DNA of 50,158 bases from Parabacteroides acidifaciens (lineage in GTDB: Bacteria; Bacteroidota; Bacteroidia; Bacteroidales; Tannerellaceae): the NCBI RefSeq assembly GCF_003363715.1, contig NZ_QREV01000036.1, positions 1 through 50,158 on the forward strand, given 5' to 3'. Of this stretch, positions 1 to 50,158 are shown piece after piece (the stretch's first letter is position 1; every line of letters begins with the position of its first letter). The translations under genes were made by a program, and so were the position numbers. Under the pieces are notes generated by a model that did no database searches, was not told where the DNA came from, and saw nothing but the letters and a program-made list of their open reading frames with translations.

Positions 1-462
1 AACCAAACAAATGTTAATCCACTTTTTTGACCTCAAAAAGGTACTTTTTCACCTTTTTAGAGCGTTTCCAACATTTATGACCGTCCTCTTTGCCATTATG
101 ACCGTGCTAATGTGTAGTGCACTCGGCACCTCGCGAAGATTAGGACGGTCGTAATGGCGATTTGAACGGTCGTAATGGGAAAGAGGACCGTTTTCATGGC
201 AAAAAAGCCCCTGAATTTCCTTGGGATATTTGGAACGTCGTCCGTTTTGTTTTCAAATAATCGATTCTCCAGGAGTTAAGGTTTATCACTTTGCCGGCGT
301 TTCCGTCTTTCGGTAATCAAATTGTACGCTTTTTGGGATAACCTCAGCACCTCATTCCGTTCGGTGTCAGCCGGAATGGTTAAAACCGTGAAAAGAGTCA
401 ATCCAAAATAGATCGAAATTTCAGACGAAATAGAAAAATAGCCCGGGAAGGGGGTTATTGTA
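1..462 (-). repeat. Left copy of a ~460 bp dispersed non-coding repeat
   Basis: Read on the minus strand, positions 462 to about 205 match 49575 to about 49835 of the plus strand at roughly four positions in five by eye. Long identical blocks include GACTCTTTTCACGGTTTTAA and CCAAATATCCCAAGGAAATT. The outermost ~30 bases (1-29) also match the far end of the right copy (50012-50037). Between these conserved parts lie nine consecutive 21-nt degenerate units (200 down to 12) built around a CGTCC/GGTCC core. The copy begins one base from the stop codon of the ATPase gene at 463 and may run past the window edge. No convincing reading frame is present. Confidence 0.8.
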
Positions 463-1686
463 TTATCCCCACGTTGTATCTGTTAAGAAATCGGCGATAT
501 GTTTATGCCTTACGCCTTCGATGTTGTCCTGCCACGTTTCGTCCATGCTTACCACGAATTTCGGGTAATGGTCGTTGATCGAGAGCAGGGGAGCGAACTC
601 CCTGTCGACGGTTGTTTCGGATGCTAACAGGTAGGTGACCTGGATGTAGATTTTTTCTTCTTTGCGTATTGCGACGAAATCGATTTCCTTATCGTCCTGT
701 TTGCCGATGAAGACATCGTAGCCTCGCCTGACCAGTTCCCAATAAACGATATTTTCCAATGCTCCGGCTATCAGGCGGTCTTTGTAACCCATGACAGCAT
801 AGATGAGTGAGAGGTCGCTTACGAAATATTTTTCGTTGGTCTGCAGCTGCTCTTTCCCTTTGATGTCGTAGCGGGGGACGCGCCGGATGACGAAAGCCCC
901 TTGCAGGGCATCCAGATAGTTGTACAGGGTATTGATGTCTACCTTGCGTTGCTGGCTTTTAAAGTAATCGGCAATGTTTTTGGCATTCAGCCGGTTGCCG
1001 ATATTGTCGAACACGAATTTTACGACCCGGTCCAGCAACTCCACGTTGCGGATGCCATGGCGTTGTACCGTATCACGCAGGATAACGGATGAATAGATAT
1101 CGTAAACCAGTTTGTAAATGTCTTCATATTCATAGTCGGCAGTATGGACTGCCGGGAATCCTCCCATACGTAGATATTTCCGGAATTCTTCCCGGAGTGT
1201 TGTTTGATCTGCCGGCTGGGGAATCTCGTGAAAGACCAGGTATTCGCGGAATGAGAGCGGCATGATATGGAAACTGATATAACGTCCCGCCAGGTAGGTG
1301 GCAAGTTCCGACGAGAGCATCCTCGAATTGGAGCCGGTCACATAGATATCCACATCCCAGTCTGCCATGAATGAATTGACCGCCTTTTCCCAGCCTTCCA
1401 CTTCCTGTATTTCATCCAGGAGGATATATATCTTTCCGTCAGCTCTTTTTCTAACCTCTTTTATGTGATTGTATAAGGATTTGGCATCTGTGATGTCCAT
1501 CCATTCGAAACTTTCGAAGTTCATATAGACGATCTGCTCTTTCCGAACACCTTTCCTCAGCAGTTCTTCCCTGATCAGTTGCAACACGACCGATTTTCCG
1601 CAACGGCGGATACCGGCTATCACCTTGATGAACGGGCGGTCCATGAAGGGGAGTATCTGGTTCATATATAGTTCTCTTTCGATCAT
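463..1686 (-). CDS. AAA_14/DUF4143-type ATPase
   Basis: This 407-residue protein belongs to the large family of AAA ATPases with a C-terminal DUF4143 domain, which is abundant and mostly uncharacterised in Bacteroidetes. The P-loop GIRRCGKS is at residues 25-32 and the Walker B run IYILLDEIQ places Asp91-Glu92. A sensor-like stretch, YVTGSNSRML, follows. The C-terminal part has DKEIDFVAI...YIQV, which resembles the restriction-endonuclease-like fold seen at the end of these proteins. No signal peptide or membrane segment is visible. The gene stands alone. A -7 element and a perfect 14-bp palindrome lie upstream, and the repeat at 1-462 starts immediately after its stop codon. The family assignment is firm; the cellular role is unknown. 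Confidence 0.9.
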   Translation of the reverse strand: MIERELYMNQILPFMDRPFIKVIAGIRRCGKSVVLQLIREELLRKGVRKEQIVYMNFESFEWMDITDAKSLYNHIKEVRKRADGKIYILLDEIQEVEGWEKAVNSFMADWDVDIYVTGSNSRMLSSELATYLAGRYISFHIMPLSFREYLVFHEIPQPADQTTLREEFRKYLRMGGFPAVHTADYEYEDIYKLVYDIYSSVILRDTVQRHGIRNVELLDRVVKFVFDNIGNRLNAKNIADYFKSQQRKVDINTLYNYLDALQGAFVIRRVPRYDIKGKEQLQTNEKYFVSDLSLIYAVMGYKDRLIAGALENIVYWELVRRGYDVFIGKQDDKEIDFVAIRKEEKIYIQVTYLLASETTVDREFAPLLSINDHYPKFVVSMDETWQDNIEGVRHKHIADFLTDTTWG

Positions 1687-1713
1687 TGTTCGGGGTTTTT
1701 ATAGTTATACCCA

Positions 1714-1721
1714 CAAAGATA
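1714..1721 (-). promoter_or_regulatory. -7 promoter element of the ATPase gene
   Basis: The minus strand reads TATCTTTG, a perfect match to the Bacteroidetes TAnnTTTG -7 element, 28 bases upstream of the ATG at 1686. No clear -33 TTTG is present; the palindrome at 1733-1766 occupies that position. Confidence 0.5.
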
Positions 1722-1732
1722 GTGCTTTTTCT

Positions 1733-1766
1733 GAGAGTTTTTAGGGGTATAACCCTAAAAACTCTC
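1733..1766. promoter_or_regulatory. Perfect 14-bp inverted repeat upstream of the ATPase gene
   Basis: GAGAGTTTTTAGGG and CCCTAAAAACTCTC are exact reverse complements separated by six bases. The element covers the -33 region of the putative promoter at 1714-1721, so it could be an operator. A second, mutually exclusive pairing exists between GTTATACCC (1704-1712) and GGGTATAAC (1745-1753). A role is inferred from position only. Confidence 0.55.
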
Positions 1767-1888
1767 TCTATAATAGAAGTTCTTGCCTGTTCCTTTTTTT
1801 TCAACCCAGAGGTCGCATGAAACTGATGTGTTTTTTCGTACTCTTTATGTTTTCTTGTTATATATGCCTTGGTATTTCGTAAAATGCG

Positions 1889-1896
1889 TATATTTG
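1889..1896 (+). promoter_or_regulatory. -7 promoter element of the AraC/TPR regulator
   Basis: TATATTTG matches TAnnTTTG, with a TTG at 1869-1871 as a possible -33 element. Transcription would begin near 1903, which rules out the ATG at 1902 and supports the start at 1923. Confidence 0.5.
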
Positions 1897-1922
1897 TTTG
1901 AATGATTTTAAACAAAGATGTG

Positions 1923-3578
1923 ATGAGAAAAAAACTTTTCCTGTTTGTTTTCTTGCTTTGTGTATGTCTGTGCCGGGCTGATACTGCCACCGGAAGGAAT
2001 AAATATATTTTTTTGATGCGTACCGCCATGTCAAGCAATGATATAGCCGATTGGAATGCGACAGTTGATGATGCGATCCTACGGTGTGATACCCCGGCAA
2101 TTTGCCAATCGCGGTTGAACCGGATGCAGTGTCTTTTCAACTTCTATTCCGCTGATTCGGCGATTGCCGAGGCGCGGGAGTGCCTTCCTTTTATATTGGA
2201 GGCAAAGCAATACAGTTTTTATTTTTCCGCTTACAGTACTTATATATCCGGACTGTTTAAGCTAAGACGGTTTGACGAAGCCAAAGAAGAGGCTGTCGTT
2301 ATGTACGAGACGGCTCAACGGATCAATCAGCCGGTAGGTATGGTTATGGCTTTGCAGGTGCAGGGAAGCATGTATTATAAATTAGGTCTATACGGACAGG
2401 CGCTCATGGTCCTTGAAAAGGGACTTGCGATATGTCCTTCTTACGAGAACGGCAAGAACCAAGTCCTCTATGTATCGGCTGTGCTATATGAATGGTTATT
2501 TATGACGGTTTTGAAAATGGATGATGTGGAGGGGATAATCCGCTATGCCGGAGATTATGCCACCCTTGTGAAGTGGAGGGAAGAACATGAGAAACCGGAT
2601 CCTACCGGCCATTATCCCGTTACGGCCCGCGCCTTTTTGGCTTTGTCTCTTTTGAAGGACGGACAGGTGCAAGAGGCAAAACGTCTGTTGGATGAGGCTG
2701 CTTCTTTTATCTATCCCCAGATTCCGGCAAACGCTTATGAGCATTTTTACGAAGCCCGTTGTGCCTTGCGGCAAGCGGAAGGAGATTATCGGGGGGCGAT
2801 TGAGGATATGGATATTTTGTTGGCGGCACATAAAGGCGACCTTTCTTTTTATATGGACGACCTGTTGAGGAAAGCTGAACTGTTGGCCTATTCCGACGAA
2901 CCCCAGTCTTGTGCACCGTTCTACCAAACCTATATACAGATGAAAGACTCGGTAAACAGTTTGAATATCAACGCAAGGATAGATCAACTACATACGCTTT
3001 TCGAGGTAGACCGGCTGAACAGGGAGAAGCGAAATGCCCGGATCTGGATGATTTGCGCCTTTACCGGTTGTTTATTACTGGTTTTACTGCTATCCGGCTA
3101 TATCGTCTATTCCCGGCGATTGAAAGCGAAAAACCGGATACTTTACCGTCGTATCCAGGAAAAGCTTCAACGGGAAAACAAAGCGGTCGAAACGATCCGG
3201 CAGATTCCGGAGGGTGATCTCTCCCGGGAATTACGCTTATTCATAAGCCTGAACGAATTGCTGGAAAATGAAAAACTTTTCACCTCTCCGTCCCTCAATA
3301 GGGATGAACTGGCGAAACGCTTGGGAACCAACCGTACCTATTTGATGGAGGCCGTACGTGCTTATGGCGGCAACATGACGGTCGGGGAGTTTCTCAATGA
3401 TTTCCGCTTGAAACATGCCGCCGGCTTACTTACCCAACCCTCCGGCCTTTCAATCGACCGGATCTGTTATGATTCGGGATTTGCCTCCCGTTCGGTTTTT
3501 TATCGTCTTTTCAGGCAAAGCTATGGCATGTCGCCTACCGAATACAGAAAACTTTCGGAAGAAAATAAGGAAGGTTAA
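1923..3578 (+). CDS. Membrane-bound TPR/AraC-family transcriptional regulator
   Basis: The protein has an N-terminal signal or anchor segment (residues 1-19, KKLFLFVFLLCVCLC) and then about 350 residues of helical, TPR-like repeats predicted to lie outside the cytoplasm. One membrane segment follows at about 375-397 (ICAFTGCLLLVLLLSGYIV), then a short coiled linker. The C-terminal AraC-type helix-turn-helix includes FASRSVFYRLFRQSYGMSPT. This is the layout of one-piece membrane regulators common in Bacteroidetes that signal without a kinase. The start at 1923 is chosen over 1902 because the -7 element at 1889-1896 would place transcription start at about 1903 and because the leader then looks normal. 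The nearest likely target is the GLUG lipoprotein pair 114 bases downstream; this is inferred. Confidence 0.85.
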   Translation: MRKKLFLFVFLLCVCLCRADTATGRNKYIFLMRTAMSSNDIADWNATVDDAILRCDTPAICQSRLNRMQCLFNFYSADSAIAEARECLPFILEAKQYSFYFSAYSTYISGLFKLRRFDEAKEEAVVMYETAQRINQPVGMVMALQVQGSMYYKLGLYGQALMVLEKGLAICPSYENGKNQVLYVSAVLYEWLFMTVLKMDDVEGIIRYAGDYATLVKWREEHEKPDPTGHYPVTARAFLALSLLKDGQVQEAKRLLDEAASFIYPQIPANAYEHFYEARCALRQAEGDYRGAIEDMDILLAAHKGDLSFYMDDLLRKAELLAYSDEPQSCAPFYQTYIQMKDSVNSLNINARIDQLHTLFEVDRLNREKRNARIWMICAFTGCLLLVLLLSGYIVYSRRLKAKNRILYRRIQEKLQRENKAVETIRQIPEGDLSRELRLFISLNELLENEKLFTSPSLNRDELAKRLGTNRTYLMEAVRAYGGNMTVGEFLNDFRLKHAAGLLTQPSGLSIDRICYDSGFASRSVFYRLFRQSYGMSPTEYRKLSEENKEG

Positions 3579-3668
3579 ATATTTAAACATCAGTCTTTTG
3601 CTTTATACGGACAAAAGTTTTGCGCCACACGGACACCTGTTAAGGTAAATATTTACACATTTAGGACA
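3576..3668 (+). promoter_or_regulatory. Repeated motifs between the regulator and the GLUG genes
   Basis: GGACA occurs at 3609, 3631 and 3664, spaced 22 and 33 bases, that is, two and three helical turns of about 11. The first two copies are preceded by AC. The palindrome TAAATATTTA occurs at 3576-3585 and 3646-3655. Phased direct repeats are typical of AraC-family binding sites, so this may be the target of the regulator encoded just upstream. Confidence 0.35.
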
Positions 3669-3692
3669 AACTTAGTAAATCCTAATATTTGT

Positions 3693-6596
3693 ATGTGTAT
3701 GAAGACAAACTGCTTTTATCTGTTACTCTTTCTTTTTGTCCTGTCCGGTTGCTCGGATCGTGATGTTATAACACCCGAAACACCTCCGACTTCCAGGGAC
3801 GTTTATGAGGGTCCGCAAGACCAGGTCACTTTCTCGAATGAGACGGAGGATTTCTCGTACGGCGAACTCACTTTTTATTTCAAGACACCCGACGGTAGCA
3901 TCATCCATAGGAATGCCAAGCACCAGCGGTTTTCCGGTGTATCCCATTTTTCAATGGAAAGAGGTTTGAAAGAGGGTAAATATCTACTGCTGTATCTCGA
4001 ATATACAGTAAAATCGGAATGCCCGGATATTAACGGGTTAAAACGGAAATTTGGCTTATGTTGTAAATTGAATGTGACGAAAGAAGGTATCCAGTTGGAA
4101 AGCACATACGCCGGCAATGCTAAATTATTCGGCAGTGGAACCCAGGACGATCCGTATCTGATCAGCAGCCCTGAGGATCTGACTAAAATCAGATATGCTA
4201 TCCAGAATGGCGTGATTACTTCGTCTTCCTGCTTCTCTCAGGTACACGATATTTATATGGATGACTATAACAAACAGTGTGGTTGGGAAGGCAATTGGTA
4301 CCAGATAGGACAGAGCAGTACTCATCCGTTTACCGGCTATTATTTCGGAAATGGATATAAAATCCTGAATCTAACCATGTCTGACCAGAATAAAGTCGGT
4401 GCCAGCTTGTTCGGATACATAGACAAGGCAGCTATCATGGACCTGGAGATATATCACGCCAATATCACCGGTCTTAGCGCCGTGTCGGCCATAGCCGGCG
4501 CGGTCGTTACATCGGGAAGTGGACGCGATGCCTCCTTTATAAAAGGATGTAAGGTGACTTCGTCAGTGATAGCAGGCCGCCAGAAAGATGGTCTGGCCGT
4601 TGGTGGAATTGTCGGTTGTGTGGATCCTGATGTGAAGCTGTGGATAGATTCCTGTAGCGTAGAAACGACCTACTTGTCCGGCGCTATCGCTGTAGGCGGT
4701 ATCCTGGGAGGCGCCAACCTGAGGTCGGCCACGCAAATTACAAACTCGCACAACTCGAATGGCACTGTTGATGCTTTATATACAAATGCCGGTGGAATAG
4801 TCGGTTATGCAGACTCCTTGTATGTCTATCTTTGTACTAACAGTTCGAGTGTTACAGGTTATAAGGTAGAAAATGGTAAACCGGCTGGTGTTCCTTCTAC
4901 CTCTCTTCTTAACCTCGGTACAGGAGGTATTGTGGGCGGAAGCGGGATCAGTACGATTATTACCTGCAGCAACGAAGGAAAGGTGTCTGGCTATAGAGGG
5001 GTCGGAGGAATCCTGGGCAGCACATTGGTGTCAGTCAATCCGGAGGCCAGCTATAACAATACGTTCGTCGGATATTGCTCTAACAAGGGAACAGTCAAAG
5101 GTGATAGCTATGTCGGAGGTCTGTGTGGCGAGGCACAATTGGCTGTGTATAAATCGTATAATGATGGAGCTGTCGAGGCTGCGAATGAATATGCCGGAGG
5201 TATAATAGGGATGACCCCGTTGTCTACGATTTCCAACTCGGTCAACTTTGCGCCCGTATCTGCATCCGGCTATGCCGGTGGAATGAGTGGCATGATGGTG
5301 ACTGGTTCCCTGGCTTTGGATGTAAACATGGGACCGGTGTCTGTCAAGGGGAGCCATGTCGGAGGTATGATCGGTATCGGTGGAAGTTGTCTGGCTGTGA
5401 ACTATTGTGCCAACTTTGCCAATCTCTCCGGAAATACGCGTCTCGGCGGCATCATCGGAGAAGTCGGAGATAAAAGGGTGTGGACTGCGAGGGATAAAAT
5501 TTCTGCCATATTTGCATCTGCTGAGTTTTTAGTCTCGGTCGCAGGTGTTATACCTATTCCCGGTTTTGTCGGGAAAAGCGGAAAGGCTATTATCGAGGCA
5601 GTATTCACCACACACGATCTTGTGATGACAGCCGTCAATTATTTTACCCTGGAGCACGAATTTAAGCATCTGCTCGACCCCATAGAACGGAAAGTCTTTT
5701 CAAACACGCTAAGCGGGTTAATGGCTATGGGAATGGAGACGTTGGAGTCGGATATGGACCAATTGCTGGTCAGTAGACTCTCGGTCTCTTTTAAGGATAA
5801 AGATCTGCGGAGAGATGAGATGATCAACGCATTTATGAAGAACAGGGCCGATGTTGTAAAATGGTATGAAACAGGTTCCAACCACGAGATCTACCGTGAT
5901 GCCATGAATTACAAAAGAGATGCGCGCTACGAACATCTCTTGAAGAGGAAACAGGTCGAATCGATTGCCCATTCCCTGGTGGATGGCGTATGTTTCTATG
6001 CCGGAACAGTTGCGATGGTGGTGGGGATGGTTGCCACGCCTGCAACCGGTGGGCTCAGTCTGGTGCTCTCGGCGGCGGGAGTTGTTATTAGCGGAGTCGG
6101 GTATGCCAATTCGATGATCGCCCTGGCAGATGATTTTGCCGAGAATGCAGTGGTGGTCACCCAATGTGTCAGCTTCGGAAACATGAACGTTACCAGTTCA
6201 GAAAAGTATAACGGCGGGCTTGTCGGAGAACTGGCGCAAAACTGTCTTGTCTCGGATTGTCTGAACGGCAGTGACGGCTATGCGGGCGGGGCGCTTGTCG
6301 GACATCCGGAGAGAGTTGCCGAACTGAAGAACTGTTTGAACATCGGTTATGGTTGGCCTAATATGGCCTATAATGACGCTCAGGGTAGCCGATATGTGAA
6401 TCTTTATTACTGGAATGCCTTTCCCCCGAGTCATGAATATCCTGAATATCAAGGTTTGATATTAAATCAGCTGAATAGGAAGAGTAGTTATAGCGGTTGG
6501 GATTTCAGCGTACGTTGGTCGTTACCTGATACAAACATCGGCAGTTTCCCTGTTCCCTACCAGTCTGAGATGCAATATGAGAAACCTAAACAATAA
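3693..6596 (+). CDS. GLUG-repeat surface lipoprotein with a helical hydrophobic insert
   Basis: This is a 967-residue predicted lipoprotein. The signal ends in the lipobox LSGC (Cys20) followed by SDRD, resembling the acidic export signal that sends Bacteroidetes lipoproteins to the outer face. A beta-rich domain (about 25-145) precedes GSGTQDDPYLISSPEDL, the usual entry to a GLUG repeat domain. Many YxGGIxG/GGLVG repeats fill about 215-590 and resume at about 820-900. Between them, residues about 593-820 are unlike the rest: helical, with charged segments and two Gly/Ala/Val-rich hydrophobic stretches (about 610-635 and 766-808). ATG codons at 3693 and 3699 are both usable. The gene is co-directional with the next GLUG gene, 12 bases away. 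Function is unknown; adhesion or surface binding is a guess from the repeat type. Confidence 0.8.
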   Translation: MCMKTNCFYLLLFLFVLSGCSDRDVITPETPPTSRDVYEGPQDQVTFSNETEDFSYGELTFYFKTPDGSIIHRNAKHQRFSGVSHFSMERGLKEGKYLLLYLEYTVKSECPDINGLKRKFGLCCKLNVTKEGIQLESTYAGNAKLFGSGTQDDPYLISSPEDLTKIRYAIQNGVITSSSCFSQVHDIYMDDYNKQCGWEGNWYQIGQSSTHPFTGYYFGNGYKILNLTMSDQNKVGASLFGYIDKAAIMDLEIYHANITGLSAVSAIAGAVVTSGSGRDASFIKGCKVTSSVIAGRQKDGLAVGGIVGCVDPDVKLWIDSCSVETTYLSGAIAVGGILGGANLRSATQITNSHNSNGTVDALYTNAGGIVGYADSLYVYLCTNSSSVTGYKVENGKPAGVPSTSLLNLGTGGIVGGSGISTIITCSNEGKVSGYRGVGGILGSTLVSVNPEASYNNTFVGYCSNKGTVKGDSYVGGLCGEAQLAVYKSYNDGAVEAANEYAGGIIGMTPLSTISNSVNFAPVSASGYAGGMSGMMVTGSLALDVNMGPVSVKGSHVGGMIGIGGSCLAVNYCANFANLSGNTRLGGIIGEVGDKRVWTARDKISAIFASAEFLVSVAGVIPIPGFVGKSGKAIIEAVFTTHDLVMTAVNYFTLEHEFKHLLDPIERKVFSNTLSGLMAMGMETLESDMDQLLVSRLSVSFKDKDLRRDEMINAFMKNRADVVKWYETGSNHEIYRDAMNYKRDARYEHLLKRKQVESIAHSLVDGVCFYAGTVAMVVGMVATPATGGLSLVLSAAGVVISGVGYANSMIALADDFAENAVVVTQCVSFGNMNVTSSEKYNGGLVGELAQNCLVSDCLNGSDGYAGGALVGHPERVAELKNCLNIGYGWPNMAYNDAQGSRYVNLYYWNAFPPSHEYPEYQGLILNQLNRKSSYSGWDFSVRWSLPDTNIGSFPVPYQSEMQYEKPKQ

Positions 6597-6608
6597 AAAC
6601 AATCGTAT

Positions 6609-9600
6609 ATGAGAACGACAAATAAGCCTGTATGGCATTTCTATTTATATTTGATAATCCTGTTGGTTGCCGGAGGTTGTTCCGATGATGATATCCAGCG
6701 TAACAGTTTCGGGTCCACACTGACGGAATCAGGCGATCATCTGATTAGTTCCTTTACTTTGCCCGAAGGTAAGACGGAGTTTGTTGATGACGACGGAATC
6801 ATCTATTTCCAACTCCGGTCTTTGAGCGACAATAGTCATCTTGATTTTGAAGGGCGGTTGAAGCGTACCTCCGGTCTTCTTTCGTGCGACCTTTTTATCC
6901 CTCATGGCCAGGCTATTGTCGACGGAGACTATGTCGTCTGGATACGGAAAGAGGCCGATGGAGACATCTATCCGCAATGTTATCGCCTGACATTTCAAGA
7001 CCACATGGTCTGCGGCGTACAAAGCTCCCTGCATCAATACGACCAATTGGTAGGAGAGGGTACCGATACGAATCCATACTTGATTTCCTCTACCGAAGAT
7101 TTCGCCTATTTGATGCGACAGCTTCTCATGTATGACAGTGACTACGGTAAAGGACAATATTTTAAACAGATATGTAATATCGATGCGCCTGTTACCGAAT
7201 GCCTTTACCAGGGAAACGGTTATAAAAGCGCACCGTTTGCCGGGATATACGATGGTGGCGAAAATAAGATAAGCCCCCTGCGGTACACCGGGACAAATAA
7301 TAGTGAGAAAGATTCTTATGTCGGTCTCTTTTCTGCTCTTTATGACGGTGCAGTCATACGAAACCTGAGTATTGGGGACGCGCATATACAGAAGCCTGCC
7401 TCCAAATGCGGTTTGCTGGCAGGAGCAGCACAAGGAAATGTCCGCATTGAAAATGTAACAGTGAGCGGGGAAATAACTACAGGGGGAGAAATGATCGGAG
7501 GTCTGATCGGCTATGCCGAAGGAACTGGGAATACACCGGGTAATCTTACGATTCAAGACGTTAAGGTTGATGTCGGCTTTGTAGGATGCGGTCCTTATAC
7601 GGGAGGCCTGATCGGCTGGGCGGAAAATGTCCACATGAACGTAAAAAACATTGGATCTAATTATCCGTTCGGTTCCCTTGAAGGTGGAGAGCATTCGGGT
7701 GGTTTAATCGGTAAATTATATGGTAGAATAGACGCGGATAGTATTCGGTTTGCGCATTCCACAGATGATAGGGATATGGTGATTGTCTCCGGAAAAAGCT
7801 TTACGGGCGGCCTGATCGGGGAACTTTTTATGACTGGCTCATGCTCTTTAAAAAATGTAACGATTAATTATCCGATCAGCGGAACTTCCGAAGTGGGTGG
7901 CCTGGCCGGGAAGGTTGTCTCTGATGGTGCAGCCCCCTATACGTTGGCGATAGACTCGTATCAGTTGCCTTTAGGGAGTCTTATGGTCAAAGGAAATGGT
8001 TACGTTGGCGGGCTAATCGGCTCTTTGAATCCTCCCGATGGCGGAGGCATCACCTTGCAATTTGCCGGGAACTCATTATTAACATCTAATATAGAGGTGG
8101 CAGGTGATTATGGCGGAGGCGTTTTAGGGCGTGTCTATAATACGAATATAGAGTTTCAAACTTCATCTACCCTGACAATAGACATAGGGCATATAAATGC
8201 GACGTCTCGGGGAGGCGGTTTTGCAGGTTATATGGAATCTTGCGGGACGGTCAATCTCGGTAATGTCCGAATGAGCGGCTACACGGAAGTTAATGCTTTG
8301 GAATACGCCGGTGGTTTCGCCGGATCCCTTCTGACTACAACTCTCCAGGGAACGTACAAGCCGGTGTTCAGCCGGACCGATGTGGTTGTCAATAACTCCG
8401 ACAAGGCATTTTTTTCAGGGAAAGTGAATAGCGGAGCCCTGTATTCGGGAGCTAAATATGTCGGAGGCCTGGTCGGATGGGCTGAAAAATCCAGAATCAA
8501 CGGCTTCTATGTCACCCCTACTGTCACCGGTGTGAACTATGTGGGAGGAATTGCCGGATATATCGTTGATACGCCTGTCGGGGATTGTGCAAGTAAGTGC
8601 GGGGTGTTCAATGGCACAGGTTCAGGCTCCGAGGCCTTGGGAGGGCTCATCGGGTATTTGTGCAGCGATTGGGCAGAATGTGGCTACGAGAATCTGATCA
8701 ACTACTCTTCAGCTGTGATAAGCGGCGGAACGAATGTCGGCGGGATAATCGGCCACGTGGAAAGTAAGGGTACCGGTGTCGTGATAAAGTTGACGAATGC
8801 TGTGAATCTTGGAGATGTGTCGGTGAACATGACGGGCGGCGGTATTGTCGGATGGTGTTCAGGGAACGGTTCGTTTGAAATTTATAATGCTGCCAACTAT
8901 GGGACCATTAAGGGAATACTCGGGGATAAATCTTCCGGATTGGGCGGTATTGCCGGTACGTGCGCCTATCGTACAACAGTCTATAACTCGGTGAATCATG
9001 GGACCGTTATGACCGGAAGCAATGCCGGATACATGGGCGTAGGCGGCCTGGTCGGCTATTTTAGTGGTGGAAACGGGATGCATATCCGGTATTGCTGCAA
9101 CAGGGGGACAGTCGATTTTCCGAAGTCGAAGGAAGATTACGGTTGCGTGGGTGGTATTTTGGGTAAAGTGGAAGGTGCTAAAAAAGACGACGACAATCAT
9201 ATCCTGGATTGCTATAATGCCGGCGAAATTAAGGGCCAGCAAGGAGGGGCATCTACGACGAGTGGCGATCATCGAGGCGGCATTGCCGGCTCCCTGGGTT
9301 CAAACAGTCGTTGCTACCGGGCTGTCAATACGGGTAATGTCGAGAAAGGAAACGGAGCTGTCGGGACAACCGATCTCGTAACAAGGGATCTGACACACCT
9401 TTATATTCGCAACGGAAGTGGAAAAAATTGGGAGTCTTCGATTGTCAGCGATGCCGACAAAGGTAAGCAAGACCTATATTCGGGATTTGATTTTAAAGGA
9501 ATAAACGGTCCGGACTATAAGCCGGTGTGGAGCTTGGATGATGCCTCTGTAAACAGTGGTTTTCCATATCTGCATCCGGATAGGTGTTACTTCCAGGTTG

Positions 9601-9617
9601 CGGAATATAAGGAATAG
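6609..9617 (+). CDS. GLUG-repeat surface lipoprotein, second copy
   Basis: This is a 1002-residue paralogue of the preceding protein. The lipobox VAGGC (Cys24) is followed by SDDD, a good match to the Bacteroidetes surface-export signal. A domain of about 120 residues precedes EGTDTNPYLISSTEDF, the same junction as in the upstream gene. From about 190 to 930 the sequence is a regular series of GLUG-type repeats (GGLIG, GGIIG, GGLVGW, with short YVGG lead-ins), as in right-handed beta-solenoids. It lacks the helical insert of its neighbour. The 12-base gap implies an operon, so both products may work as a surface pair. Ligand unknown. Confidence 0.8.
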   Translation: MRTTNKPVWHFYLYLIILLVAGGCSDDDIQRNSFGSTLTESGDHLISSFTLPEGKTEFVDDDGIIYFQLRSLSDNSHLDFEGRLKRTSGLLSCDLFIPHGQAIVDGDYVVWIRKEADGDIYPQCYRLTFQDHMVCGVQSSLHQYDQLVGEGTDTNPYLISSTEDFAYLMRQLLMYDSDYGKGQYFKQICNIDAPVTECLYQGNGYKSAPFAGIYDGGENKISPLRYTGTNNSEKDSYVGLFSALYDGAVIRNLSIGDAHIQKPASKCGLLAGAAQGNVRIENVTVSGEITTGGEMIGGLIGYAEGTGNTPGNLTIQDVKVDVGFVGCGPYTGGLIGWAENVHMNVKNIGSNYPFGSLEGGEHSGGLIGKLYGRIDADSIRFAHSTDDRDMVIVSGKSFTGGLIGELFMTGSCSLKNVTINYPISGTSEVGGLAGKVVSDGAAPYTLAIDSYQLPLGSLMVKGNGYVGGLIGSLNPPDGGGITLQFAGNSLLTSNIEVAGDYGGGVLGRVYNTNIEFQTSSTLTIDIGHINATSRGGGFAGYMESCGTVNLGNVRMSGYTEVNALEYAGGFAGSLLTTTLQGTYKPVFSRTDVVVNNSDKAFFSGKVNSGALYSGAKYVGGLVGWAEKSRINGFYVTPTVTGVNYVGGIAGYIVDTPVGDCASKCGVFNGTGSGSEALGGLIGYLCSDWAECGYENLINYSSAVISGGTNVGGIIGHVESKGTGVVIKLTNAVNLGDVSVNMTGGGIVGWCSGNGSFEIYNAANYGTIKGILGDKSSGLGGIAGTCAYRTTVYNSVNHGTVMTGSNAGYMGVGGLVGYFSGGNGMHIRYCCNRGTVDFPKSKEDYGCVGGILGKVEGAKKDDDNHILDCYNAGEIKGQQGGASTTSGDHRGGIAGSLGSNSRCYRAVNTGNVEKGNGAVGTTDLVTRDLTHLYIRNGSGKNWESSIVSDADKGKQDLYSGFDFKGINGPDYKPVWSLDDASVNSGFPYLHPDRCYFQVAEYKE

Positions 9618-9689
9618 TAACAATGGTACGCGTTTAGCATGAGTACCTGACCATGAGGGATATGGTGGGATAACCAGCTTTGCATAAAG

Positions 9690-9735
9690 TGTCAAGAAAA
9701 TAGACAGTGGTGTCAAATAATTAGACACTGCTGTC
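9690..9735 (+). promoter_or_regulatory. Paired palindromes upstream of the first permease operon (candidate enhancer sites)
   Basis: TGTC-N9-GACA occurs at 9690-9706 and at 9711-9727, the second extended to GTGTC-N9-GACAC. A further TGTC half-site begins at 9732. The three TGTC starts are exactly 21 bases apart, two helical turns. Paired palindromes of this kind about 75 bases upstream of a -24/-12 promoter are what an NtrC-family activator would bind. Confidence 0.7.
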
Positions 9736-9781
9736 TATTCTGCTTTTATTTATCTGATTGATTATTTGATTGTTATGTTGT

Positions 9782-9798
9782 TTGGCATATTATTTGCT
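9782..9798 (+). promoter_or_regulatory. Sigma54 (-24/-12) promoter of the first permease operon
   Basis: TTGGCATATTATTTGCT has GG at 9784-9785 and GC at 9796-9797 separated by exactly ten bases, with the expected TTGGCA and TTTGC contexts. Transcription would begin near 9809, leaving a leader of about 22 bases before the ATG at 9831. Confidence 0.75.
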
Positions 9799-9830
9799 GC
9801 TTTTCATGAAATAACCAATCATATGAAGAT

Positions 9831-12179
9831 ATGAAGACTTTGTTACATAACTTTTCCGGCGTATTCCGTCGGTTTAGGTTACCGACAGCCTTGAACTTGA
9901 TAGGTATGTCCGTAGCCTTTGCTGTGTTTTTGATTCTGATGATGCAGATGACGTATGAGTGGGGGTTCGACCGTTTTCATAAACATGCCGATTGCCTTTA
10001 CAGACTTGAAATTACGCATGAGGATTATGGAGGGCAGGCTTGCCTGAACCGTCCGTTGATAGATGCTTTCGTGGCTTCTTCCCCGCATATAGTGAAGGGG
10101 GCGCTTTTGAATGGCTTTGTCGATAAACAGTATGTGATGGTTGAGCATGACGGAAACCGGGAGTCTTTCCTCGAGACCTTATATCCTGTCTCTGCGGACT
10201 ATGCCGATGTGTTCGAGCTTACAATGGTCGAAGGAGACCGGTCGGCTCTGTCCGTTCCCGGCCAGGCGCTGATATCGCAGGGGATGGCTCAGAAGTTTTT
10301 CGGCTCATCTTCCGCATTGGGACAACAATTGGTGGGAGAGGGCTGGACGGTTGTCGTTGGCGGCGTCTATAAGGATCTTCCGGAAAATTCCATAGTGCGG
10401 AATGCTATTTACAGGAAAATATCCGATCGGGAAGGGGCAGGACAATGGGGTATGAATAATTACGAGTGTTACCTCCGCCTGGATGATCCGGCTTCCGCCG
10501 CCGGATTGGTTAGCAATTTCAAACGATATTTCCGGCATGACCAGTTGAACTGGGAAGAAATGGACTTGCGCCTTGTCTCCCTGCATGAGGTTTATTTTCA
10601 GACAGACAGCCATTTCGATACACAAAAACAGAAAGGCAGCTATACCTTGTTGCGCTTGCTGTTGGGCATCGCTTTCCTGATCGTCGTGATCGCTGCGATC
10701 AACTTTACCAACTTCAGCAATGCACAGGTCCCGATGCGGGTGAGAAGCATTAATACGCAAAAGGTATTGGGCGGTGGTGTCGGAATCATCCGCCTTTCTT
10801 TGGTCTTGGAGGCGGTAGGGATTTGCCTGGTTGCATACCTGCTGTCTTTGTTTTATATCTATGGCCTGTCGCGAAGTTCGTTTGCCGATATTGTGGTCGG
10901 CGGGCTTTCGTTGGAGGGTAGGTTGCCTTTGATCCTCTGTACGGGAGGATTTGTCGTTGTGATCGGGGTGTTGGCCAGTTATTGGCCTGCCCGGTACATC
11001 ACATCTTTTCCGCCGGCATTGGTGTTGAAAGGTAATTACGGCCTGTCTCCGAAGGGAAAGAAGTTGAGGAACTGTCTGGTCTGTTTGCAGTATATCGTTT
11101 CTTTTGTCCTGATCATCGGAGCTTTGTTTGTAAACCTGCAAAACCGGTATATGCTCCATCTGCCGCTCGGATTTGACAAGGAGCAGGTGGTTGTCGTCGG
11201 AAACCTGACGAACGAATTGAAGAAGCAGCCGGAACTGATCAAGCAAAAATTAGGAGGAATGCCGGATATCGAGTCTGTCTCTATGGTCTCGCACCTGATT
11301 GGCGCAACGGATAACTATACGCGCATGGGACGCACTCGCAACGGCGAAGAGATACAGTTTTTGTTGGTTCAGGCAGATCCCTCGATCCTGGATGTTTTGG
11401 GAATCAAGCCGGTTGCCGGAAGGAATTTCCAGGCAGAGGATGCGTCGGGTGACGGCACGTATATCTTTAATGAGATGGCACGCAAGCAATTTGAACTCGA
11501 ACCGGGGGATATCCTGTCTCTGGATTGGGGCGATTTTCATGCACGGGAACAGATAGCCGGATTTATGCCGGACCTGAAATATAATTCTTTCAAAAGCATA
11601 ACGGAACCTTTTGGCTTTTTTGTCGGAAAGAATACTTATCTGTCCAAGGTGATGATCCGTACTCACACCGGTGTCGATTATACGGATTTGAAGACGGCTC
11701 TTACGGGCGTTTTACATGATATAGACCCGAATTACCTGCCGGAAATCAGCCTGTTCGATGAAGTTCAGGACTATCTCTATGAAAAAGAGCTGCGGGTAGG
11801 ACGCCAGATCACCTTCTTCAGTCTGGTGACGGTGTTGATCTCGCTGATCGGAGTTTTCGGGGTTGTAATGCTTGAAAGTGAATATAAACGGAAAGAAGTT
11901 GGCATTCGGAAGGTTTTTGGTGCAACGATTGGCGAACTGTTACGTCTCTTTAATAAGACGTATTTGCAAATCGCGACAGCCTGTTTTGTGGTTGCCGTTC
12001 CGGTCGCCTATTATGCGATCATCCGTTGGCAGGAAAGTTTTATTTATAAAGTAAGTCTTTCATGGTGGATTTTCGTATTGGCTTTCTTGTCGGTAACGAC
12101 CATTACTTTATTAACTGTCTCTATCCAGAACTGGCGCGTGGCAAATGCGAACCCGGTTGACAGTCTTAAAAGTGAATAA
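9831..12179 (+). CDS. FtsX/MacB-like ABC transporter permease
   Basis: This 782-residue permease has the double-FtsX layout common in Bacteroidetes. An N-terminal membrane helix (about 18-38) leads into a periplasmic MacB-type domain. A first FtsX block of membrane helices (about 275-440) includes INFTNFSNAQVPMRVRSINT and the TSFPPALVLKG stretch. A second periplasmic part follows, then a C-terminal FtsX block (about 660-775) with SLIGVFGVVMLESEYKRKE. Relatives move lipids, lipoproteins, peptides or antibiotics, or transmit force across the envelope; the substrate here is unknown. It is the first gene after a sigma54-type promoter and shares an operon with the next permease (14-base gap) and an ATPase. 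Confidence 0.88.
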   Translation: MKTLLHNFSGVFRRFRLPTALNLIGMSVAFAVFLILMMQMTYEWGFDRFHKHADCLYRLEITHEDYGGQACLNRPLIDAFVASSPHIVKGALLNGFVDKQYVMVEHDGNRESFLETLYPVSADYADVFELTMVEGDRSALSVPGQALISQGMAQKFFGSSSALGQQLVGEGWTVVVGGVYKDLPENSIVRNAIYRKISDREGAGQWGMNNYECYLRLDDPASAAGLVSNFKRYFRHDQLNWEEMDLRLVSLHEVYFQTDSHFDTQKQKGSYTLLRLLLGIAFLIVVIAAINFTNFSNAQVPMRVRSINTQKVLGGGVGIIRLSLVLEAVGICLVAYLLSLFYIYGLSRSSFADIVVGGLSLEGRLPLILCTGGFVVVIGVLASYWPARYITSFPPALVLKGNYGLSPKGKKLRNCLVCLQYIVSFVLIIGALFVNLQNRYMLHLPLGFDKEQVVVVGNLTNELKKQPELIKQKLGGMPDIESVSMVSHLIGATDNYTRMGRTRNGEEIQFLLVQADPSILDVLGIKPVAGRNFQAEDASGDGTYIFNEMARKQFELEPGDILSLDWGDFHAREQIAGFMPDLKYNSFKSITEPFGFFVGKNTYLSKVMIRTHTGVDYTDLKTALTGVLHDIDPNYLPEISLFDEVQDYLYEKELRVGRQITFFSLVTVLISLIGVFGVVMLESEYKRKEVGIRKVFGATIGELLRLFNKTYLQIATACFVVAVPVAYYAIIRWQESFIYKVSLSWWIFVLAFLSVTTITLLTVSIQNWRVANANPVDSLKSE

Positions 12180-12193
12180 ATAACAAATCGAGT

Positions 12194-14563
12194 ATGAAAA
12201 CGATCTTACGAAACTTCTTTAGCGTACTTCGCCGTTTTAAAGCGGCGACACTTCTCAATGTGTTGGGGTTGAGCATAGCCTTTGTAGCCTTTATGCTGAT
12301 TATGATGCAGGTGAATTATGATTACACCTTCGACTGCAGTCACCGGAATGCGCCGTCTATATTCCGTTTGGATCTTGTGCGAGAAAAAGGTTCCCAGGCA
12401 ATTATCTGTCGACCTTTTGCACGGGCGTTTACCGAATCGTCTCCTCATATTGAGGGAGGAGGGATTATGGAAGGTTGGACAAGCAGCTATTTCTTTTATG
12501 TGGAGCAAAACGGACAGCGGACCAGCTATAAGGAAAACACCGTAAATGTAACTCCTGAGATACTGAAAGTCTTTCATTTCGACTGGTTAGAAGGAACTGC
12601 ACAGGCATTGGACGAACCGAACAGTATTATCCTTCCGGAAAGTATGGCGGAAAAACTTTTTGGGGGTGGATCGGCAATGAACAAGCAATTGATCTCTTCC
12701 AATCCGAAGGAGGATGCAAAAATCGTGAAAGGTGTCTATAAGGATTTTCCTCTTAATTCGTCCTTGCAGAACGTGATATACACTTCCATGAACCCGAAAG
12801 ATAATTATAATAGTTGGGGTAACTGGAACTATCTATTTTTTGTCCGCCTGGACGATCCGGTCAATAAAGATGTTGTGTTGGATACTTTTAAAAAGAATTT
12901 TAATGCAAAAGAAGCTTTTGGCGATGATTTCGATTGGGAGAAGGAGGGCATGGATCTTCGTTTGACCTCCCTTCCCGATGTCCATTTCCTGAATAATGTC
13001 GATTTCGACTCGATGCCGAAGGCAAGCCGGCAGACGATACTTGTGCTTTTCTCCATTGCTTTTGTTATCCTTATTATTGCCGGCATTAATTTTACGAATT
13101 TCAGTACGGCGTTGACTCCGATGCGTATCAAGAGTATCAATACGCAGAAAGTGTTGGGGAGCTCCGACCGTATGTTGCGGGGCTGTCTGTTGATGGAATC
13201 GGTTTGTGTCAGTATTTTTGCTTATCTGCTTTCGCTCCTGCTTTTATATCTCGCACAGAAAACGCCGATTGCTTCGCTGGTGGATGCTGATATGTCGTTC
13301 GGTGCACAGCCGGGGATTATCGGTGGCACGGCCTTGATCGCTGTGATTGTCGGAATGTTGGCCGGCCTTTATCCTTCCTATTACATCACTTCTTTCCCGC
13401 CGGCATTGGTGCTTAAAGGAAGTTTCGGGCTTTCGCTTGCCGGACGCCGGATGAGGAGCTTCTTGGTGAGTATTCAGTTTGTGGCTTCCTTTATCCTGAT
13501 TATCGGCTCTTTATTTATGTATTTACAGAACCATTATATGCAGAATGCGCCGCTGGGATATGATAAGGAGGAAATGATTACGATTCAATTGAATAATAAG
13601 ATCAACCAGAATCGGGATGCTTTCACGAACCAGTTGAAGACGTTTGCCGGAGTTGAAGACGTGACTTATTCCCAGTTCCTGTTGGCCAGCCAAGATCAGT
13701 ATATGGGTTGGGGGCGTGATTATAATGGAGAACAGATTAGTTTCCAGTGTCTTCCTGTCTCTTCTTCTTTCCTGAAAGTGATGGGAATCGAAGTGAAGGA
13801 AGGACGTAATTTCCGGTCGGAAGATGACCTGAAAGAGGATGGCTGTTACATTTTTAATGAAAAAGCAAAAGCGTTATACGACTTGAAGTTGAATGAAAAG
13901 ATAGATGGTGACGAAATTATCGGTTTCATCCCGAACATCAAGTTCGCTTCTTTTCGTCAGGAGGTTTCCCCGATGGCCTTTTATTTATGGGGAAAATATC
14001 AATGGGGGCAGGAAGGTAATTATTATAATACAGGCTATGTGAAGTTTAAAGCCGGAAGCGATCTTCGCGCCGGGATGAAACATGTGCGCGAGTCGTTGTC
14101 CAAGTTTGATTCGGAGTACCCTTTTGTGGTTCGTTTCTATGATGAGGTGATGCAACGGACGTATGAAAAAGAATTGAAGATCGGTTCGCTGATAACATTG
14201 TTCAGTCTTATCGCTATCTTTATCTCGATTGTGGGCGTGTTCGGACTGGTTGTGTTCGAGAGCGAATACAGGCGGAAAGAAATTGCCGTACGCAAAGTGC
14301 TGGGATCTACGACAGGCCAGATCTTGTATATGTTCAATGTGAACTATTTCTGGATTCTGTTGATCTGTTTTATCCTGGGTGCTCCGGTTGCCTGGTATGG
14401 TGTTTACCGGTGGTTGGAAAACTTTGCTTACCGTACGCCGATGTATTGGTGGGTATTACCGTTTGCATTCCTGGTTGTGGGTGTGATTACGGTGGTAACG
14501 GTGACATTCCAGAATTGGCATGTGGCAAATGAGAATCCGGTAAATAATATAAAATCAGAATAA
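12194..14563 (+). CDS. FtsX/MacB-like ABC transporter permease
   Basis: The 789-residue product is paralogous to its upstream neighbour over its whole length: the same N-terminal helix, MacB-like periplasmic domain, INFTNFSTALTPMRIKSINT block, YYITSFPPALVLKGSFGLSL stretch, and C-terminal helices beginning ISIVGVFGLVVFESEYRRKE. It lies 14 bases after the first permease and 31 bases before the ATPase gene, so the three are almost certainly cotranscribed. Two such permeases beside one ATPase suggests either a heteromeric complex or alternative partners for a shared ATPase. The substrate cannot be read from the sequence. Confidence 0.88.
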   Translation: MKTILRNFFSVLRRFKAATLLNVLGLSIAFVAFMLIMMQVNYDYTFDCSHRNAPSIFRLDLVREKGSQAIICRPFARAFTESSPHIEGGGIMEGWTSSYFFYVEQNGQRTSYKENTVNVTPEILKVFHFDWLEGTAQALDEPNSIILPESMAEKLFGGGSAMNKQLISSNPKEDAKIVKGVYKDFPLNSSLQNVIYTSMNPKDNYNSWGNWNYLFFVRLDDPVNKDVVLDTFKKNFNAKEAFGDDFDWEKEGMDLRLTSLPDVHFLNNVDFDSMPKASRQTILVLFSIAFVILIIAGINFTNFSTALTPMRIKSINTQKVLGSSDRMLRGCLLMESVCVSIFAYLLSLLLLYLAQKTPIASLVDADMSFGAQPGIIGGTALIAVIVGMLAGLYPSYYITSFPPALVLKGSFGLSLAGRRMRSFLVSIQFVASFILIIGSLFMYLQNHYMQNAPLGYDKEEMITIQLNNKINQNRDAFTNQLKTFAGVEDVTYSQFLLASQDQYMGWGRDYNGEQISFQCLPVSSSFLKVMGIEVKEGRNFRSEDDLKEDGCYIFNEKAKALYDLKLNEKIDGDEIIGFIPNIKFASFRQEVSPMAFYLWGKYQWGQEGNYYNTGYVKFKAGSDLRAGMKHVRESLSKFDSEYPFVVRFYDEVMQRTYEKELKIGSLITLFSLIAIFISIVGVFGLVVFESEYRRKEIAVRKVLGSTTGQILYMFNVNYFWILLICFILGAPVAWYGVYRWLENFAYRTPMYWWVLPFAFLVVGVITVVTVTFQNWHVANENPVNNIKSE

Positions 14564-14594
14564 CAAATTACAAATCATAAATAAAAGAACGGTT

Positions 14595-15275
14595 ATGATT
14601 AAGATCGAAGGTTTGAGTAAGTTTTTCCGTACGGAAGAAGTGGAGACGATCGCGTTGAACAATGTCTCCCTGGAAGTGAAAGACGGCGAGTTTGTGGCTG
14701 TCATGGGCCCTTCCGGTTGTGGCAAGTCTACCTTGCTGAATATCCTGGGTTTGCTGGACAACCCGACATCGGGCGACTATTATCTGGCGGACAAAGAGGT
14801 CGGACATCTCAAAGAGAAAGAACGTACGCAGGTTCGTAAAGGGAATATCGGTTTCGTATTTCAGAGCTTTAACCTGATTGACGAATTGAATGTGTTCGAA
14901 AATGTGGAACTGCCGCTTACCTACCTGAAGGTGAAAGCTGCCGAGCGTAAGCAGATGGTGAACGACATCCTGAAACGGATGAATATCAGCCATCGTGCCA
15001 ACCACTTCCCGCAGCAGCTCTCCGGAGGTCAGCAGCAGCGTGTGGCCATTGCCCGTGCCGTCGTTTCGAATCCAAAGATCATCCTCGCCGATGAGCCGAC
15101 CGGTAACCTGGATTCCAAGAATGGTGCGGAAGTGATGCAACTCCTTACCGAACTGAACCGGGAGGGAACGACGATCGTGATGGTAACCCACTCCAAACAT
15201 GACGCAAGTTTCGCTCACCGTATCATTAATCTGTTCGACGGTAGCATTGTTTCGTCGGTAAACGAATTTATATAA
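14595..15275 (+). CDS. LolD/MacB-type ABC transporter ATP-binding protein
   Basis: The 226-residue cytoplasmic ATPase drives the FtsX-type permeases of this cluster. All motifs are intact: Walker A GPSGCGKS at 38-45, Q-loop Gln90, signature LSGGQQQ at 142-148, Walker B ILADE at 163-167, and switch His199 (VTHS). Length and spacing fit the LolD/MacB/FtsE group of single-domain ATPases. It is the last gene of the first sigma54-type unit, and a second permease gene with its own matching promoter follows 191 bases later, so this one ATPase may serve all three permeases. Confidence 0.93.
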   Translation: MIKIEGLSKFFRTEEVETIALNNVSLEVKDGEFVAVMGPSGCGKSTLLNILGLLDNPTSGDYYLADKEVGHLKEKERTQVRKGNIGFVFQSFNLIDELNVFENVELPLTYLKVKAAERKQMVNDILKRMNISHRANHFPQQLSGGQQQRVAIARAVVSNPKIILADEPTGNLDSKNGAEVMQLLTELNREGTTIVMVTHSKHDASFAHRIINLFDGSIVSSVNEFI

Positions 15276-15284
15276 GATTGTAAT

Positions 15285-15323
15285 TGTAAAGAAAATGGAC
15301 AGGTGTGTCAAATAATTTGACAC
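15285..15323 (+). promoter_or_regulatory. Paired palindromes upstream of the second permease unit
   Basis: GTGTC-N9-GACAC lies at 15305-15323, and its inner part TGTCAAATAATTTGACA is a perfect palindrome. A weaker copy, TGTA-N9-GACA, lies at 15285-15301, exactly 21 bases upstream. Its spacer, AAGAAAATG, nearly repeats the spacer AAGAAAATA of the upstream site at the first operon. The arrangement mirrors 9690-9727. Confidence 0.7.
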
Positions 15324-15376
15324 TATGATAAAGATGCTGGTTGAGTATATTGTTGATAGTTAATAATATATGGGTT

Positions 15377-15393
15377 TTGGCACACTATTTGGA
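15377..15393 (+). promoter_or_regulatory. Sigma54-like promoter of the second permease unit
   Basis: TTGGCACACTATTTGGA has a perfect -24 part (TTGGCAC) with GG at 15379-15380. Ten bases later it has GG in place of the usual GC at 15391-15392. The -24 GG is 73 bases after the start of the main palindrome (15306), exactly as at the first operon (9711 to 9784). The -12 mismatch may make it weaker. Confidence 0.6.
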
Positions 15394-15466
15394 TAGAATA
15401 TATCAGTAGTCCTTGTAGACCAAGTCACGGCTACGGCAGAAAGAATAAAAATAATGACAATCTGAT

Positions 15467-17848
15467 ATGAAAACGATTCTAAGAAATTTTCTAAGTGTGT
15501 TGAGAAGGTTCCGGCTGGCTACTGCGTTAAACGTGGTGGGCTTGTCGGTGTCCTTTGCTGCTTTTATCATTATTATGATGCAGGTCCGCTATGAACGGAC
15601 GTTCGACAGTTGTCATCCGAACGTTTCCCGTATCTACCGGGTGGAAGTGGACATGAAAGAATATAAGGGTTCGACTATTCTGGCCCGCCCGTTTGTGGAT
15701 GCAGTTATCCAGTCGTCGCCTTTGATCGACGCCGGGACTTTGTTCAATCCGTTTACCGGCGAATACTATTTTACGGTTTTGCAGGGACAGGATAAAGTGG
15801 GCTTTAAAGAACCGTTTATCACTTGTTATCCGGAGATAACGAAGATGTACCATTTCGATATGGTGGAGGGCAATGCCGATTGCTTGAATGATGTGGAGAA
15901 GGCGTTGATACCGGAAAGCATGGCGCGCAAGTTTTTTGGCGAAGGTTCGGCTGTCGGCCAGCGCCTGAATATGGAAGAAAGTATCTGGAGCAAGAATACG
16001 GATGGCTTTCTGGTTGTAGGAGGGGTGTATAAAGATTTCCCTGGCAATACGCAGTTGAACAATGTGATTTATACGGCTATCTATGACGATCGTACGAAGG
16101 ACGCTTGGGTCAGTAATAACTATTTCTGCTATCTCATGCTGACTCCCGATGCATCACCGGAAACCGTAGCCGACAATTTTAACCGTACGTTCGATTTCAG
16201 TAAATGCTATAAAGGAGAAGAGGATGTACACATCAGGCTTCGTCCCTTCAGTGAAATTTATTATCTGAACGAATCGCAGGATGGCCGCCTGGTCAAGAGC
16301 GGTAATCCGGAGACGACAAAGTTGTTGCTGATGATTGCTTTCCTGATTATTATCGTGGCGGCTATTAACTTTACCAACTTCAGTACGGCATTGACGCCTT
16401 TGCGCATCAAGAGCATTAATACGCAGAAAGTATTGGGAAGTTCGGAGTCTGTTTTACGTTTGTCTCTTTTGGTGGAAGCGATGGGAATTGCTTTTCTTTC
16501 GTTCTTGATTTCTTTGTTCTTGATTTATGTGTTGAACCGTCCGGAGATACTGTCTTTTGTAAAGGCAGATTTGGCATTGAGTCACAACATCGGCTTGTTG
16601 GTTGCGGTCGGTGGCTTGTCATTGTTGGTCGGATTGGCGGCGGGCTTGTATCCGGCCTGGTATATCACTTCGTTTCCGCCGGCGCTGGTGCTGAAAGGTT
16701 CGTTCGGGCTTTCGCCTGCCGGCCGCAAGCTGCGCACTTGCCTGATGGGATTCCAGTTTGTGGTGTCGCTTGTCCTGATTATCGGGGCACTCTTCATTTA
16801 CCTGCAGAATCGTTATATGCAACATTTTCCGCTTGGATTCGATAAAGACCGTATCGCGGTAGTGGAACTGAACGGCAGGATGGCGACTAAGAATAAGGAT
16901 GCGTATGTCAATAAGCTGAAAGAATATCCGGGGATAGAAGACGTTGCCTTTGCACAGGAAAAGTTGGGAGCGCAGGACAGCTATATGACTTGGAGCGGAG
17001 TGTATAAGGAGCAGAATGTGGGTATCAATGCTCTGCCTGTTTCCTGGAATTTTATCGATGTGATGGGGATTCAGCGGGCCGGCGGACGCCAGTTGACCGA
17101 GGCGGATGAAAAGGGTAAAAAGCTTGTCTTCGTCTTATTCGATGCCATGCGCAAACAATATGATATGAAAGATGGTGATTCTTTTATGATACCTTGGTTG
17201 GAGGCGGATGATCCGATCGAAATAGCGGGTTTTGTAGAAGATGTTCATTTTACCTCTCTGCGCAGCAAGCTGGAAAATACCGCCTTGATTATAAATTATT
17301 GGGGACAGTTACCAGTGTCTTATATCCGGATCAAGGCGGGTACGAATCTGCCCGAAGCGGTAGATCATATCCGGAAAGTCGTGGCCGATATTGATCCGGC
17401 CTATCCGGTGGATGTGCAGTTCTACGATACGATATTCGACAGTCTGTACCGCCAGGAAGAGAACCTGAGTATGATGGTGTTCCTGTTTAGTCTGTTGGCG
17501 ATAATTATTTCTCTGGTAGGTGTGTTCGGTCTGGTCGTGTTCGAGTCGCAGTACCGGAAGAAAGAGATCGGTATCCGCAAGGTGCACGGTTCGACAGTCG
17601 GAGGCATTTTGGGGATGTTGAGTAAGCGGTATGTCGCAATCGTGCTGATATGCTTTGTCCTGGCAACTCCGCTTGCGTATTACGGCGTAACGAAATGGCT
17701 GGAGAACTTCACATACAAAACCCCTATTCATGTGTGGGTGTTTGCTGCAGCTTTGGTCGTGGTAATGCTTATAACGCTGGCTACGGTTGTTTTCCAAAGC
17801 TGGAAAGCGGCTACGGCAAATCCGGTGGAAAGCATTAAAAATGAATGA
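15467..17848 (+). CDS. FtsX/MacB-like ABC transporter permease
   Basis: This is the third paralogous permease (793 residues), with the same order of parts: an N-terminal helix, a periplasmic MacB-like domain, a first FtsX block containing INFTNFSTALTPLRIKSINT and WYITSFPPALVLKGSFGLSP, and a C-terminal block starting SLVGVFGLVVFESQYRKKE. It is separated from the ATPase by 191 bases that contain its own sigma54-like promoter and palindrome pair. It is therefore probably a separate unit of the same regulon, which would allow its dose to vary relative to the first two permeases. Confidence 0.88.
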   Translation: MKTILRNFLSVLRRFRLATALNVVGLSVSFAAFIIIMMQVRYERTFDSCHPNVSRIYRVEVDMKEYKGSTILARPFVDAVIQSSPLIDAGTLFNPFTGEYYFTVLQGQDKVGFKEPFITCYPEITKMYHFDMVEGNADCLNDVEKALIPESMARKFFGEGSAVGQRLNMEESIWSKNTDGFLVVGGVYKDFPGNTQLNNVIYTAIYDDRTKDAWVSNNYFCYLMLTPDASPETVADNFNRTFDFSKCYKGEEDVHIRLRPFSEIYYLNESQDGRLVKSGNPETTKLLLMIAFLIIIVAAINFTNFSTALTPLRIKSINTQKVLGSSESVLRLSLLVEAMGIAFLSFLISLFLIYVLNRPEILSFVKADLALSHNIGLLVAVGGLSLLVGLAAGLYPAWYITSFPPALVLKGSFGLSPAGRKLRTCLMGFQFVVSLVLIIGALFIYLQNRYMQHFPLGFDKDRIAVVELNGRMATKNKDAYVNKLKEYPGIEDVAFAQEKLGAQDSYMTWSGVYKEQNVGINALPVSWNFIDVMGIQRAGGRQLTEADEKGKKLVFVLFDAMRKQYDMKDGDSFMIPWLEADDPIEIAGFVEDVHFTSLRSKLENTALIINYWGQLPVSYIRIKAGTNLPEAVDHIRKVVADIDPAYPVDVQFYDTIFDSLYRQEENLSMMVFLFSLLAIIISLVGVFGLVVFESQYRKKEIGIRKVHGSTVGGILGMLSKRYVAIVLICFVLATPLAYYGVTKWLENFTYKTPIHVWVFAAALVVVMLITLATVVFQSWKAATANPVESIKNE

Positions 17849-17871
17849 TAATAACCTTTTCCGGTAAATAT

Positions 17872-17903
17872 CTGAAAAGTTTCAGAATAAAAGTATATCT
17901 TTG
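17872..17903 (+). promoter_or_regulatory. Promoter with palindrome upstream of the isomerase gene
   Basis: TATCTTTG at 17896-17903 matches the TAnnTTTG -7 element and lies 22 bases before the ATG at 17926. The palindrome CTGAAA-AG-TTTCAG at 17872-17885 covers the -33 region and could be an operator. No TTTG is seen at -33. Confidence 0.45.
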
Positions 17904-17925
17904 GAGAATCTAAATTTAATAGACC

Positions 17926-18867
17926 ATGATCAATAGAAGAAATTTTTTGAAAAATGCGTCCCTGTTTACGTTAGGTGGCTTGATGGCCGGTAAAGTAGGG
18001 AATGCCGTTGCAGCCCAGCCTGCAACACCTGCTGTATCGGAAGCGATGGCAGCAAAGAATATCGGTTTACAAATCTATTCTTTAGGCAAGGAGTTATACA
18101 CGGATGTTCCGGGTGGAATGAAGAAACTGAAAGGGATGGGATACGAAACCTTGGAGCTTGCCGGCTATGGTAATGGCAAGATCAATGGTGTCGACATGAT
18201 GGAATTTAAGAAGATGGCGAATGATGCCGGTCTTAAGATCATCAGTTCCCACGTGAATCCTCCTGTTCGCGAGTACACGAAAGACAACTTGGCGCAAATT
18301 AAGGAATACTGGAAAAAGACGGCTGACGACCATGCCAAGATCGGTGTGAAATATTTGGTTCAGCCCGGCCAGCCCAGCACCCGTAGTGTGGAAGAAACAA
18401 AATATGTATGCGAAGTCTTCAACGAAGCCGGAAAGATTGTAAAAGCTGCCGGTATCCCGTTCGGATATCATAATCATGATATGGAGTTTGCAAAAGTAGT
18501 TCCCGGCGGTAAAGAATTGAAGTTCGGGCGTCACAATAAGGGCGAAAAGGTTTACGACATTTTCCTGGCAAACACAGATCCTTCCCTCGTATTCTTCGAA
18601 ATGGATGTTTACTGGGCTGTTATGGGCCAGCAGGATCCTGTCGAATATATGAAGAAATATGCGGATCGTATCAAAGTATTGCATATTAAGGATCGTGCTG
18701 TTTTAGGAGAATCCGGAATGATGAATTTCGAATCGATCTTCAAACAGTTCTATGCAAATGGCTATAAAGATTATTTCGTTGAGCTGGAAGGTATTGGCGA
18801 AGGCAAGCAATTCGACGGAGTGAAAGGTTGCGCCAATTATCTGAAGAAAGCATCATTTGTGAAGTAA
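17926..18867 (+). CDS. Sugar phosphate isomerase/epimerase-like TIM-barrel protein, Tat-like leader
   Basis: The 313-residue protein begins MINRRNFLKNASLFTLGG, a twin-arginine-like export signal of the type common on Bacteroidetes oxidoreductases and isomerases. The rest matches the xylose isomerase-like TIM barrel (AP endonuclease 2 family). Typical stretches are KNIGLQIYSLGKEL near the first strand, GIPFGYHNHDMEF carrying metal-ligand-type His residues, FFEMDVYWAV, and IKVLHIKD. Relatives isomerise or epimerise sugars or keto-sugars; the substrate here is not known. It has its own promoter and is followed by a strong hairpin terminator at 18898, so it is probably monocistronic. Confidence 0.85.
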   Translation: MINRRNFLKNASLFTLGGLMAGKVGNAVAAQPATPAVSEAMAAKNIGLQIYSLGKELYTDVPGGMKKLKGMGYETLELAGYGNGKINGVDMMEFKKMANDAGLKIISSHVNPPVREYTKDNLAQIKEYWKKTADDHAKIGVKYLVQPGQPSTRSVEETKYVCEVFNEAGKIVKAAGIPFGYHNHDMEFAKVVPGGKELKFGRHNKGEKVYDIFLANTDPSLVFFEMDVYWAVMGQQDPVEYMKKYADRIKVLHIKDRAVLGESGMMNFESIFKQFYANGYKDYFVELEGIGEGKQFDGVKGCANYLKKASFVK

Positions 18868-18894
18868 ATACATTAATAATATAATGGTTGCATC

Positions 18895-18927
18895 GTAGGG
18901 GCAGGTTCCAAACCTGCCCTTTTTATT
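18895..18927 (+). terminator. Hairpin terminator with GTAG foot
   Basis: GGGCAGGTT (18899-18907) pairs perfectly with AACCTGCCC (18911-18919) and is followed by TTTTTATT. It lies between convergent genes. The tetranucleotide GTAG at 18895 sits at the 5' foot, a feature shared with hairpins at 27804, 46441 and 48712. Confidence 0.75.
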
Positions 18928-19354
18928 ACAACACCTCTTTTATCTTTTCAATCATTTCCTGATATTCCGCATCCGATAAATAAACCTTCTGCGGGTTCAT
19001 GGCGAATGTTCCGCCGAAATCCGGTCCGCCTTCATATTTGGGAGCCAGGTGGAAATGAAGATGCGACAGTTTATCGGAATAAGCACCGTAATTTATCTTT
19101 TGCGGATTGAATACTTTCTGCATCGCGCGGGTTACCCGTACGACATCTGCCATAAATGCATTCCGCTCTTCGTCACTGAGCATATTCAAATCGTGTACAT
19201 GGTCTTTGTAGGCTACCAGGCAGCGGCCTCGATAGGTCTGTTCCTTAAACAGGAACAACCGGGATACGGACAAGGGGGCAATTTCGATCATCAGATCGTG
19301 TAAAGTCTGATTGTTCTGGCAATACAGACAATCTTTGGGATCACTTAAATTCAT
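18926..19354 (-). CDS. HIT-family protein
   Basis: This 142-residue cytoplasmic protein of the histidine triad superfamily hydrolyses or transfers nucleotidyl groups. The triad is LSHLHFHLAPK with His98, His100 and His102. An N-terminal CLYC (Cys9, Cys12) is the zinc-binding pair seen in many HIT proteins. The middle part contains the expected RGRCLVAYKDHVHDL segment. The length is normal for the family. The gene stands alone and converges on the isomerase gene. The precise substrate (such as a dinucleoside polyphosphate or aminoacyl adenylate) cannot be assigned. Confidence 0.9.
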   Translation of the reverse strand: MNLSDPKDCLYCQNNQTLHDLMIEIAPLSVSRLFLFKEQTYRGRCLVAYKDHVHDLNMLSDEERNAFMADVVRVTRAMQKVFNPQKINYGAYSDKLSHLHFHLAPKYEGGPDFGGTFAMNPQKVYLSDAEYQEMIEKIKEVL

Positions 19355-19646
19355 ATTTTATTAGATTTCATTAATGATGTGGCTAAATTAACAATTAAAA
19401 TGGAGATTGGCGGGAGATTGGGGTGTTTATTGTAGAAAAAATACTCGCGTTCTACATCTTGTTCTACAGGTTTTGTCTGGCATCCGGATATGGCATTGCT
19501 GCTTTATGCTTTGTTTTTCAATTATTGCGTGCTTTGTGTGTCCGGCCGGCATCGTTCATGGTATAATCCTTGTACTAATCTTTTCAGATTGTATTTAAAG
19601 TTTAGGTTTTAATTATTGGGTATAAACTTATTAAATTAGTAAAGTC

Positions 19647-19952
19647 ATGAAAAAGATTGTTTTAATGGTAGCAGTAGTAGCATGTGTTGCATTTGCATCA
19701 CAAAGTGCACAAGCAGTAACGGTACAGGCATCAGTTGAAAACGTTATGCAGGATGATTTCGTGAAGATCGAAGTGAAAGATCTTCCCCAGGCTGTACAGG
19801 ATGCAATTGCCAAGTCTTATGAAGGAAGTACAGTGAAAGAAGCATACGTCGCAGGTGCCGATGGTGCCAAGAAGTATAAAGTCGTACTTGCAGACAAAGA
19901 TCAGAAGGAACAAACGGTTGTTCTGAATGAAAAAGGTGAAGTAGTTGAATAG
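19647..19952 (+). CDS. Small secreted PepSY-like (DUF2874-type) protein
   Basis: The 101-residue protein begins with a clear signal peptide (KKIVLMVAVVACVAFASQSAQA). The mature part contains one PepSY-like unit, LPQAVQDAIAKSYEGSTVKE, followed by YKVVLADKDQKEQTVVLNEKGEVVE, the beta-strand pattern of periplasmic PepSY-like proteins of Bacteroidetes. No catalytic residues are evident; such proteins are often induced by envelope stress or two-component systems. It stands alone, followed by a strong terminator. The 292 bases upstream hold no other gene I can support. Confidence 0.75.
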   Translation: MKKIVLMVAVVACVAFASQSAQAVTVQASVENVMQDDFVKIEVKDLPQAVQDAIAKSYEGSTVKEAYVAGADGAKKYKVVLADKDQKEQTVVLNEKGEVVE

Positions 19953-19977
19953 TACGTATCTATCTATTAATATACAA

Positions 19978-20013
19978 GGCCGTCCTGTCTGAGAAGATAG
20001 GATGGCTTTTTTT
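19978..20013 (+). terminator. Terminator of the PepSY-like gene
   Basis: GCCGTCCTGTCT and AGATAGGATGGC form a 12-bp stem with two G-U type pairs and a GAGA loop, followed by seven T residues. Confidence 0.8.
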
Positions 20014-20107
20014 ATATATTAATTGGAAATATTTTCATCTTGTTAGATATTGTGGTTCGAATAATTCATATCTTCGCCTCCATAATCAATCGCTGTGTAC
20101 ATAACAA

Positions 20108-21391
20108 ATGGAAATTGTCATTATTATTGGTCTTATCTTATTGAACGGACTTCTCTCCATGTCGGAAATTGCTTTGGTGTCGGCGCGTAAGGCGCGTCTC
20201 GAACTGGAAGCAAAACGAGGTAACAAATCTGCTCAAACAGCTCTAAAATTAGCAAACGAACCGGACAGATTTCTTTCTACTATCCAAATCGGAATTACGT
20301 TGATCGGTATTTTAACAGGTTTATATTCTGGTGAGGCTTTCGCTTACGACTTGGCGGAGCATGTGCGCCATGTTCCTTTCCTGGAACCTTATGCATTGGG
20401 AATTTCTAAAACTACAATTGTCGTTGTCGTTACTTATCTGACGCTGATCGTCGGCGAGTTGGTGCCCAAGCGTATCGGTATGGGCTATGCGGAAAAGGTT
20501 TCGATGTTGGTTGCCAAACCGATGAATCTGCTGTCGATGGTTGCTTCTCCTTTCGTGTGGTTACTGTCCAAGAGCACGGCGTTGACCGTAAAACTGATCG
20601 GGACGGATAGCGCTGAAGAGAATAAAGTGACGGAAGAAGAAATCAAGGCGATCGTAAAAGAAGGCTTTGACGGGGGAGAGGTGCAGGAAGTGGAACAGGA
20701 TATCGTGGAACGTGTCTTTAATTTGGGAGACCGTAAAGTCGGTTCTATCATGACGCACCGCAGCGAGCTTGTATGGTTGGACTTGACAGACAGCATTGAG
20801 CAGATACGCGAAAAGGTGCAGGAAAATCTTTTCAATATCTATCCTGTCGCTTCCGGAAAGTTTGACGAGATCAAAGGTGTTGTCTACCTGAAAGACCTTT
20901 TTGGCCGCATCGACGAACCCGGTTTTTCTTTGGAGCAGGTGATCCGTCCTGCCGAATTTATGCCGGAGAACCAGAGCGTGTATAATGCTTTGGAACAGTT
21001 TAAGCAGGCGCGTGCGAAATATGGTATCGTAACGGATGAGTTCGGTGGCATACAAGGTATCGTTACCCTGAAAGATATCATGGAAGGATTGATCGGACAG
21101 GTGCCGGAAGTTGGAGAAGAAGCCGAGATCGTCCAACGTGCCGACGGCTCCTGGTTGGTGGACGGGCAGTATAGTTTCTATGACTTCCTCGAATATTTCG
21201 ACTTGGAAGACCTGTATGCCGAACATGACTATAACACGTTAAGTGGTCTGATCCTTGAAATCCTGGAACGGGTTCCGAAGACAGGCGAAAGGTTGACATG
21301 GTTGAATTTCGAGTTCGAGATAGTCGATATGGACGGCGCCCGCATCGATAAGGTTTTGGTGAAGAAATTACCGGAAGACGAGGTATCGTAA
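20108..21391 (+). CDS. CNNM/CBS/CorC_HlyC membrane protein (hemolysin C/CorB-like)
   Basis: The 427-residue protein has the CNNM (DUF21) membrane domain at about 1-180, starting MEIVIIIGLILLNGLLSMSE and including LLIGILTGLYSGEAFA-like helices. Two CBS motifs follow at about 205-325 (MTHRSELVWLDL; YGIVTDEFGGIQGIVTLKD), with a CorC_HlyC transporter-associated domain at about 340-420. Relatives act in magnesium or cobalt export and resistance; many are mislabelled hemolysins. It converges on trkA, with a palindromic element between the two stops. A possible -7 element with one mismatch (TATCTTCG, 20069-20076) precedes it. Confidence 0.88.
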   Translation: MEIVIIIGLILLNGLLSMSEIALVSARKARLELEAKRGNKSAQTALKLANEPDRFLSTIQIGITLIGILTGLYSGEAFAYDLAEHVRHVPFLEPYALGISKTTIVVVVTYLTLIVGELVPKRIGMGYAEKVSMLVAKPMNLLSMVASPFVWLLSKSTALTVKLIGTDSAEENKVTEEEIKAIVKEGFDGGEVQEVEQDIVERVFNLGDRKVGSIMTHRSELVWLDLTDSIEQIREKVQENLFNIYPVASGKFDEIKGVVYLKDLFGRIDEPGFSLEQVIRPAEFMPENQSVYNALEQFKQARAKYGIVTDEFGGIQGIVTLKDIMEGLIGQVPEVGEEAEIVQRADGSWLVDGQYSFYDFLEYFDLEDLYAEHDYNTLSGLILEILERVPKTGERLTWLNFEFEIVDMDGARIDKVLVKKLPEDEVS

Positions 21392-21394
21392 TTA

Positions 21395-21454
21395 TTCCAT
21401 GCCCATCCGTCCGAAATTCCATGCCCATGGAAAACGGATTGCATGGGCATGGAA
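21395..21454. repeat. 60-bp three-arm TTCCATGCCCAT element (copy 1), probable bidirectional terminator
   Basis: TTCCATGCCCAT occurs at 21395-21406 and 21417-21428, and its reverse complement ATGGGCATGGAA at 21443-21454. The second and third arms form a hairpin with a 14-base loop. The element fills the gap between the convergent stop codons of the CNNM gene and trkA. A copy with identical spacing is at 49508-49567. Confidence 0.8.
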
Positions 21455-22141
21455 TTATATTTCGGCCAGTTTATGCAGGACCTCCATCTTGCCGAACAGG
21501 ATCAGCAGGTCGCCTTCTTCTATTGTCAGGTCGCCGGTGATTTTGCTGATCACGGAATATTGGATTTGTTTCAGTCCGATCAGGTTGCGTTCTTCTTTGG
21601 GGCGTTCGATGCCGACAAGGCGCACGCCGAAATTTTCTTCCAGGTCTATCGTCTGTAAAGTCTGCCCGACGAAGGTGGCGGGCGCTTTTATTTTATACAG
21701 ATGATGGGTGTCTGTCACTCTGTACCATTGTTTGAACCGTTTCCCAAATAAAGATTGGGAGGCGTACATACCTGCAAAATCATCTTCCGGCGTAATAATC
21801 TCGGTCACGCCGATCGAGCGGATCACCGCTTCATGGATAGGAGAGATTCCCCGTACGACCAGCTTGTTTGCATCCAGATTTTTAAGCATCGCAACCGTTT
21901 GGATGGAGGTTCCGAAATCTTTACCGAAGGTGACGAAGATCGCATCCATTTCGTTTAGCGGCAAGGTGTTCAGTGCGTCCTTGTCTGTCGTGTCGAGACT
22001 GATCGCTCCCGAGATCGTATGCTTTACGGCTTCGATCTTATGCTGGTCGACGTCGACGCCGATCACTTCATTACCGATGCGTGTCAGGCTTTCAGCGATG
22101 GCACGTCCCAGGTTCCCTAATCCGATTACTAAATATTTCAT
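21455..22141 (-). CDS. trkA: Potassium uptake regulatory subunit TrkA/KtrA
   Basis: This 228-residue cytoplasmic protein regulates the TrkH channel by binding nucleotide. An RCK_N Rossmann domain opens with MKYLVIGLGNLGRAIA (GxGxxG at Gly7-Gly9-Gly12), followed by the acidic NAD-site stretch VIGVDVD. An RCK_C domain fills about 140-228. Length matches single-RCK KtrA/TrkA proteins. It follows trkH by 15 bases on the same strand, so the two form an operon. Its stop codon abuts the palindromic element at 21395-21454. Confidence 0.9.
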   Translation of the reverse strand: MKYLVIGLGNLGRAIAESLTRIGNEVIGVDVDQHKIEAVKHTISGAISLDTTDKDALNTLPLNEMDAIFVTFGKDFGTSIQTVAMLKNLDANKLVVRGISPIHEAVIRSIGVTEIITPEDDFAGMYASQSLFGKRFKQWYRVTDTHHLYKIKAPATFVGQTLQTIDLEENFGVRLVGIERPKEERNLIGLKQIQYSVISKITGDLTIEEGDLLILFGKMEVLHKLAEI

Positions 22142-22156
22142 ACTGTATAGCTTATG

Positions 22157-23977
22157 TTACATTAATATATTCTCTTGCGGATATGTGTAGTTCTTCTTTT
22201 TATATTCTTTGCTGAAACTGATGAAGAAGGTCAGTATGCCGATACGGCCGACCAGCATGGTAAAGATGATGATCAGCTTTCCCGGCAGGCTTAGCATCGG
22301 GCTGAAATTCAGGCTTAGCCCGACTGTACTGAGTGCAGACACCGTTTCGAATGTCAGTGTAAATACCGATGCGCCTTTTTCCGTGACGGACAAGAGCCAT
22401 ACTGCCAGGCCCAACCAGCAGAAATAGAAAACAATCGTTGCGAAAGCCCTGCGTATGGTATCCCGGGAGATTTCACGTTTACGGATTTCCACATTCTCTT
22501 TCCCCCGGGCGGCATTGCGGGCTGTCAGTAAGGCGACACATACGGTTGTCACTTTCAGGCCTCCGCCGGTCGACATGGGAGCTGCTCCTATGATCATCAG
22601 GATCAACGTCAACATCAGTGTGCCGGAGGTCAGCGAACTCATGTCCGCCACACAAAAACCTGCCGTACGGGGCGTCGTGGCTCCCAGGAACGCATTGGCA
22701 AGCTGTCCTCTGAACGGCAATCCGGCCAGTGTGTTATTCATTTCCAGCAGGTAATAGAAAACTGTTCCGCCTGCCAGCAATGCCAGTGTGCTGATCATTA
22801 CGATATATGTGTTGATATTGATGATACGTGGTGTATGGATGTAATGTTTCTGCTGTCCGATAAGGATTTTGAAGCTGTTGACAAGTAAATGCCGCAATAG
22901 TTTCAGATAGTTGAAAACGATCGGGAATCCCAAGCCTCCGAATATGATCAGCAGGGAGATCCAGACATGCAGATTGTATTTGTGAATCACCAGCGGGTCG
23001 TACATATTTCCGCTCAGGGTCGATATTCCCGCATTACAGAATGCCGAGACTGCATGGAACACGGCATAGAATACCTCTTCCTGCATCCCTCCCGGCAGAG
23101 AACCTTTCACATCCATATAGATCAGGTACGCGCCGACTCCTTCGATGAAAAGGGTCACGAACAGGATGTTGAGGATTACCCTGAAAAGCCCGTTTATCCG
23201 GTCTTCGTTGAGCATATCTTTCAGGACGAGCTTGCTGCTGAAAGAAGAATGTCCCATAAAAGACAAAGCAAAAAAGCTGGTAAAGGTCATGACTCCGATC
23301 CCGCCTATCTGAATCAGGAACATAATGATGATATGTCCTGTCTGGGTAAAAGTCGTGGCCACATCAACCGTTGTCAGTCCGGTGACGCAAACGGAAGTCG
23401 TCGATATAAACAAGGCGTCGATGAAGTGGATGCCGTGAACCGTGGCGTTAGGCAGCATCAGCAGTCCCGAACCGACCAGAATGACAAATACGAAACTTAG
23501 CAGGAACAGGAAAGACGGCTTTATATGGCTTTGCAGCAAGGTGAAAGTCTGCCGCGACAGGTGGATGACGCTCAACAGCAACAGCAGGAAATAAATAAAC
23601 AGCGGCTCTGTCAGAAAGCTCAGGTAGGGCAGCGATTGATGGATCGCCTCCTTGAAAAAAACCTTCCCCGACAGAACGGCGAACAGGAAAAAATAGATTC
23701 CTATATCCAGATAGAGCAACTTCTCCTGTATGATCTCTTTGAACTTCAAAATGTACCGGAGCGAAATCCCTGTGAAAAATGCCAGCAACAGATAAATCCG
23801 GCTTGTTTCCAGCATATGGGTGACGTGAACCGAATATTTGAATCCGAACTGGTAGACCAGCGTAAAGAGGGTGGCGATCGAGGCGATAAGTATAATCCCT
23901 TCTGCAATCATATTCAGCAAACCCTTCATGTTTGCCCAATACATACGGAGAGAGAATTGTAGATGCTTGAAATCCAT
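22157..23977 (-). CDS. trkH: Potassium uptake channel TrkH/KtrB family
   Basis: This 606-residue integral membrane protein forms the ion path of the Trk/Ktr potassium system. About 120 N-terminal residues add four membrane helices (such as MIAEGIILIASIATLFTLVY), an extension often seen in Bacteroidetes homologues. The core then shows the four pore-loop repeats: SVCVTGLTTVDVATT near the first, SAFCNAGIST in the second, TPRTAGFCVADMSSL in the third and TVSALSTVGLSL in the fourth, each with the selectivity-filter glycine. It is upstream of trkA in an operon. A -7-like element is at 23998-24005. Confidence 0.92.
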   Translation of the reverse strand: MDFKHLQFSLRMYWANMKGLLNMIAEGIILIASIATLFTLVYQFGFKYSVHVTHMLETSRIYLLLAFFTGISLRYILKFKEIIQEKLLYLDIGIYFFLFAVLSGKVFFKEAIHQSLPYLSFLTEPLFIYFLLLLLSVIHLSRQTFTLLQSHIKPSFLFLLSFVFVILVGSGLLMLPNATVHGIHFIDALFISTTSVCVTGLTTVDVATTFTQTGHIIIMFLIQIGGIGVMTFTSFFALSFMGHSSFSSKLVLKDMLNEDRINGLFRVILNILFVTLFIEGVGAYLIYMDVKGSLPGGMQEEVFYAVFHAVSAFCNAGISTLSGNMYDPLVIHKYNLHVWISLLIIFGGLGFPIVFNYLKLLRHLLVNSFKILIGQQKHYIHTPRIININTYIVMISTLALLAGGTVFYYLLEMNNTLAGLPFRGQLANAFLGATTPRTAGFCVADMSSLTSGTLMLTLILMIIGAAPMSTGGGLKVTTVCVALLTARNAARGKENVEIRKREISRDTIRRAFATIVFYFCWLGLAVWLLSVTEKGASVFTLTFETVSALSTVGLSLNFSPMLSLPGKLIIIFTMLVGRIGILTFFISFSKEYKKKNYTYPQENILM

Positions 23978-23997
23978 GTCTTGTCTTTTTAAAAGAA

Positions 23998-24005
23998 CAA
24001 ATGTA
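23998..24005 (-). promoter_or_regulatory. -7 promoter element of trkH
   Basis: The minus strand reads TACATTTG, matching TAnnTTTG, 21 bases upstream of the trkH ATG. No good -33 element is visible. Confidence 0.35.
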
Positions 24006-24051
24006 TTAAATAAATGTTAGAAGCATGAGCCCTTTTTTTTCGTGCGTGGTA

Positions 24052-24140
24052 ATGTATGTTAAATATCCGGGTTTAAATCATCCTTGATACATATTGTTAT
24101 AAATACATTATGTCTGATATTATTTTAAAGTTTATATTTG
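24052..24140 (+). promoter_or_regulatory. Xylose operon promoter region
   Basis: TATATTTG at 24133-24140 matches the -7 element, with transcription expected near 24147. Upstream, ATGTAT (24052) and ATACAT (24087 and 24103) recur as direct and inverted hexamers and could be part of an operator for the first gene's product, but this is only suggestive. Confidence 0.45.
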
Positions 24141-24163
24141 CGATAAATCTTTATTACGATATT

Positions 24164-24904
24164 ATGGAAACACAGAAAAATAAGAAAGAAATGTTTTACC
24201 CGCATGTTTCGGTAGATTGCGTATTATTAGGGACAAACGAAGATAAATTATGTGTGTTGCTTGTCGAAAGGCAGGTGGCCGGCAGTGATGAAAAACATTA
24301 TAAACTGCCGGGAAGCTTGATTTACGAAAGTGAAGACTTGGACACGGCTGCCTATCGTGTGCTGAACGAAGCGACCGGTTTGAAGCGCGTTGCCCTGAAA
24401 CAGTTCCGGAGTTTCGGCTCTCCCGCCCGGACAAAAAATAAAGAAGACGTACAATGGTTGGAAAATGCTTCCAAAATGAAGATTTCAAGGATCGTGACAG
24501 TTGCTTACCTGGCGTTGTGCAAGATCGGGAAAAAGACGACGATGGATGAGAAGTCCGATACCCTGATCTGGGCTCCGGTTAACGAACTGCCTCATTTGCC
24601 CTTCGACCATAAAGAGATCATAGAAGCAGCCAGGCAAGAGATACGGGATTGGGTGGATCGCGAACCGGGTATTGTCTTCGACTACCTTCCTCCGAAGTTT
24701 ACCGCTTATCAGTTGCGGCGTATTTTTGAAATCGTTTACGATAAGGAGGTCGATGTCCGTAATTTCCGTAAGAAAATGTCTACGATGGAGTATATCGTGC
24801 AGACAGATGAAACGGAAACAGGTGTAAACCACCGGGCAGCCCGCTATTTCCGGTTCGACAGGATAAAGTATAATAAGTTACATTCGAATTTTAACAAGAT
24901 ATAA
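24164..24904 (+). CDS. xylR: Nudix-related transcriptional regulator of xylose use (NrtR/AraR-like)
   Basis: The protein has a Nudix-like domain (about 10-145, beginning VSVDCVLLGTNEDKLCVLLVER) and a C-terminal winged helix (about 165-245, with YQLRRIFEIVYDKEVDVRNF). The Nudix box is degenerate: TAAYRVLNEATGLKRV lacks the full GX5EX7REUXEEXGU pattern, so it should bind a ligand rather than hydrolyse it. Nudix-related repressors are known to control arabinose and xylose genes in Bacteroides. Here it is the first gene, nine bases before xylulokinase, which supports an autoregulated operon. The start at 24164 is chosen because the promoter at 24133-24140 lies inside the longer frame starting at 24110. 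Confidence 0.85.
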   Translation: METQKNKKEMFYPHVSVDCVLLGTNEDKLCVLLVERQVAGSDEKHYKLPGSLIYESEDLDTAAYRVLNEATGLKRVALKQFRSFGSPARTKNKEDVQWLENASKMKISRIVTVAYLALCKIGKKTTMDEKSDTLIWAPVNELPHLPFDHKEIIEAARQEIRDWVDREPGIVFDYLPPKFTAYQLRRIFEIVYDKEVDVRNFRKKMSTMEYIVQTDETETGVNHRAARYFRFDRIKYNKLHSNFNKI

Positions 24905-24913
24905 AATAATAAT

Positions 24914-26401
24914 ATGTGTTTATTAGGTTGTGATATCGGAAGCTCTTCGGTGAAGGCTTCAATTGTCGATAAGGATACGGGGTTGACGATTGCTTCCGAT
25001 TTTTATCCGAAAGAAGAGGCGGTGATCAATGCCGTACGTCCCGGATGGGCAGAGCAGAATCCGGATGATTGGTGGATATTTCTGAAAGAGGCGATAAAAG
25101 GGGCGATCTCGAAAGCCGGGATCAAAGGAACTGAGATCGAGGCGATCGGTATCTCTTACCAGATGCACGGGCTTGTGTTGGTGGATAAGAAGATGCAGGT
25201 TTTGCGTCCGTCTATTATCTGGTGTGACAGCCGTGCAGTGTCTTACGGCGAGCGTGCTTTCAAGTCGATTGGCGAGAAACAGTGTTTGACGCACCTGCTG
25301 AATTCCCCCGGAAACTTCACTGCTTCCAAATTGGCATGGGTCAAGGAGTTTGAACCGCACATATTCGAACAGGTGTATAAATTCATGTTGCCCGGCGACT
25401 TTATTGCTATGCGTATGACGGGCGATATCGTGACGACTGTTTCCGGCCTGTCGGAAGGTATCTTCTGGGATTTCCGGAATAACAGGGTGTCGGAAGAGTT
25501 GATGCGTTATTTCGGCTTCAGTAAAGACCTGATTCCGGATATCCGTCCGACTTTCGGTCTGCAGGGCGAATTACTCGGCTCCGTCGCTTCGGAACTGGGG
25601 CTGAAGAAAGGGACGCCTGTTACCTATCGTGCAGGCGACCAGCCGAATAATGCTTTATCATTGAATGTGCTGAATCCGGGCGAGATCGCTGCTACGGGCG
25701 GGACGTCGGGCGTCGTATATGGTGTGAACGGCAAGGTGAATTATGATACTTTGTCACGTGTGAATACATTTGCGCATGTCAACCATTCGGATGAACAGAC
25801 CCGCCTGGGCGTGCTGTTGTGCATTAACGGAACGGGTATCCTGAATTCATGGATCAAGCGTAATGTGGCTCCCGAAGGAATCAACTATCCGGAACTGAAT
25901 GAATTGGCGGCAACCGTGCCGATCGGTTCGGAAGGCCTGTCGATCCTGCCTTTCGGGAACGGTGTGGAACGTATGTTACAGAACAAGCCGGTGGATTGCT
26001 CTATGTATGGGCTGAATTTCAATATTCATAACAAAGCCCATATCGCTCGTGCCGCCCAGGAAGGCATCGTCTTCTCCTTCAAATACGGTATGGATATCAT
26101 GAATGAAATGGGAATCGATATCGAAGTAATCCGTGCCGGAAATGCGAATCTCTTCCTGAGCCCGATTTTCCGGGATGCGCTGGCCGGTGTGACCGGAACG
26201 GTGATCGAACTTTATGACACGAACGGAGCTGCCGGGGCAGCTAAAGGAGCCGGTATCGGTGCGGGTGTCTATACCTCGGCGGAAGAAGCGTTCGCTTCCT
26301 TGAAAAAGATCAGTGTGATAGAACCCGACGGTCTGAAAGCGGATAAATATTGCGGTGCTTTTGAGATATGGAAGGAAAGGCTGGAGAAAGCGTTGGAGTA
26401 G
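24914..26401 (+). CDS. xylB: Xylulokinase
   Basis: This 495-residue cytoplasmic FGGY-family kinase phosphorylates D-xylulose to xylulose 5-phosphate. The N-terminal phosphate loop is LGCDIGSSSVKASIVD. YQMHGLVLVD and RPSIIWCDSR match the xylulokinase substrate region, AGDQPNNAL includes the catalytic-type Asp of the second domain, and ATGGTSGVVYG and GAAGAAKGAGIGAG are FGGY ADP-site glycine runs. Length is normal. It lies between the regulator and xylA. Confidence 0.95.
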   Translation: MCLLGCDIGSSSVKASIVDKDTGLTIASDFYPKEEAVINAVRPGWAEQNPDDWWIFLKEAIKGAISKAGIKGTEIEAIGISYQMHGLVLVDKKMQVLRPSIIWCDSRAVSYGERAFKSIGEKQCLTHLLNSPGNFTASKLAWVKEFEPHIFEQVYKFMLPGDFIAMRMTGDIVTTVSGLSEGIFWDFRNNRVSEELMRYFGFSKDLIPDIRPTFGLQGELLGSVASELGLKKGTPVTYRAGDQPNNALSLNVLNPGEIAATGGTSGVVYGVNGKVNYDTLSRVNTFAHVNHSDEQTRLGVLLCINGTGILNSWIKRNVAPEGINYPELNELAATVPIGSEGLSILPFGNGVERMLQNKPVDCSMYGLNFNIHNKAHIARAAQEGIVFSFKYGMDIMNEMGIDIEVIRAGNANLFLSPIFRDALAGVTGTVIELYDTNGAAGAAKGAGIGAGVYTSAEEAFASLKKISVIEPDGLKADKYCGAFEIWKERLEKALE

Positions 26402-26453
26402 CTCCATATTTGTAAATGTAGAATTGTTTAATTGATTAAATATAACGAGTATC

Positions 26454-27782
26454 ATGAATTATTTTAAAGGTGAAAAAGAGTTTTTCCCTGGAATCGGGAA
26501 AATAGAGTTTGAAGGACGTGAGTCGAAGAATCCGATGGCTTTTCATTATTATGATGAAAACAAGGTCGTAATGGGCAAGACCTTGAAAGATCACCTCCGC
26601 TTTGCAATGGCTTACTGGCATACGTTGTGCGCGGAAGGCGCAGACCAGTTTGGCGGTGGCACAAAATCATTTCCCTGGAATACCGCAGCGGATCGTATTT
26701 CCCGCGCTAAATATAAAATGGATGCTGCTTTCGAGTTTATGACCAAGTGCAGTATCCCATACTATTGTTTCCATGATGTGGATGTGGTGGACGAAGCTCC
26801 GACACTGGCCGAATTTGAAAAGGACCTGCATACGATGGTGGGATTCGCCAAACAGCACCAGGAAGCAACCGGAAAGAAACTGTTGTGGTCTACAGCCAAT
26901 GTATTCGGGCATAAACGTTATATGAACGGAGCGGCTACCAATCCTTATTTCCCGGCTGTCGCTTGTGCCGGTACGCAGATCAAGAATGCAATCGACGCCT
27001 GTATCGAGCTGGGTGGCGAGAACTATGTATTCTGGGGCGGACGCGAAGGCTACATGAGCCTGCTGAACACCAATATGAAACGTGAAAAGGATCATTTGGC
27101 CATGATGCTGACAATGGCACGCGATTATGCCCGCAAGAATGGTTTCAAGGGTACTTTCCTGGTGGAACCTAAGCCGATGGAACCGACCAAACATCAGTAT
27201 GACGCAGATACGGAAACCGTGATCGGCTTCCTGCGCCACTATGGCCTCGACAAGGATTTCGCTATCAACATCGAAGTGAACCATGCTACATTGGCCGGCC
27301 ATACATTCGAACACGAACTTCAGGCTGCTGCCGATGCCGGTATGCTGTGCAGCATCGATGCAAACAGAGGCGACTATCAGAATGGTTGGGATACGGACCA
27401 GTTCCCCGTAGACATTTACGAACTGACACAGGCCTGGCTGGTTATCCTGGAAGCGGGCGGACTGACAACCGGAGGTACGAACTTCGATGCCAAGACCCGT
27501 CGTAACTCGACTGACCTCGACGATATCTTCCTGGCCCATATCGGCGGTATGGATTCGTTTGCACGTGCTTTGATGGCGGCTGCCGATATCCTGGAACATT
27601 CCGATTACAAGAAGATGCGTGCCGAACGTTACGCCAGCTTCGACCAGGGCGACGGCAAGAAGTTCGAAGACGGCAAACTCCTTCTCGAAGACTTGCGCAC
27701 AATTGCCCTTGCCGGCGACGAACCGAAGCAGATCAGCGGCAAGCAGGAGTTGTATGAGATGATTATCAATCAATATATTTAA
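26454..27782 (+). CDS. xylA: Xylose isomerase
   Basis: This 442-residue cytoplasmic TIM-barrel enzyme interconverts D-xylose and D-xylulose. Signature stretches are present: YYCFHDVDV with the catalytic His, the metal-site segment [31 protein letters not shown], and [18 protein letters not shown] with metal-binding Glu and His residues. Length agrees with class II isomerases of Bacteroidetes. It follows xylB by 52 bases and precedes the symporter. A long open frame on the opposite strand (26667-27815) is a shadow. Confidence 0.97.
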
Positions 27783-27803
27783 TAAATTATAATTTGTCGG
27801 TGC

Positions 27804-27831
27804 GTAGAGATGCACGGCCGTGCATCTTTAC
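27804..27831. repeat. REP-like hairpin with GTAG foot
   Basis: The 28-base element opens with GTAGAGATGCACG and closes with its reverse complement bearing one mismatch (CGTGCATCTTTAC). It sits in the 76-base gap between xylA and the symporter gene. A similar hairpin is at 46441-46468. Confidence 0.7.
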
Positions 27832-27858
27832 AACACGCCGATAATTAGAATCTATATC

Positions 27859-29400
27859 GTGAAAAATAACAACTACATCTTTGGTATCACCCTGGTAGCC
27901 ACACTGGGTGGATTACTATTCGGATATGATACGGCAGTGATATCCGGGACGGTCGAATCGCTGCGTAAATTCTTTATTGAACCTTTCGGGTTACCTTTAG
28001 ACCAGGCAAATGCGTTGGAAGGTTTTGTTGTGAGCAGTGCCCTGATCGGTTGCATCCTGGGTGCATCCTTTGCCGGCTGGATCAGCCAGCGCTATGGACG
28101 GAGGCCGACGCTTATTCTGGCTGCCGTGCTGTTCCTGTTATCGGCTGTCGGTTCGGCATGGCCGGAACTCTTCGTCGGGATGCCGGGGAGCGGAGATCAT
28201 ACTTTTATGTATCTTTTTGTGTGTTATCGTATTCTCGGGGGCATTGGTGTCGGCCTGGCATCCATGGTCTCTCCGATGTATATCGCCGAGATGGCACCTG
28301 CCGACAGGCGGGGGAACCTGGTGTCGTGGAACCAGTTTGCCATTATCTTCGGTATGCTTGTTGTCTACTTTGTGAACTACAGTATTGCCTTGCAGGGAGA
28401 TGCTGCATGGCTCAATTCGATAGGCTGGCGTTGGATGTTTGCGTCCGAGATTATCCCGGCCTTGCTTTTCTTTGTCCTGCTGATGTTTGTGCCGGAGACT
28501 CCCCGCTATCTGGTGATGCGCGGGAAGACGGAGAAGGCCTTGTCTGTCCTGAACCGTTTGATGGGGAAGGAGAGTGCCGGACCCGAACTGGAAGAGATCA
28601 AGGAAAGTTTCAAGAGACAGGAACCTTCCATGCGCCCTTATTTCCTGTTTATGGGGATGTGGCTGGTGTTGTTCCTGCTTTCATACGGGGCATTGGAACT
28701 GGCCGGTAATACAAGTGCGCTGGAGATTGCCCTGATCGGCAGTTTCTTCGTCTCGTTGGTGTTCCCGATCCGTTCTTTCGGGATGCTGATTATTCTTGTC
28801 GGCGTGTTGCTGTCCGGTTTCCAGCAGTTTGTCGGGATCAATGTCGTGCTTTATTATGCGCCGGAAATCTTTAAGACGATGGGGGCTGCTACCGATGCCG
28901 CCCTGTTGCAGCAGATCGTGGTGGGAGCTGTGAACCTGTCCTTTACCGTGTTGGCTATCTTTACGGTCGACAAGTTCGGACGCCGCCCGCTGATGATTAT
29001 CGGGGCTTTGATTATGGCTGTCTCGATGATGGTTCTGGGGACGACATTCTATACGCATTCCGTCGGTGTCGGTTCGCTGGTTTGCATGTTGGTCTATACG
29101 GCTGGTTTTGCCATGTCGTGGGGACCAGTCTGCTGGGTGTTGCTGGCAGAGATTTTCCCGAATACGATCCGTTCGACGGTGATGAGCATTGCCGTTGCCG
29201 GGCAGTGGATCGCCAATTTCCTCGTTTCCTGGACCTTCCCGATGTTGGACAAGAACCAGTATCTGATGGAAACGTTCAATCATGGCATGGCCTACTGGAT
29301 TTACGGCATCATGGGAATCCTGGCCGCCTTGTTTATCTGGAAGTTTGTGCCCGAAACGAAAGGAAAGACATTAGAACAGATGGAACAGTATTGGAAATAA
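27859..29400 (+). CDS. xylE: D-xylose:proton symporter (MFS sugar porter)
   Basis: This 513-residue inner-membrane transporter of the sugar porter family probably imports D-xylose with protons. Sugar-porter motifs are visible: GGLLFGYDTAVISGT in helix 1, RYGRRP after helix 2, the PMYIAEMAPADRRGNLVSWNQ stretch read as PMYIAEMAP then RRG, PETPRYLV before the central loop, GINVVLYYAPEIFK in helix 7, DKFGRRPLM and PETKGKTLE. A GTG start at 27859 is chosen because the protein then begins KNNNYIFGITLVATLGG, with no extra residues. The alternative GTG at 27820 lies inside the palindromic repeat. Last gene of the xylose operon. Confidence 0.92.
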   Translation: MKNNNYIFGITLVATLGGLLFGYDTAVISGTVESLRKFFIEPFGLPLDQANALEGFVVSSALIGCILGASFAGWISQRYGRRPTLILAAVLFLLSAVGSAWPELFVGMPGSGDHTFMYLFVCYRILGGIGVGLASMVSPMYIAEMAPADRRGNLVSWNQFAIIFGMLVVYFVNYSIALQGDAAWLNSIGWRWMFASEIIPALLFFVLLMFVPETPRYLVMRGKTEKALSVLNRLMGKESAGPELEEIKESFKRQEPSMRPYFLFMGMWLVLFLLSYGALELAGNTSALEIALIGSFFVSLVFPIRSFGMLIILVGVLLSGFQQFVGINVVLYYAPEIFKTMGAATDAALLQQIVVGAVNLSFTVLAIFTVDKFGRRPLMIIGALIMAVSMMVLGTTFYTHSVGVGSLVCMLVYTAGFAMSWGPVCWVLLAEIFPNTIRSTVMSIAVAGQWIANFLVSWTFPMLDKNQYLMETFNHGMAYWIYGIMGILAALFIWKFVPETKGKTLEQMEQYWK

Positions 29401-29441
29401 TTCAGTAAGTTTGCCGGCAGAATAGAGTCGGATAAATATAA

Positions 29442-30227
29442 ATGCACATACTGAAGAAAATATTAATATGGAGCCGGAACCTGCTGTTGTTCCTGTTTAT
29501 ATCCAGTTTGCTGGCTGTCGTGGCTTATAAGTTTGTTCCTGTCTATTATACTCCGCTGATGTTTATCCGGATGTATGAGCAGTTTCAGGACGGCAAGCCC
29601 TTTAAGCTGGAGCATAAGTGGGTTCCGATGAAAAAGATCGCCCAGCCTTTGGCGCAGGCGGTTGTCGCTTCGGAAGACAACCTCTTTCTCGATCATCACG
29701 GGTTCGATATGACACAAATCCAGAAAGCCCGTGCCGATGCCGAGAAAGGCAAACGTGTACGCGGCGCCAGCACAATCTCGCAGCAGACAGCCAAGAATGT
29801 ATTCCTCTGGCCCGGAAAGACCTATCTGCGCAAGGGGATAGAAGCCTACTTCACCGTCCTGATCGAATGGATATGGGGAAAGGAGCGCATCATGGAAGTC
29901 TATCTGAACTCGATCGAAATGGGCGACGGTATTTATGGCGCCGAAGCAGTCGCGCAGGCGCATTTCAAGAAGCCAGCCTATAAACTGACGAAAGCGGAAG
30001 CGGCTCTGATTGCCGCCACACTGCCCAATCCCCGCCGGTTCAATTCGGCAAAACCGTCTCCCTATATGCTGAAGCGGCAGGCGAAGATCATGTCGCTCAT
30101 GGGCAAGTTGCTCAAGATCGAAATGGGGCATGACAGTGGTGATCCCGATCCCGAATCCGGTAGTAAGAAAGTGCGTAAACGGAAGAAGCTGCGGGCAGAT
30201 GCAAAAGTATTTACACAAGAATGGTAA
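29442..30227 (+). CDS. mtgA: Monofunctional peptidoglycan glycosyltransferase
   Basis: The 261-residue enzyme polymerises lipid II into glycan strands at the outer face of the inner membrane (GT51 family). One N-terminal membrane helix (about 13-30, NLLLFLFISSLLAVVAYKFV) anchors it. The GT51 motifs follow: VASEDNLFLDHHGFD with catalytic Glu78, RGASTISQQTAKNVFLW, and YLNSIEMGDGIYGAEA. There is no transpeptidase domain, so it is monofunctional. The C-terminus is a basic tail rich in Lys and Arg. It is followed four bases later by lipB, and the mtgA-lipB-dus trio is probably cotranscribed. Confidence 0.93.
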   Translation: MHILKKILIWSRNLLLFLFISSLLAVVAYKFVPVYYTPLMFIRMYEQFQDGKPFKLEHKWVPMKKIAQPLAQAVVASEDNLFLDHHGFDMTQIQKARADAEKGKRVRGASTISQQTAKNVFLWPGKTYLRKGIEAYFTVLIEWIWGKERIMEVYLNSIEMGDGIYGAEAVAQAHFKKPAYKLTKAEAALIAATLPNPRRFNSAKPSPYMLKRQAKIMSLMGKLLKIEMGHDSGDPDPESGSKKVRKRKKLRADAKVFTQEW

Positions 30228-30231
30228 TCAT

Positions 30232-30897
30232 ATGAATCACTTTGTATATCACGACCTCGGACGCATCGAGTATGAGAATGCGCTGGAACGCCAGACGGCC
30301 GCTTTCAATGCCTTGCTGGAAGCGAAGGCACAAAACAGTTCCGCCGAAAACCATCTGTTCTTTTGTGAACACCTGCCGGTGTTGACAATCGGCAAAAGCG
30401 GGAAAGATGCCAATCTGCTCATCCCGGAAGAGCTGCTTGCCGACCGTGGCATCTCTTTCTATCATATCAACCGCGGAGGAGATATCACTTATCACGGCCC
30501 CGGACAGATCACCGGCTATCCGGTCTTCGACCTCGATTGCTGGAAGTTGGGATTGAAGCAATATATCGACATATTGGAAGAGACGATTATCCGTTTCCTC
30601 GCTCTTTACGGCATCAAAGGCGAACGGTTGCCGGGTGCGACAGGCGTCTGGATCGATCCCGATGTGCCGGGGAAAGCGCGTAAGATATGTGCGATCGGCG
30701 TGAAAAGCAGCCGTTTCGTGACGATGCACGGCTTTGCATTGAACATCAATACCGATCTGAGCTATTTCTCTCTGATCAACCCCTGCGGCTTTAAAGACAA
30801 AGGCGTCACCTCCCTGGAAAAGGAGTTGGGCGCAGCGCAGGATTTCGAGTTGGCGAAAGCCCGTCTTCATTCACTCTTCTTAGACATGTTTCCCTGA
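30232..30897 (+). CDS. lipB: Octanoyltransferase LipB
   Basis: This enzyme transfers octanoyl groups from acyl carrier protein to lipoyl domains, the first step of lipoic acid synthesis. The family signature RGGDITYHGPGQITGYPVF is intact, as are the catalytic Lys in RKICAIGVK and the catalytic Cys in INPCGF. The start at 30232 (NHFVYHDLG) is preferred over the longer frame at 30130, which would run through the end of mtgA. The resulting 221 residues are normal for the family. The last base of its stop codon is the first base of the dus start codon. Confidence 0.94.
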   Translation: MNHFVYHDLGRIEYENALERQTAAFNALLEAKAQNSSAENHLFFCEHLPVLTIGKSGKDANLLIPEELLADRGISFYHINRGGDITYHGPGQITGYPVFDLDCWKLGLKQYIDILEETIIRFLALYGIKGERLPGATGVWIDPDVPGKARKICAIGVKSSRFVTMHGFALNINTDLSYFSLINPCGFKDKGVTSLEKELGAAQDFELAKARLHSLFLDMFP

Positions 30898-31832
30898 TGC
30901 CTTATACAATCCATTTTGCCCCTTTGCAGGGATATACCGATTCGGCGTATCGAGAAGCTCATGCACAAGTCTTCGGTGGAGTCGAAGCCTATTATACCCC
31001 TTTCGTCCGTCTGGAAAGGGAGGGTTTCCGGAATAAGGAGCTTCGCGATATCGCCCCCGAAGGGAATCTGTCGGCTCCGGTCGTCCCTCAGTTGATAGCC
31101 TCTTCACCCGAAGAGTTTCGTCGGATTGCCACCTTGTTTAGGGAGTGCGGCTACCGGCGTGCCGATATAAACATGGGGTGTCCTTTCCCCATGCAGGCGC
31201 GGCTGCACCGGGGAGCCGGGATATTGCCTTATCCTGATGAGGCGAAGAAGATGCTGGAAACAATCTGTGAATTTCCGGATATCCGGTTTTCCGTCAAGCT
31301 GCGCTTAGGGTGGGATTCGGCAGATGAGGCGCAGGCTCTTTTACCTTTCCTGAACGAATTGCCGCTCACGCACCTGACGCTCCATCCGAGGATTGGCACG
31401 CAGCAGTATAAAGGCGCTACGGACGAAGATGCTTTCTCCCGCTTCTACGCCCAATGTACCCATCCGTTGTTTTATAACGGCGATATCCATACACTTGCGG
31501 ATATTCATTCGATAACCGCCCGCTTCCCCCGTCTGAAAGGCGTGATGTTAGGACGCGGCTTGCTCGCTTTCCCCTGGTTAGCAGCCGAGTATTCGTCCGG
31601 CGTCTCTCTATCCGTTCAGGAAAAGAAGGATAAACTGCATGCTTTTCATGCGTTGTTGTTGGAAAGCTACAGTTCCCGTCTGGAAGGTGGAGAGCATCAG
31701 GTACTGGATAAAATCAAAACCGTTTGGGATTATCTACTACCTGATGCCGAAAAGAAATTAAGAAAGAAAGTCCTCAAAAGTACCCGTCTGGCTGCATACA
31801 TGGAAGCCGTAAAGGCGATGATAGAAGGTTGA
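30897..31832 (+). CDS. tRNA-dihydrouridine synthase family protein
   Basis: The 311-residue FMN-dependent enzyme reduces uridine to dihydrouridine in tRNA. The barrel starts IHFAPLQGYTDSAYREAH, and the catalytic Cys is in INMGCPFPMQ. SVKLRLGWDS and HPRIGTQQYKG supply the FMN- and phosphate-binding part, with FYNGDIHTLAD and GVMLGRGLLAFPW near the end. It overlaps lipB by one base (TGATG), implying translational coupling. Which Dus subgroup it belongs to, and so which tRNA position it modifies, is not clear. Confidence 0.9.
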   Translation: MPYTIHFAPLQGYTDSAYREAHAQVFGGVEAYYTPFVRLEREGFRNKELRDIAPEGNLSAPVVPQLIASSPEEFRRIATLFRECGYRRADINMGCPFPMQARLHRGAGILPYPDEAKKMLETICEFPDIRFSVKLRLGWDSADEAQALLPFLNELPLTHLTLHPRIGTQQYKGATDEDAFSRFYAQCTHPLFYNGDIHTLADIHSITARFPRLKGVMLGRGLLAFPWLAAEYSSGVSLSVQEKKDKLHAFHALLLESYSSRLEGGEHQVLDKIKTVWDYLLPDAEKKLRKKVLKSTRLAAYMEAVKAMIEG

Positions 31833-31836
31833 AAAG

Positions 31837-31996
31837 CACAGGTGCCTTATTGCTTACCACCACAGGCACCCTATTGCTTAGAACCAATACGGTTGATTGC
31901 TTAGAACCACAGGTATCCTATTGCTTACCACCAATACGGCTGATTGGTTGGAACCACAGGTACCCTATTGCTTAGAACCAATACGCCTGATTAGTT
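31837..31996. repeat. Alternating 23/24-nt tandem repeat array
   Basis: Seven units start at 31837, 31861, 31885, 31908, 31932, 31955 and 31979. Units 1, 2, 4 and 6 are 24 bases and open with CACAGG. Units 3, 5 and 7 open with CAATACG; units 3 and 5 are 23 bases and the last unit is degraded. Five of the first six share ATTGCTTA. The array fills the gap between the convergent dus and exodeoxyribonuclease genes and runs into the end of the latter. Confidence 0.85.
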
Positions 31997-32760
31997 CAAT
32001 CCTTAACTTCTATCACTGCCGGGCAATGATCCGAATGGACCGCCTCGTTCAGGATATAGGCGGCATCAACCTGTGGTTTCAGCGGTTCGCTGACCATGCA
32101 ATAATCGATGCGCCATCCCTTGTTTTTAGCGCGGGCGCTGAACCGGTAGCTCCACCATGTATATTCTTGTTTGTCCGGATGGAGCAGGCGGAACGTATCG
32201 ACGTAGCCGGCATTCAGGAAACGGGTCATCCATTCGCGCTCTTCCGGAAGGAAACCGCTGTTCGTGGCATTGCGCACCGGATCGTGGATGTCGATCGCTT
32301 CGTGGCAGATATTGTAGTCGCCGCAGAGAATCAGCTTCGGACGTGATTTTTGCAGTTCCACCACATAGTTTTGGAAATCTTCCAGCCACTCCATCTTGAA
32401 GCTCTGCCGCTCGTCGCCGCTCGTTCCCGAAGGATGGTAGACGCTGACAACCGACAACTCTCCGAAGTCCGCCCGGATAAAACGCCCTTCATTGTCGTAC
32501 TTCTCGATTTCCATTCCATACTCCACATGATCCGGCTCCCGGCGGCTCAGGATTGCGACACCGCTGTATCCTTTTTTCTGTGCACTGTAGAGCCAGGCCT
32601 TATAACCAAGCGCCTCGAACGGTTCGGCAGGGAATTGATCCGGTTGCAACTTGGTTTCCTGCAGGCAAAGCACATCGGGAAGTTCCCGGGCGAGCCATTC
32701 GGGAAGTCCTTTTCCGACGGCGGCACGCAGTCCGTTTACGTTGTATGTGATAATCTTCAT
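31996..32760 (-). CDS. xth: Exodeoxyribonuclease III / AP endonuclease
   Basis: This 254-residue metal-dependent repair nuclease cuts at abasic sites and trims 3' ends. The family blocks are all present: MKIITYNVNGLRAAVGKG, LCLQETKLQPDQF with the metal-binding Glu, VYHPSG, GDYNICHEAIDIHDP with the Asp/Asn pair, WWSYRFSARAKNKGWRID, and the terminal SDHCPAVIEV with the catalytic Asp-His. It converges on dus. Its last codons lie in the final degraded unit of the 23/24-nt array. A -7-like element (TACATTTG on the minus strand) is at 32785-32792. Confidence 0.95.
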   Translation of the reverse strand: MKIITYNVNGLRAAVGKGLPEWLARELPDVLCLQETKLQPDQFPAEPFEALGYKAWLYSAQKKGYSGVAILSRREPDHVEYGMEIEKYDNEGRFIRADFGELSVVSVYHPSGTSGDERQSFKMEWLEDFQNYVVELQKSRPKLILCGDYNICHEAIDIHDPVRNATNSGFLPEEREWMTRFLNAGYVDTFRLLHPDKQEYTWWSYRFSARAKNKGWRIDYCMVSEPLKPQVDAAYILNEAVHSDHCPAVIEVKD

Positions 32761-32784
32761 ATTTCAATTGTTATAATGATGAGA

Positions 32785-32792
32785 CAAATGTA
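32785..32792 (-). promoter_or_regulatory. -7 promoter element of the exodeoxyribonuclease gene
   Basis: The minus strand reads TACATTTG, a TAnnTTTG match 25 bases upstream of the ATG. No -33 element is obvious. Confidence 0.35.
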
Positions 32793-32816
32793 ATTAAAAT
32801 GAATCACTATCCATAA

Positions 32817-35800
32817 TTACAAGTCCGCATCCTCTACAATAATCCTGAACCCGACATTCATCGGCCGTTGCCAGGGCAGATACGCCTTGCGGACAGCCGA
32901 AGTGGAGTATTGGGGACGTTCGCGCCAGGAACCGCCGCGCACAACCCTCTTTTCTGCTTCCGGGTAGTTCCCCTTTTCCTTCAAGGGATAAGAGACGTAG
33001 CCGGATGCCGTCCATTCCGCCACATTTCCGTTCATATCATATAATCCCCAGGGATTGGGACGGTAAGAGGCAACCGGGCAGCTGATCAGTTGATGGTCGT
33101 TCACGTTCAACACCTTCGGCAGGAAGTCCCAGAACCGGCGCATCGGATCGGTCGGGCGCATCGGTTTGGGGTCTACGCCTGTTACGGCGAGGTCTACGGT
33201 TGTACTGTCCGCCAGGTTTTCGTAGCTGCCGAAATCGCTGTTGACAGAGCCGAACCAGAAATCATCTGCGCTTCCGGCCCGTGCCGCCCATTCCCACTGT
33301 GTTTCCGTAGGGAGCGAAGCTGTGCAATCTGACATCTCGCTGATCTTGCGGCAGAAAGCGTTCGCTTCTTCCCAGCTGACACGTACGACGGGCTGATCCG
33401 GGCGGTTGGCCGGATAGCCGGGCGTTGTATGATCCTTCCAGGTCTGTCCGATGTAACGGCTGTCGTGTTCCGGGAAGAGCGAGCAGAATTGCTTGTTTGT
33501 GATCTCGGTCGTACTCATCCAAAAGCCTTTCTTCACATCTGCTTTGAAAGCGGGGGAAGCTGCCGGTGTCCGGTTGTTGCCCATCACGAAGCTGCCGGCC
33601 GGAATCCAGACCAGGTCGATGTGCACGTTGGGGGCGATAGTCAGGCGGCGGGTCGCACCAGCCTTGTCCCCGCGCTTGACGCGGGGCCGCATGGAAGCGA
33701 GCTTGGAAGAAGATACGGTGTCTTTGCGATCCTGCGTCGAGCGCGGGAACGGGTCTGTCTTGTTTTCTTTCAGCCAATCGGCATAGTCGGCAATCTCTTT
33801 TTGCCAGTCTACCCGTACGCCGCTGTATTTCTCCGCCAGTTCCATCCGCCGCTCTACCTGATTCTTGGGCGACTCCGGTTTCAGGTCGATCTGTGTGAAC
33901 GCTCCGGAGTAGGGGGCGTTCAGGTCGATCCAGGTGTAGAGCGTGCGCATATCTTCGTCCGGGACCTGCACGCCGTGATGTCCGGCTTGGAGGATGCGGA
34001 TCAGTTCACTGTTGCTGACGTGGAACTCCGCCGGTTTCAGGACGTAGATGTCCGACTCCGGCCCCTGCCGGTAAACGTATGGATGCAGGTTCAGATAGCT
34101 CTGGTCGAACTGCTTGTTGATCTTCGTCAGTATTCCCCGTTTATAGGTGACCATCCGGTCTTTACGGAAATCGGGTTCGGCGGTTGTCCCATCGTGGCAG
34201 GAGACACAGTTTCGGTCCAGTACCGGTTGTACTTCGAGACGGAACGTGAAAGGACGGACGCCGCCTTCCGGTGTTTCCAGCCGGCGCGCCTGTTTGGCCG
34301 AAGCAATTGTACGCTTGGGAATAGGCATGGTGTTCTGGTCCTCATGGCAGCCGATGCAGGAAACGATCTCGCCCGGCATGCCCGTCAACCAACTGCGCAT
34401 CCATTGTACTGCCGCCCCGTCTTTGTCCAACGGTTGAATGGAGACAGGGGTATTGGCAGGGATGGTGAAAAGCGCTGAACCATCTTCCTCTACCGGAACT
34501 GTGCCTAACACACGCTTGATGTCCCATCCGCTCTGTATGCCCTGTGCGTCGTGGTCGGACGGAGCCAGGATATAGGCGTACTCGTAAGCGAAGATGCGGA
34601 GCGATTTGATTGTCCCGCGCGGGATGCCCTGTGTGCCTTCCCCTTCATAGATGTCCTGTATGAAAACGGTCGCTTCCTTACTGTCCGGCTTGATCTTCGA
34701 CGGGATGACGGGAGGCGTTTCGCGTTTTGCCAATGGGATAGGGGCGGTCAGTCCTTCGCCTTCCTGTTCGGCAATCAAAGTCAGGTTGTCGAACACATCG
34801 ACCAGATAGATTCCCCATAGTGCATCTTCCGCCGGCTTACAGGCAACCAGGAAATATTTCTCGTTCAGCGGGAACGGTTTCATAAACTGCGGCCAGACGC
34901 CTTTGACCAGTTCGTCTTTGATAAGCGGAACGATCGGACGGTCTTTGAACGGGAGTTCCTGTATCATCCCTTTTTCCTCTTTACGGCTTTTGGCAGGGTC
35001 GAAGATGACGAGCCGCCCCGAACGTGCTGTGCCGTGATGTCCGGAGATGATGCCGACGAAGCGGCTGCTGTGCTTGGATAGCGGTTTCATGTCGAACGTG
35101 CTGTTCGGAAAGTAGGAACCGCTGCCGTAAAGCGCCTTGTTCTCCGTTCCGTCAGGATTCATGTGCATCACGATACGGGAGAAATAGTGTGTCAGGTCGG
35201 TGTATTCCCAACGGGTGTACATGATGCGGCCGTTCGGGATCACGATTGGTGACCAGTTGCCATCCTGGTCGAATGTTAGGCGGCGCAAGTCATGTGTCTC
35301 GGGATCGTAAGAGACCAGGTTGGCAACCACATCGTCGCCATGTACGCAAGGCACGCCGTTATAGCCGATATTGGTCGTGGCAACCACCTTTCCGTCCGGC
35401 AGGTAGTTTGCATCGCAAAATTCCAGATCCGGCTCATCGACTGTAATCTTTTGGTGAAGGCCTGTCCCGTCGGTCTTTATTTCGTATATCTGCCATTTCC
35501 GGTTCGCATCGAGGGAGGAGAACAGCAGGCGGTCGGCGTCCCAATGCAGTTGTATGTCGGAGACGGGCACGTCGGCTTCCGGCTTGTAGATGCGTTCGCT
35601 CTTGACCTCGCCCCGCAGGTCGGACAGGATGTCGATCTCGGCATCATATCCTTTGCGTGAATTGGAAAAAAGCGAGTTGTAGTTTGCCGTCGAAGTTCCC
35701 ATCGACGGTCCCATAGCCTTACGGGACTTATGGCCCAGGCGGTAGCGGGCGGCTACTATACGATCTACGTCCAACAACGGGTTGGCAAGCATGATCTCCC

Positions 35801-36113
35801 GTTTCAGCGCCAGCAGTTTCCGGGCATTGCCGATCGCCTCGTCGGAGGCTGTGGCGGAAAGCGCTTGCCGTACTTCCGGCAGGAGTGCTTCCAGTTCGGA
35901 AAGTTTTTGGTAAAGCGTGGGGGCTTTATCGCCTAACGACTGTTTCGTATCGTCCAGATAGGCACGCATGGCAGACGGGTTTACCCACCCGATCTGTGTC
36001 TTCAGGTCGTTGATCTGTATCTGGCGTAACGAATCCACTCCGTCCGCAGTGGAGAATGCAGGCAGGGAACAGGAGAGGAGCGCCAAGAGCAAATATACTT
36101 TGTACCGGAGCAT
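32817..36113 (-). CDS. HzsA-like / cytochrome c / FGE-like fusion protein
   Basis: This is a 1098-residue exported protein (signal YKVYLLLALLSCSLPAFS). A helical region (about 25-150) precedes a beta-propeller-like region (about 180-480) related to the hydrazine synthase alpha-subunit fold, with VSDIQLHWDADRLLFSS and MYTRWEYTDL. Two CxxCH heme c motifs follow, CIGCH (586-590) and CVSCH (636-640). The C-terminal part (about 835-1098) is an FGE-sulfatase/SUMF1 domain with IPAGSFVMGNN, LPTETQWEWAARAG, and WGLYDMNGNVAEWTASG. The active-site cysteines of true formylglycine enzymes are missing: the segment after VRGGSW reads RERPQYSTSAVRK. Its start overlaps the GH105 stop by one base, so the two are coupled. 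The biochemical role is unknown. Confidence 0.85.
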   Translation of the reverse strand: MLRYKVYLLLALLSCSLPAFSTADGVDSLRQIQINDLKTQIGWVNPSAMRAYLDDTKQSLGDKAPTLYQKLSELEALLPEVRQALSATASDEAIGNARKLLALKREIMLANPLLDVDRIVAARYRLGHKSRKAMGPSMGTSTANYNSLFSNSRKGYDAEIDILSDLRGEVKSERIYKPEADVPVSDIQLHWDADRLLFSSLDANRKWQIYEIKTDGTGLHQKITVDEPDLEFCDANYLPDGKVVATTNIGYNGVPCVHGDDVVANLVSYDPETHDLRRLTFDQDGNWSPIVIPNGRIMYTRWEYTDLTHYFSRIVMHMNPDGTENKALYGSGSYFPNSTFDMKPLSKHSSRFVGIISGHHGTARSGRLVIFDPAKSRKEEKGMIQELPFKDRPIVPLIKDELVKGVWPQFMKPFPLNEKYFLVACKPAEDALWGIYLVDVFDNLTLIAEQEGEGLTAPIPLAKRETPPVIPSKIKPDSKEATVFIQDIYEGEGTQGIPRGTIKSLRIFAYEYAYILAPSDHDAQGIQSGWDIKRVLGTVPVEEDGSALFTIPANTPVSIQPLDKDGAAVQWMRSWLTGMPGEIVSCIGCHEDQNTMPIPKRTIASAKQARRLETPEGGVRPFTFRLEVQPVLDRNCVSCHDGTTAEPDFRKDRMVTYKRGILTKINKQFDQSYLNLHPYVYRQGPESDIYVLKPAEFHVSNSELIRILQAGHHGVQVPDEDMRTLYTWIDLNAPYSGAFTQIDLKPESPKNQVERRMELAEKYSGVRVDWQKEIADYADWLKENKTDPFPRSTQDRKDTVSSSKLASMRPRVKRGDKAGATRRLTIAPNVHIDLVWIPAGSFVMGNNRTPAASPAFKADVKKGFWMSTTEITNKQFCSLFPEHDSRYIGQTWKDHTTPGYPANRPDQPVVRVSWEEANAFCRKISEMSDCTASLPTETQWEWAARAGSADDFWFGSVNSDFGSYENLADSTTVDLAVTGVDPKPMRPTDPMRRFWDFLPKVLNVNDHQLISCPVASYRPNPWGLYDMNGNVAEWTASGYVSYPLKEKGNYPEAEKRVVRGGSWRERPQYSTSAVRKAYLPWQRPMNVGFRIIVEDADL

Positions 36114-37276
36114 TATTTGTCTGCTAATTTGTAAATTTCACATGCTGCCATCAGGAATGCGCCCGGGCCATATAATTCCGTCATCTCGCGTGTCACCTTC
36201 TTCGGATCGGCTCCTACAGGTTGTACCCAACCTAACTTGCCGTCTGCTTCGACAGCGGCCACCAATGCTTCCCAACCTTTTTTGACGATAGGCAGATATT
36301 GGTCTGCCGGCAGATAGCCCTGGTTGATTCCGTAGGCCAGGCCATACACGACAAATCCTGTCGCGCTTGTTTCGGGTGAAGGATAGCTGTCCGGGTCCAG
36401 CAGACTGGCATGCCAGTAACCGTCCTTACCCTGCAATCCGGCGAGGCGTTCGCTCATTTCTTTGAAGAGGCTGAGGTAGAAGGGGCGATATTCGGTATCG
36501 CTGGCCGGAAGCGTTTTCAATATCTCGGCCAGGCCGCCGATCACCCAACCGTTACCGCGTCCCCAGAATACTTTTTTACCATTGGCTTCCCGCTGGTCGA
36601 AATAGCGGCTGTCGCGGTAGAACAGATGTTCGTCTTTGTCGTACAGGTAATTATAAGTCGCACGGAATTCGCCGTCTGCGAAGTGCATATATTTACGGTT
36701 GCCGGTCAGCGTGTAGAGGCGTGTATAGACGCCCGGTGCCATGAAGAGCGCGTCGCACCAGGTCCAGCGTTCGATCGTGCTGCCCTTGCTATAGTCCAGG
36801 TCCATGCTTCCGTTAGAAGGGTTGTTTACGACCCAATCCGCACGGGCAATGGTCGGCTTCAGCATGTTCTCATTCTTTTCCTTGTTATAGAAATCGATAT
36901 AGGTTTGTGCGATACAGACATCGTCGGCATGGTACATCCTGTTGGCGACCTGCCAGCTCTGGCGGTTGAATATTTTCCGCAGCCAGTCGTAATAGGTATT
37001 GTCGTTGCTGAGCTCCGCCCAGTCGTACATTCCCATGTAGAGTGCGCCGGGCACCCAGCCGCGCGGTTCGCTCTTGGCGTATTGATTATCGGGATAATCT
37101 TTGATCTGCCAGTCGGCAACCTTGCGGGCAACGTCCATTACGCTTTGCCGGTTCCAGTTGCCGGTAGTGACAGTAACGGCCGGGCTGGAGGTTTCTGCTT
37201 TCGTTGGCATATTATTTACTAAACAGGTGCAGGCACAAATAGATAAGCCTGCCGATAGATACTTGATTGTTTTCAT
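36113..37276 (-). CDS. GH105 unsaturated glucuronyl/rhamnogalacturonyl hydrolase-like enzyme
   Basis: This 387-residue exported enzyme has an N-terminal leader (IKYLSAGLSICACTCLV, possibly a lipoprotein signal). The (alpha/alpha)6-barrel motifs of GH88/GH105 are visible: WVPGALYMGMYDWAEL, WTWCDALFMAPGVY with a catalytic-type Asp, FWGRGNGWVIGGLAEIL, and TSATGFVVYGLAYG. Such enzymes remove the unsaturated uronic acid left at the non-reducing end by polysaccharide lyases. It lies downstream of susCD and is coupled to the HzsA-like fusion gene. A -7-like element at 37316-37323 and the terminator after susD suggest a separate unit. Confidence 0.9.
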   Translation of the reverse strand: MKTIKYLSAGLSICACTCLVNNMPTKAETSSPAVTVTTGNWNRQSVMDVARKVADWQIKDYPDNQYAKSEPRGWVPGALYMGMYDWAELSNDNTYYDWLRKIFNRQSWQVANRMYHADDVCIAQTYIDFYNKEKNENMLKPTIARADWVVNNPSNGSMDLDYSKGSTIERWTWCDALFMAPGVYTRLYTLTGNRKYMHFADGEFRATYNYLYDKDEHLFYRDSRYFDQREANGKKVFWGRGNGWVIGGLAEILKTLPASDTEYRPFYLSLFKEMSERLAGLQGKDGYWHASLLDPDSYPSPETSATGFVVYGLAYGINQGYLPADQYLPIVKKGWEALVAAVEADGKLGWVQPVGADPKKVTREMTELYGPGAFLMAACEIYKLADK

Positions 37277-37315
37277 GATACTGTAATCTTGGTGTTAATC
37301 ATTTTAATTCTGCAT

Positions 37316-37323
37316 CAAAAATA
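37316..37323 (-). promoter_or_regulatory. -7 promoter element of the GH105 operon
   Basis: The minus strand reads TATTTTTG (TAnnTTTG), 39 bases before the ATG at 37276. The -33 part is not recognisable. Confidence 0.35.
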
Positions 37324-37393
37324 AGAAAGATAAGGCTCCTGGTATAATAATATCATCTCAAAATGATTCAAAAACGTACCAAACCCCTTCCGC

Positions 37394-37435
37394 CTATAAA
37401 AAGAAAGGGAGCTATACCCTGCGGCATAGCTCCTT
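37394..37435 (-). terminator. Terminator after susD
   Basis: On the minus strand AAAGGAGCTAT pairs with ATAGCTCCCTTT (one-base bulge at most) around a GCCGCAGGGT loop, followed by CTTTTTATAG. It separates susCD from the GH105 operon. Confidence 0.75.
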
Positions 37436-37468
37436 TCAATATAAGTGTGTAGGTATTGGAATCCTATA

Positions 37469-39082
37469 TTAATACCCAGGGTTCTGCGGGAATTCAGCGC
37501 CTGTGTTAGAATCGATGATTGTCTGCGGAATCGGCCACAAAGTGTTGTGCTCATCCATCGTGCTGCTATACGGATTGTATTTCTTTACGCGTTCAACGAG
37601 CTTGCCTGTGCGGACTAAAGTGAAGCGGCGCAGTTCTTCTCCGACCAGCTCACGGATACGTTCATCCAGCAGGAAGTCGATTGTTGCTTGGCTTGCCGTA
37701 ATCTCAGGGGCATTTGCACGTTTGCGGATCACGTTGATTGCTTCTGCTGCACCTTGTGCATTGTTTTGCATCAAACGAGCTTCTGCTAACAGCAGGTATG
37801 TTTCAGCTAAACGGAATTTCATACGGTCTTTGTTGTTACCACCATAGCTCAGGTTATCTGCTTTTCCGTAGAAGAACTTGGTTACAGCCGGGAATAAGGT
37901 AAGTTTCGACCAGGTATCATCTGTAAAATCAGCCTTCTTTCCATATTTATCAGAGGTGACATCGTTGTAATACCAGTTTCTCTTGATGTTATATTCAGAG
38001 TTACGGATATCAGTTGCAGCAAAGAAATCACTGCTTTCGATCCACCATTTGAACGGAACGATCTGTGCCAGGCCGCGGCCTCCTAAAGTATCAGCCAATA
38101 CGAAACCGTCTTCATTGTAGTATTTGGGAACCCAGGCGCGTTTTGTCCAGTCTTCATATTCTCCACCACCACCGGTTGTATTATATTCAAGCTGCATAAC
38201 CCAGATACTTTCCTTGTTTCCGGAAGTACGGTTCTGGTTATACTCTTTGAACATATCGGAGAACGGATCTCCCTGCTGATCTTTATCGGCACCGAAGCGT
38301 GAAGTCATCAGATTGAAGTAACCACAGTCGATAACTGCTTTGGCTGCAGCTTCTGCTTCAGCATATTTACCTGCCATAAGATAAACTTCCGACAGCATGT
38401 GTTGGGCGGCCCATTTTGTCAGCTGGCCGACTTCCACTTTGTCCGGATCTTCCGGAAGATTTGCGATTGCAAATTGCAAGTCTTCGATCATCTTGCCTAA
38501 TACTTCAGTTTTAGGAGTACGGGTGAAGTCTATGCGGAAGTTTTTCTCGATTTTGTCTACATAAGGAACATCTCCGTACAGATATACCAGGTATCGGTAT
38601 GCATAAGCGCGGAAGAAACGGGCGACAGCCTGGTAGTAGGCTTTGTCTGTCGGTTTATCCCAGCTTACATCTCCTTCCGAATATTCAAGGATTTCATTTG
38701 AGGAAGCGATCAAGCCATATCCCCAGTTCCAGTAAGACGTAACAAATGTAGTGGACGGTGTGTAGGATAAGTTTTCAAAAGGAACTAACGAACCGTCACC
38801 ATGACCGGCATAAACGATATCTGTTCCAACCTGGAATGATTCGTACGGACAAGCCTGTCCTTGGCTTGTTGTACCACTTCCTGTAGTACCGCCTCCCCAA
38901 GTGTTAAACTCGGAGCGTGCCCAACCGTATAGGCCGGTTACACCGACTTCAAAGCCATAGCTGCTCGTATAGGTATTGTCCGGAGCCAGTGAACTTTTCA
39001 GATCTTCATCCAGGAAGCCGGAGCAGCCGGTGGATGTTACTAATAAAAATGTTGCAGCAGCTGCCGCTAATATATTTTTCAT
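37469..39082 (-). CDS. SusD/RagB-family outer-surface glycan-binding lipoprotein
   Basis: This 537-residue lipoprotein (lipobox STGC, Cys20) forms the lid of a SusC channel and binds oligosaccharides at the cell surface. The N-terminal SGFLDEDLKSSLAPDNTY is typical of SusD. The TPR-rich core has the usual ARFFRAYAYRYLVYLYGDVPYV helix pair, quoted here as ARFFRAYAY and YGDVPYV. The C-terminal half contains FRLAETYLLLAEARLM and DERIRELVGEELRRFTLVRT, hallmarks of the family (PF07980/PF14322), ending in WPIPQTIIDSN. It follows susC by 22 bases. Its substrate is not evident. Confidence 0.95.
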   Translation of the reverse strand: MKNILAAAAATFLLVTSTGCSGFLDEDLKSSLAPDNTYTSSYGFEVGVTGLYGWARSEFNTWGGGTTGSGTTSQGQACPYESFQVGTDIVYAGHGDGSLVPFENLSYTPSTTFVTSYWNWGYGLIASSNEILEYSEGDVSWDKPTDKAYYQAVARFFRAYAYRYLVYLYGDVPYVDKIEKNFRIDFTRTPKTEVLGKMIEDLQFAIANLPEDPDKVEVGQLTKWAAQHMLSEVYLMAGKYAEAEAAAKAVIDCGYFNLMTSRFGADKDQQGDPFSDMFKEYNQNRTSGNKESIWVMQLEYNTTGGGGEYEDWTKRAWVPKYYNEDGFVLADTLGGRGLAQIVPFKWWIESSDFFAATDIRNSEYNIKRNWYYNDVTSDKYGKKADFTDDTWSKLTLFPAVTKFFYGKADNLSYGGNNKDRMKFRLAETYLLLAEARLMQNNAQGAAEAINVIRKRANAPEITASQATIDFLLDERIRELVGEELRRFTLVRTGKLVERVKKYNPYSSTMDEHNTLWPIPQTIIDSNTGAEFPQNPGY

Positions 39083-39104
39083 AATTTATTTCTCTTTAAT
39101 AAGT

Positions 39105-42100
39105 TTAGAATGTAAGATTTAATCCGAACATATAAGAACGGGCAGTAGGATAGGTTACAAGGATATTCCTGTTAACATCGTTATCATCCAGATTCAGGAA
39201 ATTGTCGATATTACTGAATGTATAGAGGTTATTGACACTGACATTAACAGACAAGGCACTGATTCCGATCGCATTTAAAGTTGTTTTCGGGAAAGTATAG
39301 CCTAATGTGATATTCTTGACATTTACATAATTTGCCTTTTTATAGAATGAATGTTTGTCATAAGGAACATATGACGGCGATGTCATTTTATTAGTCGGGT
39401 TTTCCGGTGTCCAGTAATCCATTCCACTGATATAGTTGAATGTCGGCATCCAACGGTCGAAGTTGTAATCGTGCAACTCTTTTGTTTGTCCGAATACACC
39501 GTTCAGGAGGAATGAGAAATAGATATTCTTGTAATCGAAACGGTTACCCATTGACAACAGGAAGCTCGGCAGTTTGGAACCGATAATTTTCTTGTCGTCG
39601 GCAGTGATTGAACCGTTTCCGTCTTTATCTTCCAGTTTGGCAGAACCCGGAACAGCGCCTTTCTGATATTCTTTACCTTCTTCATTCAGATATTTTCCGC
39701 TTGCGGCATCCCATTTGATTGTATGTCCGTTTTCAACATAAGTTTCATTTTCCTGCCATGTACCGATAACGTCGTAGTCATAGAACACGCGTAAAGGTTC
39801 TCCTATAAACCATTTGTTCGTGATATCATCTTTTCCGTCGCCACGCAGTTCGATAATCTTGTCGCGGTTCAGGGAGAAGTTCACGTTTGTGCTCCAGCTG
39901 AATTCCTGATTTTGGATATTGATCGAATTTAAAGCGATTTCAACACCCTTGTTACGGGTTTTACCGACGTTGTCCATGATTGATTTGTAACCGTTCATAT
40001 AAGGTACGGTACGGCTCATCAATAAATCTTTCGTATTTACCACATACATATCGATATTACCGGAAAGGCGGCCGTTGAAGAAACTGAAGTCGATACCGGC
40101 ATTGATTGTACGTGAAGTTTCCCATTTCAGGTTCGGGTTACCGACACCGTTCGTAGGCAGGAAAGCACCGTTTACGACTGTTCCGTTGTCACCCCAGATG
40201 TAGTTGGTCAGTGTCAGGCGGTCGAGTGTCTGATAAGCATTGATAGCCTGGTTACCGTTGGAACCCCATGATAAACGGACTTTCAACATATCCATATAGT
40301 TTGACTGGCTTTCCATGAAATCTTCGGAAGAAATGTTCCATGCTGCAGCCACAGAGGGGAAGAATGCATATTTGTTATTCGCACCGAATGCAGAGTAACC
40401 GTCCGAACGGCCTGTCAACGTCAGTAAATACTTGTTGGCATACGAATAGTTCAAACGTAACATATAAGATAACATGGCTGTTTCCGTCAGTTTGGATGTG
40501 ATTTCCTTATTCTTTTCGGCACCGGCCATATTGTGGTATTCGGAATCATCGTTTACAAAGCTCTCGCCTGATTCTTTAGCTTCCTTCTTAGTTGTTTCCT
40601 GCATACTGAACAAAGCTGTTGCATCGATTTTATGCAAGCCGAATGTCTTGTTATATTTCAGGAGGTTTTCCCATGTATAATCATAATAATGGATGTTCTC
40701 GATAGAGGCAGACCCATTCACCTTCTTACCGGAAAGCGTATTTCTTCCGTAGTAGGATCCGACAAAGTTGTTACGGTAGTTGTAACCGAAGTTTGTACGG
40801 AATGACAAGCCGTCGATAGGGAACTGGATTTCTGCGAAAGTGGAAATAAAGACGTTACGGTTTGTTTTGTCGCTTGTTGCGTCGATGTTAGCCATTGGAT
40901 TGTAGAACAAAGTCTGGTCCATCGGATAGTCGACGTAACGGTCGTTTTCATCTTTGTAAATACCGTAAGGACTCATTTTCAGTCCGGCTTCCAAGTAAGG
41001 CTGTTCTCCGCCGAATTCTTTTTGAATGGCTTGTGTTCCCATTCCGACGGTTAACCACTTGTTTAATACCTGTGTGATGTTCAATGCGATGTTGGTACGT
41101 TTTAATCCGGTGTTCTCCATTACACCGTCTTCTCTCAGGTGAGAGATCGATGCCATGTAAGTTGTTGCATCCGTACCACCGGAAATACTAATCTGGTGGC
41201 TGGTTGTCAGCGCATTGCGGAACATGATGTCCTGCCAGTCCAGTTCAGACCCATTCTGGTAGTTAGTACGTTCGCTCGGGTTGAGCAGCGTCAGCGGGTC
41301 GAGCTGATCTCCGGAATAACCGTATTTCATGCGGTTGTAGTCCTGCGTATATTTTACATATTCATCGCCTTTCATCATGTCGATGCGGCGCTGTGCCTGT
41401 TGCATACCGACTTGTCCTTTGTATGTTACGGTCGGTGCGCCTTTTTTACCTTTCTTTGTCTGGATCAGGATTACACCGTTGGCACCACGTGAACCGTAGA
41501 TGGCAGCAGAAGATGCATCTTTCAATACGGACATGTTCTCGATGATATCCGGATCGATATCTCCCAAAGAACCGCTGTAAGGAATACCGTCCATAACGAT
41601 CAGCGGAGAGTTGTCTGCACTCAGTGAGTTTTCACCACGTACACGCAGAGACTGGTCTTCACCCGGCTTTGCATTGCCGGTTGTTACGTTCATACCCGGA
41701 ATCTGGCCGGCCAGCTTGTCCATCAGGTTGTTTGTTGAAACCATTTTCAGCTTGTCTTCGCCCACAGCGACGATGCCGCCTGTCAAGTCTGATTTACGCT
41801 GAGAACCGTAACCGATTACCACAACGTCATCCAAGCCGATGGCATTGTCTTTTAAAACAATGTTCAGCGTTTTGGCTCCTGCGATTTTGATTTCCTGCGA
41901 TTCACATCCGATGTATGAAACAACGATTGTGGAGTTTTGGGGTACGTCAAGGGAGAAGTTTCCGTCTGCATCGGTAACAGTACCGATAGTCGAACCTTTT
42001 ACCAGAATGTTGGCTCCGATAATCGGAAACTTGTCGGCTTCAGCAATTACCGTACCGGTGATTTTTACTTCTTGCGCATATACCTGTACGGATATAAACG

Positions 42101-42197
42101 CCATAAAGATTAGTAGCAAAGAAAGAAACCTGTTCTTTCCGTTAGCCTTTTCATTGGGAGGCAAATTCCCTCGTAGTTGTCTGTTCATGCCTTTCAT
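39105..42197 (-). CDS. SusC/RagA-family TonB-dependent transporter
   Basis: This 1030-residue outer-membrane barrel imports oligosaccharides with its SusD lid. After a leader (FLSLLLIFMAFISVQVYA) comes a carboxypeptidase D-like domain (EVKITGTVIAEADKFPIIGA). Then follow the TonB-box/plug start (DDVVVIGYGSQRKSDLTGGI), a plug with SLRVRGENSLSADNSPLIVM and IYGSRGANGVILIQTKKGK, and a 22-strand barrel ending in YMFGLNLTF. Start codons at 42197 and 42188 are both possible. It is the first gene of the susCD unit, 142 bases from the hybrid regulator, which is transcribed in the same direction. Confidence 0.96.
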   Translation of the reverse strand: MKGMNRQLRGNLPPNEKANGKNRFLSLLLIFMAFISVQVYAQEVKITGTVIAEADKFPIIGANILVKGSTIGTVTDADGNFSLDVPQNSTIVVSYIGCESQEIKIAGAKTLNIVLKDNAIGLDDVVVIGYGSQRKSDLTGGIVAVGEDKLKMVSTNNLMDKLAGQIPGMNVTTGNAKPGEDQSLRVRGENSLSADNSPLIVMDGIPYSGSLGDIDPDIIENMSVLKDASSAAIYGSRGANGVILIQTKKGKKGAPTVTYKGQVGMQQAQRRIDMMKGDEYVKYTQDYNRMKYGYSGDQLDPLTLLNPSERTNYQNGSELDWQDIMFRNALTTSHQISISGGTDATTYMASISHLREDGVMENTGLKRTNIALNITQVLNKWLTVGMGTQAIQKEFGGEQPYLEAGLKMSPYGIYKDENDRYVDYPMDQTLFYNPMANIDATSDKTNRNVFISTFAEIQFPIDGLSFRTNFGYNYRNNFVGSYYGRNTLSGKKVNGSASIENIHYYDYTWENLLKYNKTFGLHKIDATALFSMQETTKKEAKESGESFVNDDSEYHNMAGAEKNKEITSKLTETAMLSYMLRLNYSYANKYLLTLTGRSDGYSAFGANNKYAFFPSVAAAWNISSEDFMESQSNYMDMLKVRLSWGSNGNQAINAYQTLDRLTLTNYIWGDNGTVVNGAFLPTNGVGNPNLKWETSRTINAGIDFSFFNGRLSGNIDMYVVNTKDLLMSRTVPYMNGYKSIMDNVGKTRNKGVEIALNSINIQNQEFSWSTNVNFSLNRDKIIELRGDGKDDITNKWFIGEPLRVFYDYDVIGTWQENETYVENGHTIKWDAASGKYLNEEGKEYQKGAVPGSAKLEDKDGNGSITADDKKIIGSKLPSFLLSMGNRFDYKNIYFSFLLNGVFGQTKELHDYNFDRWMPTFNYISGMDYWTPENPTNKMTSPSYVPYDKHSFYKKANYVNVKNITLGYTFPKTTLNAIGISALSVNVSVNNLYTFSNIDNFLNLDDNDVNRNILVTYPTARSYMFGLNLTF

Positions 42198-42339
42198 AAT
42201 TTATTAGCACATTAAACAATTAATACTTAACCTGTCGGTCCTATTTGTTTTTTGTGTCAAAAGAATGAAAGATGCAAGGCAAGAACGAGTAATTTCATTC
42301 CAAAAGGGGATAAAAATATACCAACGTGCTAAAAAACAT

Positions 42340-45300
42340 TTATTTTGATGAATTTTGAGACTCTGTTTCCTGATATTCTGTCGGCGACATTCCGTAGACG
42401 GCCTTAAAACTGCGGGCAAAATAAGAACGGCTACTGAAACCGACATGTTGCGCGATCTCGGAAATATTCATGTCCGACTCTTTTAACAGTTTAGCTCCTG
42501 CCTCAAGACGAATATTCTTTATCAGTTCGATAGGAGATAAACCGGTTACGGCTTTTACTTTTCTGTAGAAATTAGTCCGGCTCATGTTTAATGCTTCATA
42601 GATGACGGATACATCGAGTTCCGGATTGGAAATGTTGGCCTTTACAATATCGATGTACTGTTTGAGAAAATCATTGTTTTCCTTCGGCTCTTCCACTCCG
42701 AGTTGCTTGAGCGAGAGCGATTCCCCGTAGATCGTCTTCATCTTCTCGCGCAGGGAAAGTATGTTCCGGATACGCGCTTTCAACAGGGATACCTGGAACG
42801 GCTTCACGATATAATCGTCGGCACCGGCTTCCAACCCTTCTTCTATCTGGGATACCATAGACTTGGCGGTAAGCAGTATAACCGGGATATGGCAGTAATT
42901 CTGGTTTTCTTTGATACGCTTACACAGTTCCAGCCCGTTCATTTCAGGCATCATGACATCACTGACTACGATATGCGGGAATGATTCTTCGATTACAGTT
43001 AATGCCTCTTTCCCGTTGAATGCTTTCAGTATGATGTAATCGAGGCTGAGTTGTTGCTCCAGGTATTGGAGCACTTCCTGGTTGTCGTCCACCAGCAGAA
43101 TTGTTTGCTTGTTCTTGTTTTCTGTCTCTTCGACCAGCAGATTGAATTTCTTGCTGATTTCTGCGGACTTCGACAGGACAGGTTCCTCTGATATCGTGAC
43201 TTCCTGTTCCTCTGTATCGGGAAGGATAAACATGAAATGTGTCCCCTTCTCTTCCGAGCTGACTGTCCAGATACAGCCGTTGTGTTGCAGGATAATGGAA
43301 CGGGTCAGGCTTAAACCTATACCGGTACCGGATATCTGCCGGTGTATATCTTCCTGCGAACGATAGAAAGGCTCGAATATTTTTTCCGCTTCCTGATCGC
43401 TGATACCTTTTCCTGTATCGATAACCTCGATAAACAGATATTTACCTTCTACCAAAATCGAATTGTATTGGGATGGGAAATTCGGGAGCAGTTCGCATTC
43501 AGCCTGCAAGACAGTGCTGACGCGAAGGGTGATATGTCCCTCCGAAGGTGTAAATTTGAATGCATTGGAAAGCAAGTTGAAGAATATCTTTTCGATTTCG
43601 GCTTCGTCGAAGCATACCCGGTAAGAATCCGGCAATTCATTTTCCAAAGTGAAAGTAATCTCCCGGTTGTTGGCGACGCTTTCGAATGAATGATACATCT
43701 CTTGTATGAAAGCAGAGAAGTTGAAACATGTTTTTTGCAAGACCGTTTTACCGGCTTCGTATTTCTGAATGTCCATTAAGTTGTTGACCAGAAGTAACAT
43801 GCGGCCGGTATTCTTTTTAATCAGTTGCAGGGCCTTTTTGACTTCCGGGGAGAAGGATGCATATTGCATCAGGTCGTTCAACGGATTGATAATAAGCGTT
43901 AAAGGCGTACGTAACTCATGCGAGAAATTGGTGAACATACGCATTCGTTCTTTGTGCAATTCGTTGACCTTATCCTGTTCCATCTGTTTATAATGCATTT
44001 CCCGCTCCCGCTCATGTTTGTTGTGCTGGTAACGGATAACACGGATGATGATGAAAGAGATAAGGCTGATGTACAGTAGATAAGCCCACCATGTCTTATA
44101 GAACGGCGGGTTTATGGTGATGTGCAGTATGGCTTCTTCCGGATTCCATACAGCATCGTTGTTGGATGCCTTAACCCGGAAAGTGTAAGTTCCGGGTGCC
44201 AGGTTGCTGTAGTAGGCTTCCCGGCGATTGCCGACCGTGTGCCAGGTTGGGTCGGCTCCCTCCAGTTTATAGGCATATTGATTCCTTTCGGAATGAATGA
44301 AATTCAAAGCGGTGTATTTGAATGTGATATTATTCTGGTTGGCCCCGAGCGTGATCGACTGATTCCCGGTCTTACCGATAACCTCTTCCTTGTTATTTAA
44401 GATCATTGAAGTAAGATGGACTTCCGGGATATTGGGGTTGAACATTATTTTGTCCGGATCGAAAAATAGGATTCCTTTATCTCCGGGAAAATAGATGTTA
44501 CCGTCGGAAGAGACACTGTTACCCGAGAATAGAGTAAACTCCTGGGGCGGTATATCTGCAATTTGCAATTCACTGAAAGTATCTGTCTCGCGGTTTAGTT
44601 TATATAAAGATCTTCCGGTTGCGACCCATAGATTCCGGTTCTTATCTATAGTCAACGAACTGATCTGGCTAACGGACAGGCCGTCCTCCTTCTGATAATG
44701 TTTGAGGAGTTTCAGATTAGTATCCAGACGGTATAAGCCGTTCTTACCGGTAGAAATCCAGATATAACCATTGGGATCTTGCAGGATGGCCGTAATATTC
44801 CCCAATCTCTCCAGTTGAGGGTCGGATTGCAGTTCGGGAGTAAGGTTACGGACAGTTTCTCTTTTCATATCATACAGATAGAGGCTGTCGGAGAGTGATC
44901 CGAACAGGAAAAGATCAGGCTGGACTTCGTTGATCATCGTTATCCGCTTAAAGGAACGGATCGTCCCGTTTGCTGCAAACGAATTGATTTGCTTGCCTTT
45001 GTCTATCATGACGAGATCTTCGTCGCTGTTAGTCGGAATCCAGAGTCGCTTGTTGCTGTCTATATATAAGGAATAGATGTCATTATGCCGGAAGTTATAC
45101 AACATTTTGTATTGTTTGTCCCGGATAGAGAACAGGTAGACCGAACCGAAGTGGGTGGAACACAAGATTGAATCACCCTGTATCAGGATCGATTTAATTA
45201 TATTGGTTTCATAATTCCCTTCCTGAATCGGTTTGATCGGATAGAGCTGTTTCTTTCCGTTCTGCGGGTTATAGCAGAATAATCCGGCTCCTTCCGTTGC

Positions 45301-46407
45301 GAACCACATATTTCCGTATTTGTCTTCTTGTCCTTTACCGATGATCCCGGCATATTCGTTTGTCGTGATATAAGAGACCGGCCGGTAAAAAGGACTATGG
45401 TAATTGATCCCGGCGGAATAGGTCCCGATCCAGAGTGTTTGATCCCTGTCGATCAGCATGCTGTGGATCGAATAGTGGCTGAGTCCGCCTTTGCCGGATA
45501 TATCGATGCCGGCTGGCGTTACGGTCAGATTCTTTTTATTCAGGATACTTAGCCCTCCGAAGGTACCGGCTAAAATGGAATCATTGTTATAAAAGACAAG
45601 CGTACGTATGCTGTTGTTGTTCAGGCCTGAATTATCTTTATGCAGGTGGGTCAGGGTTTGTGTTCGGGTATTGAAAAGGCAGATCCCGTTTTCATCCAGG
45701 CCGATCCATATATTCCCGTCCTTATCCGGCAATATGGCCATGATCGTGCCGGCAGGCAGTTTGTTGTTTTCCCCATTATTGCCGGAGAGAACGTGATGTT
45801 TTAATTTCCAGTCGGCGGAATAAATATATAATCCTGTGTTTTCGGTCCCGACATAGATATCTCCCCGTCTATCTTGGGCAACAGAGTAAACCGGCGATGC
45901 GATTGCCTCGTCTGCAGATATAGCCTCGACTGTCTGGTCTGTTTTACATTTAAATATATAGCGGCTGCAAAAAGCATAGACATTCCCGTCCGAGTGTCTC
46001 AGTAACTTGTTGATGACATTGGAAGTACAATCCTTATTAATGCTACGGGGATAGAAACGGGTTATATTCTTTGTTTTATAATCGATACAGTTGACGCCGT
46101 TTGAGGTCCCTATCCAGATGTTTTTCCGGCTGTCTTCGGCAAATCCCCGGATATAGTTGTCGCTTAATGTCGCGGTGTTGTTTACTTCGTTCTGGTAGAT
46201 AATGAATTCGTAGCCGTCATAGCGGTTGGCTCCATTGCGTGTTCCGAACCAGATATATCCGTCCGAGTCTTGAAAAATATCCAGAACTGAAACTTGCGAC
46301 AGGCCGTTTTCTACTCCCAGGTGGGAGAAGAAAAAATCGATGCTATATGCCGGGTTTGCATATAGCATCGCCAGTATTATATAGAGAATATAGAGTCTGT
46401 TTATCAT
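42340..46407 (-). CDS. Hybrid two-component system sensor/regulator (HTCS)
   Basis: This 1355-residue protein senses a glycan fragment and activates the adjacent locus. After a signal/anchor come two 7-bladed propellers (about 25-690) of Reg_prop repeats (VSVLDIFQDSDGYIWFGT; GYIWISTGKNGLYRL), then a Y_Y_Y domain (about 700-765, GTYTFRVKASNND). One membrane helix at about 773-795 follows. Inside the cell are a histidine kinase (HELRTP, phosphoacceptor His830; ATPase with DTGKGIS and GTGIGLSL), a receiver (VSDVMMPEMNG, Asp1150) and a C-terminal AraC helix-turn-helix (NISEIAQHVGFSSRSYFARS). All key residues are intact. It faces the GH2 gene divergently and lies just upstream of susC. Confidence 0.96.
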   Translation of the reverse strand: MINRLYILYIILAMLYANPAYSIDFFFSHLGVENGLSQVSVLDIFQDSDGYIWFGTRNGANRYDGYEFIIYQNEVNNTATLSDNYIRGFAEDSRKNIWIGTSNGVNCIDYKTKNITRFYPRSINKDCTSNVINKLLRHSDGNVYAFCSRYIFKCKTDQTVEAISADEAIASPVYSVAQDRRGDIYVGTENTGLYIYSADWKLKHHVLSGNNGENNKLPAGTIMAILPDKDGNIWIGLDENGICLFNTRTQTLTHLHKDNSGLNNNSIRTLVFYNNDSILAGTFGGLSILNKKNLTVTPAGIDISGKGGLSHYSIHSMLIDRDQTLWIGTYSAGINYHSPFYRPVSYITTNEYAGIIGKGQEDKYGNMWFATEGAGLFCYNPQNGKKQLYPIKPIQEGNYETNIIKSILIQGDSILCSTHFGSVYLFSIRDKQYKMLYNFRHNDIYSLYIDSNKRLWIPTNSDEDLVMIDKGKQINSFAANGTIRSFKRITMINEVQPDLFLFGSLSDSLYLYDMKRETVRNLTPELQSDPQLERLGNITAILQDPNGYIWISTGKNGLYRLDTNLKLLKHYQKEDGLSVSQISSLTIDKNRNLWVATGRSLYKLNRETDTFSELQIADIPPQEFTLFSGNSVSSDGNIYFPGDKGILFFDPDKIMFNPNIPEVHLTSMILNNKEEVIGKTGNQSITLGANQNNITFKYTALNFIHSERNQYAYKLEGADPTWHTVGNRREAYYSNLAPGTYTFRVKASNNDAVWNPEEAILHITINPPFYKTWWAYLLYISLISFIIIRVIRYQHNKHEREREMHYKQMEQDKVNELHKERMRMFTNFSHELRTPLTLIINPLNDLMQYASFSPEVKKALQLIKKNTGRMLLLVNNLMDIQKYEAGKTVLQKTCFNFSAFIQEMYHSFESVANNREITFTLENELPDSYRVCFDEAEIEKIFFNLLSNAFKFTPSEGHITLRVSTVLQAECELLPNFPSQYNSILVEGKYLFIEVIDTGKGISDQEAEKIFEPFYRSQEDIHRQISGTGIGLSLTRSIILQHNGCIWTVSSEEKGTHFMFILPDTEEQEVTISEEPVLSKSAEISKKFNLLVEETENKNKQTILLVDDNQEVLQYLEQQLSLDYIILKAFNGKEALTVIEESFPHIVVSDVMMPEMNGLELCKRIKENQNYCHIPVILLTAKSMVSQIEEGLEAGADDYIVKPFQVSLLKARIRNILSLREKMKTIYGESLSLKQLGVEEPKENNDFLKQYIDIVKANISNPELDVSVIYEALNMSRTNFYRKVKAVTGLSPIELIKNIRLEAGAKLLKESDMNISEIAQHVGFSSRSYFARSFKAVYGMSPTEYQETESQNSSK

Positions 46408-46440
46408 TTGTAGTTTTCAATTAAGTTAGACCTGGTAAAA

Positions 46441-46468
46441 GTAGAGACGCACGGCCGTACGTCTCTAT
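46441..46468. repeat. REP-like hairpin with GTAG foot in the HTCS/GH2 divergent region
   Basis: GTAGAGACG-C-ACGGCCGT-A-CGTCTCTAT is a near-perfect palindrome closely related to that at 27804-27831. With the -7 element at 46473-46480, transcription of the HTCS gene would start inside or beside this hairpin. Confidence 0.7.
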
Positions 46469-46472
46469 TCTG

Positions 46473-46480
46473 CAAAGATA
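46473..46480 (-). promoter_or_regulatory. -7 promoter element of the HTCS gene
   Basis: The minus strand reads TATCTTTG, a perfect TAnnTTTG match, 66 bases before the HTCS ATG at 46407. Confidence 0.45.
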
Positions 46481-46545
46481 ACGATTTGGAGACGATTTTT
46501 AACAGGATTGAGATGATTTTACACGGTATGAAAGGGTTATAATCT

Positions 46546-46553
46546 TATTTTTG
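46546..46553 (+). promoter_or_regulatory. -7 promoter element of the GH2 gene
   Basis: TATTTTTG matches TAnnTTTG, 23 bases before the ATG at 46576. No TTTG at -33 is seen, as is usual for promoters needing an activator; the HTCS protein encoded next door is a candidate. Confidence 0.45.
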
Positions 46554-46575
46554 CACTTCAATCAATAAAAACATC

Positions 46576-48693
46576 ATGAATAAACGAGTATTGAGTTTAA
46601 CCTTATTGCTGGCCTGCGTATGTTTTGCCTTGCAGGCTGAAGGCCGGATTGTGGAATCGTTTAATTCCGGCTGGGTATTTAAGAAAGCGCCGGCGGGTAA
46701 AGAGTTAGCGGTGAATGCGCCGAAATGGGAGAGTGGATGGACGGAAGTGGAGATTCCTCATACCTGGAATGCGAAAGACATGCAGATGCAGTTCAATAAT
46801 TTCTACGAAGGAGCTGCCTATTACAAAAAACAATATTTCTTTCCGGCTGAAATGAAAGGGAAACGCGTGTTCCTCCGTTTCGAAGGTGTGGGAGCTACGG
46901 CTGAAGTGTATGTGAACGGTTCGCTTGCCGCCACGCATAAGGGAGCTTACTCGGCTTTTTCCTGCGAGATCGGGACGCTGCTGAAAGCGGGGGAGAATAA
47001 TGAGATTATCGTGAAAGCCGACAATGCGTCGCGCCCGGATGTGATTCCTGTCAACCATGTGCTCTTCGGTGTGTATGGCGGCATGTATCGTCCGGTGTGG
47101 CTGATCGTGACCGAACCTTATAACATATGTGTCACCGATTGCGCCTCTTCAGGTGTTTATATTACCCAGAAGAATGTATCCCGGAAACAAGCCGATGTAA
47201 AGATTAAAGTGAAGCTGGATAACGGGACTTTGCAGCCTGCTCCGCTCACGTTGCAAAACACGGTTTATGACCGCGAGGGCAAACAGGTTGCCTCAGATAG
47301 CCGGTCGTTCGACCTGACCGCACAGGGCGTCCAGACATTCGAGGCGGATTTCAAAATCAAGAACCCGACCTTGTGGCAGGGACGCAAGAATCCTTACCTG
47401 TATAAAGTCGTAAGCCGCCTCGTTCAGGACGGGAAAGTGATCGACGAAGTTGTCCAGCCATTGGGTTTGCGTAAGTATGAGATCGTGGCCGGTAAAGGTT
47501 TCTACCTGAACGGTGAGAAATATCCGATGTATGGCGTCACCCGCCATCAGGACTGGTGGGGATTGGGCAGCGCCTTGAAGAATGAAAACCACGACTTCGA
47601 CCTGGCTACCATTATGGATATCGGGGCGACAACCGTCCGTTTTGCCCATTACCAGCAATCGGACTACCTGTATTCCCGTTGCGACAGCCTGGGACTGATC
47701 ATTTGGGCGGAGATTCCTTTTGTCAACCGTGTGACGGGACAGGAGGCCGAGAATGCCCGCAACCAGCTTCGCGAACTGATCCGCCAGAGTTTCAACCACC
47801 CTTCGATCTATGTCTGGGGATTGCATAACGAAGTCTATCACCCGCATGAATACACGAAGGAACTGACCAAGTCGCTGCACGATCTGGCGAAGACGGAAGA
47901 CCCGGACCGCTACACGGTTTCGGTGAATGGCTACGGACACATGGAGCATCCGGTCAACTTGAATGCCGATATCCAGGGAATGAACCGCTATTTCGGCTGG
48001 TACGAAAAGAAGTTGCAGGACATCGAGCCTTGGGTGGAAGGCCTGGAAAAAGAGTATCCGGATCAGAAACTGATGCTGACGGAATATGGAGCGGACGCCA
48101 ACTTAGCTCATCAGACGGAATACCTCGACAATTCGCTCAACTGGACAAAACCGTTCTATCCGGAAACGTTCCAGACGAAGACGCACGAATACCAGTGGAG
48201 TGTGATTGCCAAACATCCGTATATTGTTGCCTCTTACCTGTGGAATACGTTCGATTTCGCGACACCCCTGGCAAACCGCGGCGACCTTCCGGCCCGCAAT
48301 ATGAAAGGTCTGGTGACGTTCGACCGCAAGACGAAGAAAGATTCTTATTTCTGGTATAAGGCAAACTGGAGCGAAGACCCTGTCCTCTATTTGACGCAAC
48401 GCCGCAATGTGGACCGCGAGAAAAAAGTGACTTCCATCACCGTCTATTCCAATATCGGTGAACCGAAAGTCTTCCTGAACGGTAAAGAACTGTCTGGCAT
48501 CCATAAGGGCTATACGGACGTACATTATATAATAGACAATGTTACGCTGGCAGATGGAAAGAATATTGTGAAGACAGTCGTTAATAAAGATGGCAAACCC
48601 TATGAAGATTCTATCGAATGGATATATACAGGAGAGAAGAAACGTGAAGCCGACTCTTTCTCCATCAAGGGGGAGCATGCAGGATTCGAATAG
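46576..48693 (+). CDS. GH2-family beta-glycosidase (beta-galactosidase-like), exported
   Basis: This 705-residue exported glycoside hydrolase has a signal peptide (RVLSLTLLLACVCFALQA). Domain order is the GH2 jelly-roll (about 25-180, with IPHTWNAKD and GGMYRPVWL), an immunoglobulin-like domain (about 185-300), and a TIM barrel (about 305-590). The acid/base is Glu419 in VWGLHNEVYHP and the nucleophile Glu503 in LMLTEYGADA. A C-terminal DUF4982-like beta domain has YSNIGEPKVFLNGKEL. The family includes beta-galactosidases, glucuronidases and mannosidases; RTG-type residues do not settle the choice. It is divergent from the HTCS gene and probably part of the same locus. A hairpin terminator follows. 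Confidence 0.92.
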   Translation: MNKRVLSLTLLLACVCFALQAEGRIVESFNSGWVFKKAPAGKELAVNAPKWESGWTEVEIPHTWNAKDMQMQFNNFYEGAAYYKKQYFFPAEMKGKRVFLRFEGVGATAEVYVNGSLAATHKGAYSAFSCEIGTLLKAGENNEIIVKADNASRPDVIPVNHVLFGVYGGMYRPVWLIVTEPYNICVTDCASSGVYITQKNVSRKQADVKIKVKLDNGTLQPAPLTLQNTVYDREGKQVASDSRSFDLTAQGVQTFEADFKIKNPTLWQGRKNPYLYKVVSRLVQDGKVIDEVVQPLGLRKYEIVAGKGFYLNGEKYPMYGVTRHQDWWGLGSALKNENHDFDLATIMDIGATTVRFAHYQQSDYLYSRCDSLGLIIWAEIPFVNRVTGQEAENARNQLRELIRQSFNHPSIYVWGLHNEVYHPHEYTKELTKSLHDLAKTEDPDRYTVSVNGYGHMEHPVNLNADIQGMNRYFGWYEKKLQDIEPWVEGLEKEYPDQKLMLTEYGADANLAHQTEYLDNSLNWTKPFYPETFQTKTHEYQWSVIAKHPYIVASYLWNTFDFATPLANRGDLPARNMKGLVTFDRKTKKDSYFWYKANWSEDPVLYLTQRRNVDREKKVTSITVYSNIGEPKVFLNGKELSGIHKGYTDVHYIIDNVTLADGKNIVKTVVNKDGKPYEDSIEWIYTGEKKREADSFSIKGEHAGFE

Positions 48694-48711
48694 ATAAAAT
48701 AAGTTTTTGAT

Positions 48712-48731
48712 GTAGGGACAAGTTGTCCCCA
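48712..48731. repeat. Short hairpin with GTAG foot
   Basis: GTAG at 48712 overlaps the perfect palindrome GGGACAA-G-TTGTCCC (48715-48729). It is the fourth hairpin in the window with this foot. Confidence 0.5.
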
Positions 48732-48739
48732 GGTAATAC

Positions 48740-48792
48740 GAGGTTGCCCGCTGCCCGGTTATAAAGCCGGGTGATGCGGAGCAACCTCTTTG
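48740..48792 (+). terminator. Two-tier hairpin terminator after the GH2 gene
   Basis: GAGGTTGC (48740-48747) pairs with GCAACCTC (48781-48788), enclosing an inner CCCGG...CCGGG stem; TTTG and a short T-rich stretch follow. Confidence 0.65.
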
Positions 48793-48814
48793 TTATGGAA
48801 AGTTTCCATGTTTT

Positions 48815-49318
48815 TTATTTAGCTTGATACTTTAAATAACTATCTTTACCAAAATACAGATATAAACCGTCATCAGATTGGGAATAGGAATATACCTTCT
48901 TAAATAGATAATCAAGATACATCTCTTCAAAATCGCCATAGAGGATATCTAAGACCTGAGTTAGCATTTCAAGTTTAAGTTCGATTTTTCCTGTCTCCTT
49001 ATTAAAAGCATACGAACCGTTTATCTCGTTTGCAGTCATGCGTCCATCAAAAGTACCATCCTCCTTAAATTGGATAACACATGCTATCTCAGACTTTAGC
49101 AGTTCTTCCGGTATTTTTATTTCGTCCCCAGCTTCTACAAGTTTAGCCAACTTCCAATTGAGATTTGCTTCAATTGCTTCTGTCGGTTGGTTGGGCCTTT
49201 GTTCTGTTTGCTCTATTTGTTCTTCGCTATCAGAATTGCTGTCGCAACCAAAACATACAGCTAAACATAAGAACATACAGACTCTTTTTATAAACTTAAA
49301 ACTACTATTTACCATCAT
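48815..49318 (-). CDS. Small hypothetical lipoprotein
   Basis: This 167-residue predicted lipoprotein has a signal ending VCFGC (Cys25), then a Ser/Asp/Glu/Gln-rich linker (about 26-50). The folded part begins NLNWKLAKLVEAGDE and contains VIQFKEDGTFDGRMTANEIN and GSYAFNKETGKIELKL. This W-K-L, F-x-x-D-G-x-F, N-x-x-G-x-Y pattern is reminiscent of META/lipocalin-like domains, but the match is weak. Two adjacent ATG codons could serve as start. It converges on the GH2 gene. Base composition is more AT-rich than its neighbours. Function unknown. Confidence 0.75.
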   Translation of the reverse strand: MMVNSSFKFIKRVCMFLCLAVCFGCDSNSDSEEQIEQTEQRPNQPTEAIEANLNWKLAKLVEAGDEIKIPEELLKSEIACVIQFKEDGTFDGRMTANEINGSYAFNKETGKIELKLEMLTQVLDILYGDFEEMYLDYLFKKVYSYSQSDDGLYLYFGKDSYLKYQAK

Positions 49319-49458
49319 TCTTAAATTAATCGGTTAAAATTATTCAACACACTTTTCTTGTCAAAAGCAAGCTGCCAGAATACAAATACAACAACATTAC
49401 CATCTCACTCTCTGTATTTGTTGGGAACAGAGCAAATGTTCTAAAGCTAACAATGTTT

Positions 49459-49489
49459 CAAATGTAAATACTTATTTGTGATAAAACAA
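49459..49489 (-). promoter_or_regulatory. Putative promoter of the small lipoprotein gene
   Basis: On the minus strand TTG (49489-49487) is followed 20 bases later by TACATTTG (49466-49459), a -33/-7 pair of the Bacteroidetes type. It would give a leader of about 135 bases. Confidence 0.4.
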
Positions 49490-49507
49490 TAAATTTACAA
49501 AATATAT

Positions 49508-49567
49508 TTCCATGCCCATCCATTCTGCCTTCCATGCCCATGCAATTCGATTTTCATGGGCATGGAA
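49508..49567. repeat. 60-bp three-arm TTCCATGCCCAT element (copy 2)
   Basis: TTCCATGCCCAT lies at 49508-49519 and 49530-49541, and ATGGGCATGGAA at 49556-49567. Offsets between arms (22 and 26) equal those of copy 1 at 21395-21454, while the spacers differ in sequence. It lies 7 bases before the right copy of the long repeat and is not next to a stop codon here. Confidence 0.8.
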
Positions 49568-49574
49568 GCGAATA

Positions 49575-50037
49575 TACAATAACCCCCTGTTTCGACTGTT
49601 TTTCTATTTCGTCCGAAATCTTGATCGATTTTGAATTGACTCTTTTCACGGTTTTAACCTGTTTGACTGACAACAGATGAAATGAGGTGCGCAGCCCATT
49701 TCAAAAAGTGTGCAATTTGATTGTCGAAAGACGGAAACACCGACAAAGTGATAAACCTTAACTCCCGGAGAATCGAATATTTGCGGACGAAGACGGGCTG
49801 CGTTCCAAATATCCCAAGGAAATTTTGGAGGCTTGTTGCTGTGAGGTGCGCAGAAAATTCCCTTGAAGTAACGCTTCGTCGCTCTGAAGGTTGATTTCGT
49901 GCTATATGAAGTCCGACTTCAAGGCAACAAAGTTCCGGATCAGAGCAATAAAGTCCCTCTTCATGGCGATAAGGTGCCGGATCATAGGAAAAAGCCCCTT
50001 TTTGGCAGCTGAAAAGTGGGTTGATATTTGTTCGGTT
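49575..50037 (+). repeat. Right copy of the ~460 bp dispersed non-coding repeat
   Basis: This copy is inverted relative to 1-462 and about the same length. The first ~260 bases match closely, and the last ~26 bases (50012-50037) match 29-1. In between lie eight degenerate 21-nt units starting at 49866, 49887, 49909, 49930, 49951, 49972, 49993 and 50014 (one step is 22), each opening with AAGT or a near variant. No gene is supported anywhere in 49319-50158, and 50038-50158 holds nothing I recognise. Confidence 0.8.
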
Positions 50038-50158
50038 TCGGATGTCTTTCGGGCCTGAAAAATACGTTTTTTACAATAAGTCCCCCTGCCGCAGGCTCTC
50101 TTTTGCCGTTTCGTTTCAACGAACGGTTTTAGAGCTTAGGGATGTGTCAAAACTGCCC

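Follow-up and report, generated by a model that had tools for sequence, protein, structure and literature searches.

Sigma54 promoters of the UAS-IHF type (UAS, upstream activator sites), such as nifH, glnHp2 and Pu, are served by NtrC-family activators. In the Bce-type modules of Firmicutes, an FtsX permease is paired with a kinase. The link between sigma54 and FtsX permeases in Bacteroidia is already known from a 2025 survey, in which COG0577 (FtsX) permeases were enriched for predicted sigma54 promoters (PMC12316311). Its main text has no mention of IHF, UAS, upstream activation, palindromes or Parabacteroides, and its passages on sigma54-linked FtsX permeases assign them no regulator.

The permeases studied here are, like those of the survey, FtsX-type proteins of Bacteroidia with a sigma54 link. 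They are encoded in a stretch of 50,158 nucleotides of Parabacteroides acidifaciens (hereafter the window, on contig C75), where two control regions precede them (Table 1). Read directly, both regions carry TGTC-N9-GACA palindromes that start 21 bp apart, then 55 bases between the proximal palindrome and TGGCA, and a -24/-12 element of the TGGCA-N6-TTG type. The first-pass annotation had described paired palindromes of identical geometry in both units, and the spacing of 21 and gap of 55 indeed occur twice. The 73 bases it gave are obtained by counting from the opening T of the proximal TGTC up to the GG (9711 to 9784; 15306 to 15379). The arrangement resembles UAS-IHF-sigma54 promoters, with upstream activator sites, a -24/-12 element and an IHF-like site in between. 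It differs from nifH, glnHp2 and Pu in three ways: the spacing hardly varies from gene to gene or genome to genome, the predicted bend site has two IHF-type halves arranged symmetrically, and the target genes are of the efflux kind, not nitrogen or catabolic ones.

Table 1. Features of the two control regions and the genes downstream of them (window coordinates).
Feature	Position	Strand	Remarks
Distal UAS palindrome, unit 1	9690..9706	+	TGTCAAGAAAATAGACA, read directly
Proximal UAS palindrome, unit 1	9711..9727	+	TGTCAAATAATTAGACA, start 21 after distal start
IHF/HU-like dyad, unit 1 (predicted bend site)	9751..9775	+	score 12.5
Sigma54 -24/-12 element, unit 1	9783..9797	+	TGGCATATTATTTGC from 9783
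FtsX/MacB-type duplicated permease w1	9831..12179	+	PF02687 + PF12704
FtsX/MacB-type duplicated permease w2	12194..14563	+	PF02687 + PF12704
ABC ATPase	14595..15275	+	PF00005; nearest NCBIfam model DarD, below cut-off
Distal UAS palindrome, unit 2	15285..15301	+	TGTAAAGAAAATGGACA, one arm imperfect
Proximal UAS palindrome, unit 2	15306..15322	+	TGTCAAATAATTTGACA, read directly
IHF/HU-like dyad, unit 2 (predicted bend site)	15346..15370	+	score 14.9
Sigma54 -24/-12 element, unit 2	15378..15392	+	TGGCACACTATTTGG from 15378
FtsX/MacB-type duplicated permease w3	15467..17848	+	PF02687 + PF12704
TIM-barrel protein, possibly same transcript (uncertain)	17926..18867	+	PF01261

Judged by sequence, the window regions are two members of a predicted sigma54 switch of fixed geometry, present in about ten copies in the genome and conserved in many relatives. 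Ten sites with the palindrome pair and the -24/-12 element were found in the Parabacteroides genome itself. The strict pattern, with at most 3 mismatches allowed, is matched 8 times there and occurs in 69/123 genomes of the family; the reversed pattern gave none in the same 123 genomes, and in an order-wide search of 393 genomes a single match to the reversed control was obtained. When 80 loci, fetched by regulator similarity alone, were scanned with relaxed settings, 42 matches were returned, and 20 dinucleotide shuffles of each of these loci returned none. A chance origin of the pattern is rejected by these reversed-pattern and shuffle controls. Among 110 kept site rows (of 114; three with 3 promoter mismatches and one reverse reading of a site were dropped), 103 have the spacing of 21 together with the gap of 55. 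Canonical sites numbered 102, or 83 after reduction by spacer similarity, and over these 83 the columns of the -24/-12 element (93-97 and 103-106) are nearly invariant. The whole-genome searches used fixed patterns and may miss sites of other geometry in this genome. One such site, at C101, was found only because the region around C101 was fetched. A loose-scan match at C13:95195 was not recovered by the pair pattern.

AT-rich dyads of the TGTC-N9-GACA kind are used by many repressors, and the palindromes could on that ground be read as an ordinary repressor operator with an incidental -24/-12 match. This reading is hardly credible given the near-constant distance to TGGCA-N6-TTG before different genes in many genomes, and given that the palindrome word tracks an NtrC-type protein across genomes.

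The first-pass annotation also argued for function from conserved spacing around diverged intervening sequence. The spacer is only partly diverged, with 23/55 bases common to the two window units, and it harbours an IHF/HU-like site, which makes the argument partly wrong. An unconstrained spacer is ruled out by conserved columns in the aligned spacers. The overlooked third element is a predicted bend site, a 25-bp dyad strongly conserved over the 83 dereplicated sites and fitting the IHF consensus: both of its halves match WATCARNNNNTTR, as quoted in PMC8899819. In leave-one-out scoring it was found at the expected offset in 80/83 sites. In the window, the unit 2 dyad is the best-scoring of 100,266 25-mers, and with the sites of this genome left out of the matrix 3 of the 100,266 score as high as the unit 1 dyad (12.5) or higher. 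The dyad is weak at the genome's own site C83 (score about 2), and some held-out sites have weak or below-zero scores. Its best position is 19-20 before TGGCA in 28/28 held-out sites. It is 19 before TGGCA in 23/23 promoters with another palindrome word, GTGC-N6-GCAC, which have the same spacing as the TGTC-word sites (25 rows, of which two with 3 promoter mismatches were dropped). This tie to the promoter across different UAS words, and the symmetry that the dyad shares with many regulator sites, would also fit binding by a different regulator, or an upstream polymerase contact that these promoters have in common. We give that interpretation a small but real chance, since both halves follow the IHF consensus and the dyad is placed between UAS and promoter like the IHF sites of many sigma54 promoters. 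On the preferred reading as a bend site, the sequence lies where an IHF-assisted sigma54 promoter needs it, between the UAS pair and the promoter. Nine full-length HU/IHF-family genes (PF00216) are present in the genome, and, being symmetric, the site would be better suited to a homodimeric HU-like protein than to heterodimeric IHF.

The sites precede efflux genes. Of the ten in this genome, 8 lie before genes for FtsX/MacB permeases, ABC ATPases, TolC or HlyD, and the two targets without a pump role encode a DUF3836 protein (C102) and a PF00144 protein (C83). The C83 product had been guessed from its first residues to be TolC; the PF00144 match rules this out. For relatives, 80 regions were fetched around sites among the matches listed by the strict-pattern scan. 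By ORF runs, 89/100 of their sites lie before efflux-type genes, and tblastn on the other 11 raises the count to 98/100. A second list was covered by 20 fetched regions holding 21 of its 33 listed sites. The association of the palindrome pair with related efflux operons, on which the first-pass annotation had staked its interpretation, is thus borne out. TolC, HlyD, permease and ATPase genes all share this type of control region; they are dispersed over several loci in this genome, and single gene runs holding efflux parts occur in L113, L115 and L116. Bearing on the TIM-barrel gene, which may belong to the same transcript, a 313-aa ORF also lies 3' of the ATPase gene in L153 and L158. As in MacAB-TolC and DarBCD, there is an HlyD-type adaptor, a MacB/FtsX permease and an ATPase, resembling the DarC, DarB and DarD models. 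Unlike in those systems the genes are scattered, and the Dar matches fall below the curated NCBIfam cut-offs (DarC 214/450, DarD 289.9/375, DarB 56.1/700 bits), as does the match to the ADOP permease model. The only curated cut-off passed was that of the general adaptor model TIGR01730.

A sigma54 gene, whose absence the first-pass annotation had named as a refutation, is present (rpoN at C13:69921; PF04552, E 1.4e-52 in the profile search). The genome also encodes ten strong sigma54 activators (PF00158). None of these matches is on the window contig, in agreement with the earlier claim that the regulator must be encoded elsewhere. Together with the efflux-operon link and a candidate activator, rpoN supports the sigma54/NtrC-type interpretation of both regions. 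Control is likely to lie with the NtrC-type regulator at C1:52912-54267 (PF00072 receiver, PF00158 and PF02954, HTH_8), a domain set like that of the activators of UAS-IHF-sigma54 promoters. It was singled out among the ten because of its neighbourhood and co-occurrence. The motif is found in 64/76 genomes with an orthologue of this regulator vs 5/47 without (p 2e-16, relatedness ignored), which leaves as exceptions 12/76 orthologue genomes lacking the strict motif and 5/47 orthologue-less genomes having it. Orthologues were called at E below 1e-180, a cut set by eye after seeing the data, and contig-edge fragments were added (six for the C1 type, two for the C76 type). The regulator gene is often divergent to a motif-driven TolC-HlyD operon. 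Among the 110 kept rows, 16 have a C1-regulator orthologue at most 4 kb away, and all 16 are TolC-HlyD operons. Starting from the regulator, a divergent site lies within 4 kb in 36/76 loci fetched by similarity and with upstream DNA covered (0 in shuffles), and 40/76 have no site within that distance. The activator loop reads GAFTDA in place of GAFTGA, a variant given as compatible with activation (PMC4641369).

Other activators of this genome fit less well. The C76-type paralogue is ruled out as controller by its lack of association with the TGTC motif (p 0.84, relatedness ignored); it tracks its own word GTGC-N6-GCAC, found in 19/35 genomes with it vs 0/88 without. The fetched stretches around the eight activators besides C1 and C101 contain no TGTC pair. 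The C101 paralogue is 57% identical to the C1 activator, has SRQTLYNK in its DNA-binding end in common with it, and its gene is divergent to a similar palindrome pair. The same sigma54 architecture could be served by C101, or by both paralogues acting on the sites. We hold this to be quite improbable: the C101 site has GACG arms, a spacing of 23 and a gap of 52, all unlike the other sites, and of 14 genomes with a best match in the 55-62% range that is typical of C101, 2 have the motif. No literature on the C1 regulator, on the words of its UAS or on the bend site was recognised in a search that most subscription journals lay outside.

Next to the C1 regulator gene lies that of a membrane histidine kinase (C1:54267-55583) with a PAS domain and two close hydrophobic segments. 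It is rather probable that both window regions belong to a single sigma54 regulon serving a tripartite ABC efflux system, under this C1 two-component regulator. The kinase would phosphorylate the regulator, whose dimers would occupy both palindromes on one helix face, 21 bp being two turns; the AAA+ ring would then form. An IHF/HU-family protein would bind the 25-bp dyad, whose centre lies 44 bp 3' of the proximal palindrome, and fold the DNA. The ring could then reach the RNA polymerase-sigma54 complex on the -24/-12 element 20 bp further and the promoter would open. Permeases, ATPase, TolC and HlyD from dispersed loci would be induced together, and their products may form one pump. The signal might, as a guess from homology, be envelope or antimicrobial stress. 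As in Bce-type modules, FtsX-family permeases would answer to a kinase that has a close pair of hydrophobic segments; unlike in those modules, the output would be of NtrC/sigma54 type, the kinase has a PAS domain, and TolC and HlyD are partners.

In the searched literature, little has been mapped of sigma54 control in the Bacteroidales, which are major bacteria of the human gut. The sites provide a searchable promoter grammar, one candidate regulator per word for two palindrome words, and a prediction as to which dispersed efflux genes are induced together. The putative link between kinase and FtsX pump is directly testable in cultured gut commensals, and the near-invariant geometry with a common bend site amounts to a natural experiment on the phasing of enhancer, bend and polymerase. 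There is perhaps an even chance that Bacteroidales use a modular rigid enhancer cassette, in which a palindrome word specific to one NtrC paralogue, a common symmetric HU/IHF-type bend site and a sigma54 promoter are held in fixed phase. If so, exchange of the word would reassign a gene to another sensor, and a copied cassette, at whatever place in the genome, would bring further permeases into the regulon.

Two control regions of the same geometry were found in the window by direct reading, as the first-pass annotation had described. Each comprises two palindromes (a putative UAS pair) and a sigma54-type -24/-12 element. Between the units the palindrome pairs are identical at 33 of 38 bases and the spacers at 23 of 55; the palindrome starting at 15285 has one TGTA arm. 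The three window FtsX/MacB-type permeases (w1, w2, w3) share 40-43% mutual identity.

Elements of the two window control regions
Element	Unit	Position	Spacing	Basis
TGTC-N9-GACA palindromes	1	starts 9690 and 9711	21 bases apart	read directly
TGTC-N9-GACA palindromes	2	starts 15285 and 15306	21 bases apart	read directly
TGGCA-N6-TTG	1	begins 9783	55 bases past proximal palindrome	
TGGCA-N6-TTG	2	begins 15378	55 bases past proximal palindrome	
Spacer dyad	1	9751-9775		matrix scoring, own sites left out
Spacer dyad	2	15346-15370		matrix scoring, own sites left out

The genome-wide search for the pair and -24 element, proposed in the same annotation, gave 8 matches to the strict pair pattern and 12 rows with the loose pattern (reversed pattern: 0). 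Combined with scanning of the window and 20 fetched regions, the pattern searches yielded ten own pair sites: two in the window (contig C75), three on C71, and one each on C94, C1, C101, C102, and C83. The first downstream gene is an FtsX permease at five sites and an ABC ATPase at one. The C1 site precedes TolC, then HlyD; the C101 site precedes HlyD, then FtsX. The C102 and C83 sites lie upstream of a small DUF3836 protein (L067:14218-14622) and a PF00144 serine hydrolase (L069:14617-15876); these products are not pump parts. On C71, a 163-aa ORF amid permease units (L059:16461-16952) resembles an ECF sigma factor by eye. The genome possesses rpoN, on which the sigma54 reading depends. It has 14 PF00158 matches, 10 of them strong (E 3.9e-62 or better); none of these 10 is on the window's contig, in agreement with the earlier statement that the window encodes no activator.

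Among family genomes the strict pattern (≤3 mismatches) occurs in 69/123, with no reversed-control matches; across the order sample it occurs in 11/393, four of the 11 being family members, with one reversed-control match. Eighty fetched regions gave 100 relatives' rows, and spacing 21 with gap 55 (bases from proximal palindrome to TGGCA) is seen in 103 of the 110 kept rows (own and relatives). An efflux-type gene lies within the downstream ORF run in 89 of the 100 relatives' rows. For nine of the remaining 11, TBLASTN found one within 4.5 kb downstream (at L133 with only 24% identity; at L150 beginning ~1 kb from the site), while at L161:8648 and L171 neither ORF runs nor TBLASTN detected one within that distance. 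At L113, L115, and L116 a single site heads a run of TolC, HlyD, two FtsX permease genes, and an ATPase. The own genome has genes of these types dispersed over several loci, with a site copy at each. In the relatives of the window w2-ATPase pair (G043 and G045; L153, L158) the site is followed by a single FtsX gene (83% to w2), then by the ATPase and an ORF of 313 aa. The w1 and w3 genes may therefore be later additions to the window cluster.

The candidate controller of the regulon, judged from gene content and position, is an NtrC-type gene (C1:52912-54267) with receiver, sigma54-interaction, and HTH_8 domains. It adjoins a kinase (PAS and HATPase domains, two close hydrophobic segments) and is divergent to the motif-headed TolC-HlyD operon. 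Orthologues (E < 1e-180, or a fragment at a contig edge) were found in 76/123 genomes; the motif is present in 64 of these and missing from 12. Among the 47 genomes lacking an orthologue, five contain the motif, two of them only at 3 mismatches. An orthologue lies within 4 kb of the site in 16 of the 110 kept rows, one from the own genome and 15 from relatives. Every one of these sites is at a TolC operon (L168 recognised by TBLASTN alone). In an independent draw, 80 loci were chosen solely by similarity to this regulator, and 76 were usable for the upstream test (match beginning ≥600 bases from the locus start). A divergent pair and promoter within 4 kb of the regulator was present in 36 of these, including Bacteroides fragilis, B. 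faecis, Phocaeicola massiliensis, and Rikenella microfusus, and absent in 40. Scanning all 80 loci gave 42 site matches versus 0 in 20 shuffles each.

Other upstream words were seen near other activators. GTGC-N6-GCAC pairs adjoin the C76 regulator at three places, with spacing 21 kept and gap 55-56. This word occurs in 19/123 genomes, every one with a C76-type regulator (19/35 vs 0/88), and shows no association with the C1 type (14/76 vs 5/47; p 0.31, relatedness ignored). Conversely, the TGTC word is not associated with the C76 type across the 123 genomes (19/35 with, 50/88 without; p 0.84, relatedness ignored). The C101 site deviates in geometry (GACG arms, spacing 23, gap 52). GGACG-armed pairs were observed there (L064:6956, divergent to the C101 activator) and at L133:8051 (G079), and may be the word of the C101 paralogue. 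On C79, two sigma54-like promoters (L063:8693 and 16200) on the same contig stretch as activator C79:65891 have a third upstream word, CGGACA...GTGTTC...CGGACA. Five activators (C1, C101, C76, C99, C79:65891) read GAFTDA instead of GAFTGA, a variant among the tolerated ones listed in PMC4641369; GAFTGA or GSFTGA is found in the remaining five.

The first-pass annotation identified palindromes and promoter correctly and overlooked a bend-like element between them. Alignment of 83 sites with dereplicated spacers (column 0 being the first T of the distal palindrome) uncovered a 25-bp IHF/HU-like dyad at columns 61-85 (Y61 A62 W63, Y68 T69 G70, A77 R78, T83 T84 R85), symmetric about column ~73, with A62, T69, and T84 above 1.7 bits. 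Either half matches WATCARNNNNTTR, the E. coli IHF consensus as quoted in PMC8899819. In leave-one-out scoring the best match fell at offset 61 in 80/83 sites. In a held-out set of 28 sites from L226-L267 (25 without the family members L234, L239, and L241; near-identical pairs L231/L232 and L252/L260 included), the top position was 19-20 before the T of TGGCA in all 28 (scores -0.6 to 14.6). It was 19 in 23/23 GTGC-word promoters, and the two C79 promoters keep the dyad in this unchanged place (10.4 and 11.8). Eighteen TGGCA-N6-TTG matches in own regions lack a canonical pair: seven are C76, C79, C101, and C83 promoters scoring 2.3 to 11.8, and the other 11 score below 0. The dyad of the own C83 site is weak (~2). 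Of 100,266 25-mers, scored with own sites out of the matrix, three score as high as the unit 1 dyad and one as high as that of unit 2. The own genome has 12 HU/IHF-family gene matches, nine full-length.

A UAS pair, a predicted bend, and a -24/-12 element are the anatomy of enhancer-dependent promoters. Activator, bend, and polymerase would need phasing within one complex, and rigid spacing suits such a complex; binding, bending, activation, and signal are all steps that we infer. The HlyD, ATPase, and permease proteins resemble darobactin exporter and ADOP models with scores under their cut-offs, and the only model that HlyD passes is the general adaptor one, TIGR01730. On this basis, peptides or envelope toxins can only be guessed at as the exported substrates. 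Upstream of window unit 1 are two large adjoining ORFs (3693-6596 and 6609-9617; 967 and 1002 aa) with no Pfam/NCBIfam match at E 0.001, preceded by a regulator of AraC type (1902-3578) that also matches TPR.

According to PMC12316311, COG0577 permeases are sigma54-enriched in several classes, Bacteroidia among them; that paper terms its FtsX link first evidence. For Flavobacterium psychrophilum, PMC9723704 describes -24/-12 promoters, one put to a reporter test, with genes including envelope-stress functions and several exported proteins; the word 'permease' is absent from it. The earlier sigma54 regulon reading is correct in outline: on sequence grounds, the predicted sites form a real, conserved sigma54 regulon of fixed geometry. 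This kind of system is already known; its rigid grammar with interchangeable words appears to be a new form of it.
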